Shown: piece after piece, positions 1 to 64,000 of the stretch
How positions within the stretch are numbered: position 1 is the stretch's first letter
How the letters are laid out: every line of letters begins with the position of its first letter
Origin: Morchella semilibera
Taxonomy: Eukaryota; Ascomycota; Pezizomycetes; Pezizales; Morchellaceae
Reading direction: 5' to 3'
Assembly: GCA_009192285.1 (NCBI GenBank)
Contig: CM018603.1
Span: forward strand, 2,348,588-2,412,587
Length of the DNA: 64,000 nucleotides
Notes under the pieces: generated by a model
The model's database searches: none
Told to the model about the DNA's origin: nothing
Seen by the model: the letters and a program-made list of their open reading frames with translations, nothing else
Position numbers and translations under genes: made by a program

Positions 1-1
1 A

Positions 2-138
2 CATCAGCAAGACTTCATTTGTCTCCTGATGTCTCCTGAGCCTCAGGAGACTCAAAAAATATCCAGGAGTCTCAGGAGACTCTCAGGAGACTTGGGAGAC
101 TGTTGGGAGGCTCCAGTCACAAGTTGAGTTTGCTGATG
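2..138. mobile_element. 137-bp MITE, copy 1
   Basis: A 137-bp non-coding element starts CATCAGCAA and ends with its inverse TTGCTGATG, followed by TA. The base before it is A, so a TA duplication is likely but the window edge cuts it. Two further copies of exactly the same length lie at 8762-8898 and 10709-10845. Inside, positions 31-51 form a perfect 10-bp inverted repeat (arms GTCTCCTGAG and CTCAGGAGAC, one base between), followed by repeated CAGGAGAC/GGGAGAC words. The short terminal inverted repeats and 2-bp target duplications resemble Tc1/mariner-type MITEs; the family assignment is inference. Confidence 0.85.
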
Positions 139-140
139 TA

Positions 141-1559
141 ACCACACGCAATCTCAACAACAATCGCCACAGTACTGGCAATTGCTCTCTGAGCTATCAC
201 GATGAGGCGGTCTGATATTTCAATTAGATATTTTTTTTTGACTAGGTCTGATATTTTTATTAAGTGATAGTGCAATATCTTCCTCTTGGATAATAATTAA
301 GTAATGTTTATTTGATTAAAAGTTTTAATATGTAGTTACACTAATAATCACACTCATTGTGTACAGCCGTATTTCACGAACTAAATACCGTCCCCTATGT
401 ATCCCGACGACTAGGAGAGGCCTACCTACGTGCTTCCTAGCTGCGGAGGGACTAAGTGGGGGTCAATCCACCTTTTAAGTGTGGTTTTGTTGGGCATAGG
501 ATTCGGCGTAGGATTGGGTGTAAGTTTGGTTGGGCATAGGACTGGGCGAATTAGGATACTATATAGACGTTAGTATTGGTGACTATCAGGAGATCTGAAT
601 ATACTCTGTATAGAGGTTGATGCTATGGGTATAGCTTCCGAATCGGGCATCAGTAGTTCAGCGGTCGGGAGTGACCGTATCCTCACCAAATGACCTCCGA
701 TTGAGCTGTGACTCAAATATGAGCTGTGACTCAAATGGGAGCTGGAGGAGGATGGGAGGAATGATATTCTTAGTTTCTACTATACTAGGGGAGTCCTTTG
801 GGCACGTGGTATGGCCAATATAGCCAGAAAAGCGGAGTTGCAGAAACGCTAGTAAATGGAAACGTTTTGGACCCCAATAATAATCCCCGGAGTGTCAAAG
901 CGCCAGCACGGCCGCTCAGGACACCGGTGGGTATATGAGGGGGTAGCATTTCAAGTTTGGGGTCAATCGGACCAGAATTGAGGAGGAAACGCGGAGCGTA
1001 TAGGAAGTAGACCATGGGGGTCTTCGGGACTACTACTAGTTGGATTAAAGAGAAAAGGGAAGCTGAGGGAACAGGGCGGTGTGGGTGAGTACTCCACTGA
1101 GCACTACGAGTAAGTCTTCCGCTACCGGAGAGAGTAATGGAGGGCCCTAGGAGATAGTACAACTCTCTCAGAGGGGAAGAAGACTATAGAGTGGGGCAGA
1201 GGTGTTGAGTACACCCGGTGACATCGGCCCATATCCAGAGGAAAGGGAACGATGTATGTCATCAAGTACCTACTGAAGGACTTACTGAAGCTCAGCCTAT
1301 CTCCTAACGATGAATACAAGGAAAGGAATCGAAGAAAGACACATAGGGATCCCGCTAGCAGGAAAATTCGAGAAGGGGCATCAGCCCCGGAGTCAATATC
1401 CAAAATCCGTCTGGTTTAAGAGTCATGTATATAGTTAGTAACCCTGGCTGGGCCGCGCATGTATACCCGTGGGGTAGAAATGGGCTGCCACTTGATATCA
1501 CGGCGTGGAGCGTACTTAGTGATGTTGCGAGAAGAAGGATTAGTCAGGAGTTTCCTATG
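141..1559. other. No gene seen; degenerate non-coding DNA
   Basis: Only short open frames without recognisable domains or splice-linked continuation occur here. A few GGGCATAGGATT-like words recur around 485-550. The stretch reads as decayed repeat DNA. Confidence 0.5.
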
Positions 1560-2190
1560 GTGTTCTATGAGATTCTGAGCAAGGATTCTATGAGTCAACA
1601 TTGCGCATGTATTTGTAATGGCAGGATTTCCTTTGGGTTCTAGGGGTTTCTATGGTATGAGTCAGCGAAGGGGTGTTGGGGCTATATATAGGGAGCTCTC
1701 TCCCTCGCTTGTAGGGATTCTCTTTCTTTCCTTTCTTCTTCACGCAACCTTCCTATCCTTTAGTCAATACAGAGCTTTAGGATCTCCAGTTACTCTGAAG
1801 TTCCTCCCCGCTCCCAGCCTTTCGAAGGTGGGAGGAAAACCTATAGCCCTCACCTCGTAAACCCCGCCTCGCTTGTTCCTCGTACCAGAACCCCGTTCTT
1901 TACTTTACCTAGTCTTGAACCTATCCGCCTCGCCTTGTTCCGCCTTGGTTGTGTACCTTGGCACTCCTCGCCCTTGTCATCGCTTCGCTCCGTGATACTT
2001 GATCTTCATCCATCATCATCTGCGGGGAAGATAAGGTCTAATATTATTATCGCGAGTTTTACAGGCCATCGTGAGACGCTGGTAATAAAACTTCTGAGTT
2101 TTTTACCTCTTCCCATTGGGGAGAGGGTTTTTTCTCTTCGAACTTTAGTATCCTGTGATTACCTACTCTGCCCGATGGATTCCCTTTGAA
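1560..2190 (+). repeat. LTR-like promoter segment, degenerate
   Basis: The segment shares a chain of words with 4050-4140, 6870-7225 and the reverse strand of 5520-5850: a GGGTTTCTATGG box, a TGAGTCA-like box, a TATATATA-like box, then a pyrimidine-rich TCTTTCTTTCC stretch. Further on, CCGCCTTGGTTGT recurs near 5420. The order (upstream boxes, TATA-like, CT-rich start) is that of an LTR promoter region. I read it as an old, broken LTR-retroelement fragment; the superfamily cannot be named. Confidence 0.35.
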
Positions 2191-3480
2191 TGGAGCCGTA
2201 CGCTCCCCGGTGACACAGACTAGCAGGGCTGCCTCCAGCTACTGAGACACATGCGCGATACAGACTGACGAGACTCCTACCCGATGGCCTTAGCCATGGT
2301 CCCTGGGAACTCCGAGCTCTGTGACGAACTACTTGGTGGTTGGGGGTGATCCCCTTAACAGTTGAGGTGGAGGGTGGGGGGTAGGTGAAGCCGTAGAGAT
2401 GAAGCCGTAGACGTACAATTGCAAGTAGAAAGATGAAGGTGGAGCATAATGACTAAGCCCTTTTCTTAACCCTAACCCTGCTTCCCACTTTGAAGATCCT
2501 TAATTCAGCCTAATCGGGTTCTAAGAAGGCACCAAACATAACCCAATTAGGGCAAACGATTATATTATTAGGCACATAATAAGTTCAACATTCATTCCGA
2601 GACTAGGACCACATAAAAAATCTAAATCAGCCCTAACCGATCCTACGATAACGAGCGCCCTCATCAATCATCACGACTACTCCCAGAGCCCTTTCCAATC
2701 CTCCTCAAATATCGAAAACCTACAATAGCAAGGTGAGATGTCAGTATGCCTACTAATTACTGCTGACTAATAATCAAAATCAAAACACGATCCTCTAAAT
2801 ATAGCGCCGACGATCCTCTAAATATAGAGAGACAAAAGAAAGGTATGTATACTACTGACTAATTAGTAAACTAAACAGGGCTAATAGAGAATGGAAGATA
2901 GCTAACCGTAAGATATCGCCAATACTCACTGAGTCGCCGCGATTGTCCAACCACCTGTCGGCGCTCAAGGGAGCAGGCCTAGCCTGAGGTACAGTTGATG
3001 TGACTTTGGGTGCAGCTTTGGTTGCGGCTTTGAGGGTTTTGGGAACGTTACTAGCAGCTCTCCTCACTGCTATCTCTGCCTGTATCCATATCTTCACCAG
3101 CAGGAAATTCGGGTCTTTAACACAGATGGCGTTGGAAAACTTCCTTTGCTATATAGGTTCAAGATGGTCAATACCACCCTGCTGCCTATCACGACGGACA
3201 GTATACTTCTGTATGATCCTCTGAAAGCTCTCAAAAGTATGGGGCATATTCACCCGGTGCCCAGTATTGGTCACCCTAAAGTTGGGATCAAAGCTGAAGT
3301 ACTCTGCAGGAATATTGAGGATGGAATAAATGGTCTCCTCAATATGCGGAAACCTTTGGTGGCTGGGTGGAGACTCGTCACCAGGATCAACAAAACCAGC
3401 GCCCTCCTTGTGGAGTATTGCTAAGAGCCGTCGTTGGCACATGTAATACCTTCCGGAGGCAAATATAGATACACCTCTGA
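2191..3480. other. No gene seen; contains a short GTAGAGATGAAG minisatellite copy
   Basis: Nothing codes convincingly. Around 2385-2460 are a few GAAGCCGTAGA units followed by AACCCTAACCCT, the same pairing that occurs at 4668-4880, so the two stretches look like copies of one repeat. Confidence 0.5.
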
Positions 3481-3534
3481 TTGGCCAGACCCAGGGCCAT
3501 CTTAGCCTTTCCTGCCGGAGTTGTCATGTCATCC

Positions 3535-3764
3535 GCGGATGCTCTCCTAGGGGTGACAAGTGCTATGTGGGTACTGGGTATCGCTACTGTTGCAGTCACT
3601 GCTGTTGCTTTCGCGGATACTTTGCTAGGGGTGCTATGCGGGCACTGGGTATCGCTGGTGTTGCTTTTGCTGATATTGCTTTCGCTTCTGTTGCTGTCGC
3701 GAATGCCCCCCTAGGGGTAGCGAGTGCTGTGCGGGCAGTGGGTGTCGCTACTGTTGTTGCTTTC
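3535..3764. repeat. Three tandem units of about 66-86 bp, GC-rich
   Basis: Units starting GCGGATGC (3535), GCGGATAC (3613) and GCGAATGC (3699) each carry CTAGGGGT, GTGCTATG or GTGCTGTG, a GGGCACTGGGTATCGCT-like core and a GCTGTTGCT tail. The resulting open frame reads as Ala/Val-rich low complexity and is probably not a gene. Confidence 0.6.
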
Positions 3765-3766
3765 TG

Positions 3767-3990
3767 TAACGGAGTAACACGACGCAAAGTAGAAGATGAC
3801 AATGATAATGCAGAAGGACTCGAGGAGCACAGTGAATGCAACGAGGACACCGACGAAGACAGAAACAACACCGGGCGGGCACAAGGACAGGCACCGGCAG
3901 AGGCAAAGGCAAAGACAGAGGCAAAAGGGCACAGGGCAGGGAGAGTGAGGACCAGATGGACCTCAACGAGAATGATCAGAGCTGCTTATC
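3767..3990 (-). repeat. Inverted partner of 7280-7485, retroelement-like
   Basis: Read on the minus strand, this stretch matches the plus strand at about 7280-7485 along its length, including a CTCGAGTCCTTCTGC word and the GTTACTCCGT end. Together with the 5520-5850 / 6870-7225 inverted pair it shows two copies of one element in opposite orientation, about 3.5 kb apart. Probably remains of an LTR-type retroelement; old and broken. Confidence 0.5.
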
Positions 3991-4667
3991 ACGGCGTACC
4001 ATGGAATTCGCGAAGGGAAAGATTATTGGAAAATAGGTTTTCAGTTGTAAAGTTTCTTTTGGGATTCTTGGAGTTTCTATGGGTTTCTGTTACACGATAT
4101 TATGAGTCATGATTGTACAGGGATTATGAGGGGTATATATACTTTACCGCCAGTCCACATATTATTATCAGCCTGATATAGGGCTTAGTTAAACAGGATA
4201 TATTGCTGATTTGGCGTTTCATATGATATTTTTCATCATGCCTCGTTGAAGCTAACTTTTGGCTCAGTCTGAGATTTTTATCATATGATATCATGGAGAA
4301 GTCCTATATAATACTGATTTTACTCACTGAAAAATTCAAATGCGCAGGTAGGCCAGTATTCACACTTGTTCTACATAGGGAAGTTTCACAGATTAAATTC
4401 TTATTTATTTCACGATTTAATACTATATACATATGTCTAAAAATTATTACTACAACGGCTTGCCTGCTTGCCTGCTTCATTGCGTGTTATGTACGATACG
4501 CTACAGTATAGTACATTACGGTACAGTACTTGATTCCCCCGGTACAGTACTTGATTCCGCCGACACCCTCATTTGGATTCGCTCGATTCGCTGGATTGGG
4601 TGCTGGATTCGCTGGATTGGGTGCCTAATTCACTGATTAGCTCGTATCCTAATGATGACGATAACTG

Positions 4668-4862
4668 ATTAGAGGGGAGAGCATAGATGAAGCCATAGAA
4701 ATGAAGTTGTAGAGATGAAGATGAAGCTGTAGAGATGAAGCCGTAGAGATTGAGGCATGGAGATGGAGCTGTAGAGATGAAGGTGTAGAGATGGTGTAAA
4801 GGTGAAGGTGTAGGGAAGGTGTAGAGGTGAAGGTATAGGGAAGGTGTAGGAGGCGTGATATC
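4668..4862 (+). repeat. GTAGAGATGAAG minisatellite
   Basis: A degenerate tandem array of a 12-18 bp purine-rich unit (GTAGAGATGAAG, GTAGAGGTGAAGGT) fills this stretch and is followed by AACCCTAACCCT. A shorter copy sits near 2385. A different degenerate array (GATTCGCTGGATTGGGTG) precedes it at about 4570-4625. Confidence 0.75.
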
Positions 4863-5519
4863 TCCAAGTCCCCAACCCTAACCCTGAATCGCTGAGATTT
4901 GTTGATAATCTTATTTCTTCATGAAAGATTCGCCTCTAATTGAGCCTGATTGGGATCTGAAGAGACGGCAAATATCAGAGTTATCGCCCAATCAGGAGAG
5001 ATTGAGGGTAATTCTGCATCTAAAGCTCATATCAGATCTCGGCCGCAAAATCAGCCTGATATTTTTATACGGACTGGCGGTAATGTATGTTGCTACGGAT
5101 CTTTCCTTTGTTCCTTTTTTTTCTTTCTCTTCTTATGTGGTCTTCCTGTTGTCAACCCTATGGTTTAGTTTCGTTTTGTCTTGTGTCTTTAGTTCTGAAT
5201 ACACAACGTCAACCCCATAGTTCCTGCCAAGACTCTCGTGGGTCTCCCAAAGAATATCCTTTCACCTCGCCTCGTCCAGAGTCCATGACCGTAGTACGTA
5301 TCGTCTACTGGTACCTTCGTCTCCACGTCTTTGTCAGAGAAGCCATCTTGACCCTCTGCCCCACAACCCTGCTCCTCAGTTAGGTTATCTCGTCGTCGTT
5401 CCTCTTTCTCGTCCCTGTTCCCGCCTTGGTTGTATACCTCGGCTCTCTTGATTCTTGTCAACTCCAAGCCCCGTAATAGTACTATAGGTTTCCTCGAAGG
5501 AGAATAAGATCTTAGACGC

Positions 5520-5850
5520 AAGAGACTATGGCTTGAAGATAGGAGTATATTCCTATGTACCAGAACAACAGGAAGACGCGACAGAGAGAAAAGAAAGAAA
5601 GAACTAAAGGAAAAGTCTTCCTGCGCTATTTAATACTCTCCTTCACCAGTCCGCTATGACTCATATCTTTACCCATAGAAATCCATTGCAACCACACCTC
5701 GTATCCCCCCCCACCATCTTGTCTATTTACATTACAAATCCATCACGCCATCGAACCTCTTAGAATCTAATGACGACACCCGCTCCTCAGCATACTCCTT
5801 CCTCGCTCAGCATTACCTGAACAATCACAACAGCGCTTCAACTACCGAAC
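5520..5850 (-). repeat. LTR-like segment, inverted partner of 6870-7225
   Basis: The minus strand here matches the plus strand at 6870-7225 over roughly 330 bp: GGTTCGATGGCGT, ATGGATTTGTAATG, the AGCGGACTGGTGAAGG box, a TTAAATAGCG TATA-like box, then TCTTTCTTTC and CTGGTACATAGGAAT. Promoter-like order suggests LTR sequence. The copies have drifted visibly, so they are old. Confidence 0.5.
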
Positions 5851-6869
5851 CCTCGGAACTGATGCCAAGATGCCGGGACACTTTTGCTGCTGTTGCTGTT
5901 GCTGGTGCTGACGAAGAGTTTGATGCCGGGGAGGAGGAATCTCTTACAGCAGGAGTAGAGTGCTGAGGTAGAGTCTTCCATAGTCGTCTTACTGGTACCG
6001 GCCTTACTGGGCCTGCTAGGCCTTTTGCTTCTGTTGCTGGAGCTAGTAGACTCACTCCTGCGGTGTTGGAGTTGGAGCTCTGTTCTACTAAATTCCAAGT
6101 GCTAGGGGAGATACCAGATGTGTTACTGACCGGAAGGCTGTCAGGGAAGCGGCTGTCGGAGAGGTAAGCGGCGTCTCTAAGAGCAATGGTGTGACTATGG
6201 ATGTTCTAGGGGTGCCGAGTTCAGGGCTGTCTCTTTTGGGGCTTTGAGGGACTTCGTATGAATTAATGGGAAGCCTGTGGGAGCTCCCGGAAATTCTTTG
6301 AAAGGCAATGATAAACCTCTAGTAAACATCAATGTAGTGAGTAACGAACGGATTACTTATGACCTTAGGAAGGCAAACCTCAATACTTTTCTACAGGTCC
6401 AGCCTATGCTTTGAAAGTCGAGGCATCTTGAAAATTGAAAGAAAAGTCGAAACCGTTTGAGTTGAAGATAGAGCCGATGGTGCATATAGTAGTGGAGAAG
6501 GTGGGAGAGGAACACCGGGTGGGTGAAGACATTCTTATATGCTGACTGCCACCCAAAACTCAATGGGGAGTTATCAGTGCTCTCAGAGCTTCCACACTGA
6601 CCCAATATGCCTTGTTCTAACATTATCAATATATGATCTCGGTCGGGCGGACTCATGCTATTGGTGTTGCTGTTGGTGATTGCTTACGGCTGCAATCATA
6701 TTGGAGGTCAGTGACTACTAGTTAATAGATTTAGTCGATAGATTTAGTCTATATATTTGGTAGATAGACCCTACATTTAGATATAGTTGGGAAGAGCAGC
6801 TGCGATTGCTCAGAGGAAAGTCACCAATACTTGCAGAGAGAGTGTCCCGGCGTCTTGGCATCGGTCCAA

Positions 6870-7225
6870 TGGTTTGGTAGTCGAAGCGCTGTTATGATTG
6901 TTAGGGTATTGCTAAGCGAGGAAGGGGTGAGTTAAGGAGGGGGGTATCGTCATTGGATTCTGGGAGGTTCGATGGCGTAATGGATTTGTAATGTAAATAG
7001 TAGGAGATAGTGGGGAGGAATACGAGGTGTGGTAGCGATGGGTTTCTACGGGTTTCTATGATGGGATGTATGAATCATAGCGGACTGGTGAAGGAGGGGT
7101 GTTAAATAGCGGGGATAAATGTTTTCCTTAGTTCTTTCTTTCTTTCCTCTCTGTCTCGTCTTCCTGTTATCTCGGTACATAGGAATCTACTCCTATTTCC
7201 AAAAGCCATAGCTTCTCGTACCTCA
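6870..7225 (+). repeat. LTR-like segment, inverted partner of 5520-5850
   Basis: Plus-strand partner of the repeat at 5520-5850. It is followed by a match to the minus strand of 3767-3990 (7280-7485). The stretch between the partners (5851-6869) shows no gene. Confidence 0.5.
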
Positions 7226-7533
7226 GACTCTGTCCTCTAGCAAGAGGAAATCTATAGTACCTCTGATCGTTCACGTTGAGGTCCATCCGGTCCTCACTTT
7301 CCTGCCCTGCGCTCTTGTGCCTTTGCCCTTGCCCTTGACTTTCCACCGGCCTGTGCTTGAGCCAGCCTGGTGTTACCCTTGTCTTCGTCGGTCTCCTCGT
7401 CGCTTAGGCTGTGCTCCTCGAGTCCTTCTGCGTCATCATTGTCATCTTCTTCTTTGTGTCGAGTTACTCCGTCACAGGAAGTTAACTCTGTAATTAAGAA
7501 CTAAGAAAGCAAAATTGTGTGGTGCTTTTTATA

Positions 7534-7761
7534 CTATTTTAAAAAGTAGTTTGAGATCTTCTGTTGAGGTTGTTCACCAAGGAAACGCACCCACATTGCT
7601 TGAGTATCGTGCCGGGGCCTTTTCAAGAAAGAGATTACAAGGGCTTCTTGGTCTTTTATTTTGGAGTCCTGGTGCAGCTCGCCATTTTCCAAATAAAATT
7701 GCTCCAAGCTCTCCAAGTAATCAATTGCTGTCAAAAAGCTAATACTTTCATTTTTTTGCAC
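7534..7761 (-). other. Short open frame with Gag-like composition, fossil
   Basis: A 75-residue minus-strand frame has the helical, aromatic-rich pattern of an LTR-retrotransposon Gag piece (YLESLEQFYLENG, MWVRFLG). It sits next to LTR-like repeats. It is a fragment of an old, broken element at most; the assignment rests on general resemblance only. Confidence 0.25.
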
Positions 7762-7855
7762 ATTGATGCTTTCCCACTCTGTTTCTTCTACTGGCCCGGG
7801 TATGGAGCGGTAAACGTGTCAAAAGTAATTTTGCCAATGGTTGTAAATTATTTTA

Positions 7856-8160
7856 CCACCGGTGGTATAACACGCTGAAATTCAGAGTGCTCGTGCGCAT
7901 TAGTCCCGAAATTAAGCACTTAGTGAATTATCTTGGCATTTATTCGCCACCGGTGGTAAATTAAACGACCGCCGGTGGTGAATTGACGGCCGCCGGTGGT
8001 GAATTGATGGCCACCGGTGGTGAATTGATAGCCACCGGTGGAATAACACGTTGAATTCAGTGTCAGCGCGAATATGTCCTCAAGTTCAGTAATTTTATCC
8101 TATGTATTTTCCCACCGGTGGAATGATATGTTGAATTCGGTGTCAGCGCGAATATGTCCT
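7856..8160. repeat. Array of CCACCGGTGG palindromes
   Basis: Seven copies of CC(A/G)CCGGTGG start at 7856, 7947, 7969, 7990, 8011, 8032 and 8112. The five central ones are spaced 22, 21, 21 and 21 bp, with GTGAATTGA linkers. The first, sixth and seventh copies are each followed by a longer shared block (ATAACACGTTGAATTCAG, then GCGCGAATATGTCC). CCACCGGTGG is a perfect 10-bp palindrome; the two CCG variants are not fully symmetric. No gene lies within 700 bp on either side. Confidence 0.9.
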
Positions 8161-8217
8161 TGAATCAAGCTATCCTATGAAATAATATTTCTAAGTTTGG
8201 AACATGGCGTTCAAATT

Positions 8218-8300
8218 GGGACGTATGAACTGGGCTCGGGATTCTGAGCTCGGGATTCTGAGCTCGGGATTCTGAGCTCGGGATTCTGAGCTCGTGATTA
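8218..8300 (+). repeat. GAGCTCGGGATTCT minisatellite
   Basis: About five tandem copies of a 14-16 bp unit (CTGAGCTCGGGATT). The same unit recurs at 8722-8761 and 8899-8930, where it flanks a MITE. Confidence 0.9.
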
Positions 8301-8761
8301 ATTCTGATGGCGGGATTGGAGATTTGGGATATAAGCTGTAATATGGGACATACATGCTTATGTAGGCAGGCAGGTAAGTAGGTAGGAAAGGTTGCTAGTA
8401 GAGAGTAAATGTACATATTAAATAGAGAAACAATCAAGAGTTTTATTTATGAAGTTCACCTATGCCAGAAGAAGCGTGAATACTGGCCTACCTGCGCGTC
8501 CAGACTCTTCACTGAATAAAATAACCCTTATATAGATATTACCACATATACTAAGGCTGAATATATAACTCTCACCGAAACCATAGCATCCTAAAGGACA
8601 TTATAGAAAATATCAAAATTAATATCAAATAATAATTGATAATCACATGAGCTTTGCATAATCCTCATACGGATATGGGTACGGGCGGTGACGTATATAA
8701 ATAAGTACATCTTAAAGTATACTGAGCTCGGGATTCTGAGCACAGGGTTCTGAGCACGGGA

Positions 8762-8898
8762 CATCAGCAAGACTTGATTTGTCTCCTGATGTCTCCTGAG
8801 CCTCAGGAGACTCAAAAAATATCCAGGAGTCTCAGGAGACTCTCAGGAGACCCGGGAGACTGCTGGGAGACTCCAGTCACAAGTTGAGTTTGCTGATG
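8762..8898. mobile_element. 137-bp MITE, copy 2
   Basis: Same length and ends as the copies at 2 and 10709. It lies inside a second block of GAGCTCGGGATTCT units. The bases GA flank both sides (8760-8761 and 8899-8900), and joining the flanks restores the minisatellite unit. This fixes the element ends and shows a 2-bp target duplication, GA here against TA at copy 3. Confidence 0.92.
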
Positions 8899-9054
8899 GA
8901 TTCTGAGCCTGTGATTCTGAGCTCGGGATAAGCTATATAGTATGAGGACGGGCGGTAAAGGACATAACTACGAAACACATGTAAGTATATCAAAACACTG
9001 GCCAGATTCCTCGAAAATAACACGCTTGATAACGTACCCAATCGCTGCCCTCAA

Positions 9055-11907
9055 TCAATCGATCGAAAATTGAGGTCCGAACACAGAGGCTGCCCGATGC
9101 ATATCCATAAGCTCTCTAAAGCCAATTGTCGTCCCGTATTCGTTCAAAAGCTTAACAGACAGCGCCAGTTCCAGATGGCAGGTAGAGAACTTCAGTAACC
9201 CTTCTCCTGCCCCACCCTCACCTTATCTGTGATGCGAATGGTAATCGTTCTATAAGATACGAATGATGTGCCCAGTATCTCCTCAACCAGCCAGTCCAAG
9301 GCAGCCGAGGGCCACTGAATCCATTCTTCGAAGAGCGTTTGGACACGTTGGCACTTAAGTATAAAATCAACTTCATCAACTCCATCCTTGATATCATGTT
9401 TGTACCGCAAGACTTCGTTCATGGATTCGGAAGTCGGGATCCCGGATTGCAGAAGCCAGGAATCGATATCTTCAAGCCGCAGCGTCGGGTCCTCTTGCAT
9501 CTTTTGGAATAGATTCCGCTCATTCAGTCCCCGAATAAAAGCATCGAGGGCCTGTGACCGGTTTTTCCACTGGGTTTCCCAATATAGACTTGAACGGACC
9601 GCGTTTATGTCGTCAGAAGATTGCAGAGCTTGTTCAATAGATTCCATTCTCCATCCAACACTTTCAAAAACTTCTTGTAGAATCCGGGGTACGCGAGCTC
9701 GAGCACCAGCCTGAGTGCTAGGCCCGCCGTTCACTATATATCCATCAAGGACTCCCATGGCTTCTCCAATCGAGCCATCAACACGAGAAGAATCCGGGGT
9801 ATAGCGCTTTCCCTGGTAACGCCAGTAAGCTACAATGAATACAACGGGATCTAAACCACGTGGCCACGAGAAGTCTTGGTGGCAAAAGACATAGCTTGCA
9901 AGGAGCTTTCCGAACATCTCGTAATTGCGGAGGTTGGGAGATGGGGACCCGAAACCGGGAATGTTGATCCCCCTAAACATAACTGGGTCTTGGTCTTCTC
10001 GAAAGGTACGACTAAAGGGACTGCCATCCACAAAGCTTTCTGACTCCAAATATCGCATCATAACCCGATGAAGAAACGAACGAAAGACTCCACCACAATC
10101 TGCACCCTGTCGGTAATCTCTATGGTCCACGGTGACTCGAGGGTGGGGATTCGCAACCCTCAGATGCCAAGGAGTGAGCTCTATAAAATCAAACAACTGA
10201 CGTATCCAGTCGGGGCTATCACCACCATCGTGGCTAGTACCAAACCCCCACTCAAAACGATCTTCCTCTCGAATGTAAACATCAGGGCTCGGCCCATATG
10301 TTTCTCGAATCTGTGATATTACGCGCTGAAAATGACTAGGTTGGGATGTGGGAGTTGCTAATTGGGATCTCCTGTTTACAGTTTCGGGGGCGGCAACTCT
10401 CGCGGTTGGGACGTCAAGCGTAATGAGAAACGTATCATTGGAGTCATTCACAGTAGGAGATTTCAAAGAGGATTGCGGGTTCCGGATTGTTGGGCTTAGG
10501 GGGTGAATTCTTGGACGCCCAACGCTTCTTCGGCCTCGAGTTGCGCCTCGCCCGTAGGAGCCCCGGGAGCCACGGGAGCCACGACTACTACTTCCCATTT
10601 GCTGCACTTGGCAGCCGGGAGCGTACTCTCCATCGTCTGAGAGGGTTGGGGATCGTGTGCGTCGTCGTCTATTTGAAGGACGAGAGCGCTTGTTACTCTC
10701 CGCTTCTACATCAGCAAGACTTCATTTGTCTCCTGATGTCTCCTGAGCCTCAGGAGACTCAAAAGATCTCCAGGAGTCACAGGAGACTCTTGGGAGACTT
10801 GGGAGACTGTTGGGAGACTGCAGTCATAAGTTGAGTTTGCTGATGTACCTCATCATCCTCTTCATTACTGGTTTGGGAATCCTGAAACACCCCGTGTTCA
10901 AACTCGTCATCCATCTCCCAGCCTTCCCATATCAATTCAGAATCCCCATGTCTTGAATAACTGGGGTCATAATATGGACTCATCTGGTAAAGATCTTTCA
11001 AGGTGAGGAGGTCCGATATAGGAGTGATATAGAAGTTTCGTTTATGATTAGCTCTGCAGCACCATTTGAGAGTTGCTAAATCCTGCACCACATCCCTCCC
11101 GAGAGCTATCAACTTTAATTCGCCCTCCCGCCCGCCTGGATGCTTCCACAATTTCCATTCCTCAGCCCAGTGTCCCAGCCCCATTGATGTCAAAGCTGCA
11201 GTAATAACTCTCCTAACTCCGTTGGCAGTAGAGTCGCTATCCTCGTCAAAATTCACCTCTATATTGCATAACCCTCGGTTATCAAGACGTTTACTCTCAG
11301 TGCTCATGCCGTTAAGAATCATGGGATCAAAGGGTTGTCTGAGATATGTAAAGGTTGCCTTCCAGTATCGTCTTCCAGAGCTCGCAACTGGGGAGTTGCG
11401 AGCTCGTCCGCATAGCCTACGGTATGTTCCTCGAGTCCTCATCTCATTAATTCGACGGGCACGAAATTGGTCTGGCAAATCTCTCCCCCCAGTCCCATAT
11501 ACAGTCGTACCAGCTGATATTGGAGATTGGGGTTCAGCGATGCCAGTGACCGAACGAGTACGGGATTGAACAGGGGATATTGTGGATTCGCTAACCGCGG
11601 CCAGCAAAGCGGGGCCTGGAGGGGCTGCGGTTGCTGGCTGAATATACCTATCGCGGGCCAGCTCAAAATGTTCGAAGGGCGGAGCGGCCCTAAATGGTGA
11701 GGAATTGCTCGCTGGAGAGCTATCCGCAGGTAGACCGCTGAGCATGGTTGCCGGCAAGAACGCGTGAAAGTTATGCCCATGGCCGCACGAGCATATCCCA
11801 GCCGGATCCTGAGCTGTTTGATAATATGATTGACAGCCATTGCAGCTGCTGTTTCGACATTCCGCTCTAGGCCCAAACACCGGCTCGGTGACCGTTGGGG
11901 CGGCCAT
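9055..11907 (-). CDS. HECT-like E3 ubiquitin ligase with N-terminal Cys/His cluster, split by a MITE
   Basis: The first open part (11907 to the MITE at 10845) starts MAAPTVTEP and has a Cys/His cluster at residues 17-48 (C17, C22, C25, C39, C41, H43, H45, H48). The second (10708 to 9192) has an Arg/Gly/Ser stretch and then HECT-like signatures: GADCGGVFRSFLHRV (compare D-x-GG-x-F-R-x-F in HECT proteins), MFRGINIPGFGSPSPN, and YEMFGKLLASYVF. A C-terminal part in another frame (about 9190 to the stop at 9055) holds FSTCHLELAL, which fits the active-site Cys of HECT ligases, and GFRELMD. Known role of the family: thioester ubiquitin transfer. The reading frame is the same on both sides of the MITE once one TA is counted. 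The step to the Cys-bearing frame is either a very short intron or a one-base shift. The present copy is probably not functional. HECT genes of this kind occur in some transposons, which fits the integrase gene 7 kb away. Confidence 0.6.
10709..10845. mobile_element. 137-bp MITE, copy 3, inside the HECT-like gene
   Basis: Ends CATCAGCAA/TTGCTGATG with TA on both sides (10707-10708 and 10846-10847). It lies within the coding stretch of the HECT-like gene and brings a stop about 70 bp in on the minus strand. It differs from the other two copies at only a handful of positions, so the insertion is fairly recent relative to the repeats around 1-8 kb. Confidence 0.92.
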
Positions 11908-11911
11908 TTAT

Positions 11912-12202
11912 GAGCCTAAATACATAGAAGAATTTGTTAGTTGAAGGATTCCTGGTGGCTAGCATTCTTCAGAATACGCAGAGGAGCATGCGTACCTATG
12001 ATAGCGGTAGGGGGGACGAATGATAATTGGTGACTGGCACTTGAGATTTGGCGATTGGGGAGCCTAAATACAGAGAATTTGTTAAGTGAAGGATTCCTGG
12101 TGGCTAGCACTCTTTGGAATACGCAAAGGAGCATGCGTACCTATGAAACGATGGAGAGGAAATGATAATTGGTAACTGACACTTGAGATCTGGTGATTGG
12201 GG
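11912..12202 (-). repeat. Tandem duplication of about 145 bp just upstream of the HECT-like gene
   Basis: Two neighbouring units, 11912-12060 and 12061-12202, each run AGCCTAAATACA, GAAGGATTCCTGGTGGCTAG, GGAGCATGCGTACCTATGA and CACTTGAGAT to GATTGGGG. They lie immediately 5' of the HECT-like gene start at 11907, where its promoter and 5' leader should be. Confidence 0.9.
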
Positions 12203-12542
12203 GGTTGGTAGACCGGTAGCATGAGCGAGTGATATGAGGTGAGAAAATAAGGGCTCTTATCTAGAATTGAAAGCATATTATATGGGGCGTGTGTTAGCAT
12301 ATTCCCTCTACATTTTTGATGCTAGTGTACCTTCTCGACTAGTAAAAAACACTATAGATAACTAACCTTGTATCTTCCTGACGTCTGTAGACTCATATCA
12401 CCCGCCTGTTCTCGCCTCTGAATCCTGCATTAGCTTAGTTTGGGGCAGGGGGCTAAAAATCCGGGTGCTAAGACCCCTTTTCGATGATATATGGTACCTA
12501 GGACCCCCGATTCTGGTGGCGTGAAAGCTCGATTTAAGCTTT

Positions 12543-12745
12543 TGCGCGTACCTATTACTAAGATTATGTTATAGACGTACCTATTACTAATATTAGGGTT
12601 ATAGACGCACCTACTACTAAGATTAGGTTATAGACGGTATATATCCTTGATTCTGGTGACTGGGGACCGTCATATACGGATATCAACTTAAAATTTTGTG
12701 CGCACCTATTACTAAGATTAGGTTATAGACGGTATATACCCCTAA
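12543..12745 (+). repeat. Four units of a 30-bp repeat
   Basis: The word CCTATTACTAAGATTAGGTT followed by ATAGACG occurs at about 12550, 12580, 12610 and 12703. The last two are each followed by a longer shared block (GGTATATA, ATTCTG, CATACGGAT). The stretch from 12203 to 13026 otherwise shows no gene. Confidence 0.8.
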
Positions 12746-13026
12746 TTCTGATGGCTGAAAACTATCACATACGGATCTAAGCACTTATGCACACTTATCA
12801 ATGGGATTAGATTATACCAAGACATACTGAAGCATATCGAATAACTATAGGTAATAATAGAAACGGGTAACGAGAATCCGTATACTATCAACGTATTTTT
12901 TAGTGACAAAAAAATTGGATAATAAAAGGAAAGAGTCACTTAAAATACATTATATGGATACAGAGTTGAGAACTGGCACTTGATGCTCAAGCCACAAACA
13001 ATAAATGCCTAAGATAGCATCCCCAA

Positions 13027-14104
13027 TCACCCAGAGGCTGATTCATCGTCGTTATCGGCCGTTCCGTCAGAGTCGGCCCCCGCAAAAGCATACTCGGTAT
13101 CATCAACCATCTCGTGATCCATTTCCGGGCTTTCGCCGAATGTGGCCATTATTTTTTGGACCGCTTCGGACTCCAGATCATCTAATCTAATAGCCTCGTC
13201 GCCACGACTCAGTCGAATCTCGCGGATTCGCGCTTCCCATTCCGCAACACGCCGCCTAAGGGTTGCAGGCGCGGTGGGTTCCAAAAGCTCGGCCTTCTGT
13301 TCCCGCCGAATCATTGCACGGCTAAGTTCCTCGATTGTCATTTTGACTTCTCTGTGTCTTCCAGTTCTTGCCACAGAGCCCATTCCTTCCAAAGCCTCTG
13401 GAACCAGGCAGTTCCCAGCTCGCGATTTTGGTCTGGATGAAGCAGTAGACATAGAGAGTTGTATTCTCGACGGGATGGAATTCCCATGCCCCAGGCTCGG
13501 TCAGGATTGACTTGGTTCTGTGGGTTGGGGCCTGGTAATAGGTCAGGAGGGCGGTGGAGAAAATGAAAGACTAATGTTGCAAAGTTAAGTACGGAATCGG
13601 GATTAATATCGAAGGATTGATATTGTTTGAGCTTATAGATAGCATCAGCATAGTTTCAAAGCCCTCAATTCCCAAGTCCCAATACACAAATGACAGATGG
13701 GGGTATAGCTACCTTATCATCCCCTCCTTTTCCATTTCCTAGACTACCATATGCTCGCAACCAAGAAATCACGTTTCTCGCGGCTATGAGTTTTGTTTTT
13801 AGCCCGATTACGGGCGTAGCTTTCTCTATTTTGCCGGGCGCGAACCTGTGAATCATTAGCATCTATTGTTGAGATCAACGATAAAATGCTATACCGCAAG
13901 TCTATCCTGTTCCCTTCTGTATGCAGGGCGACGCTTCACACCTTCACGCAATATCTTCATCTCTTCTACCGCTTCGGGTGTATGGTGGTCATCCTCAGGA
14001 GGGTGTCCTCGACGGTATACCCATACATCATAATGTCGACCCAAAGCACTCATATTTCTGAATTCTTTAGAACACCATTTGCATTGTGGTTTGGTTGTTG
14101 CCAT
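13027..14104 (-). CDS. Finger protein with a J-domain-like stretch and acidic tail
   Basis: Exon 1 (14104-13895) encodes a C2H2-like finger near the N-terminus: C-x2-C at residues 8 and 11 (CKWCSKEF), then NMSALGRH. A 49-nt intron (13894-13846, GTATAG donor, TGCTAATGA branch, CACAG acceptor) leads to a basic exon (RARQNRESYARNRAKNKTH). After a second, less certain intron a frame from about 13630 reads SLCLLLHPDQNRELG, FQRLWKEW, which resembles helices II-III and the HPD of a J-domain. That frame stops at TGA in AAATGA, overlapping the ATG of a further 102-codon frame rich in Glu/Arg that ends in an acidic tail at 13027. Whether the last two parts belong to one protein is unclear. I do not recognise the family. 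It is transcribed in the same direction as the HECT-like gene. Confidence 0.45.
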
Positions 14105-14447
14105 TTGCGAAGCAGTAGATTTGGGTTTGCAAACAAAGAGGGGACTGAATAGGTGCGGGAGAGTTGAGGAGGGTGTTGTTCAGCGGCCTGGGGCAACTTT
14201 TATGCAGCAGATTACATAATCAAACCTAACCACGGTAACGTGATGAATGTAACGCCCAGAACGTAGTTCCTGGCATGCGTGATAGTTTGTAGCATTATTT
14301 CCATTCCCTGCGTTAATTGATATCACGATTACTGAAAAGTGTTAGGTTTCTAATTTAGCCTAACCGCCAGCCAGATTGTATAGAATATATACATTCATCT
14401 CCGAACTAGGAGCCACCACCACGACCTTATTCTAGTTTATTCCCAAA
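14105..14447. other. Intergenic, nothing seen
   Basis: Spacer between two minus-strand genes; it should hold the 3' end of the gene at 14448 and the promoter of the finger gene. The word TTAGGTTT and its inverse AACCTAACC occur, with no clear element. Confidence 0.5.
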
Positions 14448-15009
14448 TCATGCAGCGCCTATTATGTAGAGGAATATTTGCTGTCTAAGTACCTTGCTGC
14501 TCCTTGGTAATGATTGGCAACCATGATATTGAGCGGCGTTGTAGAATATAAGGAGATCGCGCAGATTATCGCTGGTCAGAGCCGTAAACCCATCCCAAGT
14601 AAAAGGGAACCTGGGTGAGAATTCCATGTATTCATTGACTATTGGTTCCAAGAAGGCAGCTTGGTTGAGTGGAGCTAACCTGTTCTTCAATCGTGCCATA
14701 CAGTTATGTTCTCTATCACAGATATAAGTCATTGCCTCCAGATCACGGACCCGGAGCTATGGGGCCTACATACGCTGCATAGATACGTTGTAACGTGCTC
14801 GGCGGGCCGGGCATAGGATCCCCGGCAACAGGCCTGGTTGCCCTAGCGGCGACCCGAAAGGTCGTCGCTAGGGTCCTTCCGCTGAACAATAAACTCCGAC
14901 CCGCAATGAGGGCTGGCGGCGGAACGCCGGGAGGCATCACGACGGGAGCCCAGACCCCGCGATATCTACCAATTGGAGCAATAAATGGGGCGCCAGCATT
15001 AGCCGCCAT
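14448..15009 (-). CDS. Small orphan protein, 166 aa, paralogue of the gene at 18113
   Basis: Two exons: 15009-14774 and 14712-14448. The 61-nt intron (14773-14713) has a GTATGT donor and a TGATAG acceptor and joins the frames in phase 2. Starting at MAANAGAPF, the N-terminal half is Ala/Pro/Gly-rich. The C-terminal half is helical: EHNCMARLKNRLAPLNQ, FTWDGFTALTSDNLRDLL, IFYN and a hydrophobic end FLYIIGAA. The LT-x-LRDLL-x-FY pattern faintly recalls a SAP-type helix pair. The gene at 18113 has the same length, the same intron phase and place (after about 77 codons), and a comparable W-x-G, LT, L-x-x-FY series. Function unknown. An upstream ATG at about 15162 would add an N-terminal extension and is less likely. 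Confidence 0.6.
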
Positions 15010-15153
15010 GCTAGAGTTGAGGGTAGAACCTAACTGAGTGCTCCGAGATGGGAGTTGCGAAATAGGGACTCTGGGCGGGGGAGAAGATTTATAGTGGTTC
15101 AGAGTGAACTCATTCTTTGTTTGATATATAGTTTCAAGGTTTCCTTTGCTGCC

Positions 15154-15580
15154 GCGATACATATTGTTTCGCTAGAATCACTCGAGAATCCTGGACAAAG
15201 GACGGTGCGAGGTGGGAGATCCTAACTAACCCAACTAACCAAGATACGCTGGCCCACACTATTGAGTTAGCACATTCTCTATGGCCACGATACATATTGT
15301 TTCAATGGATAAAGGACAAACGAAAGCAGGACCCGCTACCTAAAATTGAGAACTGGGAACTGGGAGATGCGAATATTCTTTCACCGGGGATCACTTGGGA
15401 ATCCTGATCACAACACAAACGAAAGCAGGACTCCCTACCTAAAATTGGGAACTGGGAGATGGGAGATGGGAGGGGCGGGGTGGAAAATACGTTGGCTCAC
15501 ACTATTGAGTTTAGCCATTCTCTATGGTGCCACGATACATATTGCTTCACCCGAGATCACTCGGGAATCTCGGACATGCA
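15154..15580. repeat. Repeats in the divergent promoter region
   Basis: CCACGATACATATTG(T/C)TTC occurs three times, near 15154, 15288 and 15528, two of them followed by a GATCACTCGGGAATC-like block. GGACAAACGAAAGCAGGAC and CACACAAACGAAAGCAGGAC precede CCTACCTAAAATTG twice. The array lies between the minus-strand gene ending its 5' side at 15009 and the plus-strand gene starting at 15920, so it may carry regulatory sites for both. Confidence 0.75.
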
Positions 15581-15919
15581 CACACAGCTAGCAGGCTACG
15601 TGAAAATCCAAGGGTGCTAGGGCCTGCATAATTACAAAACGACTTATGCGTCTGTGCCACTTACCGTAGCTTAAATCAAACACATATGCGTACCAATCCC
15701 TGAATCAAGTATAAATTATATTATACCAACGCAGCTGCAAACCATAATGTGCCATGCCTGCAGAATGGTGTGTATATTGCTTCTTCTAACCCTCTAACTA
15801 GGGCTCATGTGATTACGTACGCCCGCTAGTACTAACCCTAACTACACCCGTAGTATGGGGTTCTGTTCCCTCTCCCTGGCCTGCTTCATCCTACAATACA
15901 CAAACCATCGATCTAGAAG

Positions 15920-16737
15920 ATGTCAGACCTCACAACCTATCGTCGACAGGTTCTGTCAAAATGGTTTTTAAGAGGCATGTTATCAGGGAACGCAATGGCA
16001 ATGATTAATCGCTGTGTTTCCGAACTGCAGGAGAGAGGAATCGTCGAGTCCGTGGGGGGGGTTAAGGTTCGTTTACTAGAGCTCCAGATTCCGAATTCAG
16101 AAACTGCAAGGCTAACTTGTCCTTTAGGGTTGGATCAAGGATGAGAAGGCTAGACTTAAGGCATCGGGAAATAAAAGTGTTCTCGAGAACTTCGAACTAG
16201 CTTTACAATGGTCTAGAAGGTAATCAAACTGGGAGCTATCTATTATCGACCCGACCTGACATTCAATTAAGAAATCAAAATCCTTCGCCGTGGGAGAATA
16301 GCCAGTGGTTTAGGCAGCCCAGGCAATCTTCTACGGGAACCCAGAGGTCGATACCACGGGGCACGGAACCTGGTGGGCAGTCAATCCAGCCTTTACAAGC
16401 ACTGCCAGGCCCAGGGATGCCCGCCCAGCCCTGCCGAAATTTGCCCGCTTTTCCATCGCCGTCTACGCTAAAGGATGAGAATAGAGTCACTGCTCTGATC
16501 CCCATGATTCCAGCTCCCACTCCGCGCCCCGTAGATCGTGTGGAGCTTAGTAAATATCAGCCGGTGAGAAAGCGGAAGGGAAAAAGCCAGCTTCAACTAT
16601 TGATTGAGGCAGCAGAGACATCTCATCATTCTGTAGCAGCTCATTCCGGAGCTCTGATTCTTTTGTCTGCAGAGGCACCCGCGGATTGGAGCCTAAGGCT
16701 TCGGGTACGAAAGCCTATATCGTATAAGATACGGTAG
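15920..16737 (+). CDS. Orphan protein, 234 aa
   Basis: Three exons fit: 15920-16066, 16128-16219 and 16272-16737, total 705 nt. Intron 1 (61 nt) has a GTTCGT donor, GGCTAACTT branch and TTTAG acceptor. Intron 2 (52 nt) has GTAATC, CCTGACATT and TTAAG. All phases agree. The N-terminus is helical and charged (MSDLTTYRRQVLSKWFLRGM, CVSELQERGIVESVGG), the middle is Gln/Pro-rich, and the C-terminus carries a basic patch (VRKRKGKSQ) that could serve nuclear import. I do not recognise the family. The gene faces away from the 14448 gene and towards the repeat array at 16885. Confidence 0.6.
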
Positions 16738-16884
16738 CTGGGCTTGGGGGCGTATATTTTGGTTTATTCTTACTCTAGGTTATAAATTATATTTACATAT
16801 TCTTCTGCTTTTGGCCAAATCGTATCCATAATTCACTTTCGCAAGTTAAGGAAAAGGTTGATGTAGAAAGCAGATTGCTGACTG

Positions 16885-17910
16885 CCAACACAAAGCCCGA
16901 ATTCCGCTCCTAGTACTGCTTTGAAGCCTAATTTCAGCATGTTATACAACCGTAGATATTCGCTAGCATCTACGGTATGTGCCGGTGCACCTCCCAACCC
17001 GAATGTCAGTTCTCACCTTTCCAGGTTAGGGCGCATTGGCCCCACCCACACCCGAGCCCAGACCTCGAGCTCTTGGCGGCTATCACACCAAAAAACGGTC
17101 GCCAAGAACTAAATATTTGGAGTCAGAAGTTGTTGCAAACAGGATCCCTGTAGCCAAGAGCCCAAACTCCGTGCCTACTACAGCTGTGAGGGCTGATTTC
17201 GGGATGCTTATCTGCCGGTTTGCACCTCCAGTTGCCAGCTGCCAACACGATCCCAGGTTGCCCAAACTCCGCGCCTACTACAGCTGTGAGGCCTGATTTC
17301 AGGATGCTTACCTGCCGGTTTGCACCTCCAAGTTGCCAACACGATCCCTGTAGCCAAAAGCCCAAACTCCGCGCCTACTACAGCTGTGAGGGCTGATTTC
17401 GGGATGATTATCTGCCGGTTTGCACCTCTGCCAACCTCGATCACAATACCGTCGGCTTTGGAGCCGATATCTAGTGGTGTGGTTGTTACAACCTTGTTTG
17501 TGGGATGTGGTTGTTAGTGCAAGGGCCGTTGAAGCTTAATTTTGTGTCCGTGCCCATCCGCTTTGGCATCAGATCTGCATTTCCAACTGCCAACTACCAA
17601 CGGCCAACCCTGTCTCAGACGCAAAGCCCAAATTCCACGCCTACTGCAGCATTAAAGCTGAATTCCAGTGCCAAATTCTGCCAATGCTGGGTTAGGGTTC
17701 TAAATCCTATCGACCAACCAAAGTGCCTATATTCCGACGGTTTGGTTAGTAATGTAGTATAGGTAGGGTAACCGCAAGATGTTTCGCACACTACGGTACA
17801 CATACACTAGATGATGTAATCCAGTACTGCTAACCACCCTGTAGGGACAAACCCCGGATTCCACGCCTAGTGCGTCATTGATACTGAATTTCAGCGTCTC
17901 GTGCCTATGA
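16885..17910 (+). repeat. Degenerate array of about 95-bp units
   Basis: Three close copies start at 17143, 17249 and 17343 (GATCCCTGTAGCC, CGCCTACTACAGCTGTGAG, TGATTTCGGGATG, CTGCCGGTTTGCACCTC). At least three diverged relatives lie at about 16888, 17608 and 17848, each with a CCCAAATTCC(A/G)CGCCTA-like word and a GCTGAATTTCAG-like word about 25 bp on. Open frames across the array are only echoes of the repeat. It fills the space between two plus-strand genes. Confidence 0.85.
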
Positions 17911-17989
17911 AGCCATTTGTATGATCCTTCATGAACCAATGACGTCTACAAAAGCAAAACTACAATGTTGGTTAGTTTGGTAGTGTTTG

Positions 17990-18013
17990 TATATATATAT
18001 ATATATATATATA
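17990..18013. repeat. (TA)n microsatellite
   Basis: Twelve TA units about 100 bp upstream of the ATG at 18113; might act as a TATA-like promoter element. Confidence 0.95.
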
Positions 18014-18112
18014 GGGCCTTCTTTCTCTTCGAAATCAGCAACTTTTGAAAACCGGCAACCGCTCTCCCTCCTCCCAATCCAGAATCACCAATTCGCAACC
18101 AGATCGTTATAA

Positions 18113-18661
18113 ATGTCATCTGCATTTACCGCCGCCGCCGCCCCAGCTGCTGCCGCCCAGCTGCCGCCCCCCTGCTGCCGCCGCCCGCTGCCCCCCCCTG
18201 CTGCCGCCGCCCCTGCTGCCGCCGCCGGGATTGATAGAGCTCGGCCCTCTCTCCAGCCTGTGAGAACCACGCCCTTCCAGTACCGTAAGGGCTTCCCCGA
18301 CAAGCCTAAGACAAGTATCGTAAGCGCAATAGCTGCCAACCTGTATGCTGTCCCACCACTACCGAAACCCTGAGTGCTAACCTACCTATACAGCGCCTAC
18401 AATCATTCCGTTGCGGCAATCAATAATGCCCGCCGCGCGCAGCGCGCTTTCCATACCAACCCGCGCTACGGGTTCTTAAAGCCGGTGGGAGCTGTTTTGG
18501 GGACGCCACACCGCCTGGCTCCAAGGTGGCATGGAGAGATGGACCGCCTAACCAGGGAGCAGTGGGGTGAATTGGGGAATTTTTATGGCTTCGTTTGGGA
18601 TGATTCGGTTTCGTTGGAGCAATGCAGGTATGCCTACGGGAAGGCATACGGGTGGGCATAG
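18113..18661 (+). CDS. Small Ala/Pro-rich orphan protein, 165 aa, paralogue of the gene at 14448
   Basis: Two exons: 18113-18342 and 18394-18661. The 51-nt intron has a GTATGC donor, GTGCTAACC branch and TACAG acceptor and joins in phase 2. Residues 5-40 are almost only Ala, Pro, Gln, Leu and Cys from a GCC-rich repeat. After it come TTPFQYRKGFPDKPKTS, then in exon 2 AYNHSVAAINNARRAQRAF, PRYGFLKPVG, a WHGEMDRLTREQWGELGNFYGF stretch (residues not all shown in one run in the paralogue) and a C-terminal YAYGKAYGWA. Length, intron place and the LT/FY spacing match the gene at 14448. Function unknown. Confidence 0.6.
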
Positions 18662-18724
18662 GTTTTCTTTCTTTTTTTTGTTTTTAGGATTTAGTATTTT
18701 GAATGATACGTTATGAAGCGGGTC

Positions 18725-18815
18725 AAATTCTCGCTCCGGGCCGTAATCAGCACAATTCGTGCCCAAATTCTCGCTCCGTGCCGTAATCAGCCTCGTGCCC
18801 AGATTCTCGTTCCTA
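18725..18815 (+). repeat. Three units of about 45 bp
   Basis: CAAATTCTCGCTCCGGGCCG or a near variant occurs at about 18725, 18765 and 18800, with GTAATCAGC and TCGTGCCC between. It lies in the spacer between the convergent genes at 18113 and 18910. Confidence 0.75.
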
Positions 18816-18909
18816 GATAGGTATCTCGTAGTTAGCAGCTCGGGGCTCGGAAAGACGCATTGGTTGATTGGTCAATTGATTGATTAATATTACACTATTT
18901 TCCCCCACT

Positions 18910-20530
18910 CTAACTTGCCAATTCCTCGAGTATACGGCTCCTGAGGTTGGAGTACGCCTTTACACCCGCTTCATCCCCAGGCTCATGAGCCCCGTACTGT
19001 ATCGCCCAGGTTTCTAGGGATTGTGTACTTAGTCCAAGCTCTGGTGGGTCTTCAAGATGTACCTGCTCGTCTCCCGCATCACCCGGGGCAGGGAGCCTTT
19101 CGGATGCGTAGTTCACATCATCATCATCTGGAAACATGGGTGCGGACCCCTGGCTTGCCCAACCATCGTTCCACATCCGGATTGGTGTCTTGGAGCCGGC
19201 AGTCCTGACAGGGTGGTAATCCCAGTAAGAGCAGAATGAGTCCAGAGCCTGTTGTATTCGCCATTGAAACACCTTGGTAAGGCAATATCCATCAACTAAC
19301 CAATCCTCGTGGCCTCGATGAGATAGGATTCCACAAGCCTCCATTTGTTGAAAGAGGGCTCGGAAACGATGGCCCACCTTGATACCGTGATCGTACCAGA
19401 GACGCTCGATACGTGTATTTTGGGTCGATTTGCCTGTTAAGGCAGGGCGCGCACTCTCGGGGTGTAGACGCATCATTTCTTCGACGACGAGAACATTCTC
19501 CCCGCCTTTATCGCAACGTGTCTTTTTGGGAATGCCAAACTTAAGAATAGCCTCCCTGAAGCATTCTGTTGGTAGTGAATTCGTTAGGTTTTGAGGCACC
19601 AGGAGGCGGGGTCAAGAGTTGGGAGTTGGGAGATGGAGTTAAACCACCATGTACATACCTAATACAGTTTGCGCGTAATTGTTAGTCCTAACCTGGAGCC
19701 ACATTATCCTTCGGGAGAAACCATCTATCGCGCCGTGAGTGATAAAGCCCCACCGGATCAGCTTATGGTGCCCATCAAAGTGCCACACACAATTCGGGCC
19801 AGGGACAAAGTAGGGGATACGGATTGGCAGTTGGCGAACGCGGGTTTGGATTCTCCTTGTGGGGTCAATCCGTAAAAGACTTTCACGAATGCGATTTTCG
19901 GTAACGCTTATCCCTTGCGATCTGATACTGGATACCACAGCCCGATATCCCGAGGAAGGATGCTCTTCAAGAACAGAAAACGCAAGATCATCAATTTCAT
20001 CGTCCGTGAAGGTTTGTCGGTGGAGTTGCTTGGCCTCCGCTCGGCGTCTGTACAGAGTTGACCGGGAGAAGTTGGACTCCTTAACAACCTCATTCAGACG
20101 ATATCCCTGATTGATATTTTCCAGGACATCAGGAAGGTTAATGATGATACGCGGCCTGCCCGGCAGAACCTACAATCGGGGTGCTCTGGACGGCCAACAC
20201 AGGATTTGAGGCTTGCGAGATCGCGACTCTCGCAGAGGAAAGTCGCGCGTGTAGAGATGCAGCGTGGTTTCTCCATGACGCGAGTGATTCGGGGCTGACG
20301 GAATCAGCAAGGCTTGCCAGCTGCGAGATGATGTCCTCTAATCGGGACTTCTGAACATCGATTTGTGATTCCGTGTAGAACGTAGCTTCTGCAAGGAATA
20401 TCTCGACCTGCAGAAAGAGAGACTCAACCAAGCTCCAAAACGAGGCCCACCTAGAAAGTGGCAGACTTGTTGACAAAACGACCGAGTGAACGGAAGAACT
20501 GATGTCCGGGTAAGGGCCAATGGGGTTCAC
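18910..20530 (-). mobile_element. DDE integrase-core gene of a transposon-like element
   Basis: The minus strand encodes, in order, a Ser/Ala-rich helical N-terminal part, a helix-turn-helix-like stretch (NEVVKESNFSRSTLYRRR), and an integrase core: VWHFDGHHKLIRWGF with the first acidic residue, AIDGFSRRIMWL, then FGIPKKTRCDKGGENV with the second, and NTRIERLWYD. A clean 93-nt intron (19658-19566; GTATGT donor, CCTAACG branch, CAACAG acceptor) separates the two core parts, as spliced members of this family have. From memory, WH-x-DGHHK and R-x-DKGGEN mark a family of eukaryotic integrase-core proteins common in mushrooms and in fish and coral genomes; I do not assign it to LTR elements. It looks close to whole. 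No terminal repeats were found. Confidence 0.7.
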
Positions 20531-20865
20531 GGTAACCCAGCCCAGTCGGGAGTGGCCTATTGGAATTCGGGGATGGTGGGTGGGATTGACCGAGAGTATG
20601 GGAGGTGGTGAGGTTTGTTAGTGGGGTTAGGTTTGATCTCGTAGTCGTCGGAGATGTGTTAACCAAAAAGAAAAAAAGGTTTTAGATTTAGAAAGAAAAA
20701 AAAAATACACGGAGCATAAAAAACGTCGAAAAAAAACGATTATGCCTTAGTTCCGAAACCTCAGGATCGCCGTTTGAAACAATTTTTTGATGTTGGAAAC
20801 CCCCCCCTTTATGTATAACAAGTGTTGGGGTTGCCCACCCACTGCATGGGGTCCTTTTTTTCGCA

Positions 20866-21137
20866 ATGGATGAAAAGTCGACCAACTACGGCCGGAATCA
20901 TCCTCGCTTTCGCAATGTACCCTTCTACGATGCTACTAAGCCTGACGATACTCTCGGTGGATTCATCCAAAACGGGTCCGTTACAGAATCAAGTTTCCTC
21001 CAGATACTCAGGATCATTCTTGTCACGGAGGCTCTGGTGCGTGTTGGTCGATGAGCGACAACTCTTTGCAGCCCAGGGCATACAATATATACTACGATGC
21101 CATGTGCTCACTTGTTAAGATGTGTCATGGTTAGATA
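20866..21137 (+). pseudogene. Gene remnant, unrecognised fungal family
   Basis: A 62-codon frame from an ATG at 20866 (MDEKSTNYGRNHPRF, DDTLGGFIQNGSVTESSFL, IILVTEAL) looks like real protein. A neighbouring frame goes on with WSMSDNSLQPRAYNIYYD to a stop near 21137. The LQP-x-x-Y-x-IY words recall a fungal HNH-nuclease-type domain but this is a weak resemblance. A frame change between the parts suggests a decayed gene or an unseen intron. Confidence 0.35.
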
Positions 21138-23025
21138 AATTATGGGACAGACAGGCCCGATTAGCGCCAGTGACGAACCGTGGGCGCAACGCATTATGTC
21201 GTTAATCGGGAGGATGCATTTCGTGAGGTAATCCGTGTTATATCCGGAGTGGTAACCACCCTATATAGAGCTTTGGAGCAGCTCATATCCTTCCCTTGGA
21301 GAAAGAGAGTTCACTTCAGAGTGGACTCCTTTTAAGGGAGTATGTCTATTCATTGTTTGATCAATATTTGGTCTCAGTGACTCCGGATGTGAATTAAATT
21401 TCTGGGGCTCCGGAGGAAAAGTTTGAGATGGAGCTGGAAGTTAGATTGCTGAATGTACTAGTACGTAGGTTTTAACCTTTAATGGTAATCTATTGCTACA
21501 TGTGTTCTGTTATATTTCTTGGGGGGGGGGGGGGGGGCGCTAGCCCATTATATGCCAGCAGGGAGCGAAGCGACGTTTGTAAATGCATGCAAGTACTTAA
21601 GTTAGCAGTTGATGCTTTTCTTAAGTAGATTACTACCGGTAGTGGCTGGTTTGAAAGACCCGGGATGGAGTGAACGGTGAGCATGATGAGGCGTTCGCGG
21701 GGCTGGGAACGCCTATTTAGGTAAAAACTACCTTGTTTAGGTTTAGGCCCAATAATTTATGTAGATACATGTGGTGTCACTCACCTTTTCTTCATCTTCG
21801 GTACAACTACATACAAGTACCACAACGCAACAACAGAGACAGCATTCAGTGGTGGGTTTCTTTCGGGGGGTTTCTGGCGTGGTGCTTTTGAGGTGATGGT
21901 TGACTGTTTTAGCATGGCTGAGCTACGTTTCAACAACCCCTATGGCGAATTCATCTGCCGGATTGGCAAATACTACAAACGGGCTCACAGATACGGCCAC
22001 TGAAATGAAGAGAGTCTAAAATATCAATATGGCAGCCCAACTCAACGCAACGCAATCCAAGTGCAGATGCAACGGATGGAAGAAAACATACTCCGGGCTT
22101 GGGCATTCGTATATATAGACATACATGTACATTCATTGTACTATCTTTAGAGAATGAGACTCAGTGCTGAAATTGAGACAGTCAGAGGAACAGCTTTCCC
22201 CGATTGCTTAATTCCAAGATTATGGACAAAAATACGCCATTAAATCCATTGTATGGTAGAGACCAACAACTGATTCCAAATTTTCCGCCAACGAGTGCCC
22301 GTATTCATGCTTTGAATGGCAAGTAAGCTCTAACCCTCCAGAAAGAAACCTCCTACCTACAAGTACTAATTCCAATATCTTTATTAGCTGCAACTATCAA
22401 CCAGCTTCTGTTGGCTTTAGATTTGCCGGTGAGCGGTGGAATTGTGAAAAAAAGGAATAGGTTTCGTCAGGAAATTGGGTTAACTGTATTGTGATCACAA
22501 TTTCGTGGCACCCAGTTTTCAGTATTAGGGGAAGGGAGGAAAAACCCGGGGAGCTCGGATTACTAACGGTAGTGGCTGGGTTGAGACACATTGTGGCTTG
22601 TTAAAGTAGGTGCTCCCCCCTTCGTAGTGACACTAAATCTGGCGAAAGTGAACCATGGCCCGGACGAGCACAATTCCGTGTGTGTGGTATTTAATGTTCA
22701 CAGGGATTATGTAGCGTGCCCAATGAGGTGGCTCGTAGTTAGATGCTGCCGCGTTAATAATAGAGTGCCTGCAGCAATTTACTAACTGCTCTACTGATTT
22801 AAAATGGATAATATTAGATTCACATTGATCCTCTGCAGCTAGTGTAACTATAATCGTGCTATCTAGAACTTGGCTAGAAATATTTTATAATCCACCATAA
22901 ATTGCACCTACATGTGGTTAATGTAGGCGCGGTCATAAAGCAATTATTTTTTACAAAAGCTCATCAGTCATGAAAAAGAAAAGAAACAAAGATTATGAAA
23001 ATGAGAGTGAATGACAACCGCCCAA
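21138..23025. other. No gene seen
   Basis: Contains a 17-base G run at 21521-21537 and the first TACATGTA octamer at about 22122. A TACTACCGGTAGTGGCTGG-like word occurs twice (about 21628 and 22560). Short open frames lack support. Confidence 0.5.
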
Positions 23026-26000
23026 TTACTGTTTATACCTCTCCTGTTTCGGTCTAAACCCGACACCATACCACTTTGTCTTCAGCAGTAAAGAACTACA
23101 CACCACACTAACACTACTCAACGCCATCGCCAGCGCTGCCCAAACCGGACCCAATCTCACACCTCCCGCAGGATACAGGACCCCCGCTGCTATTGGGAGT
23201 GCACAAAGATTATAGACGCAGGCCCATAAGAAGTTGAACTTGACCCGCCTGAACACGGTTCTTGAGAGTTCGGTCAGAGTCAACAGGCTGCGCAAGTCTG
23301 AGGACACAAGGATGAATTTCGCACTGCCAATGGCTACGTCAGAGCCCGAGCCAATCGCAATACCAACATCTGCGACGGTTAGGGCGGGAGCATCATTGAT
23401 CCCGTCTCCTACCATGGCGATGATAGCGCGGTGAGGCTTCGAGGACCTCTTCTTGCGATGGGTCATTTGATACAAACGGGACGGCGGTCGTTTTCGAGCG
23501 TTCTTCTGGAGGTGAAGAATCTTATCTGCCTAGGGAGGGAGAAGAATGTTAGTTATGCTTCAGGGAATATTTTGGTGGTAAAAGGGAATACCTTTTCTGT
23601 TGGAAGGACTCCGGCGATAACATTTTGTGCTGGAATTCCAACCATTGTAGCAACAGCAACAGCAGTCTTTGGATTATCACCAGAAATCATCCAGACGCCA
23701 ACCCCGCTCTCCTGAAGGCGTTGGATCACCTCAGGTGCTTCAGGGCGAATGGGGTCAGTTGCGGAGTATAGAGCCATAAGCTCGAATTTTTCATCATATC
23801 TTATCGCAAGAAGTACAACGCTCTTGCCGGCCATCTTCCACGAGTTCAAGTCTGGATTATGTTGCTCTAAACCTAGGACGCCATACTCCTCCATGAAGCG
23901 CTCATTGCCAATGATAGCCTCAAGGATCTCACCATCCGTGAACTTGAAAAACCCGTGCAGCCCCCGGCCTGGAACCTCTTCTATCTCTGTCGGGTCAAGA
24001 CGAATTTGCTCCTTCAACTCGCAGTGCGTAACTACAGCTCGAGCAAGTGGGTGTGCTGAACCCTCTTCTAGCCTTTGGGAGACGGTGTAGATGAGCTTTA
24101 TGGTCTCAGTGTTTCGGGTGAGCAGCTTCTCGTCTGTGACCTTTGGTTTGCCCCCTTGAGTCAGAGTACCAGTCTTGTCAAAAACAATACAATCGAGCCC
24201 AGAAGCCTCCTGAAAAGCCTCTCCGCCTCCTTTCACCAGGATACCGTATCTTGCGGCCAACCCAGAACCAACGAATAACGCAGTTGGGGCAGCAAGGCCA
24301 ATACCACAAGGGCATGCAATAACGAAGACAGCAATAGCAAATCCAAGAGACCAAACTGGCCATCCGCCCTGATCTTGATCAAGATAGCTGTCAGGAAGTT
24401 TTCCAGACATCCCCAAACCCAACCAGGTAAGCCAGGTGACAATGGCCAAAAGGGTTACGACGGGAACAAAATAGCCAGTGATCATATCTGAAACACGCTC
24501 AATTGGTGCACGGCGGGTCTGGCCTTCACGGACAACTTTGACAATCTGATCCAGCATGGAGTCACCACCAACCCTTTCGACACGAACGTTGATAACTTGA
24601 CCCTGATTTATAGTTCCAATGAATACCGAGTCCCCTTCAGACTTATGTACCAGGCTTGATTCGCCCGTTAGAGAAGATTCATCGAACTGAGACTGGCCGG
24701 AAACGACAATTCCATCAGCAGGAGGTGAGGAACCGCGGACGACACTGATAACGTCGCCAACTTCGAGAAGGTCGGTATCGATCTTTCGGGTTTTCCAGGG
24801 CCGATTATCGGGATAGTCTGCGTTACTAGGGTCCTTTTCTCCAATTGGGCTATTGATGCCATAGAGAAATGAAGAATCGACGCCCACGTCTTCATCATTG
24901 GCATGAACCACAAGTAGCGCTTCAGTAGGGCGAAGGTTCCCCAGTAGGCTCACCGCATCGGCAGTCTTACTTTTGCTATAAGCCTCTAGAAAGCGCCCTA
25001 TAAGATAGAAACATGATTAGAAGCCTTACAAAACAAATGACACCTATAAGAATGGTGACGTACCCATCAATAAGAACATGGTCAGCAATACTGTCGAGTC
25101 AAAGTAAGTAGTAATATGATCAATCCTCAACTGCATATCAACCATACCCACCCCTTCAATCTCTATGTGTATTAGCTGTGGCTTTGGCTTCGCTGCTGAC
25201 ATTGCCAATAGCGCAACACTGGCAAAGTAGGAGATGGAGACACCCAGCGAGATCAACAGGTTCATACTACCGAACCTATAGAACCTCCGTAGCATGGGAA
25301 CGTTACTCCCCGCCCTCCAAAGAGCTCTAATTTCGCGGAATGCTCTTCGGTGAAATACGTCCGCAACCCAAAACATGACCGGAGTACTCAATATAAACAA
25401 AGCCCACTCAACCCTGGTAGCTTGGCCTGCCCACATCGGCTCTTCAATGTAAAGACGAGTTTTGTTATCTTTAGGGACTAGCGTCATGAAAACAATCCCG
25501 AGAATAAATGTTGGGATGGCAATGATTATGCAAAGGATTAAACGTATTAGGATTCGTCTGCGTTCCCGGAGTTGCAGCTTTCTTGATCGCTCTTCCATCG
25601 TAGGGGAATGATAGACTGAGACATTAAAATTAGGTGAAGCTGAGGATACTTCTGCAATGATATGGCGTAACGTGAGACTTGGCGCATGGGGGTAATACTT
25701 GAGACGAATGATTGGGGACTCTAAAGTAAGAGGCTTCTCGACGACCAACTCCGGAAATGCGGATTCAAGTGCATCAATGACCTTTTTAGGGCAATGTTCA
25801 CAGAACATTCCATCCACTCTCAAATCTACCTCCCTCATAACCTCAATCCTATTCAAGCCTGCTTCCTCATTCTTGGGTTCTAGGGGTTTGAGGGCCTCTA
25901 GAGCACTCTCAAATCCAGCATCTTCAACCTCGTTAACAATTCTGTCAGTGCCAGTTTTAGCACCCCCGCTAGCAGTGGCGTCAAAGACAATAGTCCCACT

Positions 26001-26873
26001 GCCGCCCATGAGGTTCACACTAGCGGATTTAACAAATGCTAACCCCCCGAGGATCTCTGTAACAGAATTGGAACATGATGCGCAAGTCATCCCACCAATC
26101 GAGATAGTAGCTTCGTAAAGGCCCTCATCCTGTACAGACAAATGCGTCGCTGAAGTAGGATGTAGTCTTGAGACTTGAGATGCTGTGAATTCGGAATCTG
26201 TAGGAGAGCTTTGTGGTGATGAGGAGTCCGAGAAGCTATCCGATGAAGTGATGGTATAGTCCGACTTGCGAGCTCCAGGTGATTTCTTTTCTTGTATTTG
26301 TGCCTCGTTCCTACAAAGCTCGCAATTTTCCAGATGTTTCAATCCTCCGTTGTTCTTTTTGCCCTTGGAATTGCTCCTAGTAACAGCTTCCCTGAATCGT
26401 TCTGCAATATCTTCCAGACCTGACTCGGGCTCTTGAAATGTCATAACTCTACCATCTACTGGATCACCCCTCCCGTATCCCTCTGCACCCATAACTCTAA
26501 CACTATCAACCTCAAACTCTGCTTCGACCAGGACCCGTATTATCTCTCTGGGGTGAAGAGAATGACTGTGGGCTACTGTAACGCTATGGTCAAGGATATT
26601 GGTCGAAATTCTGTAAGGGGCCGGCGCAAGGCGAGAAAGAAGCTCATTGATGGTCTGACTGCATGTCGGGCAGTGGAGATTTGATATAAGGAGATTCGTG
26701 GTAACATGAGGAGGTACTGGCGGGGACCTTCCATAGGATTGGATCCGCAGTATTGGTGTGATGCTTGTACTTGTGTTTGATATCGTAGATATCCGCTTCG
26801 GGGGTGGTGAAAGTGTTGATTTGGGAGTGGGGGTGGGAGATGGGACAGGCTTTCTAGGTGGTGGTGAATGCAT
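23026..26873 (-). CDS. CCC2: Copper-transporting P1B-type ATPase, 1239 aa
   Basis: Exons 26873-25064, 24997-23592 and 23529-23026; introns of 66 nt (GTACGT...TTATAG) and 62 nt (GTATTC, CATAACTAAC, CCCTAG), phases consistent. The family pumps Cu(I) across the late-Golgi membrane to load secreted cuproenzymes. Visible: Pro/Ser-rich N-terminus, three metal-binding domains with CPTC (68-71), CASC in GMTCASC (264-267) and CEHC (358-361), membrane segments from about 441, TGES (714-717), the intramembrane CPC (832-834), DKTGT phosphorylation site (877-881), SAHP (918-920 region) and GDGINDAP (1113-1120), followed by the last membrane pair. All catalytic motifs are intact. The linker between the first and second metal-binding domains is long and Ser-rich. 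A divalent zinc/cadmium pump is unlikely given CPC with the CASC domains. Confidence 0.95.
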
Positions 26874-29800
26874 GGTTTTGCCGCAACTGAGCTCAGATGG
26901 ATGAAGTCTTATTAAAAAAAAATTATATATTGAGAGAGGAAATAAACTTTGAAAGGTTTGACGGATTATAATGTGGGGAGATAGGATACTGGCCGAAAAG
27001 CTAGGTCTCTTAGCTCATTATATACCACTACCAACAAAGGAAACCTGTCGGGGTTAAATTGCGTAGAATTCTGATCACTGGGGTGACCGACTCCAGATAC
27101 ACTTATGCAGACATGATATTCAATATACGTGCCACAACTCCATTCATCTCTCGGGGGTCATGTATGCAAAAGCTACTGTCACCTAAACGGGCAAAAAGTG
27201 CTCTGTCCGGTAGAATCCACTGCACTCTGGAATCAACGGGACTTGCCACCTCTTCTTAGCAGTTCTCGGGTAGAAAATTGTAACTGTAACTGTTCCTGCA
27301 GCTTCATCCGCACTATTGCGGGGTTATTGCTTGTCCAATCGTGCCCAGTGTTAAAACTTGCTTATATGGATGGAGCTACACGATATCTCGGTAAAGGCAC
27401 GCTAGCGAATTGTGCGTGAACTAACTCCCCGCCCCCCACCTCCCGCTGGCACCCGCAACATACATGTATCCTCCCTCCTCCTGACATGCTGGTTGTCATA
27501 TTGATTTGCCAAAGACGGCGCATATGGACGAGGTGAAGTGACTCTTGAGTTGTCCATGATGCCTCATGATGATTCGATTCGAGGTTCAACACCGGCGACT
27601 AACTATAACCTAAAGCTATGGATGGCAAATTCAATGTTCAAATGGCGAGACGGTCCTCTCACCGTTTTTGTACGATGCCGTCAGTACATGCAGTATAGAT
27701 AATAGTGGATCATCGCCTATCGATCAGCATAAGTTACAGGGATCACTTTTATCTTTTTCTACGCGAAAAGAACGCGCATGCGGCTACATTACTATCTTGG
27801 CACCCGTTCCGCTAAAAACCGAACTATGTACCTACCTACCTACAACCTCCAAGTCCCGACGACTATGGGTACTGTAATTACCGACCAACGATACCTTGGC
27901 ATATCTCTTATGATACTCTTCATTGCCTACCTGGAGATAGCAAAAAAGTTAACAACGTAAGGCCTACCAAATGATCCCAAAAAAATGTGTTTCTAGATGT
28001 TTCTAACAGCATGGTATGAAAGGCAGCCTCTAGGTGATCCGAGGTCATATGCCAAAGTGCCGAGCCAGGGAGTAGGGCCGAAAACTCCACACACATCATC
28101 GAGGTTCAGGGGGCTTTCTTCAAGAGAATCGAAATCTAGGGGTGTGCTGCGCCTATGATAACACGGACAAGGAAAGATCGTTCAAAGCTTCTCAGGAATT
28201 ATCTATGATCTACATGCACATGGTGGATTAGAAATACACTTTGAAAACAGTCAGATTACGAAACGAATACCAGAGGCCACGTACCAAACGACAAACCCTT
28301 ATGACTCTTGGTACATACTCCGTACCATAACTTGCCTGGGTATCAGTAACCTCCGTCACTATTGGCACCCGCAAACATGCTAGGCTCAGCGCACAGCCTC
28401 ATTTATTTCGTGCTAAATCTTATATTTCCTGAGATTTATGCGAGGAAAACAGGTGCATAAACATAAGACTCTAGTTCTACAAAACTGTCACCCTGGAATA
28501 ACTACGAGCGCTTAAACCTTATACTATCATGGACTTCGTGAGTAGGTACCTACAAACAGCGCACGAACTGTTCGGGAATCTACACTAAGCAAACTTTATT
28601 GTCACTGTATCTTATTGGCCATTAATTCATCACTGATATTGTTTTACCGATAATATCTTAACACGGAGAAGAACTCCTTGAGCACCTGTCCCCGGCTGTA
28701 ATACGTTCCGTGAGGTTGCAACTAACAATGATATTTCTAATCCCTGTCTATATAAACTAAACATCATCCTACACTCGCTAGAAGATCTCGACATTCCGCT
28801 TCAGCTTTGGATACTGGTTGTGTAGCCTGAAACATTAGGCCCGGGAATACCTTCTTCGCGTAAACACCTATAACAACCATTTGGTACCTCGCTGGCATTT
28901 CCACCACTCCATTTCACGTGTAAAAATCGAAATGTGCCAACACGGGTACCTGGCGGTGTGGAGCCAATGATTGGTGACGATTTTATCTGCAGGTCGATTT
29001 GAAGAAGACATGGAATACACATACCCCTACCATATTCTGCTTCTACATTTTCCGACACGTCGTCTCTTTCCGCCAGCTGTATGTCCTCCAAGTAAACACG
29101 TCTCAATACCTTCGCCAAGGGGGCCTCACTCTGCAGGAAACAAGTTTCAAAGTTCATGTCTCAATGAGTCTACCAAAATATGCACTCTCCTGCATTTCAA
29201 CACCTTTTTACAGAGAATTTTGGGTAACGAGGACGTACAAGCTTTTTCGTGAAACAAGCAAATGGGTTCCCCTCTTCCCCTGCGTACTTCGACGTCAAAT
29301 AGGAGAGACGTGTTAAGGAGGTTGAAATAAATCTTCTGTATCAGACAGAGCCTGGGAACTTGATACTTCGAAGGTGTCCGTCTGCACTATACCCACATGA
29401 AGACTCGTTGGTTTCAGAGCTCGTGTTGGTGTCGCAAGGAGATACTTATGACGATTACAGTTCTTCTTTGTTTTTTTATACTCCTGCATTCTTTCAAATG
29501 CTACCAATAGTATTCCGCGAGATCACATCAATGGATCATCGGACGATAGTATTGACGGGTTCATCCGGATCAGTGGGGTAATAAGTCTGACAGGATACAT
29601 ACGGCTTAGCGTGACTAGAGCATCGCTGTGAGACGTGCCAAGATTGCCAAGAGAATCGAGTGATTTACCATGATCCCTCTTGTCTCTGTGGAGCCTCTAG
29701 GGAGATAAATACATGTAGACAGCACTCGAAACCACTATGGTCAAGGATAGGGTTCCACAGAATTTATTTTACTGCGCACCATAAACATACCTTATCATTT

Positions 29801-30753
29801 GTGAAAGCCAGTAGACGATTACTGAGTATTTTTCAGCATGGTGCAGTACAGGTGAGTACAGAAACCTCCATTTCGATCCCAGCCAAGAATCACTCACACG
29901 CGCGTTGCACGATCTGAAGAAGCTTTCCCTGCTCAATACGAGGTATATGTCAGGTCATATATGCATCTCTTATACTCAGGATTGAAACAAGGCCGTTTTA
30001 GGCAGCGCATCGTGCTTGGCCCAAAACATAGACGCCAAGATCGATCCAGAGCGCGAGTACACGGCCTGTTTCTGATTGAGATCGTGAACTGCGAATGGAT
30101 ATCTATGCAGATAGAAAGTGTGCGGATCAAAACCTCGATGACGCTTCAGCTAAGACAATGAGTGCACGAGATACCACCGTCACACGCCTTAAGCGAGTCC
30201 AGCCGAGACACTTGAGGTCGAACAACTTGTTCTTGTGTTCTTTGGGCAGCTAGGCATCACTTGGCAATTATCAGGATGGGATTCATAAAAGCCTCTTGGA
30301 TAACTTAGGGTGTAATCCTAATAAGGTCTAGGCCTAAGGAGCCTAGAGAGATCTAGACGGTGTAGTTTCGAGCCCTAATACGAGGATCCAGTTTCAAGTC
30401 CCCCGAGTGATAAACTATGTTCCACGGGTTTAACAACTAGCGAATTACCTACCGAAGGTAAATTTGAGGTGAGTTTGACAATCTAAGTGCACAATCTAGG
30501 AGAATTTGTGCGGTATCGGATCCCACTCGGACAGGTTTTATACTTAGGATTACACAACCTCTACGCATAAAGTTTTAATTCACAAAATACGTGATAATAT
30601 CAGTAAAGTTTAAGGTTACTGCAGCTGCTAGCTTCAGGTAATCTCCATGCGCCAAGTATGTAGGCGAATAAAGCCTCTACACAGGTATCCAAGGACGTAC
30701 AATACAGGCCAAAAAATAACATTCGCACTCTTTCCATTCTAGTGTCCAATCCG
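26874..30753. other. No gene seen; long intergenic region
   Basis: Should contain the ATPase promoter at its left end and the CoA-transferase 3' end at its right. TACATGTA occurs near 27462 and 29710. A 118-codon minus frame at 28801-29157 was considered and not accepted. Nothing else is supported. Confidence 0.5.
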
Positions 30754-32351
30754 TTACTCTACAGCCTTCACTACCCCCTCAGCGACTAATCCATCAATTT
30801 CGGCCCTTGAAATTCCTAGCTCTGTAAGAACTTCTAATGTGTGTTGTCCTAGTCCTGGGGGAGCACTTCTAATACTTGGTTTGGCCTCACTATACTTCAC
30901 CGGAGAGGCCACAAGTTTGATGTTTCCACACAATGAATGCTCCACCTCCTGGACCATGTTTCTTGCTAACACATGGGGATGTGACAACGTCGCTTGAATA
31001 TCATTGATGGCTGCGTACGGAACCCCGCTGCCGTCAAAGATTTCTAGCCACTCCTTCGTCGTCTTCTTCTTCGTCTCAGCGGCAATCATGGGTATCAACA
31101 CATGCCGGTTGATGACACGGAGATCGTTCGTCGCGAAGCGCGGATCAGATATCCAGTCACGTTGGTTGATCCTTTCACACAGTACCGCGTAAAGCTTGTC
31201 ATTCCCACCGCCAAGGATAATATTTCCGTCTGCGGTAGGAAATGACTCGTAGGGGACAATGCTTGGATGGGCAGTTCCATGTCTGCCATTATCCGGCTCA
31301 CCAGATATCAACGCCGAGCTAGCAATATTCGTTAATGTTGCGACCTGACAGTCACTCAGCGCAACATCTATCTGCTGACCCCTGCCTGTGCGTCCCCTCG
31401 CGATCAAAGCAGCCATGATACTGTTGGAGCAGTATAGTCCTGTGGTAAGGTCTGTGACTGCAACACCAACTTTAACGGGTGGGCGGTCAGCCTCCCCAGT
31501 GATATGCATCAGTCCCATTTCAGCCTCCACAATCACATCATAGCCTGCACGATTTCTGTATGGGCCTGTTTGACCATATCCAGTGATGCTGGCGTAGATG
31601 AGACCCGGGTTGATTTTTGAGAGAGTGGCATAGTCAAGGCCGTACTTTGAAAGGGTTCCTGGAAGATAATTTTCCACAAGAACGTCCGATTTGGCAACGA
31701 GATCATGGAGAATACGTTGACCATTTGAGTGCTTGAAAGAAAGAGCAAGAGATTTTTTGTTGCTTGCACGGAAGTTAGTGAAAGTCAGAGGTAGGGTGTC
31801 GAGTGAGAGATCGTGATTTTAGGAAGATATTAATTACCGGTTTGCCTATATTCATGGAAAGAATTCATTAATATATGGATAAAAGGAGTGAAATGGAAAG
31901 GGTACTACACACAGCCAAGAAGTATGCACTTTCTCCAGGGCCTTTGCCCGAGAGAGGTTTAGCGTAGGGAGGGCCCCATGCTCTTGTATCATCACCACGC
32001 ACAGGATGCTCGACCTTGATGACCTCGGCCCTGATTGATAGCAAGAAACCCATTAGAAATTGGCTTAATATATACGGGGGGGGATCAACAAACCCCAAGT
32101 CGCCAAGAATCTGCGTGCAGTACGGCTACTCCATCAAAAACGCGACAATCAATTAGCCCACCACCGATGAATCAATTGGAGAGTGAACTTACACCAGCAA
32201 GAACTCGGGTCAGATCTAGTACGCGGATACCCGCGAGGGGGTACTTGGCTGGGTCCATCTCGGACGAATACCACCGGCGATGGTGCAGGACTTGGGCGGG
32301 TGCACAGCAGCTGATGCGGTGACATGATCGGAAGGTGGCAAGAAGTGACAT
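30754..32351 (-). CDS. Class III CoA-transferase (SUGCT-like), 441 aa, with an 8-nt microexon
   Basis: Five exons: 32351-32193, 32125-32094 (32 nt), 32030-31913, 31845-31838 (8 nt) and 31762-30754; introns of 67, 63, 67 and 75 nt. Total 1326 nt, all phases agree. Family signatures: LDLTRVLAGPYCTQILGDLG across exons 1-2, AEVIKVEHP, DDTRAWGPP, SAYFLA then ANRNKKSLAL built across the microexon, NYLPGTL, and VAVTDLTTGLY with the likely catalytic Asp. The best relatives by memory are succinate-hydroxymethylglutarate CoA-transferases (glutarate and lysine breakdown). The N-terminus is rich in Arg and Ser with HHRRWYSSEM, a probable mitochondrial presequence. Formyl- or oxalate-type CoA-transferase activity cannot be excluded. 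Confidence 0.9.
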
Positions 32352-35300
32352 GGCTCTTAAGTCAATCAGTGGTGGGTTGCTTTACCACTCTTTAATACTT
32401 GATACGTACCTGTCTTGGTGCAGCCACTTAAGTATCTAAGCTTTTTTGCCAAGGACAGGACAGGGCTCAAGATGAGCCGAGGCCCGATAGCCATCTTTAA
32501 CTTGATCCCGAAGTCGGACATTCGTGTGGTTTATTAATTGGTACATGTAGGTATATGAATTTCAGAGTACGGGTAGCGTGCCTATTGCAACGGACTATCA
32601 TAGGGTACAGGACTATCGCATGAGTCAAATTCGCGACCAGCCAGGCGATGGTCTGTTGCAACAGACTACCCTGAGGTCTTATTCCACAGCTTTTCGAAAG
32701 CGACTGTAAGTAAGCGAACATTGGGAGAGTAACTACCAAACCCACCAAACAAGTCGAAAATTTCAAAGCAGTGCTCTTGACGGAACACTTGAGGTAAAGG
32801 TACTCTCACAACCAGAGAGCCAATCTATAAAGTTTTCCTCCTCAATTTCCTTGCAGTTATGGATTAATAACCATTTGAAGTTGCGCCACCATACAAATTT
32901 TGTTGCAACACGAATGTTCAGTTACTTGTGACACCCGACAATATATATATAACACACCAGGGGATATTTTACGCCCCAAAACTCAGCCATGCAAGTAGAG
33001 TATGTACTGCCACTACGTGTGTATTTTAAGCTAAGCTCACCCACCCTTAGTTAGGACAATGGAATACATGTATGTACATGCAGTCACGGCTCTGGGAGTC
33101 TTAGATTTAGCCCTCTAAGAGGAGAAGGATTAAGACTGAGGGTTGGGCCCCTATCGAGAACGTCTATATACCACAATCGAACGTTATGCCGTATAAGACT
33201 TTCGAGTCTAAGAAATCCATGTTCGGGGCTACGTATAGTTCAAATATCCTCGTAGTGTCGATACCTATAAAAATCCCTATGACATTAGCTCTCTGATACC
33301 ATCACCCTATTTTTATAGAAAATAGCAAACCATACTTGAATAGTCAGGCATATATAGGGTTGTAATCCGGCAGAGCGCTAAATCTTTAGAAGCATGTGTT
33401 CCCCATCCGTATCCGCCCAGTGGTATACAGCTGTCATCCGTTTTTTTTTTCGGAACAGTAAGACCGCCTTCAAGGTATATATTACCAGCGCATGACGGGT
33501 CTTTAAAAATTCTATCACTTCTGTGGCGGGAATTCGTGGTAACCTCTTAGCTGGAGTCGTATTCAGAGGACATACGTATAGGAATTGTGATATCTACAGG
33601 GTTCGAACTTTATATTCATGGTCAGTGCAACTGGAAGTTCTTACAATACAAATCTCAGTGCGTCATATATACCTTAAAGAAATTTACATTTGGAATGTTA
33701 TATAAACTGAGCCATCTCCTCCAGCCACGAACTCTTGAGTATTCATTACCAAGTCGCTAGCACATATCTTTATCTTTGTCTCCTGCCAAAACCCTAAGCT
33801 CCCTAACAACCGTTACCTCTGATCCCAAGTTTATGCACCAGATAAGGGCTTATCATGAACCCCCTCTCCAGTCGTTGGTGAAGAGGTTGCTCTGGAGGAA
33901 GCTATAGGGTTCCTGTAGTAGTGTTGCCTATTATATTGATAAGAGTTGGATCGTTCTGTACCGAAGTCCTTACTGTTGACGTTCTATTATCGGAAGATGA
34001 GGAAAGGACACTGTGGATCCTAAGCCACTGATTGTGCTCTTTTGAACTGGTAGTGCATAGTTTTCTACCACGACGCTACAATCCCGTGCATACATGTATT
34101 AATCGAGAATCGAGGAGAGTATTGACTAGAAATACAAGTATCTACTTACACACTTCCAACCCACATATCCCTCCGGTAGCGAGTGTCTCCGAGGGCTCAG
34201 TGGCTACCGGCGTGCGATTTCGATTTCGATATTTGTTTTTCCGTCGACAAAAGCTTCTGGCCATGAATATCCATCACTCACTATAGTAGTATTATTAGAG
34301 TAGGTGATGGGACAGGACTCCGAACGAGGGGATGGATACCTCAGAAGGCGTTCTCTATGTTGAATTTCAATCTCTATAATTACTAAATCTGTTAAGAACC
34401 TTCTCAAATGCAGCAAGGGTTCTCTTATACAACATCTTGGCCCCGGAAGCCTTCCTGATAGTTATAGACGGCTGCCAAATCGTTGGGACTAGACGAAATA
34501 TTGGGGTGCTCTGACCCAAACACCTTGCGTCCAGCAATCACTCTTTGGTACACCATCTCGGCCTCCGGAGATATTCCCCGCTATATAAGTGGCTGCAAGT
34601 TTCCAATAACGAACCAACCACCGGGATGTCCTTCTCAAAGGGCATTCAGGCGTCTGGCAAGCTCCCCCGGGCCCCGATCGCTATTAAAGGACACTGATTG
34701 AAGTCATCTTCAGTTAGTATGGCGTATCCGCTTGCTAGGCCCCCTCTGGTACGTTCCCCATCTTTGCAAGGCGGAATGTATAGGACGGAAAGAACCTTGG
34801 CCTGGTGTGTAGTGTAGGGGCAGAACCCACGAGCTGAACAATCTTAGACTGTTGGCCTTTGTCAGAATCAGGGCAACTGTAGTTTCCCGGCCAATTAGAA
34901 ACTCTATGCCCTGCACGAATTAAGTTGATTACATGTATCTATGCAGCAGGAGCGGGAAGTAACCGCTCGGCCAGTCTGGTTATGCTAGGGTTAGGGTTGT
35001 TAAGGTGGCACCTAACGTGCATCTCAAGCACATGTATAATATCATTAGTATTGATGGGCGCCGGGCAAGTAAACAGCGTACACGCGGTGCGGTTACTGTG
35101 GTGGCTGAATCTTTGATGTAATGTGCTGGTGGCCATACGGCCCGATGGGTTCAGCTATACCACGCGTGGTAATTACTCTTATGGTAAATAAACACAACCT
35201 TGAACTACATGTACTCTACATACATGTACTCACATGCATATATTACTGTTCAATCGGTACAAAAATATATGTACATGGTTGGATATCGTTTACCATTCCC

Positions 35301-36679
35301 AAACATGTCAGTACGGGCAAATTTACTCTCAATATAAGCATATTCTCGATGATATATTGCTATATATATTACATTCCAAGCCTTATTCGTTTGTGGAGAC
35401 TCCACCGTACTTTAGTAAATTTTAGCTCTAGCCTAGCATCTGGCGTTTCTAGTCCCAGAAGTGCTCCGTTCCGTGCATTCTACCTGCAGTGATATATGGA
35501 TATTACATGTAGGTCCCAACTGTACCCTTATATTGAGAGTTGACTATAGTCAGTCTAAGTCACTTCCCACCTTAAGCCAAATAGAACGAAAGCCAAATAG
35601 AACGACAGCCAAATCTCAAAGATTGTTGACCAAGCTTCAAGGAATTGATCAATGGGACAAGACATCCAATTAGTTAATACAGTACCAAAAGGCGAGTGGG
35701 ATCACTACAGTATTGATTAAGTATTCTTCCCCCAATTCCAGTTTAGTTCGGTATTCGTCACTGACTAGCTTCTGTAGTCCTATGGTAGTGATCTCACCCC
35801 GTTTTTTCATACTATAACCACATTTGCAGTGTTAGCGACTGGAAGAAAGTACATACATGTACTCTACATGTACGTACACGATAATTCCGTCCCGATCAGG
35901 GGTGAAGGCGCCCAAAATTGAACGAAATGGCAGGGTGTTCCACTCGTGGTCCCCACACTTTCTATATATACAAAGCATACCTTAAAGCTACATGTATGTA
36001 CTACTCGTTGCCAAGCTTATGGTTCATGTCTTAATTCTGTTACAGTTTGAAGGATAGTGGAATTTCAATAACAATACACCTACATTCTGTAGCCACCATC
36101 ATTCTGTAGCCACCAGCTGTTGTATCAAACAATTTGCCTGCGTCAATTTGTTTAGAGTTACCCAGTGGTATTCTATTATCGGGTATAATTATCTGTCAAA
36201 GTTTCGGGACTTGGCTGTAAATAATTTGCGGTACCACTTGAATACCCCTTTCGGGAGAGAAATCCAATAACATTGCTAATATCCACAGTCCATTAACGAA
36301 TAATTAAGAGCCAGTTAGAGCCAAGAACATGAAGGACGGTTTCGCCAAACCCAAAAGCTAAAGACAATTGCAAACGCCAGTTCTTCTAACAGTGGAAAAG
36401 GGGAAACAATAACAATTACACCCCAAGCGTTCGTTCCCCCTCTCCTTTGCATGTTTTCCTCATCCAGTTCCATCACTACCATCAGTCATCTCCGTCCAAC
36501 TACCCATCCTTACACCCGGCTCCAAATAAATAATAAAAACATTATCCCCTCCCATCACACATAACGTGAGGGTTGATACTCGTATTGGCCAAAGGAAAGC
36601 CAATAAAATAAATTGACCAAAAGGTCATAGAAAATAACCAATATGCCTCCAAAATGAACAGCCTTCATCGCCATCTCGT
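32352..36679. other. No gene seen; rich in TACATGTA
   Basis: A 4.3-kb gap. TACATGTA occurs at about 32542, 33064, 34090, 34930, 35209, 35221, 35503, 35855, 35867 and 35990. Open frames are short and lack splice-linked continuation or domain signatures. Confidence 0.5.
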
Positions 36680-38192
36680 TCAGATCTCTAGGATACCATT
36701 CCACATATCTATCCTGACGCCAGTCAAATCTCCATCGCCAACGTTAATTGACTCTACTGAGCTAGAATAATCGTCCAAAACAACGTCAAGCATGGCCGTT
36801 GTTTCATCCATTTTGGCTGCTGACGCTGTCATGTCTTTCAAGCTAATCGGTCACAAACGATTAGTTGTGAACTATTTGTAAGAAGAGGGGAGTATCTTAC
36901 TCAGTCAATGTAAGTTCACCCTTGAAAAACACAAACAGCTCAGCCCGTTCCACTCCAACCATGTGGACACAAAGCTGTCTGAACCTCTTACTAGAACATA
37001 TCAAATTTCTGATGTACTGCCGGTTGTCGGTATCCAATATCCTTTTACATATTGGGATCTAATAGGAAGAGAAGAAAATCAGTCCCGAAATTCAGAAATA
37101 AGACCTCATCCCACCATACACCGTCCATATCACAGGAGGAGATTAATTTACCCACCAGCTTGTCATACCCTCTCTGCAACCTCCCCTGATCGTTCGCACC
37201 TTCCCCACGCCGCTTCTCATCATCGCAGAACGCGTTGAGTATCTCGGCCATCTTATAAAAAAACCACACCTGCGCGAGTCTCCTAGTCGCTTCGTCTCCT
37301 TCCGTAGATGAGATACTAAGCCAATTCATATATCCATCAATATTCATTTGCCGGCGAAGCACCAGACCTAAAGAGTTGTCGCCACCTTTATTCATGTCGC
37401 GCAGGTTCGGATGCAGTGCGCGAATGATGAAATAGCGCAACTTCTCAATGGCAATCTGAAGTGTAGCATCGTTAGGTTGCGGGACCGTATGGTCCTTCAG
37501 GGAAAGCATTTTGGCGTCCAGACGTTTCCGAGCTGTAGTACTCCAAGTTGAAGGAGTTGTGGACGGTGTTGGAGGCTGATCGGTCATATGTTGGTTGGGG
37601 TTGAGATTGATGATTCCATTGTTGCCATTAATATTAGGGTTGTTATTGCCATTGCGGAGTGGTGTTGAAACGGCGGACTTTGGCTTACGTTTGGGCTTTG
37701 GGTGGATTATAGGCGGACCAGGGACCGCAAGTGGAGCCGGTATGGGGTACGGAGGTATGATTGGAGGATCATTGTTCTCCGTAGCTGGTGTAGGGGGTGC
37801 GTTCTGGCATGTCTATTGAGTGGCAAACACAGTGTTGTTAGCAGACCCGCTTGCGATCACCGAGTTCTCGTCCACCTCGTTCCATCAAGTCCCATCAAGT
37901 CCCCTGAATTAACGAGCAACAAACACACTATCGTGAAGTAATTCGTTCTCTGTAGGTATATGAAATGAAAAAAAAAAAACCTCACCTGGATAACACTTAC
38001 ACCAACACCGATACCACTCGACTGAGGTGGTGGAACTGGACCGTGCATAGGGAGCTGCTGCTGCTGCATTGGTCCGGCCCATAGTTTAGCAGCATGTCTT
38101 TTCCAGTGCTCGATGACGCGAGTAAAATCATCAGGACTCAGCGACTGGACTTGGTCGATACTGGCCAGAACGCCATCGACAGAGGAGGCCAT
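36680..38192 (-). CDS. Uncharacterised conserved-looking protein, 406 aa
   Basis: Four exons: 38192-37986, 37812-37120, 37058-36901 and 36842-36680. The introns (173, 61 and 58 nt) use GTGAGG, GTATGG and GTAAGA donors and end in ATAG/TTAG; total 1221 nt with consistent phases. The N-terminus is helical (FTRVIEHWKRHAAKLWAG), followed by a Gln/Pro-rich middle with a basic patch (PKPKRKPKS), then a helical half (NDATLQIAIEKLRYFIIRAL, GDNSLGLVLRRQMNIDGY, FYKMAEILNAFCDDEKRR) and an acidic C-terminus. The basic patch and Pro/Gln linker suggest a nuclear protein, which is inference. No known domain recognised. Reading through the second intron would give an earlier stop after DPNM; the spliced form is preferred because it extends an open frame on both sides. 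Confidence 0.75.
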
Positions 38193-41100
38193 TTAGGGGG
38201 GAGGGGGTGGGAGCAACAGAGCGAGGGGCAGGCTAGAGGGAGCGGAGATCCAGAGCAGACTAGCGAAACGTGGGACCTCCTCCAAGGTAAAGTAGGGTAG
38301 CGTGGATGCTAAAAAGTATAGTTGTTGTAAGGTATCGAAACCAAGAAAGTGAATAGCAAACTAGACCACACTAAAAACCCCTCTCTCCTGAAGAGATTTG
38401 AGTCTTCTTGTTATTCTTAAGCTTGTTTCTCGTGAATAAGAACTGGGTGTGGGGAGGGAGAGGGAGAGAGAACGGGAAATAAAAAATAAAAATAAAAAGG
38501 GCCGGCAGGAAATGTGATGAACGAGTTTGGACGTGGAATTAAGCTTCAGAGCCGCAACGAAGCTACTCGAAGTAGGCACCAAGCTAAGAAACCAAAGTAA
38601 AGTCCTGGCAAGGCAAATGAAAGCCCCGGCAAGTAAGCAAGAGCAGGTCCGCCTCCAAATTGCCTCCTCCCTAACTTCACTTCCAGCTCCTAACTCGACG
38701 TCTAGGCAGGCTCAAGGAAAGCAGGCAAGCAGCTAATAATCGGGAGGAGCCGACCCTCCCGTTTCCGTCCGTTCCCGTGCTGCCGGGTTTCGCGCTAATC
38801 AAGGGGCTGCAAAAGAAAGAAAGGCGCGTAGAGTATGAAGTGAGGTCAGATTAGACAAAGTGTTCGTCGTCCTCGAGATAGATCCCTTGATAAGTCCAGG
38901 TTGTGCGTAGTTATTGGTAAAAAAAAAAACGGAGTGAAGAAAGAGTCAGATATCTCAGGTTTGGTAAAGTACGTTTATTTGGTAGAAACAATTCAAATTT
39001 ATTGTGTTTAGCAAGCCCCTTCACCTAAGTATTATACACATAGAGGTATATGTTCTCCTTTCCTCCAGCAAAACAAGCTCTGAAGTGTGTGTAACGAAAC
39101 TTGTTTCATGTTTACACAAACCCTGCCTCAGCTGGATGCAACAACGGTCCCGCGTCGACGACTCCTCGACGTCCTAGGCAGCGTATGTGGAGAATACCCA
39201 CAGTAACTCCTCGACAAGGCAGCATCAAGGTGCTCACCTGGACCGAAACGCTCAAGCTCTCTATTGGACATAGCTATCCAGTAATACTATAGCAAGCAAT
39301 GAGCTTCCTCTTGTGGACATGTCATCAATTACACGATTCCGAAATTTGTTTGCGATTTCGCGCACTTCTCCTGATGGTCAGAATTTCAACCTCTCTGGAT
39401 GGATAGATCGTGGGACTGGCTGGGAGGATAGGCTATATGTTTTAGTTTATATTAAGACTGGGCTGGTGTTTCCAAAACCATTGGCAGAGCGTAAGGAAAT
39501 GGAAAAGAACTGGATGTTTCCCCCTTATACTCAAATGCATATGTACGAGTATATAATAGCTGCTAGAGGTATGTACCTAATCGAATACAGATCTCAACTT
39601 TCATAACTTTGTGTTACCCGAAAGAACCAGATCCCTATGGTCGCGAGAGACTTTGGGTTTAACCCTTATTGCGCGGATCTTGAACCCAAATCTCCCCGTG
39701 TAGTGTAGAGTAGAGTATCTACTCTACGTATTGCATGCTCCCTTCCCGGCGGTTATTTGCGTAATTCTTAAATCCCCACAACTCTATTATTGGATCTATT
39801 GCCCTGACTCTCGTATATGACGTCAAACGGTTCGTAAATGATTAACATCTTTCAATCGCTATTTCTGGAACATAGCGAGATCGAATCGTGACATATAACG
39901 TCTGCATACCTAGTCAAATCTCTACCCCTGGCTATAATCAACAACCTCGAAGAATCATATAATAAGAAAACATCATTGTTTTATTGGCTATTAGTGATTG
40001 TATACTATTAGTATAGGAGACTTTTTTTTTTCGAATTCAGCGCGTAATTTGAATATCTGACCAAAGTTCTGGTCTCCTATTTAAGGTAGATCTTGCGGAC
40101 AGCTAAGCCTCGCCAGAGCTATCGGAGATGATGGGTGGGGAAATATCAGAATCAAGCTTTCCAAAACTGGAGTGGCCAGCCTGGTAGAGAAAAGGGGAGA
40201 GAAGCCCAATAACTTTCTAGAAGGGCTAAAAGCTGACCTTCCGTAAACTCACTAGTAAGTAGGCATATAGGCGAGCCTATTGGGGTTTAGGACCCGTAGA
40301 TCTACCAGGCCTGCCACAGGGATTGGTCGCCTAGCTGTCTCGGACCTTAAACGTCGACCTTCTAGAAGGGGCGTATACCCGCCTTGTGCTTTTTTATGAG
40401 TGTTCCTTTGATTAAGATCTTCATGGAGTATACCGTGTTGACATGTAATGTATAGATACATATATTTAAGTATACGTTGTAGATGACTCCCCCAACCTGT
40501 GCGCAAGCAAACCTAAATTACATGTATTAATCTCATAAGGTGTTGGAGGTGTTCACTTTCGAGTGACTTCCCATGACTAAGATCTAGCTAGGTTTGATGA
40601 CCGAGTCAGCTAAGCTTATAGGCACGTATTTAAGTGGATATAGAACCACAGTATTGTTTTCTTAGATTAAAACGGATAATTTAAACGCGATAGGAGGAGT
40701 CTATATTCCTTAAAGCATATGTAGCCTGTAACTATTGTACCTTCACAACGTTTTTGTCCAATATAATCATAATCGTTTGGGAGTATGATGTAGCCGTTAT
40801 TATTGAATAAGAAAGTGTTATGCAAATAGTCCAATGTGTTGAAGTTTTTCGATTTCCCACTGGTCTAGTTTGGCTAAATTATAAAGATAATACCCGGCAG
40901 ATACCCTTAATTGGAAGATGTATGCGTATGACAATTCGGGATTATTTGAAATAGTACTCACATCGCAGAGTATTCTCAACTAGTCAAGATTCTCAATTTG
41001 TGATACATACTGTAGCTTTATGAGAGCGATATCGGTGGTGGTCGAAGATAGCTACATATAGCTTCGACATTCTTTCGCATTCCGTACCACTGCATTTCCA

Positions 41101-42475
41101 TAGAGAGGCGGCTTGAAGAGTGCCCTAATAGTCTCCTGAGGTGTTTCACTCAAGAGCCCCACCTAGTGGGCATAGTGGAGTACATATGTAATAATTTAGC
41201 CCATCTCTTGTGAATCAACCGGCAAAATAAGGTGGGTACTAGTGCAACATACCAAGCTTTTTCGACAGGCTAGGTTAATACTAGCTATAGGGTGAGTACT
41301 ATGATCTGTTTCAAGAAGAAGAAGAAAAAAGGTCTTGTAAAGTCATATGCATAATTGAGTCCGTACTAATAACTATGAACAGGGTGTTAGAATATACATG
41401 TAGACCCGTGACCTTTTTTGATGATATCCGGGAAAGATGTGGGAGGGTGCATAGTGGGTGTAGGTAGAGAGTACGGGCTGTTGATGTAAATGCCTGAGGC
41501 ATGGAACCTCACTCGTACTCCTCACGATTGTTCACCACAGCCTTCTCATCGACAAACGATGATGAAAGGATTACACACCAATAACTGTCAGAGTGCGATC
41601 TGCAGTGTCACCTTGGCTATTTTTTCCGGGGAAGTGAGGTGAGCTATCATATCGTACCTGCGGGCGGGTATGCGAGTGTTCTTATCGGGTGCATACAAGA
41701 GAAGGGAAAGTAATGATACAATTGAAACCTGAGAAAAAAGAAAATGATTGATCCGTGGTGGAAATTACTTTGAACAAAGTTTATCGAAAGGTTTTCGTTA
41801 GAATGTTTTTTTTTACGTGACGCAGGTGACTGTCCTAGGTTGTGGATACATATATGCATGTATCTACATCACTATCCCGAAATGTTGGAGGTGTATGACC
41901 GCATTTGCACGTGACCGATCCACCGGGACTCGCGTGCCTTCTCCTTTCCATTCATTTTCTTCGGGGCTGCAGATTCTGATAGAGTATTAGTACCAGTGAC
42001 CGCCCATTCGGTGTCTCTTCCGCTTCTAATCCCTCTCACTCCCTCAAAGAGCTTTTTACATATCGCCAGTCGTTTCCCATCCGCCTGCCCGCTGCCTTTC
42101 TGCAACCTTGCTTTCGTGCAGCTACCGTTGCAAGCCTTAACTTGTACTCTGCCTCTTGCTTATCTTTCCCAAGACCAGGCCATCTCGATTGTAGCGTCTA
42201 TAACTAAGCCAGCTCACTCTTTCTTACTTTAGAGCTCAACCCCCCACAACCCCAGTTACGACGCCAACTCAGCCTCCTTCACACCCACCACCCCGTCACC
42301 GAATTTGAACCTCAACATCCCTCCCCACTGAAACGCATTTAACAGAAACCTCTCCTCCGATTTCTGCACCCACTAGCTTTCTCCACAAATCCTCCGTTAA
42401 ACCCACACTTCGCACACCCCACAAAATAGTTCCTGGACCACAATCTTCCCCACAAAGTTCACCTAAAGGATAATA
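38193..42475. other. No gene seen
   Basis: A 4.3-kb gap. A pyrimidine/purine-rich promoter-like stretch precedes the gene at 36680 (38200-38480) and a C-rich leader precedes the gene at 42476 (from about 41990). TACATGTA near 40521 and 41396. Frames at 38527-38736 and 39313-39606 are open but unsupported. Confidence 0.5.
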
Positions 42476-43267
42476 ATGTCTTTATCATCACCCTCCTCAC
42501 CTACCCCAGTTCCTACTGTTGTGACGGTCGCGCCCCCAACTATCCACCTGGACTCCCCCCAAAGCTCCCCCAAGACCGTAACAATGGCCTCGCCACCGTC
42601 ATCCCCTGGCCCGCAACCCTCTCCAGTGTTCGCTCCCCGTCCTATGCGTATTCCTCAGCTCTTTCGTCCACGCCCACTAGTGGCGCTTGAAAGTTCTTCC
42701 GGAAACCAAATGCGCACTCCGAGCCCGAAACAGCAGCGTAGAAGCTCTAGTGCGGCCGGGGGAATGAAGTCGCTAGTATTGACAGACTCAAAGCTTATAG
42801 GAGGTGAAACCAGTGAGGTTCAAGTGAGGGTTGATGACGCAGAGGGAAGCAGCAGTAGTGGTGTGGTGGGGGACCTCCAACCGGTACAGTTATATAGGTC
42901 CGTGCTTCCATCTGGCTACATTTCGTTTGGTGGGTATTAACACAAGAAACATCATAGTCCTTCAAAAGACGTCCTCGATGAACTCTACAAGATTATTCGT
43001 AACAATAAGCCACAGCCAAAAGCTTTTGACCAGCATAGAAGACAGTTGAGTGATGCTTCCAGTAGCAAAGACAGTAGTGGACGAGATGAGAATACCAGGA
43101 GCCCTCTTAGCCATGAGTTTGGGAGAATCCCATTTCGTATGTCATCTCTTTCTCATTTATCCTGCTTATTTGTATTAACGGGTGGAATAGCTTCCTCTCC
43201 CGTCAGTAGGACCTTGATGCGGAATCCTATCATTTACAATTCACAGTTCGGGCAAGAGCAACATTAA
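42476..43267 (+). CDS. Ser/Pro-rich protein of unknown function
   Basis: From ATG 42476 the frame is open for 154 codons (Ser/Pro-rich, MRIPQLFRPRPLVAL, SPKQQRRSSSAAGGMKSL, SVLPSGYISFGGY), meets TAA at 42938-42940, and in the same frame continues HKKHHSPSKDVLDELYKIIR, NKPQPKAFDQHRRQLSD. A 54-nt intron (43137-43190; GTATGT, TATTAACG, AATAG) joins to a last exon ending FGQEQH at 43267. The TAA can be removed by a 63-nt intron (42889-42951 region, GTACAG donor, ATTAAC near an ACAAG acceptor), whose length is a multiple of three; otherwise the gene is truncated or read through. Many SP/TP sites suggest a phosphoprotein. Family not recognised. Confidence 0.65.
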
Positions 43268-46200
43268 TTTTGATGTAACCCGCGTTGACATCAACTTTTA
43301 CTTCATTTATACTTTCCACAAGTTCTAGTACGTTCGTGTTTATTTTTATCAAAGGGTGCTGTTTTGTTCGTCTCGCACTACTTATCCCTCTTCAACAGCA
43401 CCCCCCTTTTTTACTGTTTTATATCTGGGAATGGAGTAGCTATAGGCAGGTGCTGGGTATTTGTTACTTATGGATATTGTCTTTTGTTGTCGAAGAAGTG
43501 GTCATCTCTTGCTGCCTATGCTTCGGCTTCTTTGCTTTGGTTTGGTTTTCCCGCTTGGAGTTAGGATTATGGTGTATTTAATGCATCACCTCTCCCGGGC
43601 CTTTTATCTCTTTTATTTAGTCCGCTGCGGTCCCTCCAGCTGTCGGTCCTTTTTTAGTTGCTTCTTTTGTGAGCATTTTTGTTTCGCCACTAGGGTTTTT
43701 GTAATATTCTGTGGCAACTACATGCTCTTTTCTTCTCTGATATCGCTTTTGATCGAATCTAGATCTTACGATGTTCAACGCTAGATTTCTTCCTTTTATT
43801 CCAGGGTTTCCGTTGTTTGTGTTCTTAAGTGCCCGAATTTTCGATGTATCACGTGGTCTCATGTGCTTTTATCTTATCTCTGGAGTATGATTATTTTTGC
43901 CGAGAACAATTTAAGGGACGCGGTGGACGTTTGGTGGAACCCGTTGTGCATATGGTCAGAAGCATTACTTCGTGCACGTGGTGTTTACTATCAACTGTGA
44001 TGTAATGTGAGGACGAGTGACTCTTTATGACTACCTACGAGGTTACATGTACTAATATATAAATGCAGTACATGTGATCTAGCCTGGAGATTAACGGGAT
44101 TACTATTAAAATTAATACTACATGTAGCTTATATAATTATGAGATGATAGTAAAGAAGGATGCAAACTATTCTTTCTTCACTGCGCGCTGCATTGCTTCA
44201 TTATATATCACTCGATATTCGTTGATTGATCAACCCCCCCCCCCCTTTTTTTTTATTTAATTCTTGACTGCTTGATCGGAATTACAAACTAAGTATACAG
44301 TCTTCGGGTACGTACTATTTCTCTCTGGTGTCGGTATTTCGCAAGCTTACAGTTAAAGCTAAGACTTATCTGTAGATTATGTGGACGAAATCAGTTGCTG
44401 AGATGCACCTGTGGGTAAGCTGGCCTGGGTTTAAACAGGCAGGGCAAGGGCTATGGGGACAACTTACGTAGGAGATCGATCGGCCCACTTAATCCCGGAT
44501 AATGCAGGGTTTGAAAAAGATGCAGGACTAAGTGTCGTTGATAGAATAAATAGGCTAACACCACGCGTGCACGTCTGTTGCTTTTTCTTGAGTATAAAGA
44601 GCCGATTCTTGTTGTAGTCGAGACAATATTAAACTCACTAGTTCTCAATATCCTAAATCGATAGCCAGTGGGACCTGTCGCCTTTTGTTCAACGGCCGGT
44701 CAGACAAAATCTGGATACGTAAATTATCAGGTATAATACTTTATTTTGTGAAATACATCTAGATCTTATTGACGGGATTTAAAGGGTCTGACATTATTTG
44801 CTGGACTAGGTTGGGGTATATATCGGATGGACATGTGTGCTATATCAATTACCAAGTACATCCGATAATTATAAATATAAAGAATTTATGCTGGAAAGCC
44901 GGAACCCGAACCGGATCTGAACTCCTATTATACCACAAGCAGCATCTTACCTTATTTGTTTGTTTGTTTCTTTGAGAGACATCCGTTCAACTCAGAATTC
45001 TAGTCAAGGATACATGTACTAGTAAGAGTGGGCGAGCGGACTTGAGGCGTGGCTAGTGTGGGTTGACCGCTTGGAGCTGGCTACTAATAAGTTTACATGG
45101 TGCTATTGCATTTTATCAGTCTTCTCTCATGCTCCTAACGTCAAAAGATATGCATTATCACCAGTCTACTGGAGGGTTAGGCCAAATTATCTATACAATC
45201 CACCGGGGCAGGATGACTCTTGAAATTTGAAACGAGAGCTGCGGAGGCCGTATATTTAAGTTTTCCGTGTATGAAGTTGTGCACTCAGCAATTCTATGGC
45301 TCCCCGTTTGTTGCCTAGGCCTTAGATGAATACTTCAACATTTGAAAACCCCGCAGCACCGCCCGTAGATCTCGGTATGAACTCATTTCGAAACCTGATA
45401 ATCTGATTTCCTTTGAATGCAGTCCTATAGTCTAGCTGGACCCAACTCACAGCCATCGAACTTCGTCTGAACTTGTGCCTAGATTATCGATAAAGGACGT
45501 AAAGGATACTATCGTTAAACTATAGCTATCCCGTAGTCTGTCAATGCTGACCCCCTATAATAGAGGAATTAAATTTATATGGAAGATTTATTATTTGTCG
45601 ATAGGGGAGATAACGGGATCCGTTAGTAAAGCCACACAAAATTTGCTTCTTCTTAGGCCAAGTAGGCGATCCCTAATTGCTGTCGTATTTGACTGTAAAG
45701 TTCTCATTGGACGTTGGGCTTAAGAGTATACGTAAAGTAGGCGTGGTGTGAAAGTGGAAACTTGGATAATTATTCCTTTCTTCGTTTACTTCTGGTGTTT
45801 GTTGATGTTTTAGGGCGTTTATGCGTAGTACCAAGGCCGTATATCATGGGAGAGAAGGGAAAATAAGTGTAACAAGAGTCAAATACCACTAGTCGCTCAT
45901 AAAACATACCAAAAAGGGTTCCAATACAGAATTCTACTCGGCCAGAAACCCTCAGCAGTTATAGTCACTACTGACAGTATTCCGAATAGACTAGGTATGT
46001 TCAGCTTAGGTATATTAACCTGATTACATATAGGTAGGTCCGGCATTTGTTGCGAGGAATCCGGAATGAATGAGCTGATCTTGACCGGTTTTCTCGGGAA
46101 CTTGCAAAGCTTTTCTTTTATAGAGGTAGAATATATCTTGTTTCAAGCACTTACCTTGCACGTTGGTCTTGTTTTGCTCATGATCAGCTTGAGGCGGCTA

Positions 46201-47816
46201 CCCACTTCTAATAAATTCACTTGAGTTATGTACAGTTTCTAATATATAGAGCCCAGATATAGTGGTTCGTCCGGCATCTGTCGGGCCTCATCTTCTTTGA
46301 AATTTCTTCCAATATCTACGTACTATATCTAGATACAAAGACGGCAATCAATGAGATCCACGTACGTATGCCTTTTGCTTACTTTCTCTATCCCTTCCTT
46401 CCCTGTGATTTGTCGGGGCGATATGATGGGCTCGTGAGAGTAATAATACAGTCTACCTCTGCTATAGCGAATGCCAATAAAGCTACAAATCTGTTGCTAC
46501 GAACAGGTTTTGGTGATCCGAATTTCAATTTCACATAAAAAAAAACAATGGAATTTTATCTGCTGTACTGAATAATCTGCTGTATTGAATGAGAAATTTT
46601 GAAATATGCAGGTTCGTTATAGCGGAGACAGACCATAATCTTGGTTTCTGTGCCCGAAGCGTGCTAATTTAGTACATGTAGCAGCAAGCTAACACTGAAG
46701 GATGTTGAGTTGAGTAGTATAGTCTACACTAAATTAGCATCATATTGCGCGGAGAGAAGAGCTATCTGTCTGTAGAGATGAAATATCGAGAGTAAAGGGG
46801 CTGGCCTGCTCTAGTTAGGACTTGTCGCCGAGTGCTAACTGTCTGGCTTGGCGCACTGACTGTCAACGGCTGGTATGACATGGTTGCCAAGTTAAGCTTG
46901 TTTCCGGGAGAGAGTGTCCCGAAACCTAGCTAACATGCTTTGGGGGCGGGGGCTAATTATTACTATCGCAAGGTACATGTATTTTTGACATTTCACGTAC
47001 CTTGCTGTTGGGGAGGTGCAAAAGAGGAAAGAGTCCCCTCCTTTTCTTCCTCTTTAGGTTCGATCTGGGGCTCGGTATCAACAAATTAATAGCGAGGCTA
47101 TACAGCTATATGAGAGTAAAATTCTAAGAGTCGATAGCATCAAAGCACTACTTTCATATCTACTGTGTTTGAAATCTTTTAACTCACTTAATCGAAAATT
47201 AATTCTCTCAAACAAAGTAGTTGGAACCCCCCCATGGCTACATGGGTTAGGGCGGCACGAGTGATTCTCGATGACTCCATTTCGTGTATACGCGTGCTGT
47301 CGGGTCTCAATCCGAAACTCTCCATCGTCCCACCGGAGAAAAACAATTCCCACCAGTTCTCGAAGGTACAAGGCACGGGAAATTGAGAGGCCAAGGACAG
47401 CAGCAGGGATGCTTGTCAAAATACGTACCCCATGTGTTTTAATTAACCGAAAACGTTGTCCCTAGCTCTTCATTAAGTAACCCATGGCACTGGCAACAGT
47501 TCCTTACCGCTTTCAGAGCACTTTCCCGGTACGTACCAAATAAACAACACTGGTATTGATTTGTAGATGCCTACAGCTAGAGTAACCGTGGATCATGATG
47601 TTTCGATATGGCGATAATTGTGGGGCGCTACAGCTTTGAAAAGATGCATAAGTAACGCCATGAATCCGTCTCTTTCCTACTCCCCATCCCTCTCATTCTC
47701 TGCAAGTCAGTCAGTTCCTTCTTCAGCTCTTCACACTCCTTTTTCTTCACTTTCTTTCTATACTCAACTTCCAAAGAGACAGTCTGGGACAGTCCAATCG
47801 TTTACCTATATCAACC
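43268..47816. other. No gene seen
   Basis: Begins with a T-rich stretch likely to be the 3' untranslated region of the preceding gene. A C-then-T homopolymer tract lies at about 44235-44258. TACATGTA near 44045, 44121, 45011, 46673 and 46975. The last 200 bp before 47817 are CT-rich, as expected of a fungal promoter and leader. Confidence 0.55.
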
Positions 47817-49092
47817 ATGCTTTCAAAAATCTTCATCTTCGCCCTCCTCCCTGCGGTATCACTCGCACAGGTTGTTGGCTCAGCGACTGGTTTCGCGAAA
47901 GGTACCACTGGTGGTGGGAATGCTACTCCCGTCTATCCAACTACTATCGCTGAGTAAGCTTTCTTTGTATAAGGATTATTTTTGAGATACTAACAAAAGT
48001 TTTAGGCTGAAGAGTTATTTGACGGACTCATCCGCTCGTGTGATTATGCTCAACAAAGAATTTGACTTCCGTGGCTCCGAGGGAACTGTCACCGCTAGCG
48101 GGTGCCGCCCTACTTCCAACACCTGCCCAAATAACGGCGGTCAGGATGCTATCAACGGTGCAAATTGGTGCACTAGCGCTGGATATCCCACCGTCTCTGT
48201 CACCTATGATGTGGCTGGGACTGGGTACATCGATGTAAAGAGCAACAAGTAAGGCTTTGTTCCAGCCCTGATATGGGTTTGAAAAATTACTAATAGATAT
48301 TTTAACAGGTCTATCGTAGGTGTGGGAAGTGCTGGTGTTATCCGTGGAAAGGGTCTTAGGGTAGCCAACGGCGAGACCAACGTCATTATCCAGAACGTAC
48401 ACATTACCGAATTGAACCCTGAATACATCTGGGGAGGAGATGCAATCACCCTCGCCGGTACTGATCTCATCTGGATCGACCACTGCAAGTTCTCGCTCAT
48501 CGGACGTCAAATGATCGTGACTGGATATGACCAAGCCGGCCGCCTCACCATTTCCAACAACGAGTTTGATGGTGAGACATCCTGGTCCGCCACTTGCAAC
48601 GCAAACCACTACTGGACCATGCTCTTCTACGGCTCCAGCGACCTCGTCACCTTTGCTGGAAACTACGTCCACGATTGCTCTGGCCGTGCCCCCAAGGTTG
48701 GTGGTTCCAGTGAGTCAAACATCCTCTTCCACGCCGTCAACAACTACTTCTACAACATGCTGGGCCACTCATTCGACATCGGCACCGGTGCCAACGTCCT
48801 TATCGAGGGTAACGTCTACAAGGGTGTCACAACCCCCATCACCACTGCCAGTGCCACTGCTGGAGGCCAGATCTTCAACGTTCCTTCATCTTCTTACACT
48901 TCGAGCTGCACGGCGACCCTTGGACGTGCATGCGTGGTCAACAGCATCTCCAGCAGCGGCGCGTTTGCAGATTACACAAACACCAAGGCCCTCACAAACT
49001 TCTCGGGCAAGAACGTTCAGGCTGCCACTGCTGCCTCCAGCGTCGCCTCCAGCGTTACCTCCAACGCCGGTATCGGAAAGATTGGAAACTAA
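47817..49092 (+). CDS. Secreted pectin lyase (PL1 family), 387 aa
   Basis: Exons 47817-47953, 48006-48248 and 48309-49092; introns of 52 and 60 nt with GTAAGC/GTAAGG donors and TTTAG/AACAG acceptors. Pectin lyases cut highly methylated homogalacturonan by beta-elimination outside the cell. A signal peptide ends at about residue 17 (SLA, then QVVG). Fungal pectin lyase marks are present: [19 protein letters not shown] (168-173), [28 protein letters not shown] with W219 and W229 lining the substrate cleft, and [10 protein letters not shown] with the presumed catalytic Arg253. The aromatic residues and lack of the calcium-binding Asp set speak for pectin lyase rather than pectate lyase. Tandem paralogue of the gene at 53073. 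Confidence 0.93.
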
Positions 49093-52000
49093 ATGGTTTA
49101 TAATTTTTTCTTGTATTTTTTCTTTAATATATAGTTTATAAAGAGAGGGGGGCTGTATGTATAGGGCTGTGGTGGTGGTAGTGGTGGTGGTGGTGGTGCA
49201 TGTACGATATTAAAATATTAAAATTCCACTCGAGGTTGGATCCTCTATAAATTTCCCCTCAGGCTTCTTTACAAGTAATCTGATGGCCACGAGACATTTG
49301 AAAGCTCTTGATTGATTGATAATTCATACATGCATATCGGGGAATTAAGGTGATTGTTATGAACCGCTCGAATAGTGCTTTTGCTGGGGCAATTCTGTTT
49401 CAGTTTGTTCTCCACATTACATAATGATTGATCGGTCTTATTATATCCCCAATTATTACCGACAATTTAAACTGACGCGGGCGTAACACTACTGAGCTGA
49501 CCCCATCACGAATTATCACTCGGATACCTAGCTTTGCCGGCTTTGGACGCGGTTTACTCCCGGAGTAATCCCACATGTCAAAAGAGGATATAGTACCTCG
49601 GGGTCTATTGTTGCTTTTTGTTTATATTATATATAAGATCGATCTGTCCTTGTTCTATTCCAGGACACTCCAGATCTTGGCAGCGTCGCTCTGGGGGTGG
49701 CAGCTATGCATGGACTGTAAATATTAGTCTGACCATGGTAAGGTATACCGTTGTTACGTGTGTCTTGAGGTCTATTAATTCTTGGCTATATCAGATCTAC
49801 CCTTACTATAATACTATATCTAATCACCAACACACCTACTGTTTCAGTATTTCAGTAGCTCTTGGCAGCACCACTTCAGACATGTATATAGACCGCAACT
49901 ATTACTCCAGGAATAGTAGAACAGACTCTTGGCTTTATGTTCTACGTACTACCGCACCGCAATTTTAGCCTACTGTCATGGCTGGTACGGGTGATTGTCC
50001 TGGGCGATCTGTTAAGCCTTGAGGCTGGCGGACGAAAGGAAGATAGGCTAAAGTCTAGTCCTGGGCGAAGCTTTCACTCCTGCTTGTCTGCCGGACGGGA
50101 ATCTTGGCGGTACCTATTGTAGTTAATAGCCCGGTGGGAAGGATACTTGTCTGTCACCTTGGAGGGGGTGAAGTAGGTCTTGGGTCACCGCTGCTTGGGT
50201 TGTGCTAAAAGGTTTGCGGGGGGGATGTGAAAGTCTTAGTCCATGGTACTGGCGCCCCAAAAATTTTGTTCTGTGGTTAGCAGAGGGCTGGGTCACCGCC
50301 GTGGCTGTATGCTAGGCGTAGCTAAGTGTCCAGGCAGCGGCTGGCGGGCCACCAGAAAGTAATACTAGTTAGCTATAGCCAAGAAGACAGGCAAGGCACC
50401 AGCGTAGAATTCCTAGCAGCTATAAGAGTTTCCAGCTCGGCCGAAGCTACCGCACCGCACCGCACCGCACCGCACAGCATGAGGCAGTAAAAGTTGTAGG
50501 CATCTCCTGCGCGATCGCCTCCAAGTCACAGGCCGGCTGATCCACAACATCTCTGCCTACTGTGAAGGGCCACAAGAAGCTCTCACGGCAGCCCAAGACG
50601 GGTGAAAGAGCCGTCGCATCACTATATAAGATAACCACTATACATATCTGACTAGCCACCTAACTCGATGGACATATTAGGACCGACGCTGACAGCTGCA
50701 AGTTACCAATGGTCACTGCCCGACGCACCTCCGAGTGGATCTCCGGGCATGCATAAGACTGCTGGTCCGGGGATACGTAGGGCCATACGGAGATGTGGGG
50801 TAGGGATGATTAGTGATGTTCTCGCTCATATAGTTCGTGATATATAAAGCCGTTGGGGAATGGTACAGATGGGGGGGGGGGTCGGGGTGATTTATAGCAT
50901 GCCTGCTGAGATAAAGAATGACCATTTAGAAAGACTCGTATGTAGCAGTATTAGGGCTAGGGCTATATCGCAGTTTTATCGTAGTGCCATGTTTTAGCGG
51001 ATATGTTTTTGAAGGGGGTTGATTAAAGTGATTTATCCGCCCAGCATTTTGTCGAAACACGCCGTTTGGCCCTCTGTAATATTACTGTCGTTTCAAATAA
51101 GTAAGTTCTCTAGTAGTTGTACTATTATAGCAGTGGTACAAGTGCTAGAGCTTTTACAACTCGCGACTCTTGCATCTAGCAGTTAATAGGGGAACACCGG
51201 AGCCAGCCTGGGCAGCGCTACCATGGATAGGAGGAATGCATTCAGGAACACCCGGCCAGGCCTTCCGCCTCGGTTAATACCGCCGTGAAATCCTGCAGGT
51301 ACTCTAAGTGTGTCGGTGCAGAGTAAGCTAACTAGGTGCCTAGCTAACCGAGGCCATTAGTACAGCCTTCTATTGCAGCTTCTGCGCTATGAAGACTTGG
51401 AACTTTATTTACTCTATCGTTTTTACTAGCACCCTTGTGCTCTGGTCGGAAAGATCCCCGAGAGGAAAAAAAATAAATAGAGAGTTTGGGTCGGTTCGGT
51501 TAGAAGGTGCCGAGCGAGAGAGATCTCAAGAGGTGAGATGTGATCCTTTTGACCTGAGGGGGGGGGGGGTCATGGATCGCTCTCAGGTATATGTACCTAT
51601 AGTATACGCATGCAGTAGTGATGGACGGATTGGATATCTTTATTTTGACGACCTGGGTCGGGCGGTCCGCTACTCTTCTCCAAGTAGTATTCTTTTTTTC
51701 CCTCACAGCAAGGGATATATCTGAGAATGAGTGAAATCGAGAACGGGCTCAAAGGTCGCGTACTCCCCCCAACAGCAGCTATCCAGTAAGCCATGTTAGT
51801 CCAAAAGTAGGTACTGCATACCGCATGTTCCTCAGCTCATTGATCAATACTACACGTACACGGCAAAAGCCGCCCCAATGTAATATATAATTATCCGAAT
51901 TGGGGTTTCCAAACGTGGGGCACCCTTCATCTATTATAGGGTCATCCTCCTAAGTGGCAATGCACTCTAACTTAAATCCTATACCTGGCCAGGACAGTCG

Positions 52001-53072
52001 GTATCATGTGCGGGGTCGAGTGATACCCAATGAATCGGTTCAATGCCAACAGCCTGATGTGCTACCTCGGGAGGTAAAGACAGAAGCCCGAACAAACGTC
52101 CGGGTTGGTGCTACCGAGAGACCGTAAATTAATCTGGGGAAATGGGCTGAAGAGGGGCCACACGTGTACGTGGTGATGGTGATGATGGTGGTGGGATGTG
52201 GAACGGCGGCGGAGAAAGCTTGTTAGTGTTGATAGTTATATGTATGTGGTGGATAATTGTACTTGCATGTGTGTGGTCGATAATTGTACTTACATGTAAC
52301 GTAGTGATAGATATATATTGGATGGTTGCTTTTTCTAAGTATGTCCTTACAAGGTTCGGCTACGAGGTGGTAACTTCATGTAATGTAGCGTGTAAGAGAT
52401 CTAGTCCGATACGCCCTATGGGGTTTGCTTAGGGGCACATTGGTCTGTGCTTATAAATATACGGTGCATGTGAATACATCTGACTGGGATGATGATATGA
52501 CTGGCATGGGGAGCCTAAACTGCTATGCTCTAGGATATAATAATTTCATATACGTATACTGTACTACAAATACAGAACTGTGCATACATGTACATCGTTA
52601 TCACGTCCTCCTATTCCATATATATATACGGACGAAAGGATCTGGAGGAAGCTACGGAGTTTTTGTTCAGGTACACCCTAGGCTTGTCTCAAGGGACATC
52701 GGTGCGGATCCCGGGGGAAAAAAACCCCATCCCCATCTTTATTATCCGAACACGCTGCTGAGCTCCGTGCAGACTGTGATCGAACTAAGGTGAGTACGAC
52801 GTACTTGTAGCAACTCTAACCTAGCTACAACACCATAATTCTCTCGGCATCATTAATCGCGAACAACTCTAATCAAATAACTGCTAGAACCATGCCATGA
52901 CCATGAGGATAGTACGAGAGAGGTCGAGTATAAGTACCCTGTACTCTGCTCCCCCCCTAAGAATTGGTCCAGTTCTTCATCAGATCAGTCCAACAAAACA
53001 GCGGACCTGTCCAATCTTTCTCTCCTTTGACTTCGAAGCACATCTGTCTTTTTATCCTCGGTCCTGCACACT
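49093..53072. other. No gene seen; spacer between pectin lyases
   Basis: Holds a GGT-rich microsatellite at about 49170-49200, a (CACCG)n microsatellite at 50449-50474, TACATGTA at about 52289 and 52579, and, just before 53073, GTATAAGTA at about 52926 which may be a TATA element. Open frames such as 51389-51724 are unsupported. Confidence 0.55.
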
Positions 53073-54555
53073 ATGCTCGCCAATATCATCGCTCTCGCGG
53101 TGCTCCTGCCCGCTGCGGCCCTCGCACAGGTCGTGGGCAGCGCCACCGGTTTCGCAAAGGGTGTGACGGGTGGTGGAACTGCTACCCCCGTCTACCCAAC
53201 TACCATTGCAGAGCTCAGGAGCTACCTCACTGACTCGTCGGCCCGTGTCATCATGCTGAACAGGGAGTTCAACTTTAAGGGCTCTGAGGGAACCGTTACT
53301 GAGAATGGTATATATATTCAAACAGAGATGCGGGATTATTCTAAAAGGCTAACTCTTGCGGTTTAACTAGGCTGCCGCCCATCCAGTAACACTTGCCCCA
53401 ACGCAGGTGGCCAGGACGCCATCAATGGTGCAAACTGGTGCACTAGCGGTGGATACCCTGTTGTCTCAGTCACATATGATGTGGCCGGGACTGGGTACAT
53501 TGATGTCAAGAGCAACAAGTATGGCCCCCTCCGTCTCCCCACCCACACCCGGTGATTGATACTGACATGCCGTAGGTCCATCGTTGGAGTTGGCAGCGCC
53601 GGTGTCATCCGTGGAAAGGGTCTCAGAATCGCCAACGGCGTGACCAACGTCATCATCCAGAACGTTCACATTACTGTAAGCTTAATCTCTCCATACCTGC
53701 ACGTCCCACCTGATAAGTAGGCCTGGACACTAACAGTCACCAGGAACTCAACCCACAATACATCTGGGGAGGAGATGCTATCACCCTCGCCGGTAGCGAC
53801 TTGGTCTGGATCGACCACTGCAAGTTTTCGCTCATCGGACGTCAAATGATTGTGACTGGATATAGCCAAGCTGGGCGTGTCACCATCTCAAACAACGAGT
53901 TCAACGGCGTCACCAGCTGGTCTGCCAGCTGCAATGGTGACCACTACTGGACCATGCTTTTCCTCGGATCCAGCGATCTCATCACCCTCGTCGGAAACTC
54001 CATCCACGACTGCTCTGGACGTGCCCCCAAGGTTCGTGATCATTACCCCTCAGTCACGAGGTATCACTCGCGCTAATAAGGAAAAAAAAAAACAGGTCGG
54101 AGGTGCCTCTACCGCCAACGTTGTCCTCCATGCCGTCAACAACTACTTTGCATATATTGGTATTTACCGCCTATTTTACCCCCTGCGTGTGTGTTTACTG
54201 CAGACGCTAACATACCCTTCCAGGTGGCCACGCATTTGATGTCGCTACTGGTGGTAACGTCCTTATTGAAGGAAACGCCTTTGTCTCCGTCACCACCCCC
54301 ATCACTTCCGCATCTTCCAGTGCTGGCGGTCAGATCTTCAACGTCCCCTCAAGCTCCTATACATCTACCTGTTCTACCTACCTCGGCCGTAGTTGTGTGG
54401 TTAACAGTGTCAGCAGCTCCGGAACATTTTCGAGCTACACTACCACCGGCTTCTTGGCCAACTTCGCAGGAAAGAACATCCAGGCGGCGACCTCTGCGTC
54501 CGTGGTCATCGCGAATGTCAACGCGAATGCCGGTGTTGGAAAGATTGGAAACTAG
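53073..54555 (+). CDS. Secreted pectin lyase (PL1 family), 388 aa, tandem paralogue
   Basis: Six exons: 53073-53307, 53371-53518, 53576-53675, 53744-54031, 54096-54159 and 54224-54555; introns of 57-68 nt, total 1167 nt with matching phases. The signal peptide ends near residue 18 (ALA, then QVVG). It keeps [42 protein letters not shown] and the GRSCVVNSVSSSG block, and ends in VGKIGN like its neighbour, so it should have the same activity. Compared with the paralogue it lacks the first intron, shares only the one within SNK/SIV, and has four others. Six residues around YFAYIGGHAFD differ in loop length. Same strand, 4 kb apart: a local duplication that is not recent. Confidence 0.92.
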
Positions 54556-55004
54556 ATGGACGGCGAGGTTACAGAACAGAGGGGAGAATGCGCATGGGCG
54601 TAAGTAAGAATAAATAAATGTAGTAATTTAAAACATTTTTTGAATAGTGCCGTGGAGTGAAGTGAGTTTTAAATTCTGACTCTGTAAGGTGTGTTGATGT
54701 GTATAATCTGGCAGGCGGTTTGTAGGAAGGTAAGTAGGGCGACAGGTAATAAGTGGTGGAACGCCCTGAGAGTACAAACACCAAATGTTGGTGGCGTTTT
54801 ACCAAATAGGTATCTCTGTGTTCCATCACTTATTACCCACCGCTGTACATGTACTTATGTGTTGGTGGCACTGGAGGCCTACATGTGGTTTGCTCCGTGC
54901 ATGCATGCGCCAGTGATGTCTCGATCATGCAATATCACTCGAGGGACAATCGCCAACCTAGCCCTAACGGGGGGTGGCCGAAGGCCCTCATAACTACATG
55001 TACA

Positions 55005-55240
55005 TGTATGTACCATAGAGAGGGGATTACATGTAGTTACCGCTGTCCCCTAAAATTTACACAACTCGCGGTCGCGAGGTGGTAACCCCTAGTCTTCTAC
55101 TATGTACTAGATTACATCCTTTTGCACCCCGCAACCTATTGGTTGAGGGTGACGGGAGTATTGACTAAGCACGACAACATGTACGTACCGTGGAGAGGAT
55201 TTGTCTACCACTGTTCCCTAAAATTTACATAACTCGCGGT
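55005..55240. repeat. Direct repeat of about 65 bp
   Basis: Copies at about 55005-55072 and 55178-55240 share CATGTA(T/C)GTACC, GAGAGG, TACC(G/A)CTGT and CCCTAAAATTTACA followed by ACTCGCGGT. The word GAGGTGGTAACCCCTAGT also occurs twice, at about 55076 and 55581. These may be scraps of one dispersed repeat linked to the tRNA-like sequence beside them. Confidence 0.75.
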
Positions 55241-55339
55241 TAAATGGTTAAATGCTAGAAAAGCCGGCAACAAAAGACTTACGTGAAGAAGTACTCATCC
55301 CTCAAGAGCGTCGCTACCATATTGGGCTTTCTCATCACT

Positions 55340-55412
55340 GCTCCCACCAGGATTTGAACCTGTCGTGGTCATATGACGAAGCCCAGTGTATTACCACTAG
55401 GCCACGCCACGA
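55340..55412 (-). tRNA. tRNA-like sequence (degenerate tRNA or tRNA-derived SINE head)
   Basis: The minus strand has a perfect A box (TGGCCTAGTGG, 55404-55394) and B box (GGTTCAAATCC, 55361-55351) 33 nt apart, the spacing of an intronless tRNA. The acceptor ends (CGTGGC and GTGGGAG) do not pair and the D and anticodon stems are weak, so a working tRNA is doubtful and no anticodon is given. It may drive RNA polymerase III as a SINE head; the direct repeats 3' of it (minus strand) would then be its body. Confidence 0.4.
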
Positions 55413-55820
55413 TACTTTTGTTTGTGCCGCTGTGGTTTATGAGCATCAAAGGCAATGAAAGTTTGTTTGTTTACATCATTAATTTCAGGGCAATGAAATG
55501 TCTAACTGGCAGGAATGGGATTGGGGAGCGGAGGGGGGATAACTAAAGTACATGTATACATGCATGTACCTGCTTGAGGCGAGGTGGTAACCCCTAGTAC
55601 ATACATGTATTTTTGTAATCTCAATTACATGTACAGCTCAGCTAGGGTACGAGGGGGGGGGGGCAGTTACCAATTACAGGGTACTGTAGGTACATAACTA
55701 CATTGAAGCTATAGGGGGCTGAGTATAAGAGATGGTTTCCCCTCTTTATATTCTCTTCATTACCCCCCTCCCGTCATTAGAGTAAACATCTGATTTATTT
55801 GCGACAAACAGAACACACCC

Positions 55821-58800
55821 ATGGCTGAAGCACTCGGTATCGCCGGCTCTATCGTCGGGATAGTTGCTCTGGCAGATGTAGTTGCTTCGAAGGGTATGCG
55901 TCTCTACACCATGATCAGACACTGCCCAAAAGCAATAAGAATGCTGGTGGACGAGGTTGATGGCCTTTGCGGATTGCTGGGTACACTTAAGCGCCGGTAT
56001 GGCACACTTATGATGTGCTTGCAAAATACCTCGGGATTCCGCACTCCGAATCACTTCTGCATGGGTGTGAGGAGACGCTAAATATGATAGACCATATCCT
56101 TATAAAGTCGAAAGCAAGAACGGGAGAAACCTGGGAGGATATGGTGAGAAGAATCAAGTGGAAATATAAGAAGGAGGATGCACTCGAAGTTTTGGGGGGG
56201 CTGGAGAGGCATAAGAGTAGCTTCCACCTGGCTCTCTCACTGGATAGAATGTATGTATTCATTTTAAACTGCCCACGTACGCGAGCTCAATTGATCCATC
56301 ATAACTAAGTTGTTTGTCTTCAAGGGAAACTCTTGAGGAACTGTCGGCCGGAAATAATACTATTTCTCGGCATATATTGGAGAGTAAAAGTGAGACAATC
56401 AAAGAGATTGAAAGATCAAAGGAAGAGCTTATATTCGGGTTGAAAGAAATTGACGATCACCAGGAAAGTGCTCAGATAAGTAACGAGCAGAAAGAGAAAG
56501 GTTGGCTCTCTACCCTTTTTGGTACTAAGACTGTGCGAGGATAAAGATTGTATTTCGATATTTACTGATCTTGGACAAACGCCGCCTCGAAGTTCTAAGT
56601 TGGCTATCTTCAATTGACTTCAGGGAGAAACATAGTGAAGTCGAACGGCATAGGTATGAAAACACGGGTAATTGGCTCTTGAAAAGCTCAGAATTTATTG
56701 ACTGGTTAGAGAAACCAGCTCCCGCGAATTTATTGTGTAAAGGCACTCGTATGTACATCCAGAAATAGCCGTATCCCCTTTAAGACCTACCCCAGAGGCA
56801 CGGCCTTCTATCTGGATACTGAAGGGACGCTGACAGTCAAATGGCAGCCGGCGTTGGGAAAACATTTATAACGTATGTGGACATCTTATAATGGCATAAC
56901 GAAAACAGAACTTACCCTTTATTCTCAGTTCAAAGATCCTAGACCATTTGGAGTCACTTTTCCCGGATATTCATGGGGATGTTGCCATTGCCTATGTCTA
57001 CTGCGAGTTCAAACAACGTGTCACCCAGACACTAGAATCAGTATTGGCCTCAATACTTCAACAATTGGCATACAGGCAATCGAGACTGGATCCTCATGTA
57101 GATGATTTATACAAGGACAAGAACTCTCCTCGCCCTTCTTTGGAAGTGCTGATTTCAGCAATTCAATCTATATCTCGAACTTTTAAGACTGTATATACTT
57201 GTATAGTTTTTGATGCCTTGGATGAGTGCGACGAGAGGGATCAGAGGAAGGATATCCCCACATATCATATATACAGGGATTTTCGCGAGCACCGTTCAAA
57301 ATTCTTGCTACAAGTCGACCTCATCCGTTGGATATTACACCTGATTTTAAGCTTGCAACAAAGACAACTATCCGTGCGCATGACGGTGATATCGAATACT
57401 ACGTGAGGCAAAGAATAGAGCAAGAAACGTCTACTGTGGTCACAATCAAAGAGGACTTGGCTGAAATCATAGTCAACTTACCTCGGACCTTACAGCTGTC
57501 TAAGGAGCAAATCATGGCAACTATAGAAGAAAAACAGGAATCCCGACACCTTACGCCCAAGATATTGAAGTGGATCAGTGCTACAACGCGTCCACTTCAG
57601 TTCCGAGAGCTACAGACAGCGATCTCAATAGAGGATGGTGATACTGATTTAGACGAGGAAGGTTTTCTAGACGCAAAGACAATGGTGGATCTTTGCGGAG
57701 GATTAATTGCAATCGAACAGGGAACAGGTACAGTTCGTTTTGTTCATCATACGGTCCAGGAATATATTCTCTCCAACGCTAGCATTTCCGAAGACGCCCA
57801 ATTACTCATCGCAAGAACATGCATTACATATCTGTCTCTTGAGATCCGTCATCACAAGTTACTCGCTCAAACTCTGGTTAGGATCAAAGGATGAAGCTCC
57901 ATAGATGAGCGACATTTCCGGGATTATGCAGCCTGCAACTGGGCTTTTCATATGCGGACCATAGGCGAACCCAAAGATCTTTCCACAAGAGTACTAGTAA
58001 TGTTTCAGTCCCCAGATTTACTCTATGCACTGGCACACAACACATGGTGGTATTCTTGGGATGATGTTTGGCTGGAGGGGGATTATCGGGATCTCTCTCT
58101 GCGTGTTTTTGCTGTTTCAGGCTTGGCTCGTCTGGTCCAGTTAGCCCTCAAAGATTATAACCTAAATATTGATCTTCGAGACTTTTGTGAGAAGATACTA
58201 TTGCCATCAGAGGCAGATTTGAAAGACGATTTCGGCCAGACTCCACTAGCACTTGCATCTAGACAAGGACACGAGGCAGTAGTTCGTTCCCTAACTGGCC
58301 GAGAGGACGTCAATCCCGGCTCGAAAGACGGATACGATCAGACACCGTTAGCACTGGCCTCAAAGAGTGGTCATGAGGCAGTGGTCCGCTTCCTGGTTGA
58401 GCGGATAGGACTTGACGCGGACTCTAGAGATAGATATGATAGGACACCACTATCATTGGCGGCTGAAAGAGGTCATGAGGCGGTAGTCCGTTTCCTGGCT
58501 GAGCGGGCGGACGTTGACGCGGATTCAAGAGATATACATGGACAACGCCGCTTGCGTTAGCATCTAAGAATGGACATGAGGCAGTTGTCCGTTTTTTGAT
58601 TAGTCGGGCAGATGTCCATGCGGACTCTAGAGGTATACATGGGCAGACACCACTATCCCTAGCGGCTGGGAGGGGGAAAGAGTCAGTGATCCGATTCCTA
58701 ATCAACCAACCAGACGTCAATGTAGACTCCAATGATGAAGACGGTCAGACGGCCACGAATGGGCACGATTCGGTGGTTCGTGTCTTGGCTGACCGAACGG

Positions 58801-59158
58801 ACGTTGATGCGGACTGGAAGGATGGATATGGCCAGACACCACTGTCATTAGCGGCAGAGAACGGACATGAGGCAGTAGTCCGCTTTCTAGTGGAGCGGGA
58901 AGATGTCGTAGCGGATTCGAAGGGCAATGATGGTTGGACCCCGCGGCTGCGCATGGGCATGTGGATGTGGTCTGCTTCCTAGTAGGACGGGCAGATGTTG
59001 ATGTGAACTCGAAAGATAGACTTGGCCGAGCACCTCTATCTTCGGCGGCTGAGAACGGACATGGGGCAGTGTTCCGTCTCCTAGCCGAGAGGATAGACGT
59101 CGACGCTGGCTTGGAAGATAACCCTCCCCGGAAACTGCTATTATTTGCAAACACCTGA
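55821..59158 (+). pseudogene. NACHT-ankyrin (NLR-like) gene, decayed
   Basis: Parts appear in NLR order but in changing frames. An N-terminal domain begins MAEALGIAGSIVGIVALADV (55821), continues with HGCEETLNMIDHIL and, after a good intron near 56254-56325, a coiled segment. Then come a SWLSSIDFREKHSEVERHR linker with GNWLLKSSEF, a Walker A (AAGVGKT, about 56846), Walker B CIVFDALDECD (about 57205) and FKILATSRPHPLD. From about 58230 ankyrin repeats of about 33 residues follow (GQTPLALASRQGHEAVVRFL type), at least seven, ending near 59157. Several frame changes and at least one missing splice match show it is broken in this copy. Intact members are fungal immune or self-recognition regulators. 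The near-identical ankyrin units point to recent unit exchange before or during decay. Confidence 0.75.
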
Positions 59159-60807
59159 CTGAATATGTAAAGATTTCCATATGCTATCACTGAGTACTTC
59201 GACTTCCAAGGCCCGAATTCGTGCAGAAACATTGTTGTGTATAAATTTGTTGAGCATAAAACGTACCAACAACTAGCTTTATTCTCTTCAGTGTAGCCCA
59301 GCACTCAGTTTCACTATAGAGGCTACAGTGGCACTTCGGTAATCTCTAATTCATCCCACGGAATGATTACCAGGCTCGGAAACCATGCACCCGCCTAGAA
59401 TTCCGAGTGATATCGTATGAAGGGTTACAAGCCCTTTGTGTGGCTTATATAGTCCAATACTCTTGCTTGCGAAGCAGGAATACTGGATCGTTGGTAAACT
59501 AATATAGAAGTATGCATATGATATGGTGTGTAAATGTTGAAAAGATTTCACTCTCAGGCCTTTTCTTACAGCAACCTTGCCTATAATCAAAATATAATTG
59601 ACGAAAAAGGTAGCCCTTCTGATATTTTACGGTGTCCTGGATTTAGATAGGCGTTGGTGAGCGTTTGCGGGCTCGAAGTAGCTCCTAAACTAAAATAATT
59701 GGTAGAGTAGACAATTGTGCAGTTTCTTTAATGGGTGGAGGAATACGCGATTTTGAAATGAAATCAACAAATTGAGTCTTCAAGGCCTACACGTATTTCT
59801 TCATTATGGCATTATTGGTCGTGATTGTAATGCAGGTGTATTGGCCAGGATTAGCGCAATAGCTCTTGGCATAAATCCCCTGACAAGAAAACGTTGTCTG
59901 TCAACCTGGTTTTCACGAGCTGCTCTTTCATCCTAGAACCCATGGAAGTCATCAGCTCTCAGACCCCATCAACAGCATAAAGTAGGATTGGGCACAATGA
60001 TATTAGATTCTCTAGAGGATATCAGATATAATAATTTATGCCTCTAAAGGAGGCTTTGTTTGAACAAGCTGGTATGTTTTGAGCACTGGACAAGCGACGC
60101 GAAGACCTCGTCCTCTCCTGGCCCCAGCTTCATCATCATGCGGTGCGATAATCGATGTATGATACGGAACAGTAAAGGAGCTACTCACTCACTCTATTTT
60201 CAGCAATTGAAGCTATGCGCCGAGTATAGTTGGTGGTTGGGTGTACATACAGTGTCTAAAAGACCACAGTAGTAGACCGTAGACGCGTGCAATGTCGACG
60301 TGTCCGTGGAAACCGCATCTGCAAGATTTTGCACAATGTGAGCTAGGAAGCCTTTGAGGAGGATGAAAACCGAGTAGTGGTGATAAGGGGTGTGTGCCTG
60401 GAGAAGGTTGCTGCTATGGGGGAGTGATCTGGGTATGGATATCGGGTAGAGCCGGTTTGGTGGGGATTTGTTACATTCAATTGATGACAGCATCTTACAG
60501 GACAACACAAACGATGTCTGAAAGTGAGGCGGGGCTGTAGTTCGTGTCCCCCCACCCTTCAATTTCGAATTTTCTCCGCACCCCGTAAAGAGTCTAGACT
60601 TTAACGTCTCAGCCTTACAAGAGTTACTGTAGCCTTAAAATATCTCCTCCCCCTCCCTTCGAACTTATAACTATCACCACCGCCATCACAAGATTCTGAA
60701 TACCTCCCCTCATCACCATCATCATAGTCTAGCTCTTTATTAGTACCGCTGTCGTGCCCCTCCCACTCGTAGGCACCAACCACCAAAGAAAACCAAACAC
60801 CCCCAAC
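59159..60807. other. No gene seen
   Basis: Spacer. The last 200 bp before 60808 are CT-rich and should hold the promoter and leader of the mutase gene. No TACATGTA copies were seen here. Confidence 0.55.
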
Positions 60808-62664
60808 ATGACATCAGCAATTATCGAAGCTTCGAAAAAGCACCCGAAGCCTGACCGTGTGTTCTCCTATGGAACTGCTGGGGTATGCTATTTTCCCTCA
60901 TCAATTGACATTTATTAGTACCCATTGCTGATACTGAAGCTTCCCTATGATAGTTCCGTATGAAGGCGTACGTTTCCAATCCCAGGGGTTACAAGCAATA
61001 AGGTTTTGGTTGCTAAATATTCGTGGGTATTCAGGTTCCTCCTCGACTCAGTCGTCTTTCGTGTTGGCCTCCTGGCTGCACTCCGTTCACAAAGGCAGGG
61101 TGGCAGGACTATTGGTGTCATGATCACTGCCTCCCATAATGTCCCTGAAGATAACGGTGTGAAGCTTGTTGACCCCATGGTTCGTTTCACTACCCGTAAA
61201 GGATTATAGGGAAGTCTAAATTAACGGTTTTTAGGGCGAAATGCTTGATGAAAGGTGGGAGGCACATGCTGCTACTATGGCCAACGCTTCAAGCGATGAG
61301 GATCTTGTGGCCAAGTACGAAGGTCTTATCACCGAGCTTAAGATAAACACTTCCGTTCAAGCCAATGTTATCTTTGCCAAGGATACCCGTGAATCTGGCC
61401 CTGCCCTCGTGGCCTCTCTCACGGATGCACTCACTGCTGTCGGTGCAAACTTCAAAGACTATGGCCTCTTGTCAACACCCCAGCTGCATTACCTTGTTCG
61501 TTGCATCAACACCCAAAACCTCCCTGACACTAAACCCTACGGTGAGCCTAGTGAAGAGGGCTACTATGCGAAGATCGGAGCTGCCTACAGAAAGCTCATG
61601 CAGGGCAAACCCAAACAGGGACAAGTGACGGTGGATTGTGCCAATGGCGTTGGGGCGCCTAAGCTGAAGGCTCTTGCTGAGGCAATTGGGAAGGATATCT
61701 TCGATGTCAAGGTTATTAACGATGCTATTGATGTGCCTTCAAAGCTCAACTCACAGGTTTGTCTATTCTCTAAAATTAGGAATACGAGCTATCACTGAAA
61801 TTTTACTTCATATAGTGTGGTGCCGATTTTGTTAAGACGCAACAACGTCTTCCACCTGCTTCTCAAGTCTCCCCTCTTGCTCGCTGTGCCTCGCTCGATG
61901 GTGATGCCGACAGAATTGTCTACTATTTTAGTGACTCTGATGGTAGCTTCCGCCTGCTCGATGGTGACAAGATCGCTACCCTTGCGGCTTCTTATATTGC
62001 AGATCTCGTTAAGGCTGCTGGCTTGTCGGACCTTAGAATTGGTGTGGTTCAAACTGCATATGCAAATGGGTCCTCGACAGCCTACATCACCAAAACCCTC
62101 GGTCTTCCAGTTATTTGCACTCCAACCGGAGTCAAGCACCTTCACCATGCTGCGACAAAATTTGATTGCGGCGTTTATTTTGAAGCAAATGGTCACGGGA
62201 CTGTCACTTTCTCCCTAGCAGCGCACACTGCCATTGCTAGCCATTCCCCAGAATCTCCTGCGCAGGCGACTGCACTTGAAAACCTGCGAGCCCTCGTTGA
62301 CCTGATCAATGAGACTGTTGGAGACGCCCTTTCTGATCTCTTACTCGTAGAAGTCATTCTCGCTCACAAAGGGTGGGGCCCTAAGGAGTGGGATAGCACC
62401 TATACCGACCTCCCTAACAGGCTTGTTCGAGTTGAAGTAAAGGATAGGACAGTGTTTAAGACCACGGACGCTGAGAGGAGATTGCTGGAGCCGACAGGTG
62501 TCCAGGAAAAGATTGATTCTTTGGTTGGAAAGTACAAACAAGGAAGGAGTTTTGCTAGAGCCTCTGGAACAGAGGATGCAGTCAGAGTCTACTCGGAGGC
62601 TGCTGAGAGGGGTGAAGCAGAAGAATTGGCAAGGCTGGTGGCGGAACTCGTTGCGCAATTTTAA
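60808..62664 (+). CDS. PCM1: Phosphoacetylglucosamine mutase, 534 aa, with a 14-nt microexon
   Basis: Five exons: 60808-60882, 60954-60967 (14 nt), 61035-61179, 61235-61756 and 61816-62664; introns of 71, 67, 55 and 59 nt; total 1605 nt. The enzyme converts GlcNAc-6-phosphate to GlcNAc-1-phosphate in the cytosol on the way to UDP-GlcNAc, the precursor of chitin and glycans. Visible: YGTAGFRMKA spanning exons 1-3, the phosphoserine loop TASHN (Ser63), the metal loop DGDADR (280-285), the sugar loop EANGHGT and the phosphate loop [14 protein letters not shown] (from residue 500). Length fits the family (about 530-560). TASHN is followed by V instead of the usual P. Confidence 0.95.
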
Positions 62665-64000
62665 AAGTTTGATCTTGGGAAGGAATTTCTCTGGGATCGC
62701 TTGCTTTGATACCCGGGAACATTGCGTATATACCTCTGAGAGGCCCTGAAATTAAAGCCATTTAGTTTTTCTTCTTATTTTATAGGCAATAAATAAAGAT
62801 ATATTACCACCTCCCCCCGGGCTTTACAGGGCGGAGTTCGCATGACCATGGTAAAAAAAAAAGTGCGACGGTAGATTAATCTTTGGACTCTTATTGATTA
62901 GTTAAAGTGTCAAAACATACTTACCGATTGCGATACTTTTGGATATAAAATATAAGAGAACTTTTTCTCTCTACGATATCAAAGTGCCCAACATCAGACA
63001 GGACTGATCCGCGCAAACAAGCGTTAGTCGAACCTGTACTTCCTATGTGAAATACTTAACCTCTGAGCGCAAAAAAGGTTGATCTAACCCCGGGGAGTGC
63101 GGCTTGGTTAAGGGTGGTTGCAGGGTTGTAATCATGGCTTATCACTCGATAGTATTAGCCGGGATACGTGTAATTTTAAAGCTAGGCCAGCGCAGGTATC
63201 ACAGCACCGAGCGGTTTGATTGGCTGAGCGCATGGGATAATAGCGGAACGCCTATTTTGAAGAAATGTGATAGATTTAAACTCATCTATTGTCATTGTCC
63301 TAGCTAATGCTATCCCCGGAAATTCGGTCTCGGGAGCCGTGGCCCTGTAGGCTCTGTAGATACATATGTTCGTTTATGTGTGAGCAGCACTAACTTTTCC
63401 AGGAAGGGAAGGAGAGACTTAGAACACTTATCTCCGGCTCGGTACCGCGTAGTACGGCCCACGGGGCGAGCAAGTCCCAGCGGTATTGCGAGCCCGCTTC
63501 TGCAGTTGGGGCTCCATAAGTTCCTCAAGCCTTCAACCATCTCGAGTTCATGGCCCACACCGACTCGAAACGGCTCATGTGTGTGAACTCGGGCCCAGTG
63601 GAGGAAGGAAGGGGGGTTACATGTGGGTTTGGCCCGCCGAGGGAAAGAAGGAGGGTTCTTCGAGGCTCTGGTCTAGAAGCCTTTGTACGTACCTCTAGAG
63701 GTGGGGAGAGGCTGCTTCCCGCCAGCAACATCGGCGTTGGTCAGTCGAGCAACTAAGAACTTCGTTACAAGACCGTGTGTGCACCACGGACTGAAAGAGT
63801 TGCGAAGGGTAGGGCCGGTGGTGTATCCCCTGGGGACGGTGCTGCGTTTGTGACTGCGGAGGAGTTGGCGAGTTACCCGCAAAAAAGAAAAAAGAAGGAA
63901 AAAATGGGGAAATGGGAGATGAGCCAAATGAACATACATATACATGCAACAAATAACGAAATATCTAGAGAACCGAAACAAACAAAGGCACAAAAAACAC
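62665..64000. other. No gene seen
   Basis: Begins with the likely 3' untranslated region of the mutase gene (AATAAATAAAG at about 62789). Further open frames up to the window end are short and unsupported. Confidence 0.55.

Follow-up and report, generated by a model that had tools for sequence, protein, structure and literature searches.

A right-truncated IS3EU-type DNA transposon with HECT-like and finger/J-like cargo genes in Morchella semilibera

Results

A damaged IS3EU-type transposon lies in the window

The window, the whole 64,000-nucleotide stretch analysed here, contains a single damaged mobile element at 7801–20821, with its main genes on the minus strand, its left end present and its right end lost. 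We read it, with a probability of about 0.92, as 13 kb of an IS3EU-superfamily cut-and-paste DNA transposon that measures 13.75 kb when complete and is truncated here on the right, because its PF24764 transposase (D-34-E), termini and target-site duplication (TSD) fit that group. Ends, target duplications, several copies, gene co-location and the DDE triad are all observed. The original prediction placed a candidate integrase-linked island at 8900–20860; an element is indeed there, but genome comparison sets its left boundary at 7801, not 8900.

A complete copy (copy A; C1:1856063–1869813, 13,751 bp) has both ends and holds the integrase, HECT-like, finger/J-like and orphan frames together within a single pair of inverted terminal repeats. 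Copies D and E have partial versions of this arrangement, and the proposal that these genes form one element is thus borne out by a gene set enclosed by the terminal inverted repeats (TIRs) and 6-bp TSD of copy A. The main pieces share 98.0–99.6% (A), 93.8–98.0% (B), 97.3% (C) and 95.5–99.2% (D) identity with the window, short repeat-array pieces scoring lower. The copies have common ends but differing flanks, and A is the sole fetched copy in which both ends are present and the flanks match. Substitutions relative to copy A amount to 0.4–1.6% across copies, and by this low sequence divergence the family looks young.

Termini and target-site duplications

The earlier reading had found neither terminal repeats nor a target duplication; genome comparison reveals both. 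Copy A begins and ends with TATGG..CCATA, is flanked by the 6-bp TSD CCTATC, and has inverted repeats that align over ~600 bp (78% with gaps), well beyond the 30 bp expected of IS3EU TIRs. In the window, the left terminal inverted repeat (7801–8298, plus strand) starts TATGGAGCGGTAAACGTGTCAAAAG, contains 21-bp and 14-bp sub-repeats and matches, in whole or in part, the inverted right ends of A, B, C and D. It is preceded by the hexamer CCCGGG (7795–7800), a presumed target-site copy; this hexamer also borders copy D, on C3, at its right end. TATGG or CCATA occurs at the observed ends of the window copy, A, B, C and E and at the left end of D, while the right end of D (TATGA) and the left end of F (TATAG) are variants.

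We also fetched 20 short derivatives, 330–380 bp long, that have the element's ends in common; 18 of them carry TATGG..CCATA, one ends in CCAAA and one starts with GATGG. Copy A and these derivatives together give 21 sites, of which 11 have exact TSDs of 6–8 bp, compared with none of 420 mismatched pairs. Five duplications are 6 bp (A included), five are 7 bp and one is 8 bp, so that 6 of the 11 exceed the usual 6 bp; the other 10 sites are without an exact TSD of at least 6 bp.

A HECT-like gene interrupted by a nested MITE

The HECT-like gene (9058–11907, minus strand) encodes 904 aa in copy A. In the window a nested Plavaka-like MITE splits the gene and the reading frame changes near 9200, leaving pieces at 10834–11907, 9198–10712 and 9058–9219. 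The Cys/His and HECT-like open reading frames that had been called separately are both present; in copy A they are one frame, split in the window.

The MITE within the gene (10708–10845, ± 1–2 bases; 138-bp alignment) has CATCA..TGATG ends and the TSD TA. A second member of its family lies at 8761–8898 (± 1–2 bases) with the TSD GA; copy A has an empty site at both positions, and the family is repeated in the genome. Both MITEs have the CATCA..TGATG ends and a TSD within the 2–3 bp range of PlavakaB. As far as the extract of PMC12730594 used here describes PlavakaB, it shares these ends and a 2-bp TSD with the nested 136–138 bp insert; the likeness applies to that insert only, not to its host element.

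The putative HECT naming of the 904-aa protein derives solely from a motif pattern composed post hoc, with the sequence already in view: D-x-GG, FGKLLA, GTS and STC follow one another in the order and at the distances of HECT N-lobe and C-lobe motifs, with a TC cysteine near the C terminus. The complete pattern is found in 1 of 20,000 shuffles and in none of 37 other frames of at least 300 aa, the core in 15 of 20,000 shuffles. Five of six host HECTs have the core, and one of six host HECT stretches has D-x-GG, most of them beginning too late to include it.

Profile searches give the HECT identity claimed earlier no support. Pfam scans of the protein up to E 1 and E 10 lack HECT (PF00632), phmmer against PDB to E 10 returns no HECT match, and the 16 PF00632 matches in the genome all lie outside the element copies. 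A profile of six host HECT genes scores −1.3 bits in HMMER; its hhalign score is equalled by 5 of 60 shuffles, and with our own aligner shuffles reach the score in 47 of 120 cases for the whole protein, 116 of 120 for the C-lobe and 15 of 120 for the N-lobe. Two single-sequence AlphaFold models are of low confidence (pLDDT 34.5 and 41.2) and do not support a HECT identity. These results suit a reading in which the element is real and the 904-aa protein is an unrelated orphan, no HECT ligase, resembling one by chance in its motifs. We consider this less likely than not given the order and spacing of the motifs, the full pattern being so rare among shuffles, albeit post hoc. A 988-aa frame at C6:1354864, tried as a relative, was rejected because it encodes a proline-rich protein that matches by chance over a short stretch, and the viral contigs scanned with the HECT-like protein gave no relative.

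Finger/J-like gene, orphan frames and repeat arrays

Frames of the predicted finger/J-like gene are confirmed on the minus strand, a candidate C2H2-finger exon (13892–14179; zf-C2H2 E 0.008, below the cut-off; relatives on C5 and C11) and a candidate J-like exon whose frame is broken in the window (13030–13655; DnaJ E 0.049, below the cut-off; relatives at 64% and 31%). Two genes that lie outside the element in this genome are related to it, and dN/dS is 0.3–0.5 in one pair. Such relatives would be expected if the block were a cluster of ordinary host genes that a small integrase transposon had entered. Copy A contradicts that reading, since the gene set recurs inside common ends, complete and with a TSD in A and partial in D and E; moreover, B and C represent the window's element with its left part missing rather than integrase-only elements. 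We regard a host cluster as highly improbable. Nor did the integrase prove to occur always by itself, bounded by ends of its own within the block, the outcome named earlier as one that would speak against a single element.

The 234-aa orphan proposed earlier is present as two frames (102 aa at 14451–14756 and 142 aa at 14746–15171, minus strand), the 102-aa frame being found in five element copies only. A small orphan frame of 95 aa (18374–18658, plus strand) is 100% identical in copy A. Candidate frames exist for the two supposed small paralogues, with a weak mutual match (25% over 36 aa, E 0.004). All four predicted tandem arrays were located, at 12547–12636, 17132–17428, 18129–18227 and 18724–18813; the second has a 100-bp unit repeated three times and is matched in copies A–D.

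Two supposed contrasts with the surrounding DNA fare less well. The motif TACATGTA is absent from the block, as had been noted, but equally absent from everything else in the first 22 kb and hence no marker of the block. The contrast in gene density with the 22–64 kb region is doubtful because ordinary genes occur there, namely P-type ATPase, CoA-transferase, pectate lyase and AMG1 genes (nine window frames scanned).

Transposase and class assignment

The predicted DDE integrase-core gene is upheld by a PF24764 match (E 4.4e-29) in a frame at 18910–19611 (minus strand); its candidate exon 2 (18913–19611) carries the second D and the E of the triad separated by 34 residues (D-34-E). An upstream exon region (19642–20658, minus strand; frame broken in the window copy) carries a helix-turn-helix and the first D; in copy A it matches rva_4 (6.7e-21) and, below the cut-off, HTH_7 (E 0.0011). 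Together they would make a two-exon transposase gene. The viral contigs scanned with exon 1 gave no relative.

Fungal IS3EU elements are described with TAYGG..CCRTA ends, a 6-bp TSD and TIRs longer than 30 bp (extract of PMC12730594), and IS3EU in general with TA..TA ends and a TSD of usually 6 bp (extract of PMC10045372). The present element has such termini, duplications and TIRs and an rve-type DDE transposase, and its placement rests on the termini, TSD, TIRs and PF24764. A second, unlike family in the same genome (C21:2986481–2992939) has TACGG..CCGTA ends, the TSD GGGCTG on both sides and PF24764, which supports the assignment. Membership of another class of giant fungal elements, Starship or Polinton/Maverick, would suit the size and cargo but is very improbable in view of the PF24764 transposase, the long TIRs with TAYGG..CCRTA ends, the 6-bp TSD and the lack of any other family above the curated cut-off in the six window and eight copy-A frames scanned.

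Loss of the right end

The window copy breaks off at the loop of a long palindrome whose left arm occupies 20714–20821, and its right end is absent; in copy A the palindrome has perfect 94-bp arms and a 4-nt loop. Of the 12 left-by-right combinations, 3 have flanks that pair between contigs: window left with D right (CCCGGG), D left with B right (AAACCAG) and F left with C right (GAGGAT). We do not claim translocations, because the second piece of D is immediately preceded by a single N letter, and another stands 81 bases ahead of the piece of C; assembly joins are just as likely.

Discussion

IS3EU elements are an already known kind; the HECT-like and finger cargo is unusual, and none such was found in the literature searched. 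The TET/JBP-carrying IS3EU described from Pucciniales and Tuber indicum likewise combines a DDE transposase, long TIRs and accessory enzyme cargo, the likeness in TAYGG..CCRTA ends and 6-bp TSD being stated for the Pucciniales elements (extract of PMC12730594). Fungal IS3EU elements are reported there with TET/JBP and alpha-kinase cargo, TET/JBP lying between the transposase and the alpha-kinase, whereas here the cargo is HECT-like and finger/J-like. TET/JBP matches are absent from copies A–D and from the window, and the alpha-kinase of TET-bearing IS3EU has no match in the genome in a search run without a positive control. With IS3EU/GingerRoot, as given in the extract of PMC10045372, the element shares TA..TA ends and, in copy A, a 6-bp TSD; it differs in that its derivatives have TSDs of 6–8 bp. 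Searches that lay mostly outside subscription journals and Repbase reports found no literature joining IS3EU with HECT, Zisupton with HECT, or HECT with integrase, DNA transposon and Agaricomycetes, and among the matches listed by broader searches no title or opening of an abstract concerned such an element.

Most likely, the two-exon transposase, with its helix-turn-helix and DDE core, would bind the long inverted ends TATGG..CCATA, excise the element and insert it at staggered cuts of 6–8 bp, by a predicted cut-and-paste chemistry. The 330–380 bp derivatives were most likely moved in trans by the same transposase, and we infer present activity of the element. Its cargo consists of the 904-aa HECT-like protein and the finger/J-like protein related to two genes of the genome. 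For the former the likeliest role would be to transfer ubiquitin onto factors of the host that keep the element in check, a role we put forward tentatively, with the odds somewhat against it. More speculative still is the idea that a fungal IS3EU recruited a highly diverged HECT ligase with an N-terminal Cys/His module, together with a host-derived zinc-finger/J-like gene, to counter silencing. In this scheme the ligase would tag a factor with which the host silences or repairs DNA, a part like the one proposed for TET/JBP in sister IS3EU elements; one such sister in the same genome may sit beside a TET/JBP-like frame.

If the cargo is truly ligase-like, it would give a DNA transposon a second route, through protein turnover, to meet host silencing. 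With a young-looking family, one complete copy and many short derivatives, both mobility and cargo function should be testable.

Extent, copies and ends of the element

The original prediction placed a candidate integrase-linked island, with a HECT ligase and orphan genes, at positions 8900-20860 of the window. The integrase of this block matches PF24764 (Pfam, E 4.4e-29). In the 56.8 Mb genome, apparently fungal from its gene content (23 contigs, designated C1, C2 and so on, with the window at C1:2348588-2412587), a near-identical integrase gene is found at four further loci: C1:1867196 (copy A), C2:2765798 (B), C2:2818913 (C, which has one internal stop) and C3:2143213 (D). The window was aligned to 40 kb around each of these loci. 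For copies A and D, the match starts at window position 7801 and the flanks are unlike, and the match to copy A spans the HECT-like, finger/J-like, orphan and integrase genes up to position 20821. The main part of the predicted island is real, but the element starts 1.1 kb to the left of its border because the similarity to A and D opens at 7801.

Copy A is a complete element of 13,751 bp (C1:1856063-1869813; TATGG...CCATA), which carries the gene set between terminal inverted repeats (TIRs) and is flanked on both sides by CCTATC. The mobile-element reading was therefore right, and the terminal repeats and target duplication that the prediction had missed are both present in this copy. The inverted ends can be aligned over ~600 bp (78% with gaps), and the gaps are largely due to differing numbers of inner sub-repeats. 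As a genome query, the first 430 bp gave at least 77 matches (40 of 167 candidates scored), including five full-length left ends, four right ends and many short inverted-end pairs ~330-380 bp apart. From ~25 such pairs chosen by eye, 20 short derivatives were fetched, which together with copy A make 21 sites. An exact target-site duplication (TSD) of 6-8 bp is present at 11 of the 21 sites (6 bp at five, 7 bp at five, 8 bp at one), and none of 420 mismatched left-right control pairings reaches 6 bp. The ten sites with no exact TSD comprise two with 6 bp and one mismatch, as well as one entered there as not judgeable (L058; right end unclear, flank short).

Relationship to IS3EU transposons

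Passages in PMC12730594 give rust-fungus IS3EU elements a 6-bp TSD, TIRs of >30 bp and TAYGG..CCRTA ends, and a passage in PMC10045372 gives IS3EU generally TA..TA ends and a TSD of usually 6 bp; the present element shares these features. The DDE spacing of its transposase is D-34-E, and there is a helix-turn-helix match (HTH_7, E 0.0011) that falls short of the cut-off of that family. Judged by its ends, duplication and domain, the element is an IS3EU-type transposon. Such transposons are known; a HECT-like and finger/J-like cargo was not found in the literature searched, among the matches listed.

A second, unlike IS3EU family is located at C21:2986481-2992939 (L075 and L006; 6,459 bp, TACGG..CCGTA, TSD GGGCTG on both sides, PF24764) and holds an uncharacterised 325-aa frame. 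A stretch on C5 (L007) is 99% identical to it, with the right end in common. At C10/C9:32333-35746 (L013/L014), a PF24764 integrase and a Tet_JBP-like frame (26.1-26.6 bits, below the Pfam cut-off of 34.9) are separated by 0.9 kb. This agrees with published IS3EU elements that bear TET, and the locus is possibly such an element in the same genome. C9/C10 and C21/C22 have common sequence at nearly equal coordinates at the loci seen (C9 and C10 at 32 kb, 100% over 3,414 bases), and some contigs of the assembly may be duplicates or represent haplotypes.

The HECT-like gene

In copy A, the separately predicted Cys/His and HECT-like genes form a single uninterrupted frame of 904 aa. Both predicted ORFs are present, but their separation is damage in the window, where the single frame is cut by an insert at 10708-10845 and its last 54 residues are detached by a frame change near 9200. 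The protein contains, in HECT order, D-x-GG, YEMFGKLLA, GTS and STC, which we take to be HECT motifs; an alignment of host HECTs backs this assignment except for D-x-GG, which is seen in one host stretch. The full motif pattern, devised after seeing the sequence, fits 1 of 20,000 protein shuffles and its core 15 of 20,000; among the remaining 37 long frames there is no fit to this post hoc pattern, and its core fits five of six host HECTs. However, the predicted HECT ligase has no HECT match in Pfam, no match in PDB and nothing significant by three methods against a profile built from six HECT genes of the host. Two AlphaFold models built without relatives are unusable (pLDDT 34.5 and 41.2). 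We consider it fairly probable that the protein is HECT-like.

Further copies are found in D and E (C16:660761-663473), both broken as well, with short decayed relics on C11, C14, C16 and C20. The nonsynonymous and synonymous codon changes number 14 and 2 in the window copy (W), 19 and 9 in D (plus three stops), and 5 and 1 in E, as expected for post-insertion decay. Because these changes are mostly nonsynonymous, they do not demonstrate selection on the frame; it is length and recurrence that suggest a gene.

The finger/J-like gene and the orphan frame

Relatives with the same exon order are found at C5:137235-138303 (C2H2 exon and HPD-motif exon, 71% and 64% identical) and C11:1071446-1072598 (C2H2 exon and J-like exon without HPD, 51% and 31% identical). 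For the J exon, the single pair of element and C5 relative gives a dN/dS of 0.29 (NG86) or 0.50 (YN00), which favours a genuine, constrained gene. DnaJ matches are below cut-off in the element (E 0.049) and the C5 relative (E 0.15), and the C11 relative has no DnaJ match. The element may have acquired its gene from the host gene at C11. The 102-aa orphan frame was found in five element copies only.

Nested insertions and neighbouring features

The insert at 10708-10845 has CATCA..TGATG ends, a 2-bp duplication and an empty site in copy A; these ends and duplication match those that a passage in PMC12730594 gives for PlavakaB. It belongs to a Plavaka-like MITE family of 136-138 bp, also present at window 1-138 and 8761-8898. 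With the latter (8759-8900) as a genome query, at least 41 matches including its own were found (40 of 958 candidates scored). Of these matches, 40 are 96-100% identical, several at 100%, and the family was therefore probably active recently. At the point matching window 14245-14253, the element is interrupted in copies D and B by another transposon, which has the ends TAGCCTCG..CGAGGCTA and a duplication of 9 bp (GAATGTAAC); one of its ends is on C3, with copy D, and the other on C2, with copy B.

Elsewhere in the window, 47844-49096, which matches pectate lyase, and 53103-54559 are 68-82% identical and likely represent a duplicated gene. Overlapping direct self-matches with offsets near 100-540 bp at 58221-59117, beside a GPIID_WHD frame (57226-57891), are perhaps a repeat-domain gene.

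State and age of the copies

In the window copy, both the transposase and the HECT-like frame are broken and the right end is missing. It ends at the loop of a palindrome, whose arms in copy A are perfect over 94 bp, and this loop is a likely break site; the sequence beyond (20825-22325) is single-copy save for short partial matches. Hexamers flanking the ends of the copies match between contigs in 3 of 12 left-right combinations (W-left/D-right, D-left/B-right and F-left/C-right), a hint that translocations have occurred between copies. Two of the junctions, in copies C and D (L024-L031), have single N letters at or close by, which would instead point to joins made during assembly.

Over aligned pieces of ≥400 bp, the substitutions relative to copy A amount to 66/12,670 in W, 119/7,434 in B, 33/4,535 in C, 115/13,507 in D and 28/6,490 in E. 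With counts this low, the family looks young.
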